Shown here one piece after another: positions 1 to 64,000 of a DNA stretch of 64,000 nt. This DNA comes from a bacterium (lineage in GTDB: Bacteria; Zhuqueibacterota; Zhuqueibacteria; Residuimicrobiales; Krinioviventaceae). The stretch is from positions 188,332-252,331 of the forward strand of contig JAKQIY010000047.1 in the NCBI GenBank assembly GCA_029561455.1. Reading direction: 5' to 3'. The notes beneath the pieces were generated by a model. That model was given only the letters and a program-made list of their open reading frames with translations, was not told where the DNA came from and ran no database searches. Position numbers and translations under genes: made by a program. How positions within the stretch are numbered: position 1 is the stretch's first letter; every line of letters starts with the position of its first letter.

Positions 1-796
1 CACCGGCGCTGAAATCAATGCGGGGATCATAGGGATCATTAAAAGCATATTCCGTCCCGGCGGTTTCCATTATGCCGTCCATTTTCATTTCATCGACCAT
101 ATCGGCTTTAACATGGGTGCGGCCCAGTTTTAGTCCCAACGCTACATTACGATTCATACGGCGGGCCCAGCCGGCTGAGTATTGCGTTGCTTTGATATTC
201 ATATCTAATTGCAGCAGCGCGTTCATGCGCAGGCGGATAATCTTGTTCTGGTCACCCACCTGTTTACGGGTTTCGAGCAAGGTTTCCAGGCCGTCATTAT
301 AAGTATTGATATTCATGTAAAACGGCTGACCGATCTCAAAACTGACTATGCTGACGCCTTTGTGATGGCGAATTGGTTTGACGAACTGAAAGCCATATAA
401 TCCGCCCTGGTGTAAAACTTTAGCCGATAGCGTCGGGTATACCAGTTCCGTTTCGGCGGTCTTGTAATCCTGTATCGCCTCGTCGATTTCATCTTCGATA
501 GTGGAATTAAAATCGCTAAAATCGGATGTATCAATCCATAACGGGGGTTGAATATTGAGGCCGACAAATATCCGGTTAAACGTAACCATACTGGCGGGAT
601 TCATCCACACATCCCAGGGGGACTTGGATTTGTACCCCATTGAATTGCCAATCCCGGAAATTAACTGGGAATAATAAGAGAATTTGACCTCGGTGTTGCC
701 GCCGCGCAGAAACAGCAGGGCATTTTCAGGATTTTCCTGGGCGTGCATTTGTGCACCCATCCCCAGCAAAATCATTATATAAAAAAGTTTTTTCAT
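1..796 (-). CDS. Outer-membrane beta-barrel-like protein, C-terminus cut by window edge
   Basis: The first 265 codons are visible, from ATG at 796 to the window edge; the C-terminus lies outside. The N-terminus is a typical signal peptide (two Lys, hydrophobic core, MHA before Gln20). The mature part has the alternating aromatic/polar pattern of an outer-membrane barrel, and its WMNPASM segment resembles the FWNPAGL segment of the PorV-like protein encoded just upstream. It starts 30 bases after that gene's stop codon on the same strand, so the two are almost certainly cotranscribed. I do not recognise a specific family. A FadL/PorV-like or T9SS-accessory barrel is an inference from the neighbours. 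Confidence 0.75.
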   Translation of the reverse strand, partial: MKKLFYIMILLGMGAQMHAQENPENALLFLRGGNTEVKFSYYSQLISGIGNSMGYKSKSPWDVWMNPASMVTFNRIFVGLNIQPPLWIDTSDFSDFNSTIEDEIDEAIQDYKTAETELVYPTLSAKVLHQGGLYGFQFVKPIRHHKGVSIVSFEIGQPFYMNINTYNDGLETLLETRKQVGDQNKIIRLRMNALLQLDMNIKATQYSAGWARRMNRNVALGLKLGRTHVKADMVDEMKMDGIMETAGTEYAFNDPYDPRIDFSAG

Positions 797-825
797 AATT
801 AAAGTCCTGTAAACAAAAACAGTTT

Positions 826-1758
826 TTAATGCGTTAAAGATAAAGACACCCTTGGCGTATGCGCCAGGTCGTTGATTAAATAGGCAAAATCAAACTGAAT
901 ACCGACCTTGCCGGCCAGCATATTCAAACCCATGCCAAAGCTGTAATTGCGGTTGACCTCGGCATTCATGTTTTGCCAGATGCCGCCGCGACACATGATC
1001 ACTTTAAAAAAAGTAACTTCGGCGCCAAGGTGAATTTTATCGCTGACATCTTCATACAGGGCTTTTTCCCAATCCAGCACTACTGTGGATTGCATAGTGA
1101 TCTTTTGTGACATGCCGAAAATCAACCCGGCCGGCACGCCTTCGGAATAACTGGTGCCCAGGGTTTCATTATCATAATTGATAGAATTGACCACATCGCG
1201 GGCAAATACTCCGGCGCGGGTGCGCGGCGTTATCTGCCACATCAAACCGAAATCCATACCGTATCCGGAGGCGCTGCCCTGAATGCGGTTTTCACCGCCG
1301 TCTTCATTATTGCCAAAGCTGGAATTGCGATAGCGCAGATTGACGCCGATCCCGGTCTTGCCCAGAGCCGGCAATTTAAAAACTCCGGCCCAACTGCCTA
1401 TCAGGGTTGTTTCGCGCAACGCATCGTTGCCTGAACTAATAAATCCCACCGCCACGTAATGATAGCCAAGCCGCGTGGTATAAGCGCCCAGTCCATAGGG
1501 TATCAGACCCATTTGCCGGGTATACATGACAGTTAGCTGGCTCTCGCGCAGCAGAGTTAACCCGGCGGGATTCCAGAATACAGCGTTGACGTCATCACTC
1601 AAACCGGTATACGCGCCGCCCATGCCCATAGGCCGGGCGCCGTAACCAATATCGACAAAAGCCGCCGGAATATCGGCCAAAGCCGCAAAGCCGGGGAATA
1701 ATACCAGCACTAGTACTGCCAGCGCCTTTTTATTAAAAAATAATTTCATTTTATCCAA
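826..1758 (-). CDS. PorV/PorQ-family outer-membrane protein
   Basis: 310 residues with a signal peptide ending near ALA at residue 28. The mature N-terminus is the hallmark of the PorV/PorQ (UPF0164-like) family: AAFVDIGYGARPMGMGGAY, then DDVNAVFWNPAGL. The rest is amphipathic strands typical of a FadL-like barrel. In T9SS organisms PorV is the outer-membrane shuttle that binds the C-terminal domains of cargo, and PorQ/PorV-like paralogues are common. Here the gene lies 19 bases downstream of a giant protein carrying such a sorting domain and 30 bases upstream of a second outer-membrane protein. A dedicated role in placing that cargo on the surface is plausible but inferred. Family assignment is firm; PorV versus a paralogue cannot be decided from this window. 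Confidence 0.88.
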   Translation of the reverse strand: MDKMKLFFNKKALAVLVLVLFPGFAALADIPAAFVDIGYGARPMGMGGAYTGLSDDVNAVFWNPAGLTLLRESQLTVMYTRQMGLIPYGLGAYTTRLGYHYVAVGFISSGNDALRETTLIGSWAGVFKLPALGKTGIGVNLRYRNSSFGNNEDGGENRIQGSASGYGMDFGLMWQITPRTRAGVFARDVVNSINYDNETLGTSYSEGVPAGLIFGMSQKITMQSTVVLDWEKALYEDVSDKIHLGAEVTFFKVIMCRGGIWQNMNAEVNRNYSFGMGLNMLAGKVGIQFDFAYLINDLAHTPRVSLSLTH

Positions 1759-1777
1759 TTCTTCACCTGTATATCAA

Positions 1778-4700
1778 TTATTTAATCAATACAAAAGTCT
1801 TTAATTCTTCTTTTTCACCGGAGCTGTCTTTAATTCGGAAATGAATGAGGTACCTGCCGTTCAGCGCCATGCGGCCGTAATTGGTTATACCATCCCAGGT
1901 TTCCGTAACCTCGCCCCGCCTTCTGAATTCCGAATCGACCAGGTTTTTGACCAGGTCGCCAACCATATTATATATAGTGATCGTTACCAGCGGATTTTCT
2001 GTTTTATCCGAAGTCAGGTAATACGTGATCTCCAGCGGCGCCGCCAGCGGCGAAAACGGATTGGGTAAAAATTTGATCTCACGGATACCCAAAGGTTCCG
2101 CTTTTTCCATAACGGCAAACCGACCCAGGGTTTGCACAGGAACGCTGAGTTGCTGCTCGTCCCGGCTGACATTTTCCATTGCTTCCCATTGCAGCCAGGT
2201 TGAATTCCATTTACCTATGGTCAATCCCTGCGCCGACTTGCCTTCCGGAACCGGCAAAGACAGTGTAACCGGTTTTAAAAAGGTATAGCCAACAGGCGTG
2301 AATTGAAAAATATCACTGACTAGTTGATAATTCCTGTTGCTCTTCATAACTTCCGCCAGCACCGGTCGTCGGAATTGAACAACCACATTCTGACCGACAC
2401 AACTATCTTGTATTGCCAGATGCATACCCCGTTTATTAGAAACATTTATATCCGTATTACCGGGGATCAGTTCCTGGGTAATATAAATATTTTGCGTCGC
2501 TGTTAGTCCGGTAAATGTATCCTCAAGTTGCAATTGCACATAACCGAGAAAATCATCCTTAGGGTCAACCAGTCCATCCTGACCGAGTGCATCGACGGAC
2601 GGCATAAAATCAATTTTCCATATAGGTTCAATACTTGCTTCACGGGCATCTTTTGTCAGTGCAGAAAAACTGTATTTTTGTGTTTTTTTATTGTTGATAT
2701 TATCCGGGCCGATTATCTTAATCTGGGCAGCAATGGCTTCCAGCATGGTAAAGTCAAGCGTATTGACTGTGCCGCCCTGCCAGAGACTGACAAGATGCTG
2801 GATCGGGTCGCAGGCATAACCGACCTGTCGCGCCGTTACAGTATACTGGTCGCCGGGCAACCGGAGGAATGAAAACTTGCCGTCGGCCCCGGTGGTATCG
2901 GCCCGGCTGATGGTTGTTGAATAAGCAGTTACTATTACTCCGGCCATAGCAGCGCCGGTATTATTTTTTACAAGACCTGAAATGTTGCCGTAAATTTTAT
3001 CCATTTTCGCCAGCATATAACTGGAATCGGTCGCCGCTTCCGGGCCTACTGTCAGCGTCGAATAACCGCTTTTTGAAAAACGGACTGTATAGTTGTTTAA
3101 CTGCGGCAGGCCGGTAATGTCGAAATAACCGCGACTATCAGTTTTTGCCGTGCCGTTATTGCCTTGTTGATCGTCGGCGGTAACGGTTGCATCTGCAATT
3201 GCTTTGTTACTCTCGTTATCGCGCACATAACCGCAGAACCGGCCGCGATTACGGATCAAAACCAGATCATTGACAGTTCCTGTTATTATATTTACCGGGG
3301 CCGGACTGGTATACCCTATACAGGCTACCCGTAACTGATAATGCCCGCCCAGCAGGTTTTTAACCTGGAAGGAGCCATCCTCCTGGCTTATCGCATTAAA
3401 GATTGCGCCGGAGGCAATATATTGAACGGTGATCGTGGCGCCGCCGACCGGCTCTCCGGCGCAGGTTACTGTGCCGCTGATTACAGCATCAGTTTTTTGC
3501 AGTTTAACATCGACATCAACAACTTTTTCACTCTCTACTTTTACATTGTATAGAGTATCCGAAGTAAAACCGGTTTTGGAAATATAAACATTATACATGC
3601 CGGAATGCAGGATCGGTTTGTTATCTTGATCAACAAAGTTAAAATTACCGTCATTATCCGACTGGGTTTGCGCGGTAAAACCATTTTCTTTTTTAGCGGT
3701 AACCCGCGCCAGGGGAATGGGGTTGCTATTCAGCAAGCGTACAATTGTGCCGGTAATCGTTCCGCGATCGGGAGCTAATTTAACCTCCGGGACGGTAATT
3801 GTCTGGTTGGCATTGATCTTTTGTGCTGTATAGAGTGTTGCCGTTTTATATCCATCCAGATTAGCGCTAACCTGCCAGGTACCCGCTTTGGTGTACAATT
3901 GATAACTGCCATTTTGTCCGGTCGTTGTAAAGAACGAATCCACAGTTGACCTGGCTGCAATGGTAACGCCTGATAACAAGTTGTTATCGGTATCTTTAAT
4001 AACACCGGTAAAACTGCTGGATAATTCTTCCAGTTTGATAACCAGGTTAGAGGTTTGATTAACCGCCAGGTTACCGGATTGCACAGTGATGGAACGAAAG
4101 CCTGGTTTTACCGCTATGACTGTATAATTGCCGGGGTTTACCGTCATGGAAAACGAACCGTCGGCGGTTGTCATGGTCGACAGATCGAGCGCCGGGACCT
4201 GGATTTGTACATTTTTTACTGCTTCACCGCCAGATAATTTGGTAACCTTACCGGCCAGGGTAGCAATGTTGGTTGTCATTTCCAGGTTAACATCGGCTAC
4301 TGTTTGGCCAACCCCGACCAGTACTTGATTAATTTCCGCGGGAGCAAACCCGGTTTTGGATGCCCGGATTGTCCAACTGCCTGATTCAAGATTTAAAATA
4401 TAATAACCCTGTTCATTGCTGGTGGTAACCACCGTATGTGAATTAATAGCTTCCACACGGGCATTATATACGCCATTGCCGTCGGCAATAATTCTACCTT
4501 TAATGACGCTGGCATTGGGGGACAGTATAAAGTTAACCAGCTCCAGCGTCTGTCCGGGAACCACTGCTATCGTCTCCGGGGGAGTGCTGGTAAAGCCTTC
4601 TTTAAATGCAAACAGAACATGCGTTCCGGTATCGATGCCAAGTGAATAATTGCCGCCGTCAGTTGTTTGCGCGCTGATACCGGAATTGGAAACGACCGCC

Positions 4701-7700
4701 CCGCTTAAGGGAGTGTAACCATCGATAGTCACTTTGCCGTTAATTGTACATTGGTTAGCCGCCAGAGCCAGATTAATCCCTGAAGCGGTTGCCCCGCTTT
4801 GTACCGTTACCTGAACTGTTCCCGCCAGGGTGTGTCCCGGCTTGGCTGCCGACAGCGTATAGGTTCCGGAGGCAACGTTGAATGTAAACTGACCATAGGT
4901 ATCGGAAGTGGTTACCTGGGGAGCGCCGGACTGTGGAAAAGCTTTAACCTCGGCGCCCTGAATTTGCACAGCACCGTCGCTCACGACTCCGCGGATGATC
5001 GAGGCGTTGCCTTGCATGGTTATCGAGGGAGTAACAGTATAATCCTGGCCGCCTGTAACTGTAACAGTTCGTACCGGGGGAGATATAAAGCCCTGCTTTT
5101 CGGCGCTTAACTGAAATTCTCCATCCGGAGCAGAAAAGCTGAAATGACCGTTGGCGTTGGTAGATTTGGTATAGGTTACCGAATTTTGCAGGGTCACCTG
5201 CACACCAAACACCGGCTGCTGTAGTTCATTGACAACAACGCCGGAAATAGTGTTGGCATTTTTGGTGATCACCAGGTCGGCATCCAGCGCTTTATTTTCA
5301 CCACTTACCAGGGAGATCGATTGTTCTTCCGATGGCTGGTAGCCGTTTTTTGAGGCGAATACTTCAAAAGGTCCGGGTAAAATCGATAAACTAAAATTTC
5401 CCTGGTTGTCGGTAGAGGTGGTTTTTACAATATCGGCAAGCAGGGAATGCCGGGCGGTGACCAGGGCATCGTTGACCGGGTTTGCCGAGTTATCGACAAC
5501 CCTGCCGTAAATTTTACTTTGGCTCGGCGTCAGGCGGAATACCAGGTTATACGTTTGGTTTTCCAAAAACGACAATGTTTCGGTAATGGTGTTATAGCCT
5601 TCTTTCTTGACGGCAAATTTATAAGAACCGGGTGAAATATCATAGCCGCTGCGGGCGCCATGCAGATCGGTGGATAACGGCATGTTATTGTAAATCCCGG
5701 CTAACGCAGTATAGGTAATGGTTACCCGCGGCAGGATTTTATCATCATTTGTTACTTCCGGCGTTCCCTGGTCGTCATAGGTTGTGATAGAGACTACTGC
5801 CGACGGCGCTTCATAATAGAAATCGCGCGCTTCGCTCATCACTTCCAGGCCGCTTTCCGATACAGCGGCAACTTTCCAGCGATAACGCCCTTTCATTAAA
5901 AACTGCGCGGCCGGGTAATCATAACTCGTTTCGGTGGTGGCAATAATACTTTGCCATACGGCGCGGGCGCTTTCAATTCCCAGTTCATTTTCAATTTTAA
6001 ACGGATAAAAATGATATGTTTTGGCATTATCTACCTTACTCCAGGTAAAGGTGATCGTTTCATCATCCAGAACCACATCTTTAGCGGGACTGAGCAACTG
6101 CGGGGCGGTTATGTTGGGAGCCGGCAGATCAATTTTAAACCGGGAAATACCGGATTGTACCGGGGAGGTCATTTCCGCGGCATTCCCGTAACAGTTCAAC
6201 ACCACCCACCAGTAACTTGCTCCCGGAATGAGCGGTGTAGGAGCGCTGGTATAGGTGCCGCTGGGATCGGGATCGCCATAATGGGCGCTGTTTTCCGAAG
6301 TCAAAACCGACCAGATGGGATTAGCGCCTTCGACGGTGAATTCGCGCGTTACCGGGTCTTCGTTAATAATGATCTCCTGGTCGGAGCAGATCACCATATA
6401 ATAAGGTACGCCCGGCACCCGGTCCCAGGTAAAATCGGGAGACAGGTCGGTGATACTGCCAATCGGCGCCTGCATTTGCGGCGCGATGGGGCTTTCGATA
6501 ATGATCGTGAACGGCTCGCTGGAAACCTGGCCGTCGGTGATGCGGCAATAGTGCACGCCTAAACCCATACCGACAGCAGCAGGTGTAAATGAGACCTGGT
6601 TATTGCCGTCTTCGGCAATCGACCCGGTATAGACACCCGGTTTAATGCCATATTCAAAGCGGGCGGTTATCGGTTTGGGTTCGTACCACGCCAGGGTCAT
6701 CGGGATGTTTTGCAGATAAAAGGTAACTACCGAAGAGACCAGTTTGGGCTTGTCGGTATATTCTTCCACTTCAAGAGGCCAGACGATCTCGTCATAATAT
6801 TCCGCATCCGATACCCGGACTTTGAGTTCAACCATGCCTTTAAAGGTCTTGTTCGGGGTGTAATTGTACTGCGCCCCGGTTGCGCCGGAGATCAAATTGT
6901 TGTTCAAATACCAGCGGTATTGGGGAACTGTGCCGTTTTGATCCTGCGCCTGTACGGAAAAGGATGTTGTTACTCCGGCAATGATCGACATATTGACCGG
7001 CATGATCGCCGCAGGATCGGGCCGGGGTGAGAACGAGGTGATTTCCGGCGGCATATTGCCCAGCGCGCTGTTGCATTGAATGGTAACTTCCTGCTGGCCT
7101 GAAGCGGCAATATTGACATTCACATAATAGACATTGTAATTACCGGCGTCGATAACCTGCGCTACCGCGCCGCCGGTTACGGTGTAACCGGAACTGGTTT
7201 CCCGGACCAGGAATTTGAGCAAGCCGTTTTCAAAGGTTACCGGGTTCAAATTCTGAATGAGCGCTTTAACCCGCAGGTTGGTTCCGTCGTTGGCGGGGGT
7301 GTAACGGACATTCAGCTTGTTAAAATCTATGACCGGGTGTGACTGTAGCTCGTTACCGGATATTTTGATTATACGATACTGTCCGGTATTGTTCATGGTG
7401 TACGAGGTGTTCAGGTTTAGCGTGGGACGGGTGCCCAGCCGGTTTTCAGAATTGATGTGGGTATGACCATAAAGGGTCAACGCCAGTTGATAATCATCGA
7501 CAAAATCGTCATCGATCTGCCGGGATTCATCATAGTGATAGAACAAGATACGCATCAGGTCGTTACGGGTTAGCGAGGCCTGCAGATCTTTTTGCAGCCA
7601 TTGCATTTGTTCGGCGGTAAAAGTAACCGTAGGAATGTCGTACATTTCCATGCCGGCGTAATGGTGGCTGCCGTAATTAAAACTGTAATTCATGGATGGA

Positions 7701-8377
7701 TTAAAGTACTTTTTCCAGTTATTATGGCCGTCATACCACAGATCATGATTCCCGCCGGTAATGAACATGGGAATCTGCGCTTTATCCAGCAAATCCTGGC
7801 CCAGCTCGTAAGAGGATTCCTGGCGACCATTATCGACAAAATCACCGGTTTGCAGCACAAATTCGGGATTGATGATTTCCAGTTCGCGGATGACTTTGAG
7901 ATACTCCGGGATTGTGTTGGCGTCATCATAATAGCCCACCCAGCTTACCGCCGGCAAGTGCAGGTCGGGCAGGTGAACAAAGTAATATGAATTTTTAAAT
8001 CCGGTTACAACTTTGACGGCATGGGTAACCTGGTCTTCCAAACCCTGGGCGGTCACTTTTAAATGATAGAGTTCAAAAGGCGTATTGGCGGGAACGACCG
8101 CGGTTAGCTTCCATACTCCGGCGGTGTTGTCGTATTGCGGAGTTACCTGCAAGGCCACCTGGTTATAGGCGGTGCTGATGGTGGCCGCCCAGTTTTGCAC
8201 ACTGCTGGCGGCTTTACAGGTAATGCTGAAACTGCCGCCGGCCTGAACCAGCGCCGGTCGCGAGGTCAGTGGGCTTTGAATGACTGTTATACGATCGACC
8301 GGTAACACCACGGCTGCCGGTAATAACAGCAAAAGTATGGTTACAATTAACCGGGGGGGAATTTTTTTATATTTCAT
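1778..8377 (-). CDS. Giant secreted calcineurin-like phosphoesterase with many carboxypeptidase-regulatory-like domains and a T9SS sorting domain
   Basis: 2199 residues. Signal peptide about 1-27, then an Ig-like segment (30-125). A metallophosphoesterase domain follows (130-340) with the expected ligand motifs: D138-L-H140, G-D179, GGN210H211D, H281 and G-H305-T-H307. Ig/Fn3-like domains occupy roughly 440-830. After them come about a dozen beta-sandwich repeats of 75-85 residues (850-1850), each with the carboxypeptidase-regulatory-like pattern of a G-x-V opening, a T-x-x-x-G-x-F/Y centre and an A-x-K-x-G-Y/F end. The last ~95 residues are a T9SS/FlgD-like sorting domain: FLPNPFSP, then IYNMVGDLV and a NGRYLIHF-type strand. 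The protein should be exported by Sec and attached to or released from the surface by T9SS. The substrate is unknown. It is the first gene of the operon with the PorV-like protein. Confidence 0.9.
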   Translation of the reverse strand: MKYKKIPPRLIVTILLLLLPAAVVLPVDRITVIQSPLTSRPALVQAGGSFSITCKAASSVQNWAATISTAYNQVALQVTPQYDNTAGVWKLTAVVPANTPFELYHLKVTAQGLEDQVTHAVKVVTGFKNSYYFVHLPDLHLPAVSWVGYYDDANTIPEYLKVIRELEIINPEFVLQTGDFVDNGRQESSYELGQDLLDKAQIPMFITGGNHDLWYDGHNNWKKYFNPSMNYSFNYGSHHYAGMEMYDIPTVTFTAEQMQWLQKDLQASLTRNDLMRILFYHYDESRQIDDDFVDDYQLALTLYGHTHINSENRLGTRPTLNLNTSYTMNNTGQYRIIKISGNELQSHPVIDFNKLNVRYTPANDGTNLRVKALIQNLNPVTFENGLLKFLVRETSSGYTVTGGAVAQVIDAGNYNVYYVNVNIAASGQQEVTIQCNSALGNMPPEITSFSPRPDPAAIMPVNMSIIAGVTTSFSVQAQDQNGTVPQYRWYLNNNLISGATGAQYNYTPNKTFKGMVELKVRVSDAEYYDEIVWPLEVEEYTDKPKLVSSVVTFYLQNIPMTLAWYEPKPITARFEYGIKPGVYTGSIAEDGNNQVSFTPAAVGMGLGVHYCRITDGQVSSEPFTIIIESPIAPQMQAPIGSITDLSPDFTWDRVPGVPYYMVICSDQEIIINEDPVTREFTVEGANPIWSVLTSENSAHYGDPDPSGTYTSAPTPLIPGASYWWVVLNCYGNAAEMTSPVQSGISRFKIDLPAPNITAPQLLSPAKDVVLDDETITFTWSKVDNAKTYHFYPFKIENELGIESARAVWQSIIATTETSYDYPAAQFLMKGRYRWKVAAVSESGLEVMSEARDFYYEAPSAVVSITTYDDQGTPEVTNDDKILPRVTITYTALAGIYNNMPLSTDLHGARSGYDISPGSYKFAVKKEGYNTITETLSFLENQTYNLVFRLTPSQSKIYGRVVDNSANPVNDALVTARHSLLADIVKTTSTDNQGNFSLSILPGPFEVFASKNGYQPSEEQSISLVSGENKALDADLVITKNANTISGVVVNELQQPVFGVQVTLQNSVTYTKSTNANGHFSFSAPDGEFQLSAEKQGFISPPVRTVTVTGGQDYTVTPSITMQGNASIIRGVVSDGAVQIQGAEVKAFPQSGAPQVTTSDTYGQFTFNVASGTYTLSAAKPGHTLAGTVQVTVQSGATASGINLALAANQCTINGKVTIDGYTPLSGAVVSNSGISAQTTDGGNYSLGIDTGTHVLFAFKEGFTSTPPETIAVVPGQTLELVNFILSPNASVIKGRIIADGNGVYNARVEAINSHTVVTTSNEQGYYILNLESGSWTIRASKTGFAPAEINQVLVGVGQTVADVNLEMTTNIATLAGKVTKLSGGEAVKNVQIQVPALDLSTMTTADGSFSMTVNPGNYTVIAVKPGFRSITVQSGNLAVNQTSNLVIKLEELSSSFTGVIKDTDNNLLSGVTIAARSTVDSFFTTTGQNGSYQLYTKAGTWQVSANLDGYKTATLYTAQKINANQTITVPEVKLAPDRGTITGTIVRLLNSNPIPLARVTAKKENGFTAQTQSDNDGNFNFVDQDNKPILHSGMYNVYISKTGFTSDTLYNVKVESEKVVDVDVKLQKTDAVISGTVTCAGEPVGGATITVQYIASGAIFNAISQEDGSFQVKNLLGGHYQLRVACIGYTSPAPVNIITGTVNDLVLIRNRGRFCGYVRDNESNKAIADATVTADDQQGNNGTAKTDSRGYFDITGLPQLNNYTVRFSKSGYSTLTVGPEAATDSSYMLAKMDKIYGNISGLVKNNTGAAMAGVIVTAYSTTISRADTTGADGKFSFLRLPGDQYTVTARQVGYACDPIQHLVSLWQGGTVNTLDFTMLEAIAAQIKIIGPDNINNKKTQKYSFSALTKDAREASIEPIWKIDFMPSVDALGQDGLVDPKDDFLGYVQLQLEDTFTGLTATQNIYITQELIPGNTDINVSNKRGMHLAIQDSCVGQNVVVQFRRPVLAEVMKSNRNYQLVSDIFQFTPVGYTFLKPVTLSLPVPEGKSAQGLTIGKWNSTWLQWEAMENVSRDEQQLSVPVQTLGRFAVMEKAEPLGIREIKFLPNPFSPLAAPLEITYYLTSDKTENPLVTITIYNMVGDLVKNLVDSEFRRRGEVTETWDGITNYGRMALNGRYLIHFRIKDSSGEKEELKTFVLIK

Positions 8378-8853
8378 CTTTTATATCGTTCCATTAATAT
8401 AGCAGGTTCATAATTTCCTGTATGGGACATTTATTTCCTCTTGAAATAAATACCCACGCCTGACATTAATTTTAATAAATCAACAAGTTAAGTTTAATTA
8501 AAAAACATACATGTGGCAACTTTTCAACAGCTGCTCGTTGTAATGTGCTAAATTCATGCCAAACTACTATTTAGGCAGGTGAAACAAGAACAAATGGAAG
8601 AGCCAACACCAGCGGCTTTTTTCAGAAGCGCGGCGGCGCGGAAATTTGCGGTTTTTTATTTTAACTTGAAATGTATACGGTTTTGTCTGTTTACAGTCAG
8701 TAAAAATATAATAAAATGGATTCAGCCGGTGAATTGCAGATTGAATTTTTATTAATATGAACATTTCTGGCAAACTGAAAAGCGGATAACAACACTGTAC
8801 CCTTGTTGCCTTTTACCGATAGCTGAATAGTGATAGCTATCTACCGGTCATCC
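8378..8853. other. 475-bp gene-free stretch upstream of the surface-protein operon
   Basis: No convincing gene. One 68-codon reading frame on the minus strand (8567-8773) lacks recognisable features. The stretch must hold the promoter of the operon reading into 8377 and the 3' end of the radical SAM transcript. Close to that gene's stop an imperfect inverted repeat lies at about 8817-8855 (ACCGATAGC paired with GCTATC-ta-CCGGT). It lacks a T-run, so it is only a weak terminator candidate. Confidence 0.4.
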
Positions 8854-11175
8854 TCAGGCATCCAAAAACGAACGATTAATATTCAGCACCTCCAGGCTGT
8901 TTTCAAGGATTTTCAGGGCGCGATGGTATAACGCGGAGCAATCCGGCAGGGGCGCATCCGGATCGCCGTCCGCCGTCCAGGCGCGACAAAAGCCGCCGCA
9001 GATGTATTTGAGCATACAGGCCCGGCAGCCGCGGTTGCTGTCCACCGTGCAGGCCAGATAGCGGTCGTTCTTATTCAGGATACTATCCCAGTTATCGGTA
9101 AAGACATTGCCCAGGTAGTTCGTCTCCCCCATCACGGCGTAGCAGGGCCAGGTTGCGCCATCCGGGGCGATGTACAGGTTCATGCCCAGTCCGCAGGTGG
9201 AGGCGGGTTTGCGGATGTTGGCAATGGATTCGACGTCATCGTACAGCGAGGTGTCGAATTCCGGCGGCAGGGATAGCCCGGCAGCGCGTCCCAGCGGCAG
9301 CAACGGCTTGAAACGCACTGGCACTCCCAACTCTTCGCCGAGTTTGCGCACGGACTCGCCAGCGGCACCGTCATTCTGTTCCGGCGTCAACACCGCCGCC
9401 AGGGAGAGTTCCGCATCCTTTTTCAGGGCCAGCAGACTGCGGATATTGCCCAGCGCGGCCTCGTAACTGCCCCGGCCGCGGCGCGCGTCGTGCGTTTCTT
9501 TATCGCCGTCGATGCTGACTACGATCTGGTCCACACTCGCGGACAGCAGCGACAGTTCCTCAGCACTGAGCGGCATCGCCAGGTTAGTGCGCAACACCAG
9601 CAGCGCCGGTTTGATGTGCCGGCGCGCTTGCGCCAGGTCAGCTAAAAAATCTTTTCTTTTCGGAACCATGAGCGGTTCGCCGCCGGTGATGACCACCTTG
9701 CCGAAGCCCGCACCTGCCGCCCCGGCGATGAGCGGTTGCAGCTTGTCCAGGGGCAGGACGCTGTTATGTTGATCGGCATTGCCGGCGTAACAGTGCGCGC
9801 AGGCCAGGTTACACTTGTATGTGACGTGAATATAGGCGTTCACCAGGCGGCGGGAGGTGTCGTGCAAGTTATTCCACAGGTTTTGCAGACTGCCGCGCGC
9901 GGTTTGCGGATTGGTGACGAGTCCGAACTGCTGCAAACGCTGCAAAGCGCCCTCCACCGTGCCGGTCTGCGCCAGCGCGGCGCAGGATACGGTTTCGCGG
10001 GCGCGGGCGGCCAGTTGCTGCGGATGCGGGCCGCCGCGCATCACCTGCAACAGCGGGCCTTTTTTCAGTAAACCGTGACCGTTATTTTTGTCCTGTATTA
10101 CAGCATTCATATTCTCGTCCGAGAACACCTGTTCCAGGGCGCGGTCGGTGATATGTTCAAAGATGCGTTTATAGCCTTCGCACAGCGGATCGCGACGGTC
10201 GCTGCCGCCGGACATGGCGTTGTAAACGCAGCCACCGTGACAATAGCCAAAATGGGGACAGTCGCCGCAGTCCTCTTTAACCAGTTCCTCGCGTTCCGCC
10301 AGTTTGCGCCATACCGGGGTGCGGGACAATTCTTCCAGCGACGGCAGCTCCTGCACAAAGCCCAGCCGCCAGGAGTTATCGTGGGCAAAGCGGTTGCAGG
10401 AAAAGATGCCGCCGTCCGGGGCAATGGTGAGGTAATGGCCGAGGCAGTTGTTAAAAGTACACAGTCCGCCCTCGCCGCAGGAGATGCTGCGCGCCATGGT
10501 ATCGAACGTGGAAATTTTAATGCGCGACATGTTAGCCATGTAATGGTCGAACAGGGTGATGAACAGCTGGGCTTTTTCGGCGGCGGTAAGCGTCAGGTCG
10601 CTGGTGGGACAACCCAGGGAGGGCACGGCGCTGTGCACGGAAAAGGGCATGTTCTCATTGACGAAATAGTCAAACACCTCGCGCCAGCGCGGGGCGGATT
10701 TTTGCGTAAACGTACAGATCGCGCCGATGCCAAAGCCGTGCCGCCAGGCGGTCTCTACCCCGCGGCGATTGTTGGCGTAATAGCCGGGACCGCGCTGCGC
10801 GTCATTGATCGCCTCCGGGCCATCCAGGCTGGTGCTGATGGAGACGCGGTACTCTTTGAAGATCTGGCAAAACTCGTCGTTCAGCAGCCACAGGTTGCTT
10901 TGCACGCCCAGGTTAGCTTTGTCGTTAAAGCGGCTGCGGATGGCCGGCAGGGCGGCGCGATACCAGTCCACTCCCGCGGCCAGCGGTTCGCCGCCGTGAA
11001 AGCTGAGATGGACGTCCCTGTCCTTATCGCCAACCCCGGCAATCCACTCCAGCGCTTTTGCCAAAACGGACTGCTGCATGACCGGCCCCTTATTGGGCCC
11101 AAAACAGTACGCGCACCCCGCCGGGCAGGCCAGCGAGGGGAGGAGCATAAAGGTGGTGGGGTTGGGGATTTTCAT
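8854..11175 (-). CDS. Tandem dual radical SAM/SPASM protein (putative peptide or protein maturase)
   Basis: 773 residues with two complete radical SAM modules. Module 1: CxxxCxxC at C17/C21/C24, an anSME-like FHGGEP (59-64), and a SPASM-like Cys set at 233, 239, 244, 260, 303, 306, 312, 316 and 332. A linker of about 110 residues (340-447) without Cys motifs except C398 has a helical, possibly winged-helix-like look. Module 2: C455/C459/C462, TGGEP (497-501) and SPASM Cys at 661, 678, 717, 720, 726, 730 and 746. SPASM proteins bind auxiliary iron-sulfur clusters and commonly modify peptides or proteins; this is family knowledge. The gene starts 21 bases after the stop of a solenoid-repeat gene and ends a seven-gene run. 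Shortened copies of its 5' end lie between two other pairs of solenoid genes. Sampled stretches look more GC-rich than the solenoid genes. The substrate is unknown; the tails of the solenoid proteins are the obvious candidates. Confidence 0.9.
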   Translation of the reverse strand: MKIPNPTTFMLLPSLACPAGCAYCFGPNKGPVMQQSVLAKALEWIAGVGDKDRDVHLSFHGGEPLAAGVDWYRAALPAIRSRFNDKANLGVQSNLWLLNDEFCQIFKEYRVSISTSLDGPEAINDAQRGPGYYANNRRGVETAWRHGFGIGAICTFTQKSAPRWREVFDYFVNENMPFSVHSAVPSLGCPTSDLTLTAAEKAQLFITLFDHYMANMSRIKISTFDTMARSISCGEGGLCTFNNCLGHYLTIAPDGGIFSCNRFAHDNSWRLGFVQELPSLEELSRTPVWRKLAEREELVKEDCGDCPHFGYCHGGCVYNAMSGGSDRRDPLCEGYKRIFEHITDRALEQVFSDENMNAVIQDKNNGHGLLKKGPLLQVMRGGPHPQQLAARARETVSCAALAQTGTVEGALQRLQQFGLVTNPQTARGSLQNLWNNLHDTSRRLVNAYIHVTYKCNLACAHCYAGNADQHNSVLPLDKLQPLIAGAAGAGFGKVVITGGEPLMVPKRKDFLADLAQARRHIKPALLVLRTNLAMPLSAEELSLLSASVDQIVVSIDGDKETHDARRGRGSYEAALGNIRSLLALKKDAELSLAAVLTPEQNDGAAGESVRKLGEELGVPVRFKPLLPLGRAAGLSLPPEFDTSLYDDVESIANIRKPASTCGLGMNLYIAPDGATWPCYAVMGETNYLGNVFTDNWDSILNKNDRYLACTVDSNRGCRACMLKYICGGFCRAWTADGDPDAPLPDCSALYHRALKILENSLEVLNINRSFLDA

Positions 11176-11195
11176 ATGTTTATTGAATTTAACGC

Positions 11196-12896
11196 CTATA
11201 ATTTAAAGTATATAGTGGGGTAATCGCGATGATCCCCTCTGTTTATCATGCAGCCAGTCGAATCCGTCTCATCAATATGCTCCCCCCACTCCTTATTACC
11301 CTCATCTTGATGCGGTTTTATCAGAGTCCCTTTTAGTTTTAAAATTTTAGATTTATCTTGTGGTGATAAATATTTCTTTTGATATAATTGAATCAAGGTT
11401 TCATGATTTTGAGGAAATTTTTGGATTAGATCATTGACAATATCGTTTAATATTTTTGAATTGGTGATTGTTTCTACTGCAGCTCTAGAAGCATCTCCAT
11501 ATTGAGCATTTTTAACAACATCAACCAGGTTTTCCTGGTCGTCAAGTTTTTTCACTGCGGTCATGCGGATAACTTGTTCATTGTCATTTTTTGCTACTGT
11601 TGCCAGGCTTCCCTGGTCAGTGAGTTTCTGAACCGCAGTATAGCGCAACTCATAACAATAAGATTTATTTGTTGCTATCTCTGCCAGGACGGCCTGATTG
11701 TTGAGTTTTTCTATTGCAGCAAGACAAACATTAATATCTTTACTATTTTTCACCACATCGGCAAGGTTTGCCTGGTTGGTGATTTTTTCCACTGCAGCCA
11801 ATCCTACTTCTTCACTATTATCATATTTTGCCACTTTTGCCAGGACTGCCTGGTCGGTGAGTTTTTCCACAGCGTTCTTGCGGACATCCATATCTTCATC
11901 ATATATCGCCACATCAACTAACGCTGCCTGGCTGTTTTCCAAGCCAAGTTTTTTATAAGCACATTGGCGGATCATATAATATTCAGCATTTATTGCCACA
12001 TCAGCCAGAATCGCCTGATCGGTGAGTTTTTTTACTGCGGCTTTGCGGACATCACTATCTTCATCATTTTTCGCCACCTCGGCCAGGGCAGCCTGGTCGA
12101 TGAGTTTTTCCAGCGCGGCCTTGCGCACCCAATCATCTTTATCATTTTTCACCACCTCGGCTAGGACTGCCTGATCGGTGAGTTTTTCTACTGCGGTTAT
12201 GCGAACCTTTTTTTCTTTGTCATTTTTCGCAACTTTTGCCAGATCTGCCTGGTCGTTGAGTTGTTGTGTTGCCAAAAAGCGGATATCCACATCTTTATCA
12301 TTTTTCGCAACTTCGGCAAGTACCGCCTGATCGGTGAGTTTTTCTATAGCGGCCTTGTGGACGTCCTTGGCTTTAACATTTTTAACCACCCAAGTCAATA
12401 TTGTTTGGTCAAAAATTTTTTCAACCGCAATCTTGCGGACATTACTATCTACTTCAATTTGTGCAACTTGAGCCAGTGCAAACTGGTTAGTGAGTTTTTC
12501 AACAGCGGCAGAGCGGACATTGCTATATTTACCTTTTTTCGCTACATCGGTCAAGACTGTCTGATCAGAGAGTTTGTTCACGGCGGCCTTACAGACATCA
12601 CTGTCTTTATCATTTTTCGCCACATCGGCCAAGACTGTTTGATCAGTGAGTTTATTCACAGCGGCTATGCGAACATCGTAGTAGTTACCATTTTTCGCCA
12701 CATCGGCTACTGCTTCCGAACTGTTTTCCAGTCCCAGTTTTTTATAAGCGCATTGGCGAATATCATAATTATTATCATATTTCGACAATTCGACAAATAT
12801 CTCGTGGTTCTTCGGGTCATCCGGGTTAGCTTTGTCGATCCATTCTTTGCGTTTATCCGGGTTGGCGTTTTGCCATTTGGGGGTAAACAGGCCCAT
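11196..12896 (-). CDS. HEAT/LRV-like solenoid protein, array copy 1
   Basis: 566 residues from the chosen ATG at 12896. I chose it because a GGAGGG ribosome site sits 5 bases upstream and all five paralogues then begin MGLFT-x-KW; an in-frame ATG at 12908 would place that site inside the gene. After an N-terminal cap (KW, NPDKRKEW, NPDDPKN) come about 17 two-helix repeats of 26 residues with the pattern x-V-R-x-A-A-V-x-K-L-T-D-Q-x-x-L-A-x-V-A-K-N-D. A non-repeat C-terminal region ends in the family tail: HQD, HID, Cys, then HRDYPTIYFKL at the terminus. No signal peptide or membrane segment, so cytoplasmic. Such solenoids usually bind proteins. The radical SAM gene follows after 21 bases. The last ~120 codons are nearly identical to those of copy 5. 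Confidence 0.88.
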   Translation of the reverse strand: MGLFTPKWQNANPDKRKEWIDKANPDDPKNHEIFVELSKYDNNYDIRQCAYKKLGLENSSEAVADVAKNGNYYDVRIAAVNKLTDQTVLADVAKNDKDSDVCKAAVNKLSDQTVLTDVAKKGKYSNVRSAAVEKLTNQFALAQVAQIEVDSNVRKIAVEKIFDQTILTWVVKNVKAKDVHKAAIEKLTDQAVLAEVAKNDKDVDIRFLATQQLNDQADLAKVAKNDKEKKVRITAVEKLTDQAVLAEVVKNDKDDWVRKAALEKLIDQAALAEVAKNDEDSDVRKAAVKKLTDQAILADVAINAEYYMIRQCAYKKLGLENSQAALVDVAIYDEDMDVRKNAVEKLTDQAVLAKVAKYDNSEEVGLAAVEKITNQANLADVVKNSKDINVCLAAIEKLNNQAVLAEIATNKSYCYELRYTAVQKLTDQGSLATVAKNDNEQVIRMTAVKKLDDQENLVDVVKNAQYGDASRAAVETITNSKILNDIVNDLIQKFPQNHETLIQLYQKKYLSPQDKSKILKLKGTLIKPHQDEGNKEWGEHIDETDSTGCMINRGDHRDYPTIYFKL

Positions 12897-13016
12897 ACTT
12901 CCCTCCATAAATTGTTGTAATTTGGTATGAAATTAATATATTAAAAATTTACAATTTCACAAGTGTTATTCATCTCATTTCAATTAATGTTGGCCCCCTA
13001 AAAGTTCATATTTAAT

Positions 13017-13064
13017 GGGCCCAAAAGCAATACGCGCAACCCGCCGGGCGCGCCAGCGAGGGGA
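13017..13064 (-). pseudogene. Remnant 2 of the radical SAM gene 5' end
   Basis: About 48 bases in the gap downstream of array copy 2 match codons 13-27 of the radical SAM gene. Read on the minus strand they give PSLARPAGCAYCF, where the intact gene reads PSLACPAGCAYCFGP. The first cluster Cys has become Arg, an extra T in the TTTT run shifts the frame after the last Cys, and the start codon region is gone. It is a GC-rich island in AT-rich DNA. From the GGGCCC end onward it joins the same sequence as remnant 1, which leads into the upstream region of the next solenoid gene. Not coding. Confidence 0.85.
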
Positions 13065-13118
13065 ATAATTATATAACAAATATTTGAAAAAAACTTTTGT
13101 CTGGCTATATTAATATTA

Positions 13119-14450
13119 TTAAACACAATCTGTATGACTTGCTAAACCACCCCACCCCGGCCCGGAAAAATCTTTATGATCATATGTCACATCATTATGA
13201 GGTTCGTTATCCACAAAAGTTTTTCTTTCCCGTGCTTGAGTAATTTTTAATTGGAGTTCGCGTTCCTTTTCCTCAATCTCTTTGATTTCCTCTCCTCTTT
13301 TCTGTAAAATCAAAAGTTTGTCATTTTGTGATAAAATCTTTATATCTTTAATTATCTTTAATATTTGTATGTCCTCATCATTTCCTCGATTAATTAAATG
13401 CTGAATTACATTACTTAATAACTTTGCATCATTAATTTTACGTAATGCCATAGCTCGAATGTCTAAATCTTTAGCATTTTTCGCCACCTCGGCCAGAGTT
13501 GCCTGATCTTTTAGTCTTTCCACTGCCGCCTCGCGGACTTGCCGATCATCATCTTTTTTCGCCACCTCAAACAGAACCGCCTGATCGTTGAGTTTTGCCA
13601 CTGCGGACACGCGAACCTCATTATCTTTTTCATTTTTCACCACCTCGGCCAGGATAGCCTGATCGTTGAGTTTTGCCACTGCGGCTTTGCGGACTTCCCA
13701 ATTTTCATCCTCTTTAGCTATCTCGGCCAGAACCGCCTGGTCGGTGAGTCTTTTAGCAGCGGCCTTGCGAACATTACTAACCTTATCATTTTTCGACACA
13801 TCCGCCAAGGTTGCCTGGTCGGTGAGTTTTGCCACTATGGCTTTGCGCACTTCCCAATTTTCATCCTTTTTAGCCATCTCAGCCAGAACCGCCTGGTCGG
13901 ATAGGTTTGCAACAGCGGCCTGGCGGACATTGTAATCTTTATCATTTTGCACCATCTCGACCAGGATAGCCTGGTCGGTGAGTTTTACCACAGCGGTATA
14001 GCGGACAAAGTCTTTATCATTTTTCGCCAAATCTATCAGGATAGCCTGATCGGTAAGTTTTGCCACTGCGGCCCTGCAAACATGAAAATCTTCAGCTTTT
14101 TTCGCGACCTCAGCCAAGGTAGTCTGGTTGGTGATTTTTTTAACTGCGTCCATGCGGGCCAAATCGTCTTTAGCGTTTTTCGCGACCTCAGCCAGGGCAG
14201 CCTGGTCGGTTAGTCTTTCCACAGCTGCCTTGCGGACTTCATAATGTTCATCATTATTCGCCACATCAGCCAGGTCTGATTGGTCGGTGAGTTTTGCTAC
14301 TGCGGCCTTGCGAACTTCTCTGTTTGTATCATTTTTCGCCAGTTCAGCTAAAATCTCCTGGTTTTTCGGGTCATTGGGGTTTGCTTTTTCAGCCCAATCG
14401 TTGCGTTTAACCGGGTCATTGCTTTGCCATTTGGGGGTGAATAGCCACAT
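13119..14450 (-). CDS. HEAT/LRV-like solenoid protein, array copy 2
   Basis: 443 residues from ATG 14450, chosen by the GGAGGG site and the shared MWLFTPKW start (Gly replaced by Trp). About 12 repeats of 26 residues follow the same N-terminal cap. The C-terminus differs from the other copies: a charged, possibly coiled-coil stretch rich in Glu/Lys/Arg (about 375-415) leads into a divergent tail with HND, HKDF and a final SHTDCV. It therefore keeps three His-x-Asp motifs and a Cys but has lost the PAEYFKL end. The ~45 bases upstream of its start are almost the same as those of copy 1, so the two are recent duplicates in this part. A radical SAM gene remnant lies downstream. Confidence 0.87.
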   Translation of the reverse strand: MWLFTPKWQSNDPVKRNDWAEKANPNDPKNQEILAELAKNDTNREVRKAAVAKLTDQSDLADVANNDEHYEVRKAAVERLTDQAALAEVAKNAKDDLARMDAVKKITNQTTLAEVAKKAEDFHVCRAAVAKLTDQAILIDLAKNDKDFVRYTAVVKLTDQAILVEMVQNDKDYNVRQAAVANLSDQAVLAEMAKKDENWEVRKAIVAKLTDQATLADVSKNDKVSNVRKAAAKRLTDQAVLAEIAKEDENWEVRKAAVAKLNDQAILAEVVKNEKDNEVRVSAVAKLNDQAVLFEVAKKDDDRQVREAAVERLKDQATLAEVAKNAKDLDIRAMALRKINDAKLLSNVIQHLINRGNDEDIQILKIIKDIKILSQNDKLLILQKRGEEIKEIEEKERELQLKITQARERKTFVDNEPHNDVTYDHKDFSGPGWGGLASHTDCV

Positions 14451-14534
14451 ACTTCCCTCCATAAATTGTTGTAATTTGGTATAGAATTATTGTATTAAAA
14501 TTTTGCACTAATTTCAAGTGGAATTCATATTTTT

Positions 14535-14651
14535 TCAATAAATGTTAGCCCCCCAAAGCATATATTTAGTGGGCCCAAAGCACCACGCGCACCCCGCCGG
14601 GCACGCCAGCGAGGGGAGCCGCATAAAGGAGGTGGGGGATTGAGGTTTCAT
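14535..14651 (-). pseudogene. Remnant 1 of the radical SAM gene 5' end
   Basis: A 38-codon frame starting at ATG 14651 and ending at TGA 14537-14535. Its first 27 codons align with the N-terminus of the radical SAM protein: MKPQSPTSFMRLPSLACPAG then CAWCFGP, against MKIPNPTTFMLLPSLACPAG then CAYCFGP. The CxxxCxxC motif is intact. After GGGCCC the homology stops abruptly and the frame runs 11 codons into unrelated AT-rich DNA. The 21-base spacer between the solenoid stop and this ATG is also homologous to the spacer in front of the intact gene. A truncated duplicate; translation as a 38-residue peptide is possible but unlikely to matter. Confidence 0.88.
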
Positions 14652-14671
14652 TGGGTTATTTAATTAAGCGC

Positions 14672-15970
14672 CTATAGTTTAAAATATTCTGCAGGGTAGT
14701 CTTTATGACAATAATAATTATAAATATTTCCAGTATCGCAATTAAAACCATCTATATGAACCTTTGAATCCCTGTGCTTGGCCACCTCAAATCCTTCTCG
14801 TTGTAATATTTTGTTTTTGTCTTTTTGTAGTAAAGTTACTTTTTTGAAAATTTGTTTCAAAAGTTGTACATTTTCATGGTTTAATTTTTCAATTAACTGA
14901 TCAATTACAAGACCCAGCAATTCAGAATCATTAAGGTTGCTCACGGCAATTGTGCAGATATCAAAATCTTTACAATCAATAATAATCTCAGGCAATAATT
15001 CCTGTTTGGTAAGCAGCGCTATGGCTTTTTTGCGGTTATTTAGGTCTTTGTCTTTTTTAACGACTTTGACCAAGACTTCTTGATTTGTTAGCTTGGTTAA
15101 CGCTGCATGGCGAACTATACTTTCCTGATCGTTAATTACCACATTAGCTAAAACGACCTGATCGGTAAGTTTTTCAACTGCTGCCATGCGAACATCTTTG
15201 TCAATATCTTTTTTTACAACAATATTTAGTACTCCTTGAATTATAATATTTTTCACAGCTGCTAACCGTATCTCTCTATCCTTACTGTTCAAGACAAAAT
15301 CTGTTAATACTGCCTGATTGGTGAGTTTTTCCACTGCATTAACACGCTCTTTTAAATATGCGGCATTTTTCGCTCTATCTGTCAATGCTTCCTGGCAATT
15401 CTCGAGGTTGAGAATTTTATAAGCGCTCTGCCGTACACTAAAATCTTGATCGTTTTTTGCAATTGCCAAAAGTACATCATGTTCATCAAGTTTTTCAACA
15501 GCAGCTTTACGAACAGCAATATCGCTATCATTTTTTGCTACGTTTTCCAATACTATTTTATCGACGACTCTTTCAACTGCGGCTTTGCGTGCAGCAAAGT
15601 ATTCACTATGTTCTGCCACATCAGCAAGCAGTTTTGGGTCTGTGAGCATTTTAACCGCAGTCATACAAATATCATGATCTTTATCCTTTTGTGCAATATT
15701 AGCAAGTAAAATTTGATCGGTAAGTTTTTCTACAGCTCTTTTACGGATTTCCCAGTTGTTTTCATTTTTTATAATTTCGGCTAAAACTTTATAGGTGTTT
15801 TCCAACTCAAGCTTTTGGTATGCGGCAAAGCGAACCGGCCAGGTAGCATCATTTTCTGCAAGGTCATATAATATTTCCTGGTTTTTAGGGTCATCCGGGT
15901 TGGCGGTTTCAATCCATTCTTTGCGTTTATCCGGGTTGTTGCTTTTCCATTTTGGGGTGAACAGGCCCAT
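14672..15970 (-). CDS. HEAT/LRV-like solenoid protein, array copy 3
   Basis: 432 residues starting MGLFTPKW, with GGAGGGATGT directly before the ATG. About 12 repeats of 26 residues, more divergent and more AT-rich than copies 1 and 2, including two LGLEN-type turns in place of LTDQ. The C-terminal region carries HRD, HID, two Cys and the end CHKDYPAEYFKL. It stops 21 bases before remnant 1 of the radical SAM gene, with the same spacing and spacer sequence as copy 1 has to the intact gene. This copy therefore once sat directly upstream of a radical SAM reading frame. Confidence 0.87.
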   Translation of the reverse strand: MGLFTPKWKSNNPDKRKEWIETANPDDPKNQEILYDLAENDATWPVRFAAYQKLELENTYKVLAEIIKNENNWEIRKRAVEKLTDQILLANIAQKDKDHDICMTAVKMLTDPKLLADVAEHSEYFAARKAAVERVVDKIVLENVAKNDSDIAVRKAAVEKLDEHDVLLAIAKNDQDFSVRQSAYKILNLENCQEALTDRAKNAAYLKERVNAVEKLTNQAVLTDFVLNSKDREIRLAAVKNIIIQGVLNIVVKKDIDKDVRMAAVEKLTDQVVLANVVINDQESIVRHAALTKLTNQEVLVKVVKKDKDLNNRKKAIALLTKQELLPEIIIDCKDFDICTIAVSNLNDSELLGLVIDQLIEKLNHENVQLLKQIFKKVTLLQKDKNKILQREGFEVAKHRDSKVHIDGFNCDTGNIYNYYCHKDYPAEYFKL

Positions 15971-16053
15971 ACATCCCTCCGTTACATAATATTATGAAAA
16001 TAATCAATTTTATTCCTCAACCATTCCGCTATCAGCAGGTTTATACCTGAACC

Positions 16054-16884
16054 TTACAGTTTAAAATTCTCTGCTGGAAAATCTTTATGTTCGCCTTTAT
16101 CAGTATGCGTGCTGCACAGGTTTGTGTAATCAAAATGATGATTTTTCTGGCGGTCAATATCAATATGCCCCCGTACTTGCTTCCCGACAAGTTGTAAAAT
16201 AGTATGTTTGTCTTCCGGGCGCAGGGTTTCTTTACGATAGAGTATTTTTAAAATTTCAGCCGTATTGATGTCCAAATGATCGACCATATATTGAACCAGC
16301 ATACCCAGCAGTTCAGGATTGGTGAGCTTTTCCAGGGCATCGACCCGTTGCTGCCAGTCCCGGTCATTTATTATCACATCGGCCAGCGCTTCCTGGCTTG
16401 TTTCCAATCCCAGCTTGCTAAAGGCGGCCATACGGACCAGGTAATCCCGGTCATTTTTTGCCACTTCAGCCAGGAGCGCGGGATCGGTCAGTCTGCTTAC
16501 CGCCGTTTTGCGCAGCTTGCTGTCCTGTTCACTTTTTATTACCTCCGCTAACAGAAGCTGATCGGAGAGTTTATTGATTGCCGCCTTGCGCACGGCGCTT
16601 TCCGGGCTGTTTTTTATAAGAGTTGCCAGGAGTGAGTTGTCTGTAATCCTTTTTATTGCTGCTTTGCGAATATCCAGCATAGTATCGTTATTTGCAATCC
16701 AGGCCAGCAGGGACTGATCGGCAAGCTTTTCTGTAACCGCCAGACGGACAGCCGCTTCCTGATCTTGTTTTGCCAATTCATAAAGGATTTCCCGGTTTTT
16801 GGGGTCTTCCGGGTTGGCGCTTGCAACCCATTCTTTGCGTTTCTCCGGGTTGTTGCTTTGCCATTTGGGGGTGAATAAGCCCAT
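16054..16884 (-). CDS. HEAT/LRV-like solenoid protein, array copy 4 (short)
   Basis: 276 residues from ATG 16884 (GGAG 8 bases upstream; an in-frame ATG at 16896 precedes the ribosome site). It is the shortest member, with about 6 full repeats after the common cap. The tail is the richest of the family: HID, HHFD, Cys, HTD and the end HKDFPAENFKL, so four His-x-Asp motifs. It begins 32 bases after the stop of copy 5, which suggests coupled expression. No radical SAM remnant lies in the 83-base gap before copy 3. Confidence 0.87.
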   Translation of the reverse strand: MGLFTPKWQSNNPEKRKEWVASANPEDPKNREILYELAKQDQEAAVRLAVTEKLADQSLLAWIANNDTMLDIRKAAIKRITDNSLLATLIKNSPESAVRKAAINKLSDQLLLAEVIKSEQDSKLRKTAVSRLTDPALLAEVAKNDRDYLVRMAAFSKLGLETSQEALADVIINDRDWQQRVDALEKLTNPELLGMLVQYMVDHLDINTAEILKILYRKETLRPEDKHTILQLVGKQVRGHIDIDRQKNHHFDYTNLCSTHTDKGEHKDFPAENFKL

Positions 16885-16915
16885 GTTTTTCTCCATAACG
16901 TTCTAAATGAATTCC

Positions 16916-18646
16916 CTACAATTTAAAATATTCAGCAGGGTGATCGCGATGAGACCCCCTATTGACTAAACAACCATTACTCCAACCATCATAATGCTCA
17001 CCCCACTCCTTATTACCCTCGTCCTGGTGTGGTTTTATCAGAGTCCCTTTTAACTTGAATATTTTTGATTTGTCTTGATGTGATAAATATTTTTTTTGAT
17101 ATAATTGAATCAAGGTTTCATAATTTTGAGGAAATTTTTGGATCAGATCATTGACAATATCGTTTAATCTTTTTTCATTAGTGATCTTTCCTGCTGCGGC
17201 CACTGAAGCATTACCATACTGAGCATTTTTTACAACATCAACCAGTGTCGCCTGGTCGTCAAGTTTTTCCACTGCGGTCATACGAATCGGAGAAAAACTG
17301 TCGGTTTTTGCAAACCCGGCTAAAACTGCCTCATCAGTCAGCTTTTCCAGTGCGGCAAGGCGAACATTATCAACTTTATCATTTGTCGCTATATTGGTCA
17401 GAACTGCCTGATCAGTGAGTTTATCTATCGCAGCAAGACGAACACTACCATCTTCATCATTGGTCGCCACATCTGCCAGGATAGAATGATCGGAAATTTT
17501 TCTTACAGCGGCCTTACGGATCTGATAGTTACTGTCATTTTTTGCCAGTTCAGTCAAGTCTGCTTGATTGGTGAGTTTATCTATCGCGGCAAGACGAATA
17601 TCATCAACTGTATCATTTTTTGCAATTAACGTGAGTACTGTCTGGTCGAAAAGTTTACCTACAGCAACCATTCGGACTTGCCATTCTTTGTCAATTTTTG
17701 CAATATCAGCCAGAACTTGTTTGTCCACAAGTTTTTCCACTGCTGCCATACGGACATCACTATCGAAATCATTTTTTGCAACATCGGCAAGAGCTGCCTG
17801 ATCGGTGAGTTCTTTTACTACAGTTTTTCGAATATCACCCAATAAATAAACATTTGTCATGTCTGTTAATTGAGCATCTCCCCATAAATACTTTTTTGTT
17901 AAATCTGTTAATTGTTCCTTACTCTCAGCTATTCCCAGCATTATATAAGCAATCATTCGGACTTGATAAGCTTCATCATTTTTCGCGATATCGGCCAAAA
18001 CTGACGGATCGGGAGCGAGTCTAACCAACGCAGCTTGGCGGACATTCACTTCTTTATCGTTTTTCGCCACTTCTGCTAATGTTGCCTGATCTGAGAGTCT
18101 TTCCACAGCTGCATAGCGAGCTTCGTTAGCGTGAGCTTTTTTTGCTACATCAGCCAGAGCTGTCTGATCGTCAAGTTTGGTTATTAATGTATTACAAATT
18201 TCCCAGGATTGTTCCTCAAGTGCCATGTTTACTAATACTGATTGATCTACGATTTTATCAATAGCGACTTTACGGATACTTAACTCTTTGTCGTTTTTTG
18301 CAACTTGCGCCAAAACTTTCTGATCAGTAATTTTACACACTGCAACCTTTCGGATCAGACCTGCCTTGTCAGTTTTAGCAATTTCAGCCAAGGCTTGCTG
18401 ATCTAAAAGTTTTTCCACAGCAACTTTACGATTATCATCATAAGAATCATTTTTTGCTACATTGGCAAGAATACACTGATCGGTTAGTTTTTCTATTGCT
18501 ACACTCCGGACAAATGCTTCAGGATCACTTTTAGCCAACACTGCCAATATTTCCTGGTTTTTCGGATCCTCCGGGTTGGCGCTTTTAATCCACTCTATAC
18601 GTTTAAGCCGGTTTTTGCTTTTCCATTTGGCGGTAAACAATCCCAT
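16916..18646 (-). CDS. HEAT/LRV-like solenoid protein, array copy 5
   Basis: 576 residues starting MGLFTAKW, with AGGAG about 8 bases upstream. About 17 repeats of 26 residues; one irregular stretch near residues 240-275 has two short YLWGD/YLLGD units inserted between repeats. The C-terminal ~120 residues match copy 1 almost residue for residue and end with HQD, HYD, Cys and HRDHPAEYFKL, whereas the remaining repeats of the two proteins do not align as a simple duplicate. It begins 20 bases after the stop of the P-loop NTPase gene, so it is the second gene of the operon. Confidence 0.87.
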   Translation of the reverse strand: MGLFTAKWKSKNRLKRIEWIKSANPEDPKNQEILAVLAKSDPEAFVRSVAIEKLTDQCILANVAKNDSYDDNRKVAVEKLLDQQALAEIAKTDKAGLIRKVAVCKITDQKVLAQVAKNDKELSIRKVAIDKIVDQSVLVNMALEEQSWEICNTLITKLDDQTALADVAKKAHANEARYAAVERLSDQATLAEVAKNDKEVNVRQAALVRLAPDPSVLADIAKNDEAYQVRMIAYIMLGIAESKEQLTDLTKKYLWGDAQLTDMTNVYLLGDIRKTVVKELTDQAALADVAKNDFDSDVRMAAVEKLVDKQVLADIAKIDKEWQVRMVAVGKLFDQTVLTLIAKNDTVDDIRLAAIDKLTNQADLTELAKNDSNYQIRKAAVRKISDHSILADVATNDEDGSVRLAAIDKLTDQAVLTNIATNDKVDNVRLAALEKLTDEAVLAGFAKTDSFSPIRMTAVEKLDDQATLVDVVKNAQYGNASVAAAGKITNEKRLNDIVNDLIQKFPQNYETLIQLYQKKYLSHQDKSKIFKLKGTLIKPHQDEGNKEWGEHYDGWSNGCLVNRGSHRDHPAEYFKL

Positions 18647-18665
18647 ACTAATCTCCTGTATTATA

Positions 18666-19259
18666 TCAAGATTTAATTATTTTATCCATAATCTTAAAAT
18701 AGCATGCTCGCTTTTCTTCCCAATCCGGCGAGCTTTTAATAAAGTGGTAGCGGGGATGATCGCGCCACACCTCGTACAGCAATTCATCCAGCCTGGCCGC
18801 CTTGTCCGGGGGCTCGCCGCGATGGGCATTGGGGTAGTACTGGTAAGCAGATTGAGCATTCACGGCGGCGGTTTGTAAATGGATAACGGCGGTATAGCGG
18901 TCGTAATGCTGTTGTTGTGAAGTGTTGGTCAGGGTATAGAAATCCGTTTCGGGCCGGCCGGCATTCAGCCAGTAAGCAATGGGGTCTAATGTGCCGCGAT
19001 GGCAGAGAATGATTTTATCAGGAAAGCAGGTTGCGACGGCGTCTTCCATGCCGGACTGGATTTCCACCATCAGGCGCTGAAAAACCGGTTCAATGGGGGA
19101 AATGCCGGTTTGCAGGGCATAAAACACCGCTTCAGGCAAGGAGATAATGTGGTTGGCATATTCGGGGATAGTACATAATTCTTTAATGAGCGTAGTCTTG
19201 CCGCCGCCGGGTCCACCGGTCAGGACAATCACTTTATTGTGGGTGGCATTGTTTTCCAT
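18666..19259 (-). CDS. AAA_28-type P-loop NTPase/kinase-like protein
   Basis: 197 residues from the ATG at 19259 (MENNATHNK). A TTG 45 bases upstream is the alternative start. I prefer the ATG because this family has its P-loop within the first ~15 residues; no clear ribosome site favours either. Walker A GGPGGGKT is at 15-22. A DKIILCHRGTLDPIAYW segment resembles the Walker B/lid region of AAA_28 (NadR/Ttd14-like) ATP-binding proteins, and an Arg-rich part lies near the C-terminus. Such proteins are small nucleotide-dependent kinases or switches whose substrates are mostly unknown. It leads the solenoid/radical SAM operon, 20 bases before copy 5, so a role in that system is likely by context only. 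Confidence 0.8.
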   Translation of the reverse strand: MENNATHNKVIVLTGGPGGGKTTLIKELCTIPEYANHIISLPEAVFYALQTGISPIEPVFQRLMVEIQSGMEDAVATCFPDKIILCHRGTLDPIAYWLNAGRPETDFYTLTNTSQQQHYDRYTAVIHLQTAAVNAQSAYQYYPNAHRGEPPDKAARLDELLYEVWRDHPRYHFIKSSPDWEEKRACYFKIMDKIIKS

Positions 19260-19425
19260 GTATTGAAAAGATAAAAAGTAATAGTTCTTTTTTCCGGCCC
19301 TCAAACAACCCGCTTCTCAAGATGTGAAAATAAATTAAAAGTTTTGCGGAATTTAACAAGGGATATTTACATTTTTTCTATATTTTATATCACTCCGCCA
19401 TAAGGGTTGGTACGATAAGGAGTTT

Positions 19426-19563
19426 ATGTTTTCTGTCATCCTGCCTGTTCGCTCGAAAAAGTCTGGCGTGTTCAAAGTGAACGGCATTGACATATTGGAC
19501 GTTACCTGCTCGCCCAGTAAATCCATTCCAGTGCACAAAAACGATGTTGTTGAACGTGAATAA
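19426..19563 (+). CDS. Possible small protein of 45 residues
   Basis: ATG at 19426 is preceded by AAGGAG with a 4-base gap, a better ribosome site than many real genes here have. The frame runs 45 codons to TAA (starts MFSVILPVRS, ends DVVERE). It has one Cys, no signal peptide and no membrane segment, and I recognise no family. An overlapping antisense frame of 61 codons (19353-19538) has no ribosome site. The position next to the solenoid/radical SAM operon makes it worth noting, but it lacks the His-x-Asp motifs of that family and may be a chance frame. Confidence 0.25.
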   Translation: MFSVILPVRSKKSGVFKVNGIDILDVTCSPSKSIPVHKNDVVERE

Positions 19564-19597
19564 TCAAAAAAAAATAATAAAGATTTTCATATTCCTG

Positions 19598-19626
19598 TTG
19601 TAAATTTCCCCCAAAAATATTATATT
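19598..19626 (+). promoter_or_regulatory. Sigma-70-like promoter of the TonB receptor gene
   Basis: TTGTAA (19598-19603) and TATATT (19621-19626) with a 17-base spacer, about 55 bases before the ATG at 19682. Four and five of six positions match the consensus. Confidence 0.5.
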
Positions 19627-19639
19627 TCGTTTTTACGAA
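19626..19639. promoter_or_regulatory. Palindrome at the transcription start, possible MarR operator
   Basis: TTCGT-TTTT-ACGAA is a perfect 5-base inverted repeat that overlaps the end of the -10 element and the expected transcription start of the TonB receptor. The MarR-family regulator encoded at the end of the same transcription unit would be the natural ligand. This is inferred from position only. Confidence 0.3.
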
Positions 19640-19681
19640 CTAATTATTGCATTGCACTTACTTAAATACGAGGGATACCTG

Positions 19682-21811
19682 ATGAAAATCACCAAGCTGT
19701 GCCTAGTACTGGGTATTGTATTTATTTTCATTCCGGCATTGTTAACCGCGGCCACACTGACCGGTAAAGTTACCGATGCCCTGACCGGCATTGCCCTGCC
19801 CGGCGCCAATATCGTCGTCGAAGGCACCGAACGCGGCGCCGCCAGCGATTCCGAAGGCAATTATATAATCAAGAGTCTCCCGGCCGGGCGTTATACCATC
19901 AAAGCCAGTTTTATCGGCTATGAAATCTCCAGCCGCAAACTCACTCTGGCTGATGAAGAAGCACGCGCCCTGGACTTTAAACTGCGGGAAAGTTTTTTCC
20001 AAACCCAGCAGGTGGTGATCACCGCTACCCGCGAGGAACGGATACTGGAGAATGTTCCGGTGGTGACGGAGATCATTGGCAAACCCGAAATTGAAGAACG
20101 CGGCGCTGAAAACCTGGCCCAGGCGCTGGAAGACCGGCCCGGTATCATCATCCAGGAGAATGCTTCCGGCGGCAAGAGCCTGAATCTGAACGGTATCGAC
20201 GGGCGGCGCGTGTTGATTTTGGTGGACGGACTGCCCATATCCGGCAAACTCAATAACCAGGTGGATTTGACCTTGCTGGACAGCGACCGCATCGAACACA
20301 TTGAAATTGTCAAAGGCCCGGCCTCGGCGCTGTACGGCAGCGAAGCCATGGGCGGGGTGGTCAATATCATTACCAACAAGGCAACGGACAAGAATACGAT
20401 CCGTATCAAACAAAAATATGGCACCAACGACCTCACCAGCGGCAACCTGTACATGTCCGGACGGCAATTGGGCATCGGTTACCAGTTGAATGTCGACCGC
20501 ACCCGCGGCGGAGTGGATAAAAACGAAGCGCTGATCGAGATAAGCGATCTGTGGAGCGACGGTGTGGATGGCAAGATCAGTTTCCAGGCGCCGGTTCTCG
20601 GCACAATAACCGCCGGTACCGAATATAAAAAAGACGGCCATGACTACCAGGAAACCTCAACCGGTCACGGCGGATCGGTCACTGTTTATGATGACGAAGC
20701 CAGGGTAGAACGCCTCAACAGTGTTATCGGTATTAACCGCACTCTGAAAAAGGCCGATATAGCTATCCAGGTATATCGCCATGATTATAAGCGGGAACTG
20801 ACTACCAAAAAACAAGGCGCGACAACAGCGCCGACCGTAGCGGTGAACGACGAGTTGTTGTATGGCCTTAAATCTGATTTCCGCTACCATGTTTCCGATA
20901 AACTGGAACTGGATATGGGGTATGATTACAGTAACGACGCCTACAAATCCGACCGCTTGTTGTACGATTCAGTTGAGCGAGAGTTGCACGGCATATTCGG
21001 CCAGGTGGAATACAAACCGGTTACACGGGTTACGCTGCTGGCCGGCGGGCGGTACGACAAAATTTCCCATTTCGACGGCTATACCAGTCCCCGCGTCAGC
21101 GCAATGGTTGAGTTGTTACAGGATTTGAAATTACGCGCTTCATGGGGCGGCGGGTTCCGCGCGCCTTCGTTCACGGATATGTATATTGACTATAGCAATC
21201 CGTATGTGGTGGTCAAGGGCAACCCCGATCTGAAACCGGAAAAATCCAGTGGCGGCAATGCCGGACTGGAATACATCTGGAACGGCAATGTGATGACCAG
21301 CGTTTCTTATTTTCATAACCGGTTTACCGATTTGATCATGGACTATGTTGTTCCCGGCACGGGTGTTTCCAGCTATCTCAATATTGATGACGCCAGGTTC
21401 ACCGGCATCGAGTTCCAGAACCGCATTTTTGTGCTGAATAATTTGACCACTACCTTTGGCTATAATTATACCCATATCGAACAGAGCGATGAAGATTTCT
21501 CCATTGCGCGGATTTCACCGCACACCGCCTCGCTACGCATAGTCTACAAACTGTTCCGCAACCGGGTCAGCCTCTCCTTCCGCGAACAATACTCCGGCAA
21601 GCGGGATATCAAGGTGTTTGATCCGCAAGCCCATAAATACAATATCGAACAAAAAAACGCCTACAGTTTGATGGATGCCTCTTGCATAATCAAAGTTAAC
21701 AGCTATCTGTCCTTGCAGGGCGGCGTTACCAATGCGCTGGATTATCGTGATAAAGATTATGGGCCCTGGGTCGGCAGGCGTTATTTTATCACAATGAATA
21801 CCGAGTTTTAG
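19682..21811 (+). CDS. TonB-dependent outer-membrane receptor
   Basis: 709 residues from the ATG at 19682, chosen because a clean signal peptide (MKITKLCLVL...LLTAA) begins there and GAGG lies upstream; an earlier in-frame start at 19652 only adds a non-signal extension. After the signal comes a carboxypeptidase-regulatory-like domain (about 24-105: GKVTDALTG, GANI, GNYIIKSLPAG). The TonB plug follows (about 120-235: NGIDGRRVLILVDGLP, then RIEHIEIVKGPASALYGSEA and GGVVNIIT), then a barrel ending in aromatic FITMNTEF. The family imports siderophores, cobalamin, metals or glycans using the proton-motive force. The ligand cannot be read from sequence. The barrel has the size of siderophore/cobalamin receptors rather than of SusC proteins, and no SusD gene is adjacent. 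A MarR regulator follows directly. Confidence 0.93.
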   Translation: MKITKLCLVLGIVFIFIPALLTAATLTGKVTDALTGIALPGANIVVEGTERGAASDSEGNYIIKSLPAGRYTIKASFIGYEISSRKLTLADEEARALDFKLRESFFQTQQVVITATREERILENVPVVTEIIGKPEIEERGAENLAQALEDRPGIIIQENASGGKSLNLNGIDGRRVLILVDGLPISGKLNNQVDLTLLDSDRIEHIEIVKGPASALYGSEAMGGVVNIITNKATDKNTIRIKQKYGTNDLTSGNLYMSGRQLGIGYQLNVDRTRGGVDKNEALIEISDLWSDGVDGKISFQAPVLGTITAGTEYKKDGHDYQETSTGHGGSVTVYDDEARVERLNSVIGINRTLKKADIAIQVYRHDYKRELTTKKQGATTAPTVAVNDELLYGLKSDFRYHVSDKLELDMGYDYSNDAYKSDRLLYDSVERELHGIFGQVEYKPVTRVTLLAGGRYDKISHFDGYTSPRVSAMVELLQDLKLRASWGGGFRAPSFTDMYIDYSNPYVVVKGNPDLKPEKSSGGNAGLEYIWNGNVMTSVSYFHNRFTDLIMDYVVPGTGVSSYLNIDDARFTGIEFQNRIFVLNNLTTTFGYNYTHIEQSDEDFSIARISPHTASLRIVYKLFRNRVSLSFREQYSGKRDIKVFDPQAHKYNIEQKNAYSLMDASCIIKVNSYLSLQGGVTNALDYRDKDYGPWVGRRYFITMNTEF

Positions 21812-21816
21812 GTATA

Positions 21817-22251
21817 ATGATGAATCGATATGAAGAAAAACTGGCAGACCTGGCGCCGCGCATTATGGGCGCCTTCCACAGCGTCGGTAAACGCCATGCC
21901 GAACATGAACAGTTGACCATGCGCCAGTTCCAGGCGCTGGTGATCGTCAACACCAGTGAGAATTTGAGTATTTCGGCATTTTGTGAAAAACTGGGACTGG
22001 CGGCGTCCACCGGTACGGAATTAGCCAACCGGATGATCGCTTCCGGTTATTTTGCCAAACAGAGCGAAAGTCCCGATAAACGGCAAGTGTATTTAAAAGT
22101 AACGCCGCATGGTTTGCAGGCCCTGGAATTACGAAAACGGGATATGATCGACCTGTTTGCGCGGTTGATAGAGCCCATGAGCGCTGAGGAGCGGCAAACT
22201 TTCGCAGAAGCGTTTGATACGATCTGGAAGATCATTTCCAGGTATTATTAA
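21817..22251 (+). CDS. MarR-family transcriptional regulator
   Basis: 144 residues with the MarR winged-helix layout: N-terminal dimerisation helix, LTMRQFQALVIV, recognition helix region LGLAASTGTELANRMIASGYF, the wing ESPDKRQVYLKVTPHG, and C-terminal helices. It starts 5 bases after the TonB receptor stop and is followed by a terminator, so the two form one transcription unit. It probably regulates that unit in response to a small ligand or metal; the palindrome at the receptor promoter is a candidate operator (inference). Confidence 0.88.
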   Translation: MMNRYEEKLADLAPRIMGAFHSVGKRHAEHEQLTMRQFQALVIVNTSENLSISAFCEKLGLAASTGTELANRMIASGYFAKQSESPDKRQVYLKVTPHGLQALELRKRDMIDLFARLIEPMSAEERQTFAEAFDTIWKIISRYY

Positions 22252-22261
22252 GGAATAAAGC

Positions 22262-22295
22262 AAGGCTCCGCAGAATTAAGCACGGAGCCTTTTTG
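22262..22295 (+). terminator. Rho-independent terminator after the marR gene
   Basis: AAGGCTCCG and CGGAGCCTT form a perfect 9-bp stem around a 12-base loop, followed by a short T-run (TTTTTG), ten bases after the stop codon. Confidence 0.85.
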
Positions 22296-22506
22296 CTATA
22301 ATGATGGTATAACTTTTGTTTGCGAAATGTGTGTGATGTGTTTATATTGTTTAACCGACAAAAGCTAAAAATACCGGTATAACTTTGGTGTTTGTTTTTG
22401 TTATTAATATCCCTGCAATCAAGGTATCTCCCCAAAAAGCAGGTAAGATACATATAAAGTTACTGTCGATTTTTAAAAAACAGTCCATTATTGAAAGGTT
22501 TATTTT

Positions 22507-23796
22507 ATCACTGTTTCATTTTATACAATCGGCTGCCGTTTGAACCAGGCCGAAACTGCGGTTATGCAGCAGGCCTTTACGCGCGCAGGTTATCAAATTG
22601 TCGGTTTTGGCAAACCCGCCGACCTGGTGGTGGTGAATACCTGTACCGTAACCGCTAAAGGAGATACAGAAACCAGCAAGATCATCAATAAAATAATGCA
22701 TATCAATGCCAATACTAAAATAGCCCTGGTGGGCTGCCAGGCGCAAACACAAAAAGAAAAGTTACTGGCGCTGCCGGGAGTGCACTGGGTAGTTGGTAAT
22801 GCGGTTAAACTGGAATTACCGGCGATCATCAAAGAACATTTGCACGAAACCCTGCTGCTCACTCCACCGATACCGCGTACTCTGTTCACCATGCCGTCGG
22901 CAGAGGCGGACGACCGGCATACCCGCGCCAATTTAAAAATTCAGGATGGCTGTGATTTTTATTGCAGTTACTGCGAAATCCCTTATGCGCGCGGCCATTC
23001 CCGCAGCCGCGAATTTGATGATATACGTCAGGAAGCCGAAACCCTGGTGCGGGCGGGACACCAGGAACTGATCCTGACCGGCGTCAATGTGGGTACCTAT
23101 AACGATAACGGCAGAACCCTGGCCGATGTCGTGCGCAGCCTGGAAATGATACCCGGTTTGCTGCGTATCCGCATTTCTTCGTTTGAAGCCACTACTTTTC
23201 CGGTGGAAATGCTGCCGTTCATGGCGAACGACCACAAACTGTGCCGCTTTATGCACATTTCCCTGCAAAGCGGCTGCGATAAAATATTAAAGCTGATGAA
23301 TCGCAAGTATACCACTGATGAGTATGCCGAGTTTTTACTGCTGGCTCACCGTACAGTCAATAACATTTGCCTGGGCACGGATGTGATCGTTGGCTTTCCC
23401 GGCGAAACGGACGATGATTTTATAGTTACCCGGAACTATTTACAGGAATTGCCGTTCACTTATTTCCATGTGTTCAGCTACTCGGATCGGCCCAACAGTA
23501 AAAGCCGGAACTTGCCGAACAAGGTAACGCCGGCCAAAATCCGCGATCGCAGCCAGATTTTACGGGAGCTATCCCGGCAAAAAAGAGCGCACTACCTGCA
23601 CAACCAGGTCGGGAGAATCGAAAAAGTGTTGTTTGAACAAAAGAAAAATGGCTGGTGGCATGGGGTAACCGATACCTTTATCAAAGTTAAAGTGGAATCG
23701 TCCGGCCATTTACATAACCGCTGCCTGCCGGTACGCCTGGAACAAGTGAGCGACCAGGCTATGCTGGGGTCATTATCCACAAATGAGGATGAATAA
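22507..23796 (+). CDS. mtaB: tRNA t6A37 methylthiotransferase MtaB, unusual start codon
   Basis: Radical SAM methylthiotransferase that converts t6A37 to ms2t6A37 in tRNA. It has the family layout: UPF0004 domain with three cluster Cys, radical SAM CxxxCxxC (DGCDFYCSYC) and a C-terminal TRAM-like domain. The first ATG/GTG/TTG in frame is TTG at 22540, but that would remove the conserved first Cys. Upstream in the same frame the sequence reads FYTIGCRLNQAE, the family's N-terminal signature, and the frame stays open to a stop at 22492-22494. An ATC at 22507 lies 8 bases after AAAGG and would make this Cys residue 10, exactly as in the neighbouring MiaB. I place the start there provisionally. 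Alternatives are a sequencing or assembly error that hid an ATG, or a damaged gene. MiaB follows after 9 bases. Confidence 0.85.
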   Translation: MTVSFYTIGCRLNQAETAVMQQAFTRAGYQIVGFGKPADLVVVNTCTVTAKGDTETSKIINKIMHINANTKIALVGCQAQTQKEKLLALPGVHWVVGNAVKLELPAIIKEHLHETLLLTPPIPRTLFTMPSAEADDRHTRANLKIQDGCDFYCSYCEIPYARGHSRSREFDDIRQEAETLVRAGHQELILTGVNVGTYNDNGRTLADVVRSLEMIPGLLRIRISSFEATTFPVEMLPFMANDHKLCRFMHISLQSGCDKILKLMNRKYTTDEYAEFLLLAHRTVNNICLGTDVIVGFPGETDDDFIVTRNYLQELPFTYFHVFSYSDRPNSKSRNLPNKVTPAKIRDRSQILRELSRQKRAHYLHNQVGRIEKVLFEQKKNGWWHGVTDTFIKVKVESSGHLHNRCLPVRLEQVSDQAMLGSLSTNEDE

Positions 23797-23805
23797 CGAG
23801 ATAAT

Positions 23806-25116
23806 ATGAAAGTATATATAGAAACCTACGGTTGCCAGATGAACGAGTATGACAGCGAGATCGTCCGGTCCGTGTTGCAACAACAAGAATTTGAGGTCAT
23901 TGCCACTCCCCAGGGAGCGGATGTGATCTTGCTGAATACCTGCTCGGTGCGCGACAACGCCAACCGCAAGGTGTTCGGCAGAGTGCATACCCTGCGGCAT
24001 TTATTGCGCAAACAACCGGTAAAGATCGGGATTATCGGCTGTATGGCAACGGATTTCAAAAAAGAGCTGCTCGATGACGACCACCTGACGGTTGACTTTA
24101 TTGTCGGGCCGGACAGCTACCGCAACCTGGCTGCTATAATCCGCGAGTCGTTTGAGAATGACCGTAAAGGTTTTGATGTTACCTTGTCCAAAACCGAAAC
24201 CTATGAGGACATTTACCCTATCCGCAACAGCGGCGTAAATGCCTGGATCGCCGTGATGCGCGGCTGTAATAATTTTTGTTCATTCTGCGTGGTACCCTAC
24301 ACGCGCGGCCGGGAACGCAGCCGTTCGCCGGAAAGCGTGATACAGGAAGCCCGGCAATTGGCGCAGGAAGGATTTAGCCAGGTAACGCTGCTGGGTCAAA
24401 ATGTCAATTCTTATAACTATAACGGCAGTGATTTTGCATATCTACTGAATAAGGTGAGCGAGATCGACGGTTTGCGGCGCATCCGTTTTACCTCGCCGCA
24501 CCCCAAAGATTTTCCCGAATCGCTGCTGGATGTGGTTGCGGATAATCTAAAGATCTGCAAGCATATTCATTTACCGCTGCAAGCCGGCAATAGCCGCGTT
24601 CTCGACCTGATGCGGCGCACCTATACGCATGAAGAGTACCTGCGCCTGGTGGATAAAATCCGCGCCACATGCCCGGAAGTGGCGTTGACTACCGATATTA
24701 TTGTCGGCTTTCCGACTGAAACAGATGATGAATTTGAGGATACGGTAAAAGTCATGAAATATGTGCAGTATGATTCGGCGTTTATATTTAAATACTCGGA
24801 ACGCAACGGTACCCTGGCGCAAAAAAAATATGCGGACGATGTGCCCGAAGAAGTGAAAACCGAACGAATTATGCATCTTAATGATTTACAAAAGCGCCAT
24901 TCGCTGAAAAAAAACCGGGCGCACATCGGTCAGACTTTGGAGGTGTTGATCGAGCAACAGGGCACCAAAAAGTCCCCGGATGATGTACAGGGCCGCACCG
25001 ATGGCAACAAGCTGGTCATTATACCCGGCGGGTCCTGTCAAGTCGGGCAGTACGTGAATGTGCTGATAACCGACGCCACCGCCCATGTTTTAAAAGGACA
25101 GATAGTTGAAAAATAG
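23806..25116 (+). CDS. miaB: tRNA-2-methylthio-N6-dimethylallyladenosine synthase MiaB
   Basis: 436 residues. Methylthiolates i6A37 to ms2i6A37 in tRNAs that read codons starting with U. UPF0004 cluster Cys are C10, C46 and C79; the radical SAM motif is C154-x3-C158-x2-C161 followed by VVPYTRGRERSR, the MiaB signature; a TRAM domain occupies about the last 65 residues. Length and motif spacing are normal. It lies 9 bases after MtaB and about 40 before the PIN-PhoH gene, so the three probably form one RNA-related operon. Confidence 0.96.
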   Translation: MKVYIETYGCQMNEYDSEIVRSVLQQQEFEVIATPQGADVILLNTCSVRDNANRKVFGRVHTLRHLLRKQPVKIGIIGCMATDFKKELLDDDHLTVDFIVGPDSYRNLAAIIRESFENDRKGFDVTLSKTETYEDIYPIRNSGVNAWIAVMRGCNNFCSFCVVPYTRGRERSRSPESVIQEARQLAQEGFSQVTLLGQNVNSYNYNGSDFAYLLNKVSEIDGLRRIRFTSPHPKDFPESLLDVVADNLKICKHIHLPLQAGNSRVLDLMRRTYTHEEYLRLVDKIRATCPEVALTTDIIVGFPTETDDEFEDTVKVMKYVQYDSAFIFKYSERNGTLAQKKYADDVPEEVKTERIMHLNDLQKRHSLKKNRAHIGQTLEVLIEQQGTKKSPDDVQGRTDGNKLVIIPGGSCQVGQYVNVLITDATAHVLKGQIVEK

Positions 25117-25155
25117 AGTAACCGATAAGCCTCAGTCAAGAAAGGGATAGCCGCT

Positions 25156-26472
25156 ATGAAAAAGACCTTTGTTCTGGATACCAATGTGATCCTGCATGAT
25201 TCGGGCAGTATTTTTAATTTTGATGAAAACGATATTGTTATCCCCATAACCGTTTTGGAAGAGATCGATGCTTTTAAAAAGGGGGCGGATTTAAAGAATT
25301 ACCATGCCCGCGAATTCATCCGTTTGCTGGACAGCTTTCCATCCGATAAGCTGGTGAACAGCGGCGTATCGCTGGGTAAAGGGCTGGGAAAAATTTCCAT
25401 CCTCACCACTTTCCCGGACGATGCCCGTGTTAAAGACGCCTTTGTTGAACAAAAGCCCGATCATCGCATCATCAGCGCCGCCCTGTACCTGCAAAGCAAA
25501 TCCCCGAAAAGCCAGGTGGTGTTTGTTTCCAAAGATGTAAATTTGCGGCTCAAAGCCAAGTCATTTTCCATCAACTCGCAGGATTATTATACCGACAAGA
25601 TCGAAGATGTGGAAAAGCTGTACCGCGGCAAGCGGCTGGTTGAGGATGTGAGTCCCGACCTGATTAACCGTTTATATACCGATCCATTTGAAATCCCGAT
25701 TGCCGATACCGGGCTTAAAGAGGTTATGCCCAATGAGTATTTTATACTACGCACCAATGGCAAATCGGCGCTGGCCTATTATAATCCGCAAACCAAAATG
25801 CTGGAACGACTGGAAAGCTCGCCGGCCTTTGGCATTAAACCGCGCAATGCGGAACAGATCTTTGCTCTGCACGCGCTGATGAATCCCAATGTTGCCCTGG
25901 TTACCCTGCGGGGCAAGGCAGGCACCGGCAAGACTCTGCTGGCGCTGGCGGCGGCCCTCGAAGTGCGCCAGGAATACCGGCAGATATTGCTGGCTCGGCC
26001 GGTGGTGGCGCTTTCGAACAAGGATTTGGGATTTTTGCCCGGCGATGTGGAATCGAAACTCGCACCGTATATGCAGCCGTTATATGACAACCTGGGCGTT
26101 ATCCGTAACCAGTTCAATGAAAATGATAAAAAGTACCAGTTGATCCAGGAGATGCAGGATAATGGCAAGCTGGAGATCTCGCCGCTGGCTTATATCCGCG
26201 GCCGCAGTTTGAATCACATCTTTTTCATTATCGATGAGGCGCAAAACCTGACGCCGCATGAAATCAAGACCATCATAACCCGCGCCGGGGAAAAGACCAA
26301 GATCGTCTTTGCCGGGGATATTTACCAGATCGACACGCCCTACCTGGATTCGCGTTCCACGGGCCTCAGTTATGTCATCGACCGGATGAAGCAGCAGCCG
26401 CTGCACGCCCATGTGACCCTGGAAAAAGGCGAACGCTCGGAACTGGCCGAACTGGCGAGCGATTTGTTATAA
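25156..26472 (+). CDS. PIN domain-PhoH ATPase fusion (PhoH2 type)
   Basis: 438 residues. The N-terminal PIN nuclease-like domain (1-~150) starts with the acidic motif FVLDTNVILHD and has further Asp/Glu residues (VLEEID, DHRIISAA). The C-terminal PhoH ATPase (about 235-438) has Walker A RGKAGTGKT and Walker B FFIIDEAQNLT. Known PhoH2 proteins unwind and cleave RNA. The ATG at 25156 has AAAGGGATAG upstream. Context with two tRNA-modifying enzymes fits an RNA function; no partner antitoxin gene is seen. Confidence 0.93.
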   Translation: MKKTFVLDTNVILHDSGSIFNFDENDIVIPITVLEEIDAFKKGADLKNYHAREFIRLLDSFPSDKLVNSGVSLGKGLGKISILTTFPDDARVKDAFVEQKPDHRIISAALYLQSKSPKSQVVFVSKDVNLRLKAKSFSINSQDYYTDKIEDVEKLYRGKRLVEDVSPDLINRLYTDPFEIPIADTGLKEVMPNEYFILRTNGKSALAYYNPQTKMLERLESSPAFGIKPRNAEQIFALHALMNPNVALVTLRGKAGTGKTLLALAAALEVRQEYRQILLARPVVALSNKDLGFLPGDVESKLAPYMQPLYDNLGVIRNQFNENDKKYQLIQEMQDNGKLEISPLAYIRGRSLNHIFFIIDEAQNLTPHEIKTIITRAGEKTKIVFAGDIYQIDTPYLDSRSTGLSYVIDRMKQQPLHAHVTLEKGERSELAELASDLL

Positions 26473-26550
26473 GGGGAGTTTGGGCAGGGGGGCTGTATTA
26501 AAACCAATATTGTAAAATGAATTATTCTGAATTTTAAAAACTCCCTGACT

Positions 26551-26636
26551 TGTCATTACGAGGAGCGGAGTGACGAGGAATCTTTGTTTGTTAAAACCAT
26601 AAAAAAACAAGATTTCTCCCTCCGGTCGAAATGACA
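26551..26636. repeat. REP/MITE-like imperfect palindrome
   Basis: An 86-bp imperfect inverted repeat: TGTCATTACGAGGAGCGGAG at the left end and TCTCCCTCCGGTCGAAATGACA-type complement at the right, with an A-rich centre. The style is that of the dispersed intergenic palindromes found in many bacterial genomes. Only one copy lies in this window. Confidence 0.6.
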
Positions 26637-26652
26637 AGAACGTGTTTCTGAT

Positions 26653-26705
26653 CGCCCTGGATTTTATAATCCAGGGCGTAAAACAGGACGGGACATCTTG
26701 TCCCG
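26653..26705. repeat. Two short perfect hairpins in the gap between PhoH2 and the propeller gene
   Basis: CGCCCTGGATT/AATCCAGGGCG (26653-26678) and CGGGACA/TGTCCCG (26689-26705). Neither is followed by a T-run on the plus strand. A hairpin with the same CGCCCTGG/CCAGGGCG arms occurs at about 48531-48555. Together with the palindrome at 26551 they fill most of the 370-bp convergent gap 26473-26842, which holds no gene. Confidence 0.55.
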
Positions 26706-26842
26706 CAATAAATGAAAGGTGAGATATGAGCAGTTTTTATGTATAAAGGCATTGCCGGACGCATGTCCGGCTCTATTGCCCGCTTCGGATTAATTTCCGG
26801 CGCGATCTGGGGTATTTTATCGGCGTTTATTCACAGCCTATT

Positions 26843-29047
26843 TCATTTCAAAAATACCAGCCGCCTGGTTTGCGTTTGCCGCCCGTCCAACTTCAACCGG
26901 TAAAAATATATCCCCGAAGCTACCGTCTCGCCGCAGCTATTCACTCCCTGCCAATGCACCGTATGGTTCCCGGTGGTTTGTTCGCCGTCATACAAAGATG
27001 TTACAAGCTGTCCGTAAATATTATAAACTTGTAATATAACATGACCCTTTTGTGAAAGATGATACTGAATTTTAGTTTCCGAATTAAATGGATTGGGATA
27101 GTTTTGTGATAATTCTACATTAACCGGGACATTTGTATTTGCTTCTTTATTAATTATGGTAGGTGTGTCTTTATAAATTGACACGCCAATATCAGTTCCG
27201 ATGATAACATTACCATATTTATCCGCAGCCAATGCTTGAATTCTGTTACTAATAATTTGACTATTTTCCGGTAAATAAGCATACCACATTTCGCCATCAA
27301 ACATGCACAATCCGCCCCCGTCGGAACCAAACCATTTGCGGCCCTTGTTATCAATGGTCATTGTATACACCCAATTAAACAATAAACCACTATTACTTGT
27401 ATTGTAATTCACCCAATTTGTCCCGTCATATTTATAAACTCCGCCCATTGTCCCAAACCATAAATCCCCGTTGTTTTCCATAGCAACTGCATCGGCACAA
27501 TTTGAAGAATAAATACTTTTATTAACTTTATAGAATTGCCAGTTAGAATCGTTATAACAAGCAATACCAAAGGCCTTTGTTCCCAAAATCCAATCAATAT
27601 CCGAAGTACAAAACCATTTGTTATTATGTTTATCAAAGCCGATATCCATAACACCAGTTGCTTTAATTTTATTATCCGGGTCGCAATAACTTGAAAATGT
27701 ACTACCGTCATACTTATAAACACATGAATTCCATGAGCCATACCAGACATTGCCTTCTCTGTCCACTGCAATTGACCTGACTGTCACAAAAGGAATTCCG
27801 TCGTCGGATTGATTCATAGTCCTTAAACTATCACCATTATAAATCGATACCCCCCAATTCGTGGCAATTAATACATTCCCCGAACTATCTATCGTAATGT
27901 CATTAATATAATCGTACGGTAGAGAACTGTTTGTTTTATTATAGGTTTGCCATGAACCATTTCTGTCCACAACTACACCATGTTTACTTGTACCATACCA
28001 TTTATTATTTTGCCGGTCTACTGCAATAGCTGTTATAAATTTGGTTTCCAGCCTCCCGGTGATAGTTACTTTTAGCCAGTCGGTTCCATTATAAAAATAT
28101 AACCCACTTGTACCACCCACCCAAAGATTGCCATTTTTATCTTCTGTAATTGTGTTTATAATTGCTGTAGGGTTTGAAACAAATGTTGAATCAAATGATA
28201 AAATACAATTTGTAGAATCAAAAATTGTCCAGGTTGTATCATCATAGCAATATATGCGGCCATAACCAGAACCAAACCATTTCTTCTCTTTCTCATCGAC
28301 AAAGGCACACATTATATAATTTTCCAGTAACCCACTATTTTCTTTATTGTAATTTATCCATTGATCATTTTCATAGTAATGTATACCAGCTCCATTGGTA
28401 GCCAGCCATACTTTATTTGCATCGTAACTGATATCACTGACCAAATTGGTTTGCAATCCACTGTTTGCTTTGGTAAAAGTTTGCCAACTTATTCCATCAA
28501 ATACAGCAAGTCCTTTGGTTGTGCCTGCCCATACTTTACCCTCAGAATCTATTTTTATTGCATTAAATATAGCATCGTTCAAACCATAATCATTTTTTGT
28601 ATAGGTGATCCAGTTTGTTCCATCAAAAACAATGATACAATTATTTGAACCAATCCATAATTTATTATCATTATCTATAGCCAAACAATTGATTGTGTTG
28701 TTTGTTAAACCGCTATTGGCAGAATTATAACTAGTCCATATATTATCATTTAACAAAGATAAGCCTTTATGCGGGGAGCCGAACCATATTTTATTTTGGT
28801 CTGATATAATTGCATTAATATTACTTTCGGGAAGGCCTTCTTCAGCTTCATACTCCTCAAACGAAAAATCATTGATATTCACCTTTACCATCCCGCCGGT
28901 GGTGGCTACCCAGCAATAATCACCCACGCAGCACAGGTCCTGCACATCGTTTTTACAGGTGAATGTTTCCCAGGTTTGGCTATTTAATGGTATATTGGCT
29001 AGCAATAGTACGAACAAAATCAGTAAAAAACCATTCCTTTTGTACAT
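26843..29047 (-). CDS. T9SS-sorted beta-propeller protein (Reg_prop-type repeats)
   Basis: 734 residues. Signal peptide about 1-23 (MYKRNGFLLILFVLLLANIP). Then about 14 repeats of 40-45 residues of the two-component-regulator propeller type: N-x-I-x-x-I-x-x-D-x-x-x-x-x-W-F/V-G-T/S, then G-x-x-x-Y/F-N/D-G-x-x-W. They probably fold as two seven-bladed propellers. The last ~85 residues are a T9SS type-A sorting domain (LSQNYPNPFNS, YNIYGQLV, GIYFYRL, final RRLVFLK). No histidine kinase domain follows, so this is a secreted or surface protein and not a hybrid sensor. The propeller core looks clearly more AT-rich than both ends of the gene and its neighbours. Ligand unknown. Confidence 0.9.
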   Translation of the reverse strand: MYKRNGFLLILFVLLLANIPLNSQTWETFTCKNDVQDLCCVGDYCWVATTGGMVKVNINDFSFEEYEAEEGLPESNINAIISDQNKIWFGSPHKGLSLLNDNIWTSYNSANSGLTNNTINCLAIDNDNKLWIGSNNCIIVFDGTNWITYTKNDYGLNDAIFNAIKIDSEGKVWAGTTKGLAVFDGISWQTFTKANSGLQTNLVSDISYDANKVWLATNGAGIHYYENDQWINYNKENSGLLENYIMCAFVDEKEKKWFGSGYGRIYCYDDTTWTIFDSTNCILSFDSTFVSNPTAIINTITEDKNGNLWVGGTSGLYFYNGTDWLKVTITGRLETKFITAIAVDRQNNKWYGTSKHGVVVDRNGSWQTYNKTNSSLPYDYINDITIDSSGNVLIATNWGVSIYNGDSLRTMNQSDDGIPFVTVRSIAVDREGNVWYGSWNSCVYKYDGSTFSSYCDPDNKIKATGVMDIGFDKHNNKWFCTSDIDWILGTKAFGIACYNDSNWQFYKVNKSIYSSNCADAVAMENNGDLWFGTMGGVYKYDGTNWVNYNTSNSGLLFNWVYTMTIDNKGRKWFGSDGGGLCMFDGEMWYAYLPENSQIISNRIQALAADKYGNVIIGTDIGVSIYKDTPTIINKEANTNVPVNVELSQNYPNPFNSETKIQYHLSQKGHVILQVYNIYGQLVTSLYDGEQTTGNHTVHWQGVNSCGETVASGIYFYRLKLDGRQTQTRRLVFLK

Positions 29048-29370
29048 GATTTTACTCCCTGTTGTATTTATGGTAAATCAACAACTTTCCAACCCATTCC
29101 GCCCAATTCTGTGCCGCTTCAATATAATATATTCTTGGTCCCTTGTCATCATATAAATATTTCTGCTATATTGCTGCAAATCCCTGGTTTGCGGTGTGGT
29201 GGGAAATATTTACACAGCAAGATAAACAATTGTATTACTATTGTCAAGAAAGTAATAAAATATTGTAAATTTTTTGTGGAGGTAAATTGATGTCAATCGG
29301 ACATTTTTTGTTATTATAATGAATTGCCGATACCTATCTTTGCAGGTGCTTTGCGCTTTCTTTGATCGCG

Positions 29371-29519
29371 CCGGGATTCCCATCCCGGTGCGGGAAATGA
29401 ACCAGGGTTTCTAACCCTGGTAATAAAACAAGGTTGTATTGCCTTGTTTGGCGTGTCATTAATGCGCGGGATTGGAAATCCCGTACCATTATACGAACCG
29501 GGTTATGAAACCCGGTTCG
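29371..29519. repeat. Cluster of five short hairpins
   Basis: Within 150 bases: CCGGGAT/ATCCCGG (29371-29388), CCAGGGTT/AACCCTGG (29402-29420), AACAAGG/CCTTGTT (29427-29448), GGGATT/AATCCC (29468-29482) and CGAACCGGGTT/AACCCGGTTCG (29494-29519). The arms are perfect, the loops are 3-8 bases and no two share a sequence. None has a terminator-like T-run. Confidence 0.65.
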
Positions 29520-29533
29520 ATCAGTAGCCTTCA

Positions 29534-29654
29534 GCCCGGCAGAATATCAGTGTGGTCCACCTGGGGCACAGGACTGCTATAAAGGCAGATCTATGACTCC
29601 GAACCTGGCCAGGCTTGTGCTGTATGAGCGGCGAGGTGGGCTACACTTTGTTGC
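29534..29654 (+). repeat. Repeat A, copy 1
   Basis: 121 bp from GCCCGGCAG to CTACACTTTGTTGC. It aligns along its full length with 30140-30260 (same length, direct orientation), sharing for example TCCACCTGGGGCACAGGACT and GAGGTGGGCTACACTTTGTT. It flanks the B tandem repeat. Confidence 0.8.
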
Positions 29655-29672
29655 GGACTGACCAGGAAATAT

Positions 29673-29896
29673 CGTCTCAATACGTCCGTCCCGCTAAGCG
29701 TGGCGGACTACCCGACGACCGGTCATCCTGTCAAGCCCTATCATTGCCACGGCCTTCAGGTCGTGGGACAAATAAATCAAAAACAGGGCTTTAGCCTAAT
29801 GAAGTATTTGACTAAAGTCAATTTTTTAGTTTTAGTAATCCACGTCATAAATGACGTGGCAATGAGCAAAAAATTTGTGCTCACCCCAAGTCAAGT
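29673..29896 (+). repeat. Repeat B, copy 1 of a 224-bp tandem pair
   Basis: Begins CGTCTCAATACGTCCGTCCC and repeats at a 224-base period with only a few differences. It contains internal hairpins: CCACG-GCCTTCAGGT-CGTGG, TTGAC-TAAA-GTCAA and CCACGTCA-TAAA-TGACGTGG. A diverged third copy lies at 48203-48420. Confidence 0.85.
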
Positions 29897-30118
29897 CGTC
29901 TCAATACGTCCGTCCCGCTAAGCGTGGCGGACTACCCGATGACCGGTCATCATGTCAAGCCCTATCATTGCTACGGCCTTCAGGTCGTGGGACAAATAAA
30001 TCAAAAACAGGGCTTTAGCCTAAAGAAGTATTTGACTAAAGTCAATTTTTTAGTTTTAGTAATCCACGTCATAAATGACGTGGCAATGAGCAAAAAAATT
30101 TGTGCTCACCCCAAGTCA
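29897..30118 (+). repeat. Repeat B, copy 2 of the tandem pair
   Basis: Near-identical to copy 1, with a few point changes (for example GACGACC to GATGACC) and one extra A in an A-run. The near-identity points to a recent duplication. The period is far too long and there are no spacers, so it is not a CRISPR array. Confidence 0.85.
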
Positions 30119-30139
30119 TGCCTGTAGGTCGGGTCTGCG

Positions 30140-30260
30140 GCCCGGCAGCATTTCAGTGGAGTCCACCTGGGGCACAGGACTGCTATAAAGGTAGGACTAT
30201 GACTCCGAATCTGTTCATACTTTTGCTGGATTTGCAGCGAGGTGGGCTACACTTTGTTGC
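30140..30260 (+). repeat. Repeat A, copy 2
   Basis: Direct repeat of 29534-29654 with the same 121-bp length; the two copies bracket the B tandem pair in an A-B-B-A order. Confidence 0.8.
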
Positions 30261-30345
30261 ACGAAGGCCGGCAAGTTAATATGTTCTGTCTTAAAAAAAC
30301 AAATTCCTGCACCGGTTTATCCAGGACGGCGCCCGTTAGTCCCGC

Positions 30346-32817
30346 TTACCTTAACGATAGCCCCTGCGCCGGGAAATTGATCACATTTGGCATAATTTTG
30401 CTGCTTACCGGCAGCGCCAGCACACTCGCAAAAATCTCTTCCACGTAAAGCAGGTTGCTTATACCGCGATAGACCGCTTTAGTAACGAACTGGCTGGTAT
30501 CGTACTCGTCATTTATGGCCGTCATATCCCAGTCGCTGCCCTCAAGCTGGCCGGGCATGTTCATTATTGCCCGCCAGAACTCGGTAAACACCCGGCTGGG
30601 ATCCAGGGTGTTTTGGGTAATAACCAACCCGCGGGTTACTCCATGCGGACCTGCCGGGGTATAAGCCGCGCCGTTGGTCTCTGAACGCGCCGGGCGGTTA
30701 AATTCGGGATTGGAATGCGTCCACAAAATACCCTTGTTTTGCGGTTCATTACCGTTCAGGAACGAATCTTCAAAGCCGGTTTCGTCTTCTTCCGTGATAA
30801 TTTCGCGGTTCAGTACCGTCGCCTCATCCAGGGTTTGCAGGCGATATTTGCCTTTGGTTGCCAGTTCCAGCCACTGGTTGAGATTTAACAATAACTGCCG
30901 GGTTTCCTCGGTTTTTTCTTCCAGCATACCGTGAATATACAACGGGATCACACGCAGATCCTCGGCTACATTGTATATAGTCACCGAATCCGCCCATTTC
31001 ATGATATATGCAAAATTGGCGGGATTGGAGATGTCGGTAACCAGGGGATTCAGTACTTTGATCGCTTCCTTTACCGGGAAAGAATCGACCTCAAACAGGG
31101 GCGTCAACAGTTCTTGGGTCATGGCGCTGCCGGTCAGATTATAGGGCAGGTAGGTTTCTATAACGGAACTTTTTACATCGCCGATATTCAGGGCGCCGCT
31201 TTGGTAGGCTGCTTCAAATTGCGCTATGCCGTTGTTATCGCTCATGCCGATTTGCCGTTCATCCTGAAAGATCTTGATTCCGGCCCAAACCTGGCTGGCG
31301 GCAGCTACATCGTCCCGGCCATACAGCAGGGCGTCGACCAGTTGCAGTTTGAGACCAAAGCCCTTGCTGGTAACGGCGCTGCTAGCGGTAAATTGCGACA
31401 CATTACCATCTTTGTCCCGAACTTTAATAGCGAAATAATAGGTTTGCGCATTTTCAGGGTTGGTGATCATATATTTTATCATACTGCCGGTCGTCAACCC
31501 GGGAGCATAGCCGTTAACTGCCAGATCGGCAAGTTCAAGATTGCCTTCATTTACAATTGGCAATACGCTTCGATATATATCGAAAAGCAAATCCACACCG
31601 CTTTCGGTTACTCCGTTTGTAGCCTTGTCCGCCGGTATTTGCCAGCTCAGTTCCACTTCGCCCGGATTGGCTCCGGTAGCAACGCCCAGGTTGCTCACAG
31701 CTTCGGGGGTATGCAGCGCCGGGTTGATCTCGGTGGTAAAGCTCCAGGTGTATTCCTGGCCGTTATTAAAATCATTGCCGGCCAGGTCTTCAATACCGGC
31801 TAGGTGCACGGTATAGATTTCGCTATGATTAAAGGGATTTTCCGGTATAAAACGCAGGGTATTGACGTTGACGTCATAACTGACGCCGCCCTGCACATGG
31901 CTGCCGTTTGCGGCGGTTACAAAGATTTTTTCACTCATGTTTTCATTTTTCAGCGCTTCATTGAAAATCGCAAAAACGCTGTTGTTGATGTCCACACCCA
32001 CGCTGCCGGCAATGGGGCTCACCTGCGTCACCTGCGGCGGCTGGGTATCGGGATTGGCGGCAGTGCGGAATTCATATTCAAATACTCCGCCGGGGATATT
32101 GTCGTTATCGCCATCCAGGGAGAAACCCCATATATCCTTTACGCTCTCGGTAATGCGGATGATATAGTCGACGCCGTATTCCATTTGCGGAATGACCAGT
32201 TGAATTTCTTTTTTGCTCTGATCGAAATTAACCTGGATTGGCACCTGTGCCTGGGTAGTTTTTTCCAGCAACAGAACGCTGGTGGTGGTAACCGTGTCTT
32301 TATTCAGTTTATTGCTGACATTGATATTGATGACCACATTTTCTATGCTGTTCTCATTGAGATTATAGATATGCACAAACGAAGTAGGGGGCAGAACGGT
32401 CAAATCCAGTTTATATTTTCCACCGGATGAGCCGTTTTTATCGCCATCAACAAGACTGCCGTCTGCAGCGGTAACGCCATCGACCACCAGGCGGTATTTG
32501 CTGCCTGGTGTGAGCAAGGGCAGGGTGATTTTGTATTGCTCGGCGGTAATTTTTACTACCAGGTGACCGGTCAGCTTTTCACCGCCAAGAGTTTCCACAT
32601 AGACCGTTTCGGTCGTTACGTTCGATACGGAACCGCTAAAAGTAATCGTGGCCTGTTCGCCGCCCGGCTCCACATCTTCGGCGGTGCCGGTGCTGAACGC
32701 AACGCTTTTAATAATAACAGCCTTGCTTGACGAGACCGGGTTTTTCTCACACCCTATAATAACACCGGTTAAACCGGCCATGAGCTTTTTAATAAAATTT
32801 CTTCTTGATGACCACAC
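30346..32817 (-). CDS. Tat-type lipoprotein with Ig-like domains
   Basis: 823 residues. The N-terminus has a twin-arginine motif SRRNFIKK, a hydrophobic stretch and a lipobox GVIIGC, so it should be exported folded by Tat and lipid-anchored at Cys23. The body has Ig-like domains: about 30-135, 145-255 and a Big_5/SbsA-type domain at about 265-365 (PPQVTQVSPIAGSVGVDINN through YTWSFTT). An Fn3-like domain follows at about 370-480 (VSNLGVATGANPGEVELSW). The last ~340 residues match nothing I recognise; they look globular and carry a THSNPEFNRP segment. No T9SS sorting domain. It lies 45 bases downstream of the membrane-protein gene that ends at 32863, so they are probably cotranscribed. Confidence 0.85.
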   Translation of the reverse strand: MWSSRRNFIKKLMAGLTGVIIGCEKNPVSSSKAVIIKSVAFSTGTAEDVEPGGEQATITFSGSVSNVTTETVYVETLGGEKLTGHLVVKITAEQYKITLPLLTPGSKYRLVVDGVTAADGSLVDGDKNGSSGGKYKLDLTVLPPTSFVHIYNLNENSIENVVININVSNKLNKDTVTTTSVLLLEKTTQAQVPIQVNFDQSKKEIQLVIPQMEYGVDYIIRITESVKDIWGFSLDGDNDNIPGGVFEYEFRTAANPDTQPPQVTQVSPIAGSVGVDINNSVFAIFNEALKNENMSEKIFVTAANGSHVQGGVSYDVNVNTLRFIPENPFNHSEIYTVHLAGIEDLAGNDFNNGQEYTWSFTTEINPALHTPEAVSNLGVATGANPGEVELSWQIPADKATNGVTESGVDLLFDIYRSVLPIVNEGNLELADLAVNGYAPGLTTGSMIKYMITNPENAQTYYFAIKVRDKDGNVSQFTASSAVTSKGFGLKLQLVDALLYGRDDVAAASQVWAGIKIFQDERQIGMSDNNGIAQFEAAYQSGALNIGDVKSSVIETYLPYNLTGSAMTQELLTPLFEVDSFPVKEAIKVLNPLVTDISNPANFAYIMKWADSVTIYNVAEDLRVIPLYIHGMLEEKTEETRQLLLNLNQWLELATKGKYRLQTLDEATVLNREIITEEDETGFEDSFLNGNEPQNKGILWTHSNPEFNRPARSETNGAAYTPAGPHGVTRGLVITQNTLDPSRVFTEFWRAIMNMPGQLEGSDWDMTAINDEYDTSQFVTKAVYRGISNLLYVEEIFASVLALPVSSKIMPNVINFPAQGLSLR

Positions 32818-32862
32818 TTTACAACCTCCACTTTAGTGGATAATTTATCATTACCGTAAAAA

Positions 32863-33699
32863 TCACCTGTCAATATTAGATACTGCCCCGGCCTTTTCAG
32901 CATCGAGGGCGGCATAATCCAGTTCCGAGCCCCTCATACTGTGGGGGATCATAAAAATAACCAGGGTGATAAAAGATGCTGCAAAAATCCAGCCGCGAAT
33001 CCGTGATTTTTTCAGTACTGCAACAAGCGCCAGCAGCCAGGCCAGCACGGCAATAAGGGTTTTATTGTCGGTCAGGTCGTAACCAAGCGGAAAGCCGGTC
33101 CAGTAAGCGCCAAACGCATATTTTTGTACGATCGGCCCCATGACCATGCCGCCCAGCGCCAGCAGGACTAGTGTTATGATTGTATATGTTTGCAGATTTC
33201 CCTTGGGTTTTAAAGCTTCGAGCCCGGTGCGGGTGGAAAACAGCATGCCAAAAAACATGCACAGGATATGCGGTACGAGCGCCCATGCCGGCACATCGCC
33301 TTTAAAGCGCGTTACTATTGTTTCATTTTGCGGCAGGGAAATTACGGAATTTGCTTTATGAATTACAATATAGTACTCCAGCTTGCCGGCCGGCGGCTGA
33401 GCCGGTAAAATTGCCTTCAGGCTATCGCCCTGGCGGGCAAGTGGAATGTAGGTCCAGTTATCATTGGTTTTGTAGCGGCGATAAACCAAATCGCCGAACA
33501 TGGCCGTATCCGGGGCGGCAACAGTAACCGGCTGTCCTGCGGAGGTGCTATGACTCCGGGTAAATACATAATCGATACGGCTGCTGTCCAGTAATGCAGA
33601 ACCGCTCGCCGGCCAGGTTGGACCGGTTTTACGCTGGTACACAGCCGAAGCTAAAGTTATAATTATTGCCAAAACCCAGAATAATAAATTACGCAGCAT
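32863..33699 (-). CDS. Multi-pass membrane protein of unknown function
   Basis: 278 residues from ATG 33699, preceded by AGGGAGA with a 5-base gap; an upstream in-frame TTG (33717) would place this site inside the gene. One N-terminal hydrophobic helix (about 5-22) is followed by ~110 extracytoplasmic residues that look like a beta domain, and then by five hydrophobic helices between about 133 and 265. No catalytic motif is evident and I do not recognise the family. The Ig-like Tat lipoprotein gene follows on the same strand. Confidence 0.75.
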   Translation of the reverse strand: MLRNLLFWVLAIIITLASAVYQRKTGPTWPASGSALLDSSRIDYVFTRSHSTSAGQPVTVAAPDTAMFGDLVYRRYKTNDNWTYIPLARQGDSLKAILPAQPPAGKLEYYIVIHKANSVISLPQNETIVTRFKGDVPAWALVPHILCMFFGMLFSTRTGLEALKPKGNLQTYTIITLVLLALGGMVMGPIVQKYAFGAYWTGFPLGYDLTDNKTLIAVLAWLLALVAVLKKSRIRGWIFAASFITLVIFMIPHSMRGSELDYAALDAEKAGAVSNIDR

Positions 33700-33911
33700 C
33701 TTTTCTCCCTGAAGCAAAGCAATTGAAAACTTGTCATTACCAAATAGCTTGTATACTGTAAATATACAAAATATTTAACATCAATAAAACGGGATAATAT
33801 TTCTAACTTGTCACAACAAAACAGTAATTATGGGAACAATAAAAACAAAATGTTAGTTGATAAAGATACCGGATCATGCGACTATTGTTCAAAAAATAAA
33901 TAATCCGGTCA

Positions 33912-33934
33912 AAGGCAATCACTAGTTTTGCCTT
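33912..33934. promoter_or_regulatory. Inverted repeat overlapping the -35 box
   Basis: AAGGCAA (33912-33918) and TTGCCTT (33928-33934) form a perfect 7-base inverted repeat with a 9-base gap. The right arm overlaps the first two bases of the -35 element of the promoter of the gene at 34068, so it could be a regulator site. The regulator is unknown. Confidence 0.3.
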
Positions 33935-33961
33935 GATTTTTAATTATTGTTTTAGTAAAAT
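33933..33961 (+). promoter_or_regulatory. Sigma-70-like promoter of the PD40/barrel gene
   Basis: TTGATT (33933-33938) and TAAAAT (33956-33961) separated by 17 bases, about 100 bases before the ATG at 34068. The 5' leader ends with AAAGGAG upstream of the start codon. Confidence 0.45.
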
Positions 33962-34067
33962 TTATGTTTATATTCAATATAGCCGCTGCACGGAACCAGG
34001 ACGGGGGCGGAGTTGTCAGGTTTTTGTTTACAAGCTGAGCTAAACAGCGGCATTAAAGGAGAAAAAG

Positions 34068-37000
34068 ATGAAGATAAAAATCCCGGTTGTTTTTTCCCTG
34101 TTATTTATGATTGTTCTGCAAACTTCGTTACTGGCGCAATCGTTTGGAAAAAACAAGGTTCAGCATAAAGAGTTTGAATGGCAATACCTGCAATCCGAGC
34201 ATTTTGATATTTATTTTACTCAGGGAGGCAAGGATGTTGCTTCTTTTGCTGCACGGGTAGCGGAAGACAGCTACCGGCTTTTGCAAAAGGACTTTCGTTA
34301 TGACCTGGTAGACCGTATCAAGATCATCGTTTATAATAGTCACAATGATTTTGGACAGACCAACGTCGATCTTAGTCCGCCTGAAGAATCGGTTGGCGGG
34401 TTTACAGAATTTTTTAAAAACCGGGTTGTGATTCCGTATGAAGGGGAATGGGAAAAATTCCGGCATGTGATACATCACGAATTAACCCATGCGGTCATGC
34501 TGCAAATGATCTATGGTGCCGGGGCGCAATCTATTATCACCGGCTTGACCCAGTTTCAAATGCCGCTCTGGTTTATTGAAGGATTGGCGGAATATGAAAG
34601 CCGCGGCTGGGATATTGAAAGCGACATGTTCATGCGCGACGCCACAGTCAGTGGTTATTTACCGCCGGTCGATTATTTAAGCGGTTTTTTGGCATACAAG
34701 GGCGGGCAATCGGTGCTGGATTATATTGCCAACCGTTATGGCGATGAAAAGATCGGCGAATTACTGGGAAAAATAAAACTGACCAAAAGTATGACCCGCG
34801 CTTTAAAAGAATCTATTGGTATTGATGAAGAAGAATTGACCAAGCGCTGGCAATTACACCTGAAACGCAAATATTGGCCCGATATTGCCGACCGCAAGGA
34901 GCCCGATGAAATTGCCAAAAGGCTTACCGATCATGAAAAGAATAACAGCTTTGTCAACACCAGCCCATCCATCAGCAACAAGGGCGATAAAATTGTTTAT
35001 ATGTCGGACAAGGATGATTTCTTTGATATCTACCTGGCGAGCACCATCGACAACAAAACCCTGAAAAAACTGGTGCATGGGCAGCGGGCCGGCAACCTGG
35101 AAGAGTTGCACTGGCTGCGGGGACCGGCTTTTTCCTGGAGCCCCGATGATAAGCGCATAATCTTTTCCGCCAAGTCCGGCGCCCAGGATGCCCTGCATAT
35201 CGTCAATGTCAAGTCTTCAGAAATAGAAAAAACATTGCATTTGGACTTTGACGCTATCTATAATCCCGCCTGGAGTCCGCAAGGTAATGAAATTGCCTTT
35301 ACCGGCATTCGCAACGGACAAAGTGAAATTTATATTTATGATTTAAATACTGAACAACTCAAGCAATTAACCGATGATATTTTCAGCAATGTTGAACCTT
35401 CATGGTCGCCGGATGGCAAAAAACTGGTATTTGCCAGCGACCGAGGCGAATATTTAAACGATTTCCCGGCCGGTTTGACGCCAAACGACCTGAATATCAA
35501 AGATTATAATATTTATGAACTCAACATTACCACTTATAAAATCAGCCGCCTGACCGGCACAGAATTCCTGGAGCGAACCCCGACATATTCTCCGGATGGG
35601 CAGTACATTTTATTCACCAGCGACCGTACCGGTGTGAATAATATTTATTTGCATAATTTATCGACTTCCGAAGAATGGCCGATCACCAATTCCCTGACCG
35701 GTGTATTTTCCCCGTCCTGGGGTGGCGACGCCAACCGTATGGCTTTTGCCTGTTTTTATAATGCCGGTTATGATATCTTTATTTTAAAAAATCCCCTCGA
35801 TATAAAACCGGGTGATGTTCAGGTGCAGGAGACCCAGTTTGTCACCCAGATGAAAAATGCCGGTCAGGAAGCAGAGAAAGAAAATATCTATGCCGACAAG
35901 GACGAGGATTTCCGCCAGAAAACTTCCGAGTTGCAGCAATACCGTAATTTTATCTTTGATGAATCCTTTGCCGACGGCGCGCTGCCGGAAGAAGAACCGG
36001 AAAGCGTTTTCCTCGACTCGACTCAATACGCCAAAGCCGATGGCGAATTTAAAGTGCATGACTATGAAATCAAATTTACCCCCGATTTCGTCAATGGCTC
36101 AGTAGGCTATAACCAGTTCTTCGGCACGCAGGGATATACCAACATTTTGTTTTCCGACGTGCTTGGCGATCACCGCTTTAATATTGCCGCCAACCTGTTT
36201 GGCGATTTTCGTAACGCCGATTATGAATTTACTTATCTTTATCTGCCGAAAAAGCTCGACATCGGTGTAAGCTTTTTCCATAATGCTTACTTTTTCTGGT
36301 CAAACTCTACCGGCTGGGTGAGGGACAGGAATTACGGCGTTAACATGTTTTTAAGCAATCCGTTTGATCGTTATACCCGCCTGAGTTATGCCATCTCGAT
36401 TCGGGGAATTAACCGCGATTATATGGATTTCCCCGATGAGTATGCCGATGAACTCATCCGGGTAGGCTATTTTTCACCGCGGGACCGGTATTTTATTTTA
36501 AATAACCTTACCTATACCAAAGATACAACAGTGTGGGGATACACCGGCCCAATCAATGGCGGACGCTGGTCTACCGGCATTACCTACAGTCCATTGATTG
36601 GTAAAAACGGCATCGATTTTACTACCTTCCGGGCGGACTGGCGCAAATACTTCCGTGTTTTCAGGGATTATTCTTTTGCGTTACGCGGGTCAGGCGGTTT
36701 TAGCGAGGGTATTCATCCGCAAAAGTTCTTCCTGGGCGGTTTGCCGAACTGGATCAATTACAAATACAGCGGCGGTATCCGCATACGGCGCATCGAGGAT
36801 ATTTATTTTGCCTCATTTGAAATGCCCATGCGCGGCGCCAGCTATTACAGTATGGCCGGGAACCGCTTCCTGTTGGCGAATATCGAATTCAGATTCCCGT
36901 TGATCAGACAATTATTGATGGGTTTCCCGCTGCCGATCTATTTCTCCAATATCGGCGGCAGTTTATTCACCGATCTTGGCATGGCCTGGGATAAACATAA

Positions 37001-37250
37001 AATAACCCGTACCGGCAATTCACTCACCGAATGGAGTGAATGGATTTATGATTCCAATAAAGGTATTAAACCTTTTGACAAAGCCCCGAACGGATTGTTC
37101 CGCACTCACGACGCTTTTGCCAGCTTTGGGTTAGGTATCCGGTTGAACCTGGGTATCTTTTTACTACGGTACGATATGGCCTGGCCAACGGATTTTTATA
37201 CTACAGAAAGAAAGCCGGTATCGTTATGGTCGTTAGGCGCTGATTTTTAA
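34068..37250 (+). CDS. Peptidase-MA-like domain, PD40 propeller and outer-membrane barrel in one protein
   Basis: 1060 residues. Signal peptide 1-23. N-terminal gluzincin-like peptidase domain with H137-E-L-T-H141 and, 30 residues on, WFIEGLAEY, which supplies the third Glu ligand. Residues about 300-590 are TolB/PD40-type propeller blades (WSPDGKKLVFASDR, YSPDGQYILFTSDR, WSPQGNEIAFTG). After a charged linker, residues about 660-1060 are a BamA/Omp85-like barrel with many aromatic strands ending in LWSLGADF. It should sit in the outer membrane with the protease and propeller in the periplasm or outside. Proteins of this layout occur in FCB-type phyla; none has a role that I know of. AAAGGAG precedes the ATG. 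The next gene starts 13 bases downstream. Confidence 0.88.
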   Translation: MKIKIPVVFSLLFMIVLQTSLLAQSFGKNKVQHKEFEWQYLQSEHFDIYFTQGGKDVASFAARVAEDSYRLLQKDFRYDLVDRIKIIVYNSHNDFGQTNVDLSPPEESVGGFTEFFKNRVVIPYEGEWEKFRHVIHHELTHAVMLQMIYGAGAQSIITGLTQFQMPLWFIEGLAEYESRGWDIESDMFMRDATVSGYLPPVDYLSGFLAYKGGQSVLDYIANRYGDEKIGELLGKIKLTKSMTRALKESIGIDEEELTKRWQLHLKRKYWPDIADRKEPDEIAKRLTDHEKNNSFVNTSPSISNKGDKIVYMSDKDDFFDIYLASTIDNKTLKKLVHGQRAGNLEELHWLRGPAFSWSPDDKRIIFSAKSGAQDALHIVNVKSSEIEKTLHLDFDAIYNPAWSPQGNEIAFTGIRNGQSEIYIYDLNTEQLKQLTDDIFSNVEPSWSPDGKKLVFASDRGEYLNDFPAGLTPNDLNIKDYNIYELNITTYKISRLTGTEFLERTPTYSPDGQYILFTSDRTGVNNIYLHNLSTSEEWPITNSLTGVFSPSWGGDANRMAFACFYNAGYDIFILKNPLDIKPGDVQVQETQFVTQMKNAGQEAEKENIYADKDEDFRQKTSELQQYRNFIFDESFADGALPEEEPESVFLDSTQYAKADGEFKVHDYEIKFTPDFVNGSVGYNQFFGTQGYTNILFSDVLGDHRFNIAANLFGDFRNADYEFTYLYLPKKLDIGVSFFHNAYFFWSNSTGWVRDRNYGVNMFLSNPFDRYTRLSYAISIRGINRDYMDFPDEYADELIRVGYFSPRDRYFILNNLTYTKDTTVWGYTGPINGGRWSTGITYSPLIGKNGIDFTTFRADWRKYFRVFRDYSFALRGSGGFSEGIHPQKFFLGGLPNWINYKYSGGIRIRRIEDIYFASFEMPMRGASYYSMAGNRFLLANIEFRFPLIRQLLMGFPLPIYFSNIGGSLFTDLGMAWDKHKITRTGNSLTEWSEWIYDSNKGIKPFDKAPNGLFRTHDAFASFGLGIRLNLGIFLLRYDMAWPTDFYTTERKPVSLWSLGADF

Positions 37251-37263
37251 TTTAGAGGAAAAT

Positions 37264-39108
37264 TTGACTCAAAATACATTTCTATCCCGATTAAAAGAAT
37301 CGATACTGGTTTGCGACGGCGCCATGGGCACCATGATTTATTCCCATGGCGTTTTTATCAACCGCTGCTTTGATGAATTGAACTTGTCCGCACCCGAACT
37401 GATTTCGGAAATTCATGGGCAATATGTGGCTGCTCATGCCGATATTTTGGAAACCAATACATTTGGCGCCAATATTTTTAAACTGCGTCCCTATGGCTTT
37501 GCCGACAAGGTACAGCAGATCAATAAACGGGGAGCGGAACTGGCCCGGTCTGCGGCGCTGAACAATCAATACATAGCCGGTTCTATCGGGCCGCTGGGGC
37601 TGTCGCTGCGGCCATTTGGTAATCTCGATCCTGAAGAGGCTATGGAGGCGTATATCTGCCAGGCGGAAGGATTATTGGCCGGCGGGGTGGATTTATTTAT
37701 TCTGGAAACATTTCGCAATATCGATGAACTGGCTATAGCGATTCGCGCCGTTAAAAAGATATCCGGCCTGCCGGTTATAGCCCAGGCAACATTTGATGAA
37801 ACCGGCGCCACGCAAAGCGGCAACAGCCCGGATCAGTTAGTTGATATAGCCTTGTCCGCCGGCGCCGATGTGGTAGGCGCCAACTGTTCGGTCGGGCCGC
37901 AGCCCATGCTGCAGGTTATCGAACAAATGGCGGCAGCCGGGGCAAAATTGCTTTCGGCTCAGCCTAATGCCGGTAATCCGCGGGTTCATGAGGGACGGTT
38001 TTTATACATGTCCACCCCGGAGTATCATGCTGAATTTGCCCGCCGTTTGATCAATGCCGGGGCGAATATCATTGGCGGTTGCTGCGGAACTACCCCGGAA
38101 CACATAAAAAACATTGCCAGCGCAGTTCGCGCCATGCAGCCACGTAAAACCGCCGCCGCCGTAACCATCAAACCGAAAAAGGAAATTCAGGTTACGGTTG
38201 TTCCGACCATTGAAAAATCGACTCTGGCTAAAAAAATGCGCGAAAAGTTTGTGGTTTCGGTTGAAATCGTTTCCCCACGCGGAGTTAATGTCGCCCCGAT
38301 CATGGACGGCGTTAAAAAGCTGGTAGATTTTGGCGTGGATGCCATTAACCTGCCGGATGGCCCACGCGCATCGGCGCGCATGTCGCCAATGGCTATGGCG
38401 CAGTTGATCGAAAAATCGTTGCCGGTGGAAACAATATTGCATTATTGTTGCCGCGACCGTAACCTGCTGGGTATGCAGTCCGATCTGCTGGGCGCCTATG
38501 CGCTTGGACTGCGCAATGTACTTATCATTACCGGCGATCCGCCCAAACTGGGCGATTATCCGGACGCAACCGCTGTTTTTGATGTCGATGCCATTGGCCT
38601 GACCAGGGTCGTGCAGGGCCTGAACCAGGGTTTTGATATTGCCGGTAACCCGATCGGTCAACCCACCAGTTGGCATATCGGCGTTGGCGTCAACCCGGGC
38701 GCCCTTGATCTTGACCATGAGATCGAGCGCCTGCGGCAAAAGATCGATAACGGCGCCGAATTTATCCTGTCGCAGCCCATTTTTGATATAAAGCAACTGG
38801 AAACTTTTCTGAAACGAATTGAGGATATTACCATACCCATCCTGGCCGGTATTTCTCCGCTCATCAGCTACCGCAGCGTGGAATTTCTAAATAATGAAGT
38901 GCCCGGCGTCCATGTTCCCGATGAGATCGGCAACAAACTAGCCGGCGCCAAAGACGCCGAGGAGGCGCAAACCATTGGCATTAAAATCGCCCAACAAGCC
39001 ATACTGGATGTGAAAGCCTTTGACAAGATCAAGGGTTTATATTTAATGCCGCCCTTTACCAAAGATAAATACACCACCGCCGTTCAGGTTTTGCAGGTGT
39101 TAAAGTAA
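37264..39108 (+). CDS. Bifunctional homocysteine S-methyltransferase/methylenetetrahydrofolate reductase
   Basis: 614 residues. The N-terminal half (1-~290) is a homocysteine S-methyltransferase with the zinc ligands NCSVGP and GGCCGTTPEHI, and the opening CDGAMGTMIYSHG. The C-terminal half (~320-614) is a MetF-type flavin reductase (VSVEIVSPRG, LHYCCRDRN, ITGDPPKLGDYPDA, GVGVNPGA, FILSQPIFD). The fusion is known (YitJ type) and links reduction of 5,10-methylene-THF to methylation of homocysteine. The start is a TTG at 37264 with AGAGGA six bases before it; no ATG lies nearby in frame. Cytoplasmic; functionally unrelated to the outer-membrane gene before it. Confidence 0.94.
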   Translation: MTQNTFLSRLKESILVCDGAMGTMIYSHGVFINRCFDELNLSAPELISEIHGQYVAAHADILETNTFGANIFKLRPYGFADKVQQINKRGAELARSAALNNQYIAGSIGPLGLSLRPFGNLDPEEAMEAYICQAEGLLAGGVDLFILETFRNIDELAIAIRAVKKISGLPVIAQATFDETGATQSGNSPDQLVDIALSAGADVVGANCSVGPQPMLQVIEQMAAAGAKLLSAQPNAGNPRVHEGRFLYMSTPEYHAEFARRLINAGANIIGGCCGTTPEHIKNIASAVRAMQPRKTAAAVTIKPKKEIQVTVVPTIEKSTLAKKMREKFVVSVEIVSPRGVNVAPIMDGVKKLVDFGVDAINLPDGPRASARMSPMAMAQLIEKSLPVETILHYCCRDRNLLGMQSDLLGAYALGLRNVLIITGDPPKLGDYPDATAVFDVDAIGLTRVVQGLNQGFDIAGNPIGQPTSWHIGVGVNPGALDLDHEIERLRQKIDNGAEFILSQPIFDIKQLETFLKRIEDITIPILAGISPLISYRSVEFLNNEVPGVHVPDEIGNKLAGAKDAEEAQTIGIKIAQQAILDVKAFDKIKGLYLMPPFTKDKYTTAVQVLQVLK

Positions 39109-39150
39109 GTGAACCGTTTTTTTAAATCATTTTCCGGAATGGAATAAAAA

Positions 39151-40437
39151 ATGAAAATATACAAATTTTTAGTCTTGATCCTTTTTACAGCGATTAGTCT
39201 GCCTAACCGGCAGGTAGAAGCGCAAAGGATGGGGCCTGGTATCGGCATGAGGGCCGGCAACCAGTTTGGCGACCGTTTTTTTGCTTACCAGTTGTATAAT
39301 TTTGCCGATACAACCGATTTTTCAGCCAGTCTTGTGGAGTTTCATTTTTCGCTGGTTAACGATTTGCTGACTTTTCTGAAAACCGATAGCAGCACATTCA
39401 AAGCTGAATATGAGATAAATATTGTTTTTTATGATAAAAAGGGTCACGCCGTAGCTGAAGAATCGTTTCGCAATAAAACTGTGGTTAACAGTTATGCCGA
39501 AACCAATTCGCGGATCAATCCTTTACAGAGCATGTTGACTTTTTCATTACCGGCGGACGATTATTATTATATTATTCAAATCATTGAACACAGCATTCCC
39601 GAACCACTGACCGAAAAAACTAAAATTTCTTTTCGTTCCTTTGAACGCGACCGCTTGCATTTGAGCGATATTGTCTTGTGTAATAAATTACATTGCGCCG
39701 CCGATTCTCTGAGCTTTGCACCGAATATCAAGGAATTCTTTTTTGAACCGGCGTCGGAGGTTGCGGCATTTTGTAATATTTATCCCCAGGAAAATGCCGA
39801 TAGTCTTTTAATTGATTATAAAATTACCGATATCCGCAATCAATCCGTTTATAGTAACAAGCAATCTTTCAGGTCCGGGAACAAGGTGATTCCCTTTTGT
39901 TTATACATGAAAGATAAAATAACCAAATCCGGACAATATTTTCTAACCATCACCGTTAAATCCGGCAAGCAGTCGGTAGAGATGAAAAAACAATTCAGTG
40001 TGCGTTTAGGAGGCGCAATTACCGAAACCGGCGATTTGGAAGCTATTACCGAACAACTAAAACTGATCGCTCACAAGAAAACCGTGCAGGCGATTATGGA
40101 AGCCCCGGAAGCTGAAAAGCAGCAATTGATCGATTCTTTTTGGCAGGAACGTGATCCTACGCCGGATACTCCGCAAAATGAATTATATGATGAATTTCAG
40201 AACCGCATTGCCTTTGCCAACCAGAACTTTGCCGAAAGTTTCCCGGCCCGCGAAGGCTGGAAAACCGACCGCGGTGAAATTTATATCAAATTTGGACCGC
40301 CAACCCAGGTGGAACGTCAGCAGCCGGAGATGGGAAGGCCCGGTGTTGAAATCTGGTATTATGCTAAAACCGAACGCCGTTATGTTTTTGCCGACCGTAC
40401 CGGTAACGGCGAATTCCGCCTGGTGCGCGTAGAATAA
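39151..40437 (+). CDS. GWxTD-domain protein
   Basis: 428 residues. Signal peptide about 1-24 (MKIYKFLVLILFTAISLPNRQVEA). Two beta-rich segments fill the first ~290 residues. The C-terminal ~110 residues form the GWxTD domain: FWQERDPTPDTPQNELYDEF, then REGWKTDRGEIYIKFGPP and a closing IWYYAKTERRYVFADRTGNG. GWxTD proteins are typical of Calditrichota, KSB1 and related phyla; their function is not known. A strong terminator follows the stop codon, and the gene lies 42 bases after the MTHFR fusion. Confidence 0.9.
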   Translation: MKIYKFLVLILFTAISLPNRQVEAQRMGPGIGMRAGNQFGDRFFAYQLYNFADTTDFSASLVEFHFSLVNDLLTFLKTDSSTFKAEYEINIVFYDKKGHAVAEESFRNKTVVNSYAETNSRINPLQSMLTFSLPADDYYYIIQIIEHSIPEPLTEKTKISFRSFERDRLHLSDIVLCNKLHCAADSLSFAPNIKEFFFEPASEVAAFCNIYPQENADSLLIDYKITDIRNQSVYSNKQSFRSGNKVIPFCLYMKDKITKSGQYFLTITVKSGKQSVEMKKQFSVRLGGAITETGDLEAITEQLKLIAHKKTVQAIMEAPEAEKQQLIDSFWQERDPTPDTPQNELYDEFQNRIAFANQNFAESFPAREGWKTDRGEIYIKFGPPTQVERQQPEMGRPGVEIWYYAKTERRYVFADRTGNGEFRLVRVE

Positions 40438-40441
40438 AAGG

Positions 40442-40484
40442 TGCCCATAAAATATTGCACCTGCAATTTTTTATGGGCAGTTTT
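40442..40484 (+). terminator. Terminator after the GWxTD gene
   Basis: TGCCCATAAAA pairs with TTTTATGGGCA, and an inner ATTGCA pairs with TGCAAT around two C residues. The long stem is followed by GTTTT. It starts five bases after the stop codon. Confidence 0.8.
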
Positions 40485-40640
40485 CTGCGCTTACCCGCCA
40501 TAGAGTTGTAACTCCTCTGAAATTAATTTTTTAACCTGTTAATTTACAATAAGTTGTAATTGCCTGTTTTTGAATATCATCCGGCTTTTTGGCACCAGGT
40601 TTGATATAAGTAGTTACGGAACAAATTCAAGGAGACCTTT

Positions 40641-41300
40641 GTGAAAGCTGATCTGCATATTCATTCTATATATTCTCCGGATGCCATTAACAAACCGGAA
40701 ACTATATTGTCGGTAGCTGCCGACCGCGGTATCGATATAATTGCCATAACCGATCACGATACAACCGCCGCCTGGCAACCTCTGGCGGCAATTCAGCACA
40801 AATACCCGGTTCAAGTGGTTTTTGGACAAGAGATCAAAGTGTACCATGAAAACCGTATCGTGGGCGAGATACTGGGTTTGTTTTTAAAACAACCTGTTAC
40901 TGGGCGCGATACCAAAACCATTATAGCTGAAATCACTGCACAACACGGGCTGGTTTCCATTGCGCATCCCTTTTCGGAACGGCGGCATGAATTTCAGGCC
41001 TTTACCGAGATCGATAACTGGACCAATCTTGCGGTAGAAGCCCGAAATGGCCGCACCTATAATTTGCGCGACAATGAAATGGCCGAGAACCTTGCCGCCA
41101 GGCTGCATACACCCATTACCGCCGGCAGCGATGCCCATACCCCATTCGAGATTGGTAATGTATATGTGGAATTTGACGGTAAAAATATAGATGACCTGAA
41201 ACAAGCTATTTTACATCACCAGGTTCAGGTTGGCGGACATCCATCCAGCGTATTGTTTTCCATTATATCCGGTTTTGGCCGGCTTGGCATAGCAGTTTAA
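40641..41300 (+). CDS. PHP-domain phosphoesterase
   Basis: 219 residues, GTG start with AAGGAG 6 bases upstream. It has the metal-binding motifs of the PHP family: D-L-H-I-H-S at the N-terminus, ITDHDT, an early Glu in GQEIKV, IAHPF and a C-terminal GSDAHTP. Family members include phosphoesterases such as RNase AM/TrpH-type 3'-5' nucleases and histidinol phosphatase. The length suits a TrpH/YciV-like enzyme, but it is short and substrate choice is open. It ends one base before the next gene's ATG, so the two are translationally coupled. Confidence 0.87.
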   Translation: MKADLHIHSIYSPDAINKPETILSVAADRGIDIIAITDHDTTAAWQPLAAIQHKYPVQVVFGQEIKVYHENRIVGEILGLFLKQPVTGRDTKTIIAEITAQHGLVSIAHPFSERRHEFQAFTEIDNWTNLAVEARNGRTYNLRDNEMAENLAARLHTPITAGSDAHTPFEIGNVYVEFDGKNIDDLKQAILHHQVQVGGHPSSVLFSIISGFGRLGIAV

Positions 41301-41301
41301 C

Positions 41302-41919
41302 ATGAAAATCCTCAGCACTAAAAACACCCTGGCCACCCCGGCAAACCTGGTTACTTTCGGCAGAATTTTATTGCTGCTTTTGCTGGTTTTGGCTCTGCCG
41401 CTAAATATTTTGTGGGTGAGGATCGCCTGTTTTCTGATGATCCCGGTGATCTTTTATATGGACAGTCTGGACGGTTTTCTGGCGCGCAAGTTGAAATGTG
41501 CCAGTAAACTCGGCGGGGTGCTGGATGTGGCCGGCGACCGGATCGTGGAAAATGTGCTGTGGGTGCTGCTGGCTTATTTGCGTGTTATCCCGGTGTGGAT
41601 TCCCATCCTGGTGCTGGTGCGCGGTTTTATTACCGATGGTTTTAGAAGTGTGGCATTGGCGCAGGGTTATTCAACCTTTGCTATGATGAAATCCAAAATA
41701 GAGTGGTGGCTGGTAGCCTCGCCGCTAAGCCGCTCCACTTACGCTGTTTTAAAAGCGTTATTATTCACAGTCGGCGTGGGTGTCTGGAGTTTCAACCTTG
41801 GCCACATCGGCGGGTTGATGATGTTTTTTCAGCTCTTGTTGGGGCTGACCGTTTGCCAATGCCTGGTGCGCGGGGTTTATACCGTTAAAGCGTGCTTGAA
41901 GACTTGTAATATCCTTTAG
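41302..41919 (+). CDS. CDP-alcohol phosphatidyltransferase
   Basis: 205 residues, mostly membrane helices. The family motif D-x2-D-G-x2-A-R-x8-G-x3-D-x3-D is complete (DSLDGFLAR...GGVLDVAGD). Such enzymes move a phosphatidyl or phosphoalcohol group from a CDP donor to an alcohol in the inner membrane, for example in phosphatidylglycerophosphate synthesis. The exact alcohol cannot be told. ATG lies immediately after the PHP gene stop. Confidence 0.9.
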   Translation: MKILSTKNTLATPANLVTFGRILLLLLLVLALPLNILWVRIACFLMIPVIFYMDSLDGFLARKLKCASKLGGVLDVAGDRIVENVLWVLLAYLRVIPVWIPILVLVRGFITDGFRSVALAQGYSTFAMMKSKIEWWLVASPLSRSTYAVLKALLFTVGVGVWSFNLGHIGGLMMFFQLLLGLTVCQCLVRGVYTVKACLKTCNIL

Positions 41920-42072
41920 CTTTTCCCATTTTATTTTACATGTTTATAATTGTTGTGGTTATATCAAAATATTGATCACAACCCTTACATCCCAATAACC
42001 GACTTGTTTATTCAAACAAGCAGGTTGCACGTATTTCCAACAGTGCAATTTTCCCCCTGTGGACAACGTCAA

Positions 42073-42993
42073 TTAGTCTTTTGTAGCCTCAATCATTTCG
42101 GTAAAAATTTTCTGTTGTTCAATCAACGCGGCGACCAGGTCGGCGGGTTCGGTGCGGGCTTCGAGCAGAATGTTGCCATGGTAATTCATTCCCGCCAGCA
42201 GGCCGAATAACTGCGGGTAAGGGTAATTGCCGATATTCAATTCGCGGATATGCACAGTATCGCCAAGACGGTCTTGCACCAGGTTAAAATTGGCTTCCAG
42301 TCCCGGTGGCAGCAGGTCTTCGTCGTTACAATTCCAGCACATAAACACATTCTTTGCTGTTACCTGGTCAAAAATTGCTTTCATGTTCGGCAGTTCCTGG
42401 GTTTTACGGCCATGTACTTCGACGCGAATCTTTTGTCCGTATTCGGCAGCGAACGTACCCACCCGGTTGAGGGCGGCGGCAATTTGCGCAATGGTCTTTT
42501 CCGGTGGAATCTCATCGGGTAGGTCATTGGGCTTTACTTTCAGTCCGGTTGCGCCAATATCATGACATAATTTTATTAATTCACAGGTCTCGTCGATATT
42601 CTTTTGTAAAATAACCGGATCGGGGGAATGATACTCCTGGTTGGAACCATAGCCCAGGCATATGACCGGACTGTCGCTAAAGCGTTTTTTTACCTCGACA
42701 CGCTGTTCAGTTGTTAAAGAGGGCTCAACACCGTGCGCATGTAGAGTGCGTAGTTCCACGGCATGCACCTGCGACAGTTCACAGTTTTTAATCAGGGTCG
42801 GCAAATCCCAGTCCTTGCCCCACTGGTAGGTTACCAGGCCGAATTGCATATTCGCATTGAGTGAAGCGGATTTTTTAGCACATCCGGCCAATGCCCCCAG
42901 GCTAAGCAATCCACCGCCGGCGATGGCAGTTTTATACAAAAACTCGCGGCGGGAATATCCTGATTCTGTTCCATACATAGAACTTTTCCTCAT
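42073..42993 (-). CDS. Tat-type lipoprotein, sugar phosphate isomerase/epimerase-like
   Basis: 306 residues. Twin-arginine motif SRREFLYK near residue 14, a Gly/Ala-rich hydrophobic stretch and lipobox ALAGC, so exported folded and lipid-anchored. The mature part is a xylose-isomerase-like TIM barrel (AP_endonuc_2 type) with metal-ligand candidates VELRTLH, the Asp/His near GATGLKVKP, RVEVHGR, CWNCNDED and a final ILLEAR. Tat-exported sugar isomerase/epimerase-like proteins are common in Planctomycetes and FCB phyla. It starts 5 bases after the stop of the methyltransferase gene. Substrate unknown. Confidence 0.87.
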   Translation of the reverse strand: MRKSSMYGTESGYSRREFLYKTAIAGGGLLSLGALAGCAKKSASLNANMQFGLVTYQWGKDWDLPTLIKNCELSQVHAVELRTLHAHGVEPSLTTEQRVEVKKRFSDSPVICLGYGSNQEYHSPDPVILQKNIDETCELIKLCHDIGATGLKVKPNDLPDEIPPEKTIAQIAAALNRVGTFAAEYGQKIRVEVHGRKTQELPNMKAIFDQVTAKNVFMCWNCNDEDLLPPGLEANFNLVQDRLGDTVHIRELNIGNYPYPQLFGLLAGMNYHGNILLEARTEPADLVAALIEQQKIFTEMIEATKD

Positions 42994-42998
42994 AATTA

Positions 42999-43781
42999 TT
43001 ATTTATAGCAAACCGGAATAACCGCCGGATGTTTAACGCCGGCCATTACCGGGCGCATCCGTAATTTTTCCGGCCATTTACTGCGATCTTCCCAGGAGTA
43101 TAACTGGTACTGCTCCGCAAAGTCCTCGGATCTGTAAAAGTCGATTTTACTGAAATAAGGTTTATATCGATCGTAATAATCATACCCCGGCGCGCGGACA
43201 TGATCGTTATCGTAAGGATTGGGTTCGGGGTATTCGACGGTAATTTCTCCGATTATCGGCACCGGCAGAATGGCTAGTCCGCCGGGTTTCAGCACCCGCG
43301 CAATTTCGGCTACCGCCTGCGTATCTTCGCGGATGTGTTCAAGAACATGCGAGGCAAACACAAAATCGTACGAGGCATCGGCAAAAGGCAGCTTTCGCAG
43401 ATCAGCGCGGTGATCGACGTTTTTAGCGTACAGATCCGCCGAGGCATAGTTTTTAAATTTGCCAGTAAAATATTTTTTGAAAAACGGCTCCGGCGCAAAA
43501 TGCAAAATGGACAAGCGCGAAAAATCATGTTGAGCCGCCAGTTTTTCCAGCGCCAGGTATTGCAGCCGGTGTCGTTCTGCTGCGCCGCAGTTGGGACAAT
43601 TGACATGTTTGCGGAGGCCGGTTTCCGGGTGCAGATCCAAAAACGGCCCGACATAGCCGCAAATTGGACAGGTAAACGAGGGTTTGCGGTTATTCACAGC
43701 CTTGTACAGTCCCAGCAACGCTTTGTTACCGCGCATGAATTTGGTGCAGCGTTTATAAATATTATTGTACAGATTAGCCAC
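42999..43781 (-). CDS. Class I SAM methyltransferase with N-terminal zinc-ribbon-like segment
   Basis: 260 residues. An N-terminal four-Cys segment (FTCPICGYVGPF then VNCPNCGAAERHR) is probably a zinc ribbon. The methyltransferase domain (about 85-200) has motif I weakened (ILHFAPEPFF), then SADLY, LPFADASYDFVFASHVLEHI and RVLKPGGLAIL. Zinc-ribbon methyltransferases of this sort are often near polysaccharide genes; the target here is unknown. GAGAAGAAC-type ribosome site upstream. The Tat lipoprotein gene follows with a 5-base gap. Confidence 0.88.
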   Translation of the reverse strand: MANLYNNIYKRCTKFMRGNKALLGLYKAVNNRKPSFTCPICGYVGPFLDLHPETGLRKHVNCPNCGAAERHRLQYLALEKLAAQHDFSRLSILHFAPEPFFKKYFTGKFKNYASADLYAKNVDHRADLRKLPFADASYDFVFASHVLEHIREDTQAVAEIARVLKPGGLAILPVPIIGEITVEYPEPNPYDNDHVRAPGYDYYDRYKPYFSKIDFYRSEDFAEQYQLYSWEDRSKWPEKLRMRPVMAGVKHPAVIPVCYK

Positions 43782-44055
43782 GTGTTCTTCTCCTGAATTG
43801 CCAAACGGGCAAGTAATTTATTGATTCTAAAAATTTAGTTACTCTTTTTTATAAATTAATATAATAATAATACAATTACAAATTAATAGTAAAATTGGCA
43901 AAGCTAGTTGAAAATTTCCTGATTTGATCTGATATTCAATAGATATATCTTAAAATTGGTAAGGGTCCGTCCAGATGAAAAAGACCCAGGGGGTTCTTCC
44001 CTGTGGATAGTCAGGGCGGTCGCTTTGTTTAAAGGGGGTAAATGTATTTTAGGAA
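43782..44055. other. Gene-free gap of 274 bases
   Basis: AT-rich; holds the promoter region of the methyltransferase/isomerase pair and the 3' end of the racemase transcript. No structured repeat or small gene seen. Confidence 0.4.
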
Positions 44056-44745
44056 TCATCCCAGCGCAAAATCCACTGCGGCGCGGGCATGGATTTCCAG
44101 GGTGTTGAATAGTGGCAGGTCGCAGTCCTGTTGTTTTATCAGCAGCGGAATTTCTGTGCAACCCAGTACAATGCCCTGGGCGCCCCGGTTGTGCAATTTT
44201 GCAATGATCTCTAAAAACCGGCTTTTGGTGGCCGGGCGAAAATCGCTGTTCAGCAGTTCGGTCATAATGGCGTTGTGAATGAAATCGCGTTCGGCGGATT
44301 CAGGGATGAGTGTGCTGATGCCAGCTTGGTGTAAGTTTTTCGTATAAAAGTCCTGCTCCATAGTGGTTTTGGTGCCGAGCAGCCCGATAGTGGTCAATCC
44401 CTGGCGGTTGATCTCCGCGGCGGTGGCATCCGCAATGTGGATGATAGGTATGTGAAGCTGTTTTTGCAGCTCGTCGGCAAAATAGTGCAGGGTATTGGCG
44501 CACAGCACAAGACCTTCAGCGCCAGCAGTTTGCAGTTTGAGCGCCGCATCGGTCAACAGCACAGCAACGCCGGGCAGATTGTTACGCCGGTTCAGGGCAT
44601 CGATTTCGGCGTAATTAAATGAATAAAGAATACAATTACAGGCATTCAAGCCGCCGCAGTGACGGTTGGTTTCTTCATTAATAATCCGATAGTATTCAAC
44701 GGTCGAGACCCAGCCGGTCCCGCCGATGAGGCCGAGGAGTTGCAT
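44056..44745 (-). CDS. Aspartate/glutamate racemase-family protein
   Basis: 229 residues. Family start GLIGGTGWVSTVEYYRIIN and the two catalytic Cys regions: LVLCANTLHYF (about residue 82) and IVLGCTEIPLLI (about 190), in two pseudo-symmetric halves. Cofactor-independent racemases of this group interconvert L- and D-aspartate or related amino acids. It stands alone between gaps, so no pathway can be inferred. D-Ala-D-Ala ligase is 14 kb away and unrelated in position. Confidence 0.9.
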   Translation of the reverse strand: MQLLGLIGGTGWVSTVEYYRIINEETNRHCGGLNACNCILYSFNYAEIDALNRRNNLPGVAVLLTDAALKLQTAGAEGLVLCANTLHYFADELQKQLHIPIIHIADATAAEINRQGLTTIGLLGTKTTMEQDFYTKNLHQAGISTLIPESAERDFIHNAIMTELLNSDFRPATKSRFLEIIAKLHNRGAQGIVLGCTEIPLLIKQQDCDLPLFNTLEIHARAAVDFALG

Positions 44746-44814
44746 ATAATACCTAAATTACTAAAATGAGTTATTCCTTTGCAAGAGGGAACTTTTTTTT
44801 AAATAAACATGTAG

Positions 44815-44965
44815 GATGGGCAATGTCCTGCACAGAGGTCGTAACTTTTGGAAAAATAGGACATTAATAAATGATATGTTTTGAAAAATAATGGTGGGAC
44901 ATTGCCCATCATTTTATTATGGTTTAGAGCTCAGTTTTTTTAATTTTAATTTAGAAATTCAGGTA
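44815..44965. repeat. 151-bp hairpin-bearing dispersed repeat C, copy 1
   Basis: GATGGGCAATGTCC (44815-44828) pairs perfectly with GGACATTGCCCATC (44897-44910) around a 68-base centre. A shared 20-base block (TTAATTTAGAAATTCAGGTA, 44946-44965) follows 35 bases later. Copy 2 at 56578-56728 has the same total length and the same block at the same place. It fills most of the 277-bp gap 44746-45022. Confidence 0.7.
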
Positions 44966-45022
44966 ATAATCAAATTTCAAGAGATAACCAGGAAAATTTG
45001 TATTAACTTAATTTTTAAGTGA

Positions 45023-45457
45023 TTACTTTATATTCCTTTCCCCCTTCCAATACACCCACACCGCCATACCCAGAAATACCAGGTCTTCAACAATGCGCAG
45101 CAAACCCACCTGCGAGCCTTTTTCGCCCAGCGAAAAGCAGCCGCAATTTATATTCAGTCCCCGCAGCAAGGCGGAGGCCATGGCAAGGATAAAAACCACA
45201 TTCAGCGCAATCAGGATCAGCGCGGCGGGGCGCAGCCACCTGCCGGCAATCAACAACAGGCCGCAGCCCAGTTCTACCCAGGGGAGACTCGCCGCCAGTA
45301 AAGAGACCAACAGCCAGGGCAGCAGCCGATAATTATCAATTTCCCGCGCAAACAGGGCGGGATTGATGATCTTGCCGATTGCGGCATAAATAAAAATAGC
45401 CGCCAAAATCAACCTTACGGCCAGGTTGATGATAGTCATCTGTTTTTCATTCACCAT
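45023..45457 (-). CDS. MauE/DoxX-like membrane protein
   Basis: 144 residues from ATG 45457 (MVNEKQMTIINLAV). The longer frame upstream overlaps the rhodanese gene and has no ribosome site. Four hydrophobic helices; early sequence IFIYAAIGKIINPALFAREI is typical of the MauE/DoxX group, and INCGCFSLGEKGS carries a CGC redox-like motif found in MauE-type proteins. MauE proteins help thiol-redox maturation of exported proteins. The start overlaps the end of the rhodanese gene by 11 bases (coupled), which supports a common sulfur or thiol function. Confidence 0.87.
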   Translation of the reverse strand: MVNEKQMTIINLAVRLILAAIFIYAAIGKIINPALFAREIDNYRLLPWLLVSLLAASLPWVELGCGLLLIAGRWLRPAALILIALNVVFILAMASALLRGLNINCGCFSLGEKGSQVGLLRIVEDLVFLGMAVWVYWKGERNIK

Positions 45458-45980
45458 GTTCGGGCCCCTCGCGTATTTCTTCCCTAGCAGCTTTCCAGTC
45501 GTCCAGGCCATCGTAATATAAAAGCACTTTTTGAAAATTTAATTTTTTCAGTTCCATGGCCAATTGTTCGGCCGTTTCGCAAGGCGGGCCGTCACAATAG
45601 GTGATGATGCCGATCTCGCGCGGTATACTGTTCAAGGCGGAATAATATTCTCCCAACATATCCCAGGGAATATTGATGGCATCGGGAATATGCCCAGCGA
45701 TATAGGCTTCGGGGATGCGCGCATCGAGAAGCACAATATCGGGCCCGGCTAACAGACTTTTCAACTGCGACCGGTCGATTCGGGTAACTTGAAGTTGTTC
45801 GCCGGTTGAATCGTCCTCTTGTGCGCCTGTAGCGGAGGAGTCGGGTCGATGAAAGCCGAGCCTGACCTTTTGTGGATGAAAAGCATTGACAAGCAAACCA
45901 ATTATCCCACAGGCAATGATTATTAAAACCGCCCGGATTAACATGCTTTTTGATGATAAAAATTGTACACGTCTGTTCAT
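45447..45980 (-). CDS. Membrane-anchored rhodanese-domain protein
   Basis: 177 residues. A single N-terminal membrane helix (about 14-33) puts the domain outside the cytoplasmic membrane. Rhodanese domain about 68-170: VLLDARIPEAYIAGHIPDAINIPW, then the active-site loop YCDGPPCETAEQLA. The catalytic Cys is the first of a C-x4-C pair, unlike the usual CxxGxR loop. Such proteins transfer sulfane sulfur or act as thiol carriers. Cotranscribed with the MauE-like protein it overlaps. Confidence 0.88.
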   Translation of the reverse strand: MNRRVQFLSSKSMLIRAVLIIIACGIIGLLVNAFHPQKVRLGFHRPDSSATGAQEDDSTGEQLQVTRIDRSQLKSLLAGPDIVLLDARIPEAYIAGHIPDAINIPWDMLGEYYSALNSIPREIGIITYCDGPPCETAEQLAMELKKLNFQKVLLYYDGLDDWKAAREEIREGPEHGE

Positions 45981-46225
45981 ATATTATCCCTTTGCTCTTA
46001 ACCTGTTTATAGATGAAGCGCTGCAGAAATGTTACTTTACAGGGCGGTCCATTTTACAGCAGATTAACTGACTTAAAATAATAATTTATTTAACAAATGT
46101 CACTATTTTTTTATAACCTGGTGAATCTGATATAAAATAAATTAAATTAAACATTACAGGCAAAATTTTGGTTCCTATTTTAATGGGGAATATGTATATT
46201 AAGGCTTATTCAAAAGAGGACGATA

Positions 46226-47815
46226 ATGAGCAGCCTGCTATCCCAAAGCTATTTTGCCTTGTTCCTGATCATTGCTGTCGGAATTATTATTGGGCATATC
46301 CGCTATAAAGGCGTGTCGCTGGATTTTTCAGCAGTCATATTTGTCGCAATTGTTATGGGTCATTTCGGGGTCATCATTCCGGAAGATTTTAACAAGATCG
46401 GGGTATTACTATTCATTTTCACAATCGGTTTACAATCCGGGCCGGGGTTTTTCGATTCATTCCGCAAGCAGGGCCTGCAACTGGTTATTGTTACAGTCGC
46501 CATGATCGTTGCCTCGGTCATTACCGCTATCGGCCTGGGTTATCTGTTCAAAATCGATTTCAAGATCGGCGCCGGTTTGCTCACCGGTGCGTTGACCAGT
46601 ACGCCGGGGCTGGCTGCCGCTATTGAAAGCTGCAAGTCGCCAATTGCCTCCATTGGCTACGGTATCGCCTATCCTTTTGGCGTCCTGGGAGTGATCTTGT
46701 ATGTACGGTTGCTGCCTAAAATTATCAAAATCGATCTGCATAAAGAAGCTGAAAGTTATAAAAATGAAACCTATTCCCGCTATCCGAAAATATCCAATGC
46801 CAATTTTATTGTGGAGAATGTCAATGTCGATGGAAAATCTATAGCCGAACTCCATGTCAAAACTATGACCGGCGCAACGATCTCCCGAGTATTACATGAA
46901 AATGTGGCTATAACCCCCAAGCCGGATACAGTGCTGCGCCTCGGCGACGCCGTGAAAGCAGTTGGCAGTGAGGAAGATCTGGAATATATCCGCCTGTTGA
47001 TCGGCAAAAGAACCGAGCAGGAGATCCCGCTTAGTTCCGGTTATGATGTGCAATGGATTCTGGTAACAAATAAAAAAGTAGTGAACAAAACCCTCGGTGA
47101 ACTGAACCTGCATCGTAACTATAATGCAAATGTCACCCGCATCCGCCGGAGCGGTATCGATATTTCGCCCAATGCCGGCAGTCAGATCCGCTTTGGCGAT
47201 AAACTGATGGTGGCCTGCGACAAGGAGAACATGTCCAGCGTCATCAAAATGATGGGGAATAATGATAAAAAGTTATCGGAAACCGACTTTTTACCGATTG
47301 CGCTGGGGATTGTTTTGGGTGTGGTTTTTGGAAAGTTGAATATTCCCCTGTTTGGCGGCATCTCTTTCAGTCCCGGCCTCACCGGCGGCGTGCTGGCGAT
47401 AGCGCTTATTCTGAGCCGCATCGGCAAAACCGGCCCGATCGTGTGGACGATGAGCGGCAACGCCAACCAGTTATTGCGCACCCTGGGATTGCTGTTATTT
47501 CTGGCGGCGGTTGGCACCGACGCCGGTTCGCATCTGACCGAGACTTATGTCAGGTATGGTTTTAAGCTCTTTATTGTCGGGGCAATTATTACAATTGTAC
47601 CCATGGCCGTGGGCACCTGGGTCGGCAGAAAACTGACACGCATCAATTTTCTTACTTTGCTGGGAGTTATTACCGGCGGCATGACCAGCACACCCGGACT
47701 GGGGGCAATTGAATCGCCGGATGATTGTGATGCGCCGCAGGTGGGTTATGCTACAGTGTACCCGATAGCGCTGGTCTGTGTAATCATCAGTGCGCAAATC
47801 ATGGGGCGGTTGTAG
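46226..47815 (+). CDS. AAE-type (aspartate:alanine exchanger family) transporter with two RCK_C domains
   Basis: 529 residues. Two membrane halves of five to six helices (about 8-170 and 350-529), each with the duplicated YidE/AspT signature: TGALTSTPGLAAAIES and GGMTSTPGLGAIESPDD. Between them are two TrkA-C/RCK_C domains (about 190-275 and 280-345), which bind regulatory ligands in relatives. Known relatives exchange aspartate for alanine or succinate; the YidE/YbjL branch is uncharacterised. AGAGGA lies before the ATG. No decarboxylase gene is adjacent, so the substrate is open. Confidence 0.92.
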   Translation: MSSLLSQSYFALFLIIAVGIIIGHIRYKGVSLDFSAVIFVAIVMGHFGVIIPEDFNKIGVLLFIFTIGLQSGPGFFDSFRKQGLQLVIVTVAMIVASVITAIGLGYLFKIDFKIGAGLLTGALTSTPGLAAAIESCKSPIASIGYGIAYPFGVLGVILYVRLLPKIIKIDLHKEAESYKNETYSRYPKISNANFIVENVNVDGKSIAELHVKTMTGATISRVLHENVAITPKPDTVLRLGDAVKAVGSEEDLEYIRLLIGKRTEQEIPLSSGYDVQWILVTNKKVVNKTLGELNLHRNYNANVTRIRRSGIDISPNAGSQIRFGDKLMVACDKENMSSVIKMMGNNDKKLSETDFLPIALGIVLGVVFGKLNIPLFGGISFSPGLTGGVLAIALILSRIGKTGPIVWTMSGNANQLLRTLGLLLFLAAVGTDAGSHLTETYVRYGFKLFIVGAIITIVPMAVGTWVGRKLTRINFLTLLGVITGGMTSTPGLGAIESPDDCDAPQVGYATVYPIALVCVIISAQIMGRL

Positions 47816-47974
47816 CAGCTATTTCTTTCTACCTGTATGACGTAGCAAATACTAGTGGTCGTCGAGTAGGGCCGAAAATGGTTTCGGCAAACGAACTGTT
47901 ATGGTATTATTACAGAATTTTTAATAGCGGTAGATACGGCCCGTATCGAGACGACATGACCTGGGATGTGTATT

Positions 47975-48092
47975 AAAAAGTATAGCCCACCTCGCCGCAG
48001 ATACATTATACCCCCGATCCGGTTCGAATTCAAAGCTTTTTCTTTGAAACAGGCCCGTACCGCAGGTGGACCACACTGAAATGCTGCCACGG
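47975..48092 (-). repeat. Repeat A, copy 3 (inverted)
   Basis: The reverse complement matches copies 1 and 2 at both ends (GGCAGCATTTCAGTG...GTCCACCTG and GCGAGGTGGGCTA) with a diverged centre. Confidence 0.65.
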
Positions 48093-48202
48093 CGCAGTCC
48101 CAACCTGTAGATTAAACCCCGTCAGGGGTGTAATGTTTATAGCAAATTAATATAAAATATGCAACCCCATTAGGGGTGGAGCCTGGCGGCGCACGTACCG
48201 GG

Positions 48203-48420
48203 CGTCTCGATACGTCCCTAAAGATGAAGCAGCGGGACTACTCGATGACCGGGTTTGCTTACACGACAACCGGCGTTACCGTCATGCCCACCATTGCCAC
48301 AACCTTCAGATTGTGGGACAAATAAAACAAAAACATGGCTTTAGCCTAAATTTACATTTGATTAAAGTCAATTTTGTACAGTTCAAGTAATCCACGTCAT
48401 AAATGACGTGGCAATATACA
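48203..48420 (+). repeat. Repeat B, copy 3 (diverged)
   Basis: Begins CGTCTCGATACGTCC and keeps the order of blocks seen at 29673-30118: CTACTCGATGACCGG, a CCACAA/TTGTGG variant of the first hairpin, GGCTTTAGCCTAAA, TTGATTAAAGTCAA and CCACGTCATAAATGACGTGG. The hairpin arms change together (CCACGG...CGTGG to CCACAA...TTGTGG). Confidence 0.7.
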
Positions 48421-48570
48421 AATAGATTCATCCTCGCTCGTTAAAGACAAGGGGCAACAGCACCTAGTTAATATTCGTGCAACTCGGTCCTGCGGCCCGC
48501 AGTACAACATGTCCTGCTTTATTGTCCGCCCTGGAACAGATTACCAGGGCGAGCAAGAATTGTTTATCCC

Positions 48571-48690
48571 GGGCATCTCGATACGTCCTGTAAGGTGAAG
48601 CAGCGGTACTACTCGATGACCGGGTGGATGTTTTCCGGGCATCTCAATACGTCCGTCCCCCAAAACAGGACAGGCTACCCTATAATCGAT
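48571..48690 (+). repeat. Two partial repeat B starts
   Basis: GGGCATCTCGATACGTCC...CTACTCGATGACCGGG (48571-48626) and GGGCATCTCAATACGTCCGT...GGCTACC (48636-48690) match only the first 50-60 bases of the B repeat. Confidence 0.55.
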
Positions 48691-48792
48691 TGATTATTAT
48701 ATTTCACCAGCGTCGGCTAGAAAAATCGTCTTAAAATCGTATCAGCATGGGATTATTCTTTAATTTTGAAAAATAACGCAATTTTTCGATAA

Positions 48793-50025
48793 TCAGCGCA
48801 TAAAATAATTGATCATAAAGTGGTACATCCGCCAGCACATGGCCAGAATTAAAAACAGGCCGATCACAGCGATTATGTTCTGTTTCCAGTTATTCGCCAG
48901 TTTACCCATAACTTTGCGGTTATTGGAGATCATGAACAGGCCGATAGCCACTGCCGGTACGGCAAATAAAGAAGCGCCCTGGGCAAAGACCAGCGCCGGT
49001 ATGGTATTGCCTTTTAAAAACAGAACAATTCCCTCGCCGACCAGCATACCGATCAGCATTCCTCCGGCCGCGAAAATTCGCGGCCAGCGCTGCTGCATGC
49101 TGTCACCCAGTCCCAGCCCGTCCGCCATCAAACCGCCGCCGATAACCATATTCACCGCCAGGGAAGAAAAAGCTGCCGCCCATAAACCAATGCTGAAAAT
49201 GATCTGGGCAAACGGCCCAAACAATGCCTGAAGCTGTTTTGCCATATCTGCGGCGCTGTTAATGACCAGCCCGGTGTAAGCAAGGGGGCGCAGGGCAGCG
49301 GCAGAGGTCATGATAATGAGAATTGTAATACCGCCCAGCATGGTAATGCCGGCTATAGTATCGGCAATGCTGCCTTTTAAATTATCCATTTTCCAGCCTT
49401 TGTCCCGCACCAGGTAAGCCTGGTAAAGCGCCACATGCAGGCAAAAAGTTGTGCCCACCAGTCCAGCCATCTCTCTGAATGCGCCTTGTGGGAGTGAGGG
49501 AACCAGACCCTGTACCGCTTCACCCAGGTCCGGTTTGGCAAAGATGAGATTGATAAAAAAGGCAACGATCATGATCATCACCAAATACATCATCAATTTT
49601 TCCAACACTTTATATAAATTACGGGCATAAAAGACCAGGATAATGCCTGCGGAAGTAAACACAACCGGCCAGATCGGTTCCGGTATCCCGGTCAGGGAAT
49701 GCATGGCCGTGGCAACCCCCAGGTTATTGCCAAACTGGAAACTGGCCGCCATTAAAAAGCATGATACGCCAATCAACCCGGCAAACCAGCGTCCATAAGT
49801 ATCCGCTACGGTTTGCAGAATGCTTTTAGGCTGCGATACCCCGAACCGGGCGGCCATGTAAACATACATTCCCATAGCCACGGCAGCCAGAACCACTACC
49901 CAGAGAAGTTGATACCCATAATTAAAGCCGGATTTGGTCGCAGTAGTAATGCTGCCCGGGCCAAGCACTACCGAAGCCATAATAAATGCCGGACCGATTG
50001 TGCGTAATACTTTTCTTACCTGCAT
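48793..50025 (-). CDS. Nramp-family transporter with altered metal-binding motifs
   Basis: 410 residues, about 11 membrane helices, clearly of the Nramp/LeuT fold family. Helix 1 reads VVLGPGSITTAT where metal transporters have DPGN, and helix 6 reads TTFCLHVALYQ where they have a Met-Pro-His motif. The Asp, Asn and Met that bind Mn/Fe in canonical members are thus Gly, Ser and Cys; the His remains. Members with GPG-type helix 1 form a separate branch whose substrate is not certain, so Mn/Fe transport should not be assumed. Starts at ATG 50025 with GGGAGTG upstream. Upstream of GH44 on the same strand is a 54-base gap, so the two may share a transcript. Confidence 0.87.
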   Translation of the reverse strand: MQVRKVLRTIGPAFIMASVVLGPGSITTATKSGFNYGYQLLWVVVLAAVAMGMYVYMAARFGVSQPKSILQTVADTYGRWFAGLIGVSCFLMAASFQFGNNLGVATAMHSLTGIPEPIWPVVFTSAGIILVFYARNLYKVLEKLMMYLVMIMIVAFFINLIFAKPDLGEAVQGLVPSLPQGAFREMAGLVGTTFCLHVALYQAYLVRDKGWKMDNLKGSIADTIAGITMLGGITILIIMTSAAALRPLAYTGLVINSAADMAKQLQALFGPFAQIIFSIGLWAAAFSSLAVNMVIGGGLMADGLGLGDSMQQRWPRIFAAGGMLIGMLVGEGIVLFLKGNTIPALVFAQGASLFAVPAVAIGLFMISNNRKVMGKLANNWKQNIIAVIGLFLILAMCWRMYHFMINYFMR

Positions 50026-50078
50026 ATTTTATCACTCCCTTGAGATACTAACCTGACTGTTTTAAAAATTTACAAATG

Positions 50079-51962
50079 CTATTTAATGTAATTTACTTTA
50101 TGTATTAAAGTTTTGCCGGGCGTTTCTAATTTTATGAAATAAAGACCTGATGCCAATCCGGCGCCCCGGCTCTTGCCTGCATCCCAACTGTATTTACCGG
50201 CCCCATGCAGGTTCTCTACCTGTTCAACAGTCATACCCTGCATATTGTAAATTTTTATTGTTCCGGTTAGTCCGGCGGGGATTTTATAACTGATGTGACA
50301 AGTGGAGTTAAAAGGATTGGGAAATGTATTGAGATGAAAATTCTCAACAGCTTTAATTTTTCCCGCAATTGCGGTTTCCGTACCCTGCAACACAAAATGG
50401 CACACCGATGATTTGGGTAATTCATAATTAATAATATTATTTTCAATTGGCAAGCTATTCCCGCTGGTTCGTATATGATCGGTTGTCGCATCAAAATAGA
50501 AAACTTCCATACTGGTATAAGCTGTATTGCCGGCAATTTGTATTTCACCATTGGCGGCGTTATCCAGGTCTTTGTTGAGTATGATAATGTGTAATTCCGA
50601 GGGATCTTCTCCATTGATCGAGGCATAGATTGAACTGGTCACTTTATCATCGGTAGCCGCCTGAACGGACATATCTCCAAAAGTACCCAAACCGCCATTA
50701 TAATTCCTGAATATTTTATAACCGGCCGAAGTATACGCGGTTTCATCCTGCATTTGCCAGTAACATGCGGCATAAACCCCCAGCTTGCCGAAAATACCCA
50801 GCACATCGGCAGTAGCAATGCCGCCGGTAACATCATTTTCACCGCCATAATTATACTCGGTTATGGCTAATTTAGTACCGGGATAGTACGTATCAATCGA
50901 TTTCTGCAGAACAGGGATTAACGGTAAATAGTCTTTGAACCACTGGCCGATCCAACTGTTTTCATAATAACCTTTATCCCACAGGGTGCGCGGCGCCTGC
51001 AGACGGGCTTCCTTATCCTTACGCGAATTGGCTGAAGTGTTGACAATGCGCTCATCGCCCTGGGCTTCCGGATACCAGTGCACGTCCAGCACATCCAGCA
51101 ACCTGCGCCCATTCGTTTCTTCGGCTTTTTTCATTTCCGCAAGATAATAGTCGATAAACCACTTGTATTTGCCTTTAACATCATTCCAGTCATAATCAGT
51201 TAAATTGATATATGCCGACAGACCGAATAATACCGGCCCAAAAATCTCACAGGCGGGATCAACATCTTTTATGGCTTTGCTCCATTCTATCGAACGGTTG
51301 ACCAGTTCCACGCAGCCGGTCTTCTCCGGGTGAATGCGGGGATGCGTGCTCGGCCATAAGGCCGGTTCATTGTCCAGGGCATAGGCTTTAACTCCGCTTG
51401 CCGAGGCAGCATCACCGTACCTTCCCACCAGCAAATTAACGAGTTCATCCATATAAACGGCATTATCGGAGAGATCGGGAAGTTGTGAGAAGGGACTCCC
51501 CTTGGCGGCGATTACTTCATTCCAGCGATGCGACGGCGCGGTTTCTTCTTCCGTAACGGTACCGTTTTTATCTTTGGCAACGTACCCGGCCATTTGCAGT
51601 GTAACTATCGAATAATCCATATAACTATTGGCAAGATCGATAAAATGGGTAAGGACAATAGCCGGGGTGTTCTCGTTTTGGGTTGGAATATCGTTAATCC
51701 AGGTCAGGTAATTATCACTCGAGTTTTGCCAGTCTTCGCCGGCATTGGAAGCATTGTTTTCCCAGTTGTACCCGGTCATGCGATTGCCGCCAATCCGCCG
51801 GGCAGCCCAGTTTTCTGTTTCCGTTAAGGTCTGGTTGGCGCCGTAGATCATTGGGCTGATCGGCTTGCGATCCAGGTAAGGATTTACAGTAAAATGAAAA
51901 TCTTTTGTTAAGGCATTTGTGAAACCCAGGAAAATTCCGATAACAACTAAACACTTGTTCAT
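50079..51962 (-). CDS. GH44 glycoside hydrolase with T9SS sorting domain
   Basis: 627 residues. Signal peptide 1-18. The GH44 catalytic region (about 22-530) opens with the family-typical ISPMIYGANQ, has the acid/base motif ALDNEP (E199) and the nucleophile motif AITEYNYGG (E369), and a beta-sandwich with ASINGEDPSELHIIILNKDL. GH44 enzymes cut beta-1,4-glucans such as cellulose and xyloglucan from inside the chain. The last ~80 residues are a T9SS type-A sorting domain (FPNPFNST, IYNMQGMTVEQV, GLYFIKLE). So a secreted or surface plant-polysaccharide hydrolase, agreeing with an L-fucose isomerase elsewhere in the window (a sugar found on xyloglucan). Confidence 0.93.
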   Translation of the reverse strand: MNKCLVVIGIFLGFTNALTKDFHFTVNPYLDRKPISPMIYGANQTLTETENWAARRIGGNRMTGYNWENNASNAGEDWQNSSDNYLTWINDIPTQNENTPAIVLTHFIDLANSYMDYSIVTLQMAGYVAKDKNGTVTEEETAPSHRWNEVIAAKGSPFSQLPDLSDNAVYMDELVNLLVGRYGDAASASGVKAYALDNEPALWPSTHPRIHPEKTGCVELVNRSIEWSKAIKDVDPACEIFGPVLFGLSAYINLTDYDWNDVKGKYKWFIDYYLAEMKKAEETNGRRLLDVLDVHWYPEAQGDERIVNTSANSRKDKEARLQAPRTLWDKGYYENSWIGQWFKDYLPLIPVLQKSIDTYYPGTKLAITEYNYGGENDVTGGIATADVLGIFGKLGVYAACYWQMQDETAYTSAGYKIFRNYNGGLGTFGDMSVQAATDDKVTSSIYASINGEDPSELHIIILNKDLDNAANGEIQIAGNTAYTSMEVFYFDATTDHIRTSGNSLPIENNIINYELPKSSVCHFVLQGTETAIAGKIKAVENFHLNTFPNPFNSTCHISYKIPAGLTGTIKIYNMQGMTVEQVENLHGAGKYSWDAGKSRGAGLASGLYFIKLETPGKTLIHKVNYIK

Positions 51963-52090
51963 GGCTTTGTCCTTTATGAAGTGAATGTCAATGTAAGAAA
52001 AATATTTTTTCTGTCAAACAATATTTGAACCGGTACAAATATTTATTTTTTATACAGAATAATATTTAAGCATAAAAACAAAAAAAAGAC

Positions 52091-52118
52091 TTGACTTTTT
52101 CAAAATAATGCTTAAATT
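52091..52118 (+). promoter_or_regulatory. Candidate promoter of the blaI-M56 operon
   Basis: TTGACT (52091-52096) with TAAATT (52113-52118) at 16 bases. It lies directly upstream of the palindrome at 52128 and about 50 bases before the ATG. Confidence 0.4.
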
Positions 52119-52127
52119 TAATAGAGC

Positions 52128-52142
52128 TACTACAAATTAGTA
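52128..52142. promoter_or_regulatory. Probable BlaI/MecI-type operator
   Basis: TACTA-CAAAT-TAGTA is a perfect 5-base palindrome. Its left half TACTACA equals the half-site of MecI/BlaI operators (TACA/TGTA core); the right half lacks one G. It sits where the transcription start would be, in front of the BlaI-family gene, which suits autorepression. Confidence 0.45.
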
Positions 52143-52170
52143 ACAGTGCTTGAAAAAAGAGGCAAGAACA

Positions 52171-52557
52171 ATGAATTTACCATCTTTACCTGAGCTTTCC
52201 CGCGCCGAGTATGATATACTTCGTGTCATCTGGAAAGACGGCAAACAAACAGTACGGGAAGTGCATGATAAATTGCAACAAACCAATGGCTGGGCCTATA
52301 CCACAACCAAAACCATGATGGATCGGATGGTGCAAAAAGAATTACTGGACCGTTCCGAATTTCACGGCATTTTTTTATACACCGCGCTGATTTCCCGTCC
52401 GGCCGGCTTGGCCAAACTGGTACAGTTTTTCGCCGAGCGGGTGCTGGAAACCGATGCAGCGCAGGTCGTTTCCATGTTTGCCAGTTCACAGACTCTATCG
52501 CCGCAGGAACTAGTAGAGTTGGAAGACTTGCTCAAAGATAATAACGAGGATAAATAA
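52171..52557 (+). CDS. BlaI/MecI/CopY-family repressor
   Basis: 128 residues from ATG 52171 (GAGG 8 bases upstream); a TTG 21 bases earlier is in frame but has no site. Winged-helix domain 1-75 with LSRAEYDILRVIWKDGKQTVREVHD and the recognition helix AYTTTKTMMDRMVQKELL, then a C-terminal dimerisation helix region. The family represses beta-lactamase, PBP2a or copper genes and is inactivated by proteolysis triggered by an M56 membrane protease, here encoded one base downstream. Confidence 0.93.
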   Translation: MNLPSLPELSRAEYDILRVIWKDGKQTVREVHDKLQQTNGWAYTTTKTMMDRMVQKELLDRSEFHGIFLYTALISRPAGLAKLVQFFAERVLETDAAQVVSMFASSQTLSPQELVELEDLLKDNNEDK

Positions 52558-52558
52558 G

Positions 52559-54100
52559 ATGAATATACTGGCGCTGTTACACACAATTGGCGATCCGATC
52601 CTGCATTTTCTTAAAATGGAAAGCCTGTATGTTTCCATATTGTTTATGATCGTTTTCTGTTTATCATTGCTGATCGGCAGGAAATCGCCCTATTTGCAAA
52701 TTGGTTTATGGTCGCTATTGCTGGTGCGCCTGGCGCTGCCCCCGGCTTTATCAACCGGTATCAGTCTTGGCAAGGCGCTGCAAGTTATTTCCCTGTTAAA
52801 TCCTTTTCCGGAGAGCTCAGCCGGCACGCATGGCGATTATTTAATTCCCCTTGTCAATGTGGTAACTAATGGGACTGTAAATAACCAAATAAATTCCCTG
52901 CCGCTGTCTCAAGTCATAATTCCGGTTTTACTGGCCGTCTGGATATGCGGAGTTTTAATCTTTGCCGGTATTTTTTATACCCGTATCCGTAAATATCAAG
53001 TGATCATTGCTTCTTCAATAACTGTGAGCAATGGGCTTTATACTCAACTTGTCGGTAAATGGCGAAGCATTTTTAAGGTAAAAAGACCGGTGCGGTTAGT
53101 GACATCGGCTCATGAAATTTCACCTTTTACCATCGGCCTGCTGCGTCCGGTTATCTATTTGCCCGCCGGCTTGCTGACAACCTCCAAAATAGAATTGCTG
53201 GAACCGGTCATTGCCCATGAAATGGCGCATATTAAATATTACGATTCAATGTGGATAAGGCTACAAAATATTATTTCAAGTCTGTATTTTTTCCATCCCG
53301 CGGTGTGGGTCGCTAACCTGAAAATTAACCAGGCGCGGGAATTTATTTGTGACGGCCAGGTATTAATGACACAAAAAATAACCAGAAAAGAATATGGTAA
53401 AGGACTTTTATATATATTAAAAATGAATTTGCCGGGTACGGACTGCCCGGCATTCATCCCGGGATTCGCAAGTCCAATTCACAACATGAAACACAGGATC
53501 ACACAAATCAAAGGAGAAAAATTAATGAAAAAATCGCATATAATCCTATCCGGTATCATTATCCTTTTGGCAGGCCTGCTCTTGCTACCAATGTCCGGTA
53601 AAACCGAAAAAACCGCGACAGCGCAAGCGTCAGTTTCCGCAACGGACGAGTTTGCCCAGTTAGCGGATAACGCGGTAAAAGCCATGCAGCCGACTACAAA
53701 AGTTGTCTTTACCAGGCCGCTGGTAAGTTATACCATAACCGCCCAATATGGCGCTGAATTTATGTTCAATGGCAATAAAATTAAACATAAAGGCATCGAC
53801 CTGAAGGCGCCGCGTGGCACAAATATCCTGGCGGCAGCCGATGGTATTGTTACTACGGCTGAAGAAAAATATACCGAGGGTAAAGGCTTGGGCAAATATA
53901 TCGTTATTCAGCATGACGATGGTTTTAAAACCCTGTACGCCCACCTGGATAAAATATTGATCCAGACCAACACCCTGGTTGAAGCCGGCCAGGTCATCGG
54001 CCAATTGGGCGATACCGGGCAGGGCACAGGACCGCATCTGCATTTTGAAATGATCCATCAGGATGAAAACCTGGATCCCGCAAGTTATATCAACTTTTAA
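52559..54100 (+). CDS. BlaR1-like M56 membrane protease fused to an M23 (LytM) peptidase domain
   Basis: 513 residues. Membrane helices at about 22-40, 45-60 and 118-140 and the M56 zinc site H220-E-M-A-H224 with Glu/Asp at 261-265 (REFICD). A further hydrophobic helix at 328-346 leads to an extracytoplasmic M23 domain (400-510) with complete ligands H410, D414, H462 and H493-x-H495. In BlaR1 this place is taken by a penicillin-binding sensor domain, so this form may sense or cut peptidoglycan. A strong ribosome site AAAGGAG (53510-53516) lies 8 bases before an in-frame ATG at 53525 (residue 323), and the peptide from there starts like a signal peptide. The frame may thus give two products. 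It overlaps no gene; BlaI precedes it by one base. Confidence 0.9.
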   Translation: MNILALLHTIGDPILHFLKMESLYVSILFMIVFCLSLLIGRKSPYLQIGLWSLLLVRLALPPALSTGISLGKALQVISLLNPFPESSAGTHGDYLIPLVNVVTNGTVNNQINSLPLSQVIIPVLLAVWICGVLIFAGIFYTRIRKYQVIIASSITVSNGLYTQLVGKWRSIFKVKRPVRLVTSAHEISPFTIGLLRPVIYLPAGLLTTSKIELLEPVIAHEMAHIKYYDSMWIRLQNIISSLYFFHPAVWVANLKINQAREFICDGQVLMTQKITRKEYGKGLLYILKMNLPGTDCPAFIPGFASPIHNMKHRITQIKGEKLMKKSHIILSGIIILLAGLLLLPMSGKTEKTATAQASVSATDEFAQLADNAVKAMQPTTKVVFTRPLVSYTITAQYGAEFMFNGNKIKHKGIDLKAPRGTNILAAADGIVTTAEEKYTEGKGLGKYIVIQHDDGFKTLYAHLDKILIQTNTLVEAGQVIGQLGDTGQGTGPHLHFEMIHQDENLDPASYINF

Positions 54101-54105
54101 ACAAA

Positions 54106-54130
54106 AAAGCCTGCCGAAACGGCAGGCTTT
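54106..54130. terminator. Bidirectional terminator between convergent genes
   Basis: AAAGCCTGCCG/CGGCAGGCTTT, an 11-bp perfect stem with a 3-base loop. On the minus strand it is followed by T6, on the plus strand by TATTTATTTT. It lies six bases after the M56-M23 stop and three before the helicase stop. Confidence 0.9.
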
Positions 54131-54132
54131 AT

Positions 54133-55734
54133 TTATTTTGTCTTGGATGGGATTTTGGCTTTTTCTATGATCGGCTTTTGCCCCGGTTTTTTCTTGCTGC
54201 CAAACATTTTTAATATCAACTCGGCTTCCTTAAAAGGTACAGTAACAAAAGAATAGTTTTCAAAAATACGGATATTTTTAATTTTATCTTCTTTTACTTT
54301 AGTACCGGTCTTGATAAATTTCACCAGTTTTTTATCGCTCATGCCGTCTTCTTTACCCAGGGCAATGAACAACCGGGTTTTGCCTTTTTGGTCCACGCTT
54401 TCGTTTTTGGGTAATTTGGCGGGTTCAATTTCCGTATAGTTACTGGTATCAAGAGTTTTGTGAAACGCCAGTTTCAGCACGGCAGCCAGGGTTTTCTGCG
54501 GATCGTTTTCCTCCAGCAGGTCCTGGGCCAGTTTTAAATATGATTCATCAATTTCGCCGGCCGCCAGTTCCACCAGTTCGCGTTTAATGCGGGATTTTTT
54601 CGCCCTTACAATCTCACGCACACGGGGAATCTTTTCCTGGCGGATTTCCGCTTTGGCAAATTTCTGGATATGGGCAATTTTTTTATATTCATCCGGGGTA
54701 ACAAATGTGATCGCTGTGCCCTCTTTACCGGCCCGGCCGGTTCTGCCAATACGGTGCACATAAGCTTCCGGATCCTGTGGCAGGGCATAATTAATGACAT
54801 GGGTCAGGTTCTTTATATCCATACCGCGCGCCGCCACATCGGTGGCTACCAGCACATTGATGCGTTTTTTACGAAATTTATCCAGCACTTCTTCGCGCTG
54901 GTTTTGCGAAATATCGCCGTGCAGGGCGTCGGCGAAATAGCCGCGGTCGCCCAGTTTAGTGGCGAGCCGCCCGGCATCGATTTTAGTGCGGCAAAAGACC
55001 AGGCCATAGAATTCCGCTTCCATATCTATGATTCTGCACAATGCTTCGAATTTATCGGCCTCGTTAACCTGGAAATAAATCTGATCGGTGAGATTGGTGG
55101 TGAGTTGTTCTTTGGTTACCTGGATCAGTTTATAATCCTGCATGTATTCTTTGGCAATATTAATGATCTCTTTGGGCATGGTTGCGGAGAATAATAATGT
55201 TTTTCGCACCGGATTGACATGGGAGATGATCTCTTTAATGTCTTCGATAAAGCCCATATTCAGCATTTCATCGGCTTCATCCAGTACCAGCCAGGAAATA
55301 TCCTGTAATTTCAGTCTTTTCCGTTCGATATGATCGAGAATACGCCCCGGCGTGCCGACGACAATATCGATGCCGCGTTTTAATTTTTGGAACTGTTGTT
55401 CCATAGATTGCCCGCCGTAAATTGGCACTATTGTAAAAGGGCGGGATCCTTTTAAAGAATTCAGTTCTTCAGAAACCTGCAGCGCCAGTTCGCGGGTAGG
55501 CACCAGCACCAGCGCCTGTACTCTTTTAGCTTTGGGTTCCAGTTTTTCAATGATCGGCAGGCCGAATGCGGCGGTTTTACCGGTGCCGGTTTGCGCCTGG
55601 CCAACCAGATCGCAGTTTTCCTGCAATAGTATGGGGATGACCGATTCCTGGATCGGAGTTGGTTCTTCAAATCCTTTTTCCAGCAGGGTTTTTATTGTTG
55701 TGTCGGACAATCCAAGATTTTTAAATTTTTCCAA
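54133..55734 (-). CDS. DEAD-box RNA helicase (DeaD/CsdA-like)
   Basis: 533 residues, TTG start with GGAAAGAAG upstream. Complete helicase motifs: Q motif (FEEPTPIQ), AQTGTGKT, PTRELA, VLDEADEM, SAT, ARGMDI and HRIGRTGRAG. The C-terminal ~75 residues form a DbpA/DeaD-type RNA-binding domain (TRLFIALGKEDGMSDKKLVKFI...YSFVTVPF). DeaD-like helicases remodel RNA in ribosome assembly and cold adaptation. Cytoplasmic; monocistronic by position. Confidence 0.94.
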   Translation of the reverse strand: MEKFKNLGLSDTTIKTLLEKGFEEPTPIQESVIPILLQENCDLVGQAQTGTGKTAAFGLPIIEKLEPKAKRVQALVLVPTRELALQVSEELNSLKGSRPFTIVPIYGGQSMEQQFQKLKRGIDIVVGTPGRILDHIERKRLKLQDISWLVLDEADEMLNMGFIEDIKEIISHVNPVRKTLLFSATMPKEIINIAKEYMQDYKLIQVTKEQLTTNLTDQIYFQVNEADKFEALCRIIDMEAEFYGLVFCRTKIDAGRLATKLGDRGYFADALHGDISQNQREEVLDKFRKKRINVLVATDVAARGMDIKNLTHVINYALPQDPEAYVHRIGRTGRAGKEGTAITFVTPDEYKKIAHIQKFAKAEIRQEKIPRVREIVRAKKSRIKRELVELAAGEIDESYLKLAQDLLEENDPQKTLAAVLKLAFHKTLDTSNYTEIEPAKLPKNESVDQKGKTRLFIALGKEDGMSDKKLVKFIKTGTKVKEDKIKNIRIFENYSFVTVPFKEAELILKMFGSKKKPGQKPIIEKAKIPSKTK

Positions 55735-56099
55735 GTTTTATTACTTCTTTCCTGATTAATTGTAAAGATCCGATAGCGATATGTTACCGGACATGATTAA
55801 TAGCTCTTTATATTTATAGGTAAAATACGGTAAATAATATTACCAATAAGGGGTTCGTTCGGGTCAAATTTCCAAAAGGCGTTTTGTCAGGGATGAAACA
55901 AACCGGGGATACCCTTTATTTCAAATAATTACAATAGATAATATACTCATTTCTCCGGTAAATAACAAGGCATTTCTTTACCCAGGCGAAAACTACCGAC
56001 ATTGCAGCAGGATGGCAATTCCAGCGGTTCCAGCCAGTATAATCAGACTGTGTGAAAACGAAAGAAAATTCCAGGTTGTTAGTACTTGGAAGTAGCTCA

Positions 56100-56379
56100 G
56101 ATTCTACCGGAATCGGAGTGCAGTCCCTTTATGGACTGTAGCCGCAGCAGGTGGCCTCGAAAAACTTTATTGTTTGAATAAAAACATCTATTTGAATATC
56201 ATAAAGTTTATATGTAATAATCTTCAAGTTTTCTCCTCGTTCCTAATCTCCTGATAAGGAACGAGAGTGGTCAGGAATCTCCGATTCCTTTCAAGCAGTC
56301 ATTTTATTTTAAATATGATCTTTGCCTTTCAAATCAGAGATTTTGTACAAGCGGGTTCCCAATCGGGAGATTGGGAACC
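56100..56379. repeat. Second cluster of short hairpins
   Basis: GATTC/GAATC (56100-56114), CAGTCC/GGACTG (56121-56138), CTCGTTCC/GGAACGAG (56236-56265), GGAATC/GATTCC (56274-56288) and GGTTCCCAATC/GATTGGGAACC (56354-56379). All arms are perfect, and the sequences differ from one another and from the cluster at 29371. Confidence 0.6.
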
Positions 56380-56577
56380 AGAAGCTAAAAATAGCGGGAG
56401 AATTACCCACTACAAACAATATAGAGCCAAATTTCTCCCTGGTTATCCATTACATTTTTATCACCCATAGTGATTTTTCCTTGCAATTACCAATAAATGA
56501 TGTAATTTTAATATAATCTAATTTTCAAAAATGAATGTTTTTCTTTTGATAATGGACTTTTAATAATAGATATGTAT

Positions 56578-56728
56578 GATGGGCAGTGGCCCACTAGAGC
56601 GATAAATTGTTGAATAATATAATATTAGTCACTAATTGAAATGCCTGAAAATGAGTCATGGGCCACTACCCATCATTCAATTCAAGTAAAATTTCAATTT
56701 CTATAATCTTAATTTATAAATTCAGGTA
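56578..56728. repeat. 151-bp hairpin-bearing dispersed repeat C, copy 2
   Basis: GATGGGCAGTGGCCCA (56578-56593) pairs with TGGGCCACTACCCATC (56659-56674), with one mismatch that could be G-U in RNA. The 20-base block TTAATTTATAAATTCAGGTA (56709-56728) matches copy 1 at 19 of 20 positions. Its end lies 40 bases before the fucose isomerase ATG. Confidence 0.7.
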
Positions 56729-56768
56729 TAATTAATCCAGCCGGAAAAATCTTGAATGGAGCGCTGTT

Positions 56769-58586
56769 ATGGCAAATATTAACAATTTAAAAACCGGAAC
56801 GCCGCAGATCAGGCTGCGTGGTTCTTTACCGAAAATCGGCATTCGTCCGGTTATTGACGGTCGTATGCAGGGTGTGCGTGAATCGCTCGAAGAACAGACC
56901 ATGAATATGGCTAAAGCAGCCGCCCGGCTAATTGAAGGCAGTTTACGTCATGCCAACGGTATGCCGGTTGTTTGTGTTATTGCCGATACCACCATCGGCG
57001 GCGTCGCCGAGGCTGCCGAATGTACAGAAAAATTTGCCCGCCAGGGCGTGGGTGTGTCCCTGACCGTAACCCCCTGCTGGTGTTACGGCACGGAAGTGAT
57101 GGATTCCGACCCTCTGCTGCCCAAAGCTGTGTGGGGCTTTAACGGCACCGAGCGCCCCGGCGCCGTATACCTGGCGGCAGCACTGGCCGGTTATGCGCAA
57201 AAAGGCTTGCCGGCATTTGGCATTTACGGCAGGAACGTGCAGGATAAAGACGACATGTCCATACCTGACGATGTGAAAAACAAGATATTATCTTTTTGCA
57301 AAGCGGGTCTCGCGGTTGCGGAGATGCGCAATAAATCTTACCTTGCTATAGGCGGGGTATCTATGGGTATAGCCGGTTCCATTGTCGATCAGAATTTTTT
57401 TGCCGATTACCTCGGCATACGTAGCGAATCGGTAGATATGAGCGAAGTGCTGCGCCGTATGGAACGCGGCATATATGATCAGGAGGAATTCAGCCGCGCT
57501 ATACATTGGGTGAAGGAAAACTGTCCCGAGGGACCGGACCTGAACGACCCGAAACAGTCAAGTACCCGGCAGCGCAAAGACCTGGAATGGGAGATTGTGG
57601 TGAAAATGACTATGATCTGCCGCGACCTGATGGTCGGCAATCCCCGGCTTGTAGTCCTGGGTTTTGGCGAAGAAGCGCTCGGTCATAATGCCATTGCCGC
57701 CGGTTTCCAGGGTCAACGACAGTGGACCGATCATTTGCCCAATGGCGATTTTATGGAAGCCATTCTCAACTCCTCCTTTGACTGGAATGGCATCCGCGAA
57801 GCGTTCGTTATGGCGACGGAAAACGACGCCCTGAACGGCGTAGCCATGTTGTTCGGCCATCTGCTCACCGATACCGCGCAAATCTTTTCCGATGTCCGTA
57901 CCTACTGGAGCCCGGAAGCGGTAAAACGGGTAACCGGACAAAACCTGACCGGACTGGCCGCAAACGGTATTATACATCTGATCAACTCCGGATCAACCAC
58001 GCTGGACGGCGCCGGGCGAATGCAGCATAACGGCAAACCGGTGATGAAGCCGTTTTGGGAGATCACCCCGCAGGAAGTCGGCGCCAGCCTCGATGCCACC
58101 AAATGGTGCCCGGCTAGTTTGGGTTATTTCCGCGGAGGCGGCTATTCATCGCACTTTGTTACCAGCGGCGAAATGCCCGTTACCATGTCGCGGATCAATC
58201 TTGTTAAAGGTCAGGGTCCGGTTCTGCAGATCGCCGAAGGCTATACGGTTGATTTACCAAAAAGTGTTCATGAAATTCTGGACAAACGCACCGATCCGAC
58301 CTGGCCGACTACCTGGTTTGCGCCTAAATTAACGGGACAAGGCGCTTTTGCCGATGTTTATTCGGTCATGGCGAACTGGGGCGCCAATCACGGCGCGATC
58401 AGCTACGGGCATGTTGGCGACCGGCTCATTACCCTGGCTGCCATGCTACGCATTCCTGTGTGTATGCACAATGTGGAATCCAGCCGTATATTCCGCCCCG
58501 CGGTATGGAATGCTTTCGGCACAGCGGATCAGGAAGGCGCCGATTACCGGGCCTGTAAAAATTTCGGCCCGCTCTACAACAAGTGA
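56769..58586 (+). CDS. fucI: L-fucose isomerase
   Basis: 605 residues, the normal size for FucI, with continuous family sequence: start [21 protein letters not shown], then [44 protein letters not shown] with the Glu of [11 protein letters not shown] as a metal ligand, NFPL-region equivalents, and C-terminal [17 protein letters not shown]. It converts L-fucose to L-fuculose using Mn2+. No fuculokinase or aldolase gene is adjacent. It stands after a 1-kb gap and before a hairpin, so it is probably transcribed alone. Confidence 0.96.
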
Positions 58587-58656
58587 GAAACAGATATATC
58601 AAACATCCCAATTTTTGAAGTAATTATTAATAATTGTTTATTAAATAAAATATAAC

Positions 58657-58679
58657 TAGCGCCCGTCAAACGGGCGCTA
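58657..58679. terminator. Hairpin between fucI and ddl
   Basis: TAGCGCCCG/CGGGCGCTA, a perfect 9-bp stem with a 5-base loop, 70 bases after the fucI stop and seven before the ddl ribosome site. There is no T-run on the plus strand, so it may be a weak terminator or a leader hairpin of ddl. Confidence 0.45.
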
Positions 58680-58693
58680 ATGTACAGGAGTAA

Positions 58694-59878
58694 ATGTTGG
58701 CAAAAAAAATTCGCGTTGGGGTAGTGTGCGGCGGCAAATCTACCGAACACCAGGTATCGCTGGTTTCGGCGGGGTCGGTTATCAATGCCCTCGATAAAAG
58801 CAAATATGAAGTGATCCCTATCGGCATCTCCCCGGCTGGAGAGTGGCTGGCGGGCGGCGAGGCCGTGAAATTGTTGATTGATAATAAAATTAACTCACAG
58901 TCAAAAGTATTTTTACCGGCGGATCCAACCGTGCAGGCGCTGGTTCCGCAGGATACCACACAACTTGTTGCCGGAAATATGCAAAGCGGCAAGCTGGATG
59001 TGATCATTCCCATTTTACATGGCACTTATGGCGAAGACGGCACCATTCAGGGTTTGCTGGAAATGGCAAACATTCCGTATGTTGGCGCCGGTGTGCTCGG
59101 TTCAGCGCTGTGCATGGATAAAATTATGCAAAAACAAGTGTGCCGGCAGTCCGGTATTCCCGTACCCGATTTCCTGTGGTTCAGGGGTGTGGACTGGAAG
59201 AGCAATTCCGGTAACGGCAACACTGCGGTGCAAGATCAACTCGTCAATATGACGCAAAAGCAAATGTGCCGGGCAATTATCGACCGCCTGGGACTGCCGG
59301 TATTTATTAAACCACCCAATATGGGTTCCAGCGTCGGTATCGGCAAGGCGCATGATGAAAATGAACTGGTAAAAGACATTGAAGCCGCGTTGCAATATGA
59401 CCGTAAAGTGATCGTTGAAAAAGCTGTGCCGAACGCCAGGGAAATTGAAGTCAGTGTGCTGGGTAATGAAAAACCCAGGGCCTCGGTGTGCGGAGAAATT
59501 GTGCCGTGCAATGAGTTTTATGATTATGACGCCAAGTATGTCGATAACGCCAGTGAATTAAAGATCCCCGCGCCGCTGCCGAACGATTTGGCCGATGCGA
59601 TCCGTGATGCGGCAATCCGGGGTGTGCTGGCGGTGGAAGCGGAAGGGATGGCCAGGGTTGACTTTTTGCTGGAACGAGATTCAGAGCGTTTTTATCTAAA
59701 TGAAATCAACACGATTCCCGGGTTTACTCAAATAAGCATGTACCCGAAATTATGGCAGGCCACCGGTCTCAGTTACAGCGCGTTGCTCGATGAACTGATC
59801 AGCCTGGCAATAGACCGGCATGAACAACGCGCGCGGCTCAACACGACCTTTCAGCCGAAAACAGACTGGTACAAGTAA
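58694..59878 (+). CDS. ddl: D-alanine-D-alanine ligase
   Basis: 394 residues, ATG with AGGAG 3 bases upstream. ATP-grasp ligase that joins two D-Ala for peptidoglycan. Motifs: KIRVGVVCGGKSTEHQVSL, ILHGTYGEDGTIQGLLE, VGAGVLGSALCMDK, FIKPPNMGSSVGIGKA, FYDYDAKYVDN (omega loop) and EINTIPGFTQISMYPKLW. It is somewhat longer than usual, with an insertion near 165-195 (WKSNSGNGNTAVQDQL). The Tyr in the omega loop favours the D-Ala-D-Ala over the D-lactate form. The cyclase gene starts 32 bases downstream. Confidence 0.96.
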   Translation: MLAKKIRVGVVCGGKSTEHQVSLVSAGSVINALDKSKYEVIPIGISPAGEWLAGGEAVKLLIDNKINSQSKVFLPADPTVQALVPQDTTQLVAGNMQSGKLDVIIPILHGTYGEDGTIQGLLEMANIPYVGAGVLGSALCMDKIMQKQVCRQSGIPVPDFLWFRGVDWKSNSGNGNTAVQDQLVNMTQKQMCRAIIDRLGLPVFIKPPNMGSSVGIGKAHDENELVKDIEAALQYDRKVIVEKAVPNAREIEVSVLGNEKPRASVCGEIVPCNEFYDYDAKYVDNASELKIPAPLPNDLADAIRDAAIRGVLAVEAEGMARVDFLLERDSERFYLNEINTIPGFTQISMYPKLWQATGLSYSALLDELISLAIDRHEQRARLNTTFQPKTDWYK

Positions 59879-59910
59879 ACCAACCAGGGAGTGTGGCAGG
59901 AATTCCCGTT

Positions 59911-62088
59911 ATGAAAAAAGAAGCGCTACATCGTATCAAGGTCGGCATAGCTATCGCGCTGTTAGCGTGCTGTGTTGTTACCCTGATGACAGTGGTTGTC
60001 TGGCCGGGAGTGTTTAATGCTTTTGAAGCCAAATCCCTGGATATTCGCCATAAATCCCGGCTCATACATTTATGGGAAAAAAGAGCCGGTTCAACCATAG
60101 ACGATATTATTATTATCGATATCGACAACCGCAGCCTAGAAAAGCTGGGTCAGTTCAACCAATGGCCGCGTTCTTACCATGCCCGGCTCATCGAATATAT
60201 CACTTCCGGGGGGGCGCTGGCTATCGGCTTTGATATTTTATTTCTTGAACCGGAAAGAACCCACGCCGAAGATTCGGCGCTGGTGATTTCAACCGCCAAT
60301 AATGCCATTGTATACCACGCCCTCGCCTTTTCAGCCGCCGATGAAGATGCTTTTCTTTATTCTATGCCAACCCCGCCGTCCGGCTTTACGGCAGAAAAAT
60401 TTTCTCTGTCGTTGCCGGAATCCGATTCTAAAAACTTGATCAGTATGGCCAGGTTTGACGGAAAACTGGTTGAATTATATAATGCTTCAAGCGGGCTTGG
60501 TTTTGCCAACTTTTTACCGGATAACGACAGCGTTATCCGCGGCATGCCCCTGTTCATGAATTTTGCCGGACGGCAATACCCGGCGTTTTCACTGGCAATT
60601 GTTCTGGGCGCCCTGGGCGCAAATCCGGAAAATATCGAGTTCATTCCCGGCCGCGAGATCATCATTCGTCCTCCCGGCGCGGCAGGCAAAGCGGATTTAA
60701 GGATCCCTGTAGACCGCAAAGGCCGGATGCTGATCAATTACCAGGGCACTTTTCAAACTTTTCGCTATATATCCTATTACGATGTGATCATGCAGCGCGT
60801 GCCCAAAGAAATGTTTAACGGACGCATAGCGCTAATCGGCACATCTGCGCCGGGCTTGTCGGATATACGCCCGGTGCCGTTCCAGGACGCTTTCCCTGGT
60901 GTGGAGATTCATGCTAATATTATATATAATATCCTGTCTCAGCAATTCATCAAAAAACAAAATCTGTTGTTTGCTATTTTAAATACAATTATTTGGGCCA
61001 TCCTGGTTGCTATAACGGGAATCTGGTTCAAACCCGGGAAAAGCGCCGTTATTACTATCCTGGTATTAAGCGGCTTTGTGTCGCTGGCTATTCTGTTATT
61101 TGCCCGTTTTGCTTACTGGCTGGAAATGGTGCGGCCCCTGCTGGCAGTAACCAATTCCTATTTATTTGTGTATGTCTATCGGTTTTTACATGAAGAAAAG
61201 GACAAACAGCGCCTGAAAAAGATGTTCCAGCATTATCTTAATGTTTCGGTAGTGGAAGAAATGATAAAAAAGCCGGAACTGTTAAAGCTGGGCGGAGAAA
61301 AACGTTATGCTACCGCCATTTTCTCGGATATTGAAAATTTTACAACTCTTTCGGAGAACATGCCGCCGGAGGAAATGGTATCGCAATTGAATGAATACCT
61401 GACGGCAATGACCAATATTATTCTTCGTTATGAGGGTTACCTGGACAAGTATGAGGGCGATGCGATCATGGCCATTTTTGGCATACCTGTGGAACAGCCC
61501 GACCATGCGCGGCGGGCCTGTAAAGCGGCGCTGGATATGCAGAAAAGGCTGGAACAACTCCGTAGCCAGTGGCGCAAACAAAACAAGCCGGAATTTTACG
61601 CCAGGATTGGCATCAATTCCGGCTATATGATCGCCGGGAATATCGGCGGCACAGAACGGTTCGATTATACGGTAATCGGCGACTCGGTCAACCTGGCGTC
61701 ACGCCTGGAAGGCGCCAATAAAATATACGGTACCCGTATTTTACTCAGCGATGAAACCCGGAATTTGACCGGCGATGAATTTATCTGCCGGGAACTGGAT
61801 CGTATAAGGGTGAAAGGCAAAAGCAATATTGTGTGCGTGTATGAATTGCTGGATGAGAGAGCTGTTATTCAGCCCGGCAGTAAACGAGATTTTTTACAGT
61901 TATTTGAACAGGGACTGGAAGGTTATCGTAAGCGTGATTTCCGTGCTGCCCTGGCATATTTTCACAAGGCGTTGCACCTGAACCCCGATGATTATCCGGT
62001 TAAAATGTTTATCAAACGGTGTAACTATTACCGAAAGAATCCCGTACCGCATGACTGGGATGGAGTTTTTAATTTAAAATCAAAATAA
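59911..62088 (+). CDS. CHASE2-domain adenylate/guanylate cyclase
   Basis: 725 residues from ATG 59911; a GTG six codons upstream is possible but its ribosome site is too close. One membrane helix (about 8-30), a CHASE2 extracytoplasmic sensor domain (35-325, with DDIIIIDIDNRSLEKLGQF and AIGFDILFLEPERTHAED), and three membrane helices (about 345-420). A class III cyclase domain (455-635) has metal-binding FSDIENFT and KYEGDAIMAIFG, and the transition-state NLASRLEGANK region. The C-terminus has a TPR-like pair of helices (EGYRKRDFRAALAYFHKAL). It makes cAMP or cGMP in response to an unknown outside signal. Confidence 0.93.
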   Translation: MKKEALHRIKVGIAIALLACCVVTLMTVVVWPGVFNAFEAKSLDIRHKSRLIHLWEKRAGSTIDDIIIIDIDNRSLEKLGQFNQWPRSYHARLIEYITSGGALAIGFDILFLEPERTHAEDSALVISTANNAIVYHALAFSAADEDAFLYSMPTPPSGFTAEKFSLSLPESDSKNLISMARFDGKLVELYNASSGLGFANFLPDNDSVIRGMPLFMNFAGRQYPAFSLAIVLGALGANPENIEFIPGREIIIRPPGAAGKADLRIPVDRKGRMLINYQGTFQTFRYISYYDVIMQRVPKEMFNGRIALIGTSAPGLSDIRPVPFQDAFPGVEIHANIIYNILSQQFIKKQNLLFAILNTIIWAILVAITGIWFKPGKSAVITILVLSGFVSLAILLFARFAYWLEMVRPLLAVTNSYLFVYVYRFLHEEKDKQRLKKMFQHYLNVSVVEEMIKKPELLKLGGEKRYATAIFSDIENFTTLSENMPPEEMVSQLNEYLTAMTNIILRYEGYLDKYEGDAIMAIFGIPVEQPDHARRACKAALDMQKRLEQLRSQWRKQNKPEFYARIGINSGYMIAGNIGGTERFDYTVIGDSVNLASRLEGANKIYGTRILLSDETRNLTGDEFICRELDRIRVKGKSNIVCVYELLDERAVIQPGSKRDFLQLFEQGLEGYRKRDFRAALAYFHKALHLNPDDYPVKMFIKRCNYYRKNPVPHDWDGVFNLKSK

Positions 62089-62116
62089 CGAATAACAATT
62101 TTATTATGGTACTAGT

Positions 62117-62851
62117 ATGATTCAAATCATTTATGGCAGAAACGCGGTGCTGGAGTGGTTTTATTCCGGCCTGTCGGTTACACAAATATTAATGACCGCC
62201 GACATGCAAATGCAAACCGCCCAAAAAATGCAGGAAATGGCCCGGCAAAGACAAATTCCGGTCAAGACCATGAACCGCCAACAGCTTACCCAGATCGCCG
62301 GTTCTGAAAACCATCAGGGCATTGCCGCCAAAGTTACGACCCCCGATTATGCCGAGCTTGAAGACCTACTGCTGGCTGCTGAAAATAAACAGGAAAAGCC
62401 CTTTATTGCCATTCTGGACGGCATTCAAGACCCACATAATTTGGGCGCCATCATCCGCTCAGCGGACGGCGCCGGGGTGCATGGACTTGTTATTCCCAAA
62501 GATCAGTCGGTCGATTTGACACCGACCGTTATAAAGGCTTCGGCAGGCGCGGCTGCACACGTACCGGTCGTTAAGGCCACCAATATTGCCAGGCTGATGG
62601 ATGAACTTAAAGAAAAGGGTTTCTGGATTACCGGTGTGGATCAGGAGGGAGATAAGAATTATGCCGAAGCCGATTATACCGGCGCTATTGCCCTGGTGTT
62701 GGGCAGCGAAGGCCGGGGAATCCGCCGCCTGGTGCGCGAAAAATGCGATTTCCTCGTTTCTATTCCAATGTATGGCAAGGTCAACTCGCTCAACGTGTCG
62801 GTAGCGGCAGCGTTGGTTTTCTTTGAAGCCAGAAAACATAAAAAACAGTAA
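62117..62851 (+). CDS. rlmB: 23S rRNA 2'-O-methyltransferase RlmB (SpoU/TrmH family)
   Basis: 244 residues. N-terminal substrate-binding domain (IIYGRNAVLEWF, then the NHQGIAAKV segment) and SpoU knot domain with motif 1 DPHNLGAIIRSADGAG, motif 2 LVLGSEGRGIRRLV and motif 3 IPMYGKVNSLNVSVAAAL. RlmB methylates G2251 of 23S rRNA; other TrmH paralogues are possible, but the RGRNAV-type start fits RlmB best. Located 28 bases after the cyclase gene and 18 before the membrane protease. Confidence 0.93.
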   Translation: MIQIIYGRNAVLEWFYSGLSVTQILMTADMQMQTAQKMQEMARQRQIPVKTMNRQQLTQIAGSENHQGIAAKVTTPDYAELEDLLLAAENKQEKPFIAILDGIQDPHNLGAIIRSADGAGVHGLVIPKDQSVDLTPTVIKASAGAAAHVPVVKATNIARLMDELKEKGFWITGVDQEGDKNYAEADYTGAIALVLGSEGRGIRRLVREKCDFLVSIPMYGKVNSLNVSVAAALVFFEARKHKKQ

Positions 62852-62869
62852 CCCGGATAAGGATGTTAT

Positions 62870-64000
62870 ATGAATACCAGGTTAAACGGTAAAGATTATC
62901 GTCTTCTAGTAATGTGCTTGTGTATTTCCATATTATCGGTATTAATTATAAGCCGCTATTTTTATCAGGCCTTTCCGGAAGCTTCCATCGAGTTCCAGGT
63001 TACCGGAAAAGAATCCCGGCTTATCGCCGATAAAGTTTTACAGGCGCAAAATTTGCACCTGGAGGGTTATCACCATTCGGCTATTTTTGATTATGATGAT
63101 AACGCCAAAACCTTTCTGGAAAAAGAACTGGGCGCCGAACAAGCCAACCGCATTATGGGTTCGCGGGTGCGGCTGTGGTACTGGAGCAACCGCTGGTTCA
63201 AACCCATGGAAAAGGAAGAGGTTACCGTCAATATCAGTCCTCAAGGCGAACTGACCGGGTTTGTGCATAAAATAGCGGAAGAAGCCGCCGGCGCCGGGTT
63301 AGCTTCCGATTCCGCCCGCGCCATAGCTCTCAATTTCCTGGCCTTTCAACTTGGCGTTCCCGTTGATTCGTTGGAATTTGTGGAAACAACTGTGCAGCAG
63401 CGTCCCAACCGCATCGATCATGCTTTCACCTGGAAAAACAAAAACTGGTCGGCTCTGGACGCTGAATATCGTTACAGTATTACAATTCAAGGCGACCAGG
63501 TCGGCTCCTGCTCAGAGTACCTGCATATTCCCGATAAATGGCAGCGTGATTATGAAAAGCTGCGCGCTAAAAATGACACCACCGGCTATATTGCGGCTTT
63601 TTTCCTGCTGCTCACCCTGGTTGCCATGCTGGTGACAATGATCCGTTATACCCGCCACCAGGATATAAAATGGAAAACCGCCCTGATTTACGGAATAATC
63701 GCCGCAGCTCTGACCCTACTTTCACAATTAAACTCTCTGCCTTTGGAAAAATTCTATTATATAACCACGGAATCATTTAAAGGATTTATATCACGACAGG
63801 TATTGCTCAGCCTCGTTTATGCCTTGTTAGCCGGGTTGGGCATTTTTTTCCTGACCGCAGCGGCGGAACCACTCTATCGTGAGAAATACCGGCACACACT
63901 TTCTCTGTGTAACATATTTAGCTGGCAAGGTCTGCGCAGCAAGCAGTTTTTTATTGCTGTTATCATCGGCCTGACGATGACCTTTGCTTTCTCCTGTTAC
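62870..64000 (+). CDS. CPBP-type intramembrane protease-like protein, N-terminal part
   Basis: 377 codons are visible and the frame is open at the window edge. ATG at 62870 with AAGGA 7 bases upstream. One N-terminal membrane helix (about 12-30) is followed by ~210 extracytoplasmic residues with a repeated alpha/beta look: DDNAKTFLEKELGAEQANRI, SNRWFKPMEKEEVTVNISP and HAFTWKNKN. Three or more membrane helices begin near 245. This N-terminal region resembles the one I know from long CPBP (Rce1-like) glutamic-type membrane proteases; the catalytic EExxxR part would lie beyond the window, so the assignment is tentative. Confidence 0.7.
   Translation, partial: MNTRLNGKDYRLLVMCLCISILSVLIISRYFYQAFPEASIEFQVTGKESRLIADKVLQAQNLHLEGYHHSAIFDYDDNAKTFLEKELGAEQANRIMGSRVRLWYWSNRWFKPMEKEEVTVNISPQGELTGFVHKIAEEAAGAGLASDSARAIALNFLAFQLGVPVDSLEFVETTVQQRPNRIDHAFTWKNKNWSALDAEYRYSITIQGDQVGSCSEYLHIPDKWQRDYEKLRAKNDTTGYIAAFFLLLTLVAMLVTMIRYTRHQDIKWKTALIYGIIAAALTLLSQLNSLPLEKFYYITTESFKGFISRQVLLSLVYALLAGLGIFFLTAAAEPLYREKYRHTLSLCNIFSWQGLRSKQFFIAVIIGLTMTFAFSCY

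Follow-up and report, generated by a model that had tools for sequence, protein, structure and literature searches.

A candidate protein-modification system pairing HEAT-repeat proteins that carry multi-HxD tails with a TIGR04083-type radical SAM/SPASM enzyme

Results

Five HEAT solenoid genes precede a double radical SAM/SPASM gene

The locus lies in a 64,000-nucleotide stretch of DNA (the window; by this we mean the whole stretch analysed) and consists of seven ORFs, all on the minus strand (Table 1). A sequence-only reading of the same DNA had described them as a seven-gene operon. While the genes do share a strand, the intergenic gaps along the locus measure 19, 19, 83, 209, 210 and 20 bp, and because two of them are long, a single seven-gene transcript is uncertain; one of the long gaps contains a promoter-like site (14517–14489), which is a consensus match only. 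As judged by eye, the locus is flanked on one side by a gene for a 2199-aa protein (1778–8377, minus strand), which is calcineurin-type metallophosphatase-like, continues into many carboxypeptidase-regulatory-like repeats and ends in a secretion-type C-terminus. On the other side, adjoining the locus but outside it, positions 19652–25116 (plus strand) appear to encode a TonB-dependent receptor, a MarR-type regulator and two MiaB/MtaB-type methylthiotransferases.

Table 1. Features of the locus, by window position
Feature	Position	Strand	Evidence
AAA_28 P-loop NTPase	18666..19304 (ATG start at 19259)	-	Pfam AAA_28, 64.9 bits
HEAT solenoid HA, 576 aa, ~17 repeats	16916..18646	-	ORF, Pfam HEAT, repeat HMM
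HA C-tail: 4 HxD, 1 Cys, end HRDHPAEYFKL	16919..17098	-	tail motif count
HEAT solenoid HB, 280 aa, ~7 repeats	16054..16896	-	ORF, Pfam HEAT, repeat HMM, AlphaFold2 model
HB C-tail: 4 HxD, 1 Cys, end HKDFPAENFKL	16057..16236	-	tail motif count
HEAT solenoid HC, 432 aa, ~13 repeats	14672..15970	-	ORF, Pfam HEAT, repeat HMM
HC C-tail: 3 HxD, 2 Cys, end HKDYPAEYFKL	14675..14854	-	tail motif count
Remnant 1 of radical SAM 5' end, ~37 codons including CPAGCAWCFGP	14541..14651	-	similarity to enzyme start
HEAT solenoid HD, 447 aa, ~13 repeats	13119..14462	-	ORF, Pfam HEAT, repeat HMM
HD C-tail: 3 HxD, 1 Cys, sequence unrelated to FKL tails, end SHTDCV	13122..13301	-	tail motif count
Remnant 2 of radical SAM 5' end, frameshifted, shorter	13012..13064	-	alignment to enzyme 5' end and remnant 1; self-BLAST
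HEAT solenoid HE, 570 aa, ~17 repeats	11196..12908	-	ORF, Pfam HEAT, repeat HMM
HE C-tail: 3 HxD, 1 Cys, near-copy of HA tail	11199..11378	-	alignment, motif count
Radical SAM/SPASM N-module, residues 1-350, TIGR04083 family	10126..11175	-	363.7 bits; alignment with second-phylum enzymes
Linker of double enzyme; its start (...LL[KR]xGP...) also in single-module enzymes	9859..10125	-	alignment
Second radical SAM/SPASM module, residues 440-773, so far only in the window's genus	8857..9858	-	Radical_SAM and SPASM matches

The five solenoid genes had been recognised as paralogues built of 26-residue repeats, and the HEAT-type nature of the units is borne out by the Pfam HEAT family, which is over cut-off in all five, and by a repeat HMM (unit counts in Table 1). 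The N-terminus reported as common to the paralogues, MGLFT-x-KW, also holds: it reads MGLFT[PA]KW, with one member starting MWLFTPKW. AlphaFold2 predicts a HEAT-like solenoid for the 280-aa HB (mean pLDDT 89.1), and structure comparison matches this model to alphaRep and YibA chains; the proteins thus combine a HEAT profile match with a predicted alpha-solenoid fold. At the end of the array a cap motif, LSxxDKxxIL or a near variant, precedes the tail.

The last gene (8854–11175, minus strand) encodes, as had been proposed, two full radical SAM/SPASM modules. The CxxxCxxC motif is C17/C21/C24 in the N-module and C455/C459/C462 in the second, and in both modules the set of SPASM cysteines is complete.

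HxD motifs are concentrated in the solenoid tails

To the five window solenoids we added a sixth from a genome of the same genus (G001, see below). Within the C-terminal 60 residues of these six proteins, 20 of the 23 histidines stand in an HxD motif, as compared to a mean of 2.1 HxD motifs when the same tails are shuffled; none of 50,000 shuffles reached 20. Leaving out HE, the tail of which is a near-copy of that of HA, gives 17 motifs with 1.8 expected. The repeat bodies (~2,490 residues with 20 histidines) contain a single HxD. Both the sequence and the spacing of the tails diverge strongly, and the HxD motif persists: across the tail-bearing HEAT proteins of both phyla in which we found them, each tail has two to four. 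One or two cysteines are present in every window tail and in the same-genus tail. Repeated aromatic(i)-x-residue(i+2) motifs in the C-terminal region, the mark of triceptide precursors, are found here in the form of HxD, at 20 against 2.1. The sequence-only reading had passed over the HxD motifs.

Remnants of the enzyme gene lie between solenoid genes

Two segments between solenoid genes, overlooked in the sequence-only reading, are truncated copies of the first ~37 codons of the enzyme gene, one between HC and HD and the other between HD and HE. Remnant 1 is 59% identical to the enzyme start over residues 1–37 (E=1.9e-8) and 83% over 124 bp at the nucleotide level. The HC–HD and HD–HE gaps share homology that extends to the starts of the solenoid genes; between remnants 1 and 2 a GC-rich stretch around CxxxCxxC is conserved and the flanks drift. 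Tandem duplication of a unit made of a solenoid gene and the enzyme 5' end is the simplest reading of these sequence similarities. Furthermore, the HA and HE genes are 68–96% identical per 50-bp block over the last ~350 bp, which encode cap and tail, as compared to 44–76% in the preceding 450 bp. Because the identity between HA and HE is concentrated in cap and tail, and the HD tail is unrelated, the solenoid copies appear to have swapped tails.

The N-module belongs to TIGR04083

The N-module is a member of TIGR04083 (NCBIfam rSAM_pep_methan, 'peptide-modifying radical SAM enzyme'), scoring 363.7 bits against a cut-off of 300. The same model gives 368.7 for the G001 enzyme and 345.9, 325.3 and 299.9 for three enzymes of a second phylum, the last of which scores 300 when its in-frame neighbours are included. 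The CxxxCxxC motif and SPASM cysteines of the N-module are conserved in all five enzymes compared, and the SPASM sets of both modules are kept in the 66%-identical G001 homologue. The window protein carries a fused second radical SAM/SPASM module; the second-phylum enzymes align without it. This module matches Radical_SAM and SPASM, and its weak best maturase models are StsB, nif11, PapB and SCIFF. As regards an RRE or PqqD-like leader-binding domain, the linker gave no family match, and the AlphaFold2 model of the double enzyme is poor (pLDDT 39.7).

After TIGR04083, the next-best models for the N-module include DynA (dynobactin), PapB, YhhB, AmcB, GrrM/OscB, FxsB, the nif11 maturases and sulfatase maturase; against the known cyclophane-maturase models (GrrM/OscB, YhhB, XyeB, FxsB) the enzyme is well below all cut-offs. 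By sequence, the closest solved structures are anaerobic sulfatase maturases (anSME; 4k36, 4k37), enzymes that modify whole proteins. However, the N-module scores 172.8 with the anSME equivalog model, the cut-off of which is 349.45, and the window pair includes no sulfatase. Because TIGR04083 is about equally close to anSME and to some cyclophane enzymes, similarity does not fix the type of reaction. A control search found a TIGR04083 member in Methanosarcina acetivorans as well. No described target of this family came to light; the open-access literature searched neither mentions TIGR04083 nor contains a paper combining RiPP, radical SAM and HEAT repeat.

The pairing recurs in the genus and in a second phylum

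Among 82 genomes of the window's phylum, TIGR04083 is over cut-off only in the window genome and in G001. The latter has one solenoid of 543 aa (MGLFTPKWKS..., tail KHTDNVIQPHIDGPNDFGGHTDCAPVYKN), encoded 22 bp upstream of the 66%-identical double enzyme, in a chromosomal setting that differs from the window's and has no NTPase gene. Flanking this pair, as judged by eye, are a sulfatase-maturase-like gene and a sulfatase/fucosidase-like pair (L032, 6873–8141, 13189–14763 and 14791–16317, all plus strand).

A sample of 388 genomes yielded one further TIGR04083 carrier, G260, which belongs to a different phylum; three of the four genomes examined from that phylum have the gene. Its product there is a single-module enzyme, 38–43% identical to the window enzyme. 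At all three loci it is followed on the same strand, 94–247 bp downstream, by a gene for a HEAT protein of 204–205 aa, so that the order (enzyme, then HEAT) is opposite to that in the window. The tails of these HEAT proteins have two HxD each (e.g. ...LAGWHHSDTAGGGRHSDVGVGIEFPNEPPETKS). A profile of their C-terminal part had strong matches in exactly those three genomes among 386 and one weak match elsewhere (E=0.005), and the sister genome G115 has neither the enzyme nor the HEAT/HxD protein. PBS-lyase HEAT proteins (CpcE, CpcF, NblB) match the body of the second-phylum HEAT protein weakly, but the scores are far below the cut-offs and the matches do not extend to the HxD tail. At one of the loci (G389), a SAM-dependent methyltransferase-like gene, identified by eye, starts 39 bp after the HEAT/HxD gene (L088, 4500–5318, minus strand); none was seen at the other loci.

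The earlier proposal that solenoids and maturase are linked, for which recurrence in distant genomes had been named as support, is thus strongly supported: the pairing recurs in G001 and, with a different HEAT protein and a single-module enzyme, at three of three TIGR04083 loci of another phylum. What changes is the part that is modified, which is probably the C-terminal HxD tail and not the solenoid itself. Solenoid homologues that usually lack a radical SAM gene had been named as evidence against the link. This objection applies in part: such HEAT proteins do exist without the enzyme, but those of the same repeat kind that we examined elsewhere in the window genome (contig C67), in G001 (C106) and in G013 lack HxD-rich tails. 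Since, in addition, the other radical SAM/SPASM loci examined in the window genome have no such solenoid adjoining them, the HxD tail tracks the enzyme and not the HEAT fold.

The NTPase fared differently. It had been proposed as a regulator or kinase of the system, but no homologue was found in G001 or in 23 further relatives, and we reject it as a conserved part; the AAA_28 protein is probably accessory or a passenger.

In G003, a genome of the window's family, the enzyme gene is represented by its 5' portion alone, which lies at the end of a contig (L033, contig C559, ~1–527, minus strand), with no solenoid upstream. The fragment, in which a TGA in frame directly precedes the conserved motif TSLDGP, could reflect gene decay or an error in the sequence. 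Scanning genome contigs with the enzyme also returned 22 remote relatives, which fall outside the family and none of which lies beside a solenoid of the same repeat kind. Searches of viral contigs, with the enzyme, the enzyme alignment and the solenoids as queries, returned nothing or remote radical SAM proteins of at most 31% identity; from plasmids and phages came generic maturases, a single weak HEAT match or nothing.

Discussion

We propose a protein-modification system in which a HEAT scaffold with a multi-HxD tail is paired with a radical SAM/SPASM enzyme of the TIGR04083 type, the tail being what the enzyme modifies, and we put the probability of this reading at roughly 0.68. Compared with the system drawn from the sequence-only reading, the functional unit is both smaller and of wider occurrence: one HxD-tailed HEAT protein beside a TIGR04083 enzyme. 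The window locus is an expanded form of it, with five substrate paralogues, enzyme-5' remnants that probably stem from tandem duplication, and a second module fused to the enzyme.

That the HxD tail is the substrate of the enzyme is, on the sequence comparisons, probable. The HEAT array with its conserved C-terminal cap would play the part of an outsized 'leader', bringing the tail to the enzyme, and the tail would be a multi-site 'core' in which each HxD is one modification site. In the chemistry that we favour, the His ring of every HxD would become bonded to the beta carbon of the Asp two positions further on, giving a three-residue cyclophane. Known triceptide enzymes join residue i to Cbeta of residue i+2 in triplets that include His-x-Ala, His-x-Arg, Tyr-x-Asp and Trp-x-Asp (PMC11002830); the ring can thus belong to His and the accepting carbon to Asp, and no His-x-Asp is among the triceptide examples we found there (PMC11002830). 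Because such His donors and Asp acceptors are reported, and because cyclophane models are among the best-scoring for the N-module, we favour a His-Asp cyclophane as the product, a tentative assignment by analogy to which we give somewhat less than an even chance. The triceptide systems (XncB, OscB, HaaB, YhhB, YxdB) resemble the present one in having a SPASM maturase and aromatic-x-y triplets in the precursor. Their precursors, however, are peptides and not HEAT proteins of 200–580 aa, and the enzyme here falls under a different model.

The tail could be modified in another manner, without a His-Asp C–C bond: by oxidation, by epimerisation or by a Cys-Asp thioether as in ranthipeptides. The N-module also scores with the PapB (ranthipeptide) and sulfatase maturase models, StsB, nif11, PapB and SCIFF head the weak matches of the second module, and each window tail has a cysteine. 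We nevertheless regard this as somewhat less likely: His and Asp invariably stand at i and i+2, which is not true of the position of the cysteine, and cyclophane enzymes that act at exactly this spacing are known (PMC11002830).

Two further readings we consider improbable. While His, Asp and Cys suit a metal site, and tails of the window's genus have three to four HxD and one or two cysteines, the spacing of the HxD motifs varies freely and the tail cysteine is absent from two of the three second-phylum proteins. Repeated independent sites fit this variability better than one fixed metal site does. The presence of the tail also tracks that of the enzyme, which argues against unmodified metal-binding tails and an enzyme whose target is another part of the solenoid, or for which the solenoid is no more than a partner or scaffold. 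Similarly doubtful is a reading in which the tails are released by cleavage and leave the cell as small peptides, for instance antibiotics, which would make the solenoids ordinary RiPP precursors with giant leaders. Hypervariable tails with a kept motif, several paralogues and recombined tails do resemble a precursor repertoire, but we saw no protease or exporter gene common to the five complete loci. Finally, although HEAT proteins are common and the G003 enzyme fragment has no visible partner, a chance neighbourhood of functionally unconnected genes is very improbable given linkage at five of five loci with a complete enzyme gene, in two phyla, in both gene orders and with the same tail motif, and given the joint absence of enzyme and HEAT/HxD protein from G115.

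Returning to the proposed tail modification, the protein probably remains whole in the cell, because no protease or exporter is linked in common to the five loci; the modified tail would then stay on an intracellular scaffold and could function in metal binding, in partner binding or in an enzymatic role. In the window's genus the second module may modify the tail further, perhaps at the cysteine found in all tails of the genus. This second reaction is speculation, which we offer because the weak best matches of the module are thioether-forming or related maturases and the tails contain Cys. In the window, the substrate gene would have been duplicated to five copies, carrying along fragments of the enzyme 5' end.

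More broadly, and with the odds in our estimate somewhat below even, TIGR04083 enzymes may form a widespread and so far undescribed class that installs multiple His-Asp crosslinks on hypervariable HEAT tails, one genus having expanded the scheme to a five-substrate array and a two-reaction enzyme. With the HEAT/HxD partner proposed here, a family whose annotation goes no further than 'peptide-modifying' acquires a candidate substrate and modification site that are concrete enough to be tested. For enzymology, it would be convenient to have a naturally occurring enzyme with two radical SAM modules and substrates that offer two to four uniform sites per molecule. If the proposal is true, cyclophane-type radical chemistry would extend from small peptides to the tails of folded scaffold proteins.
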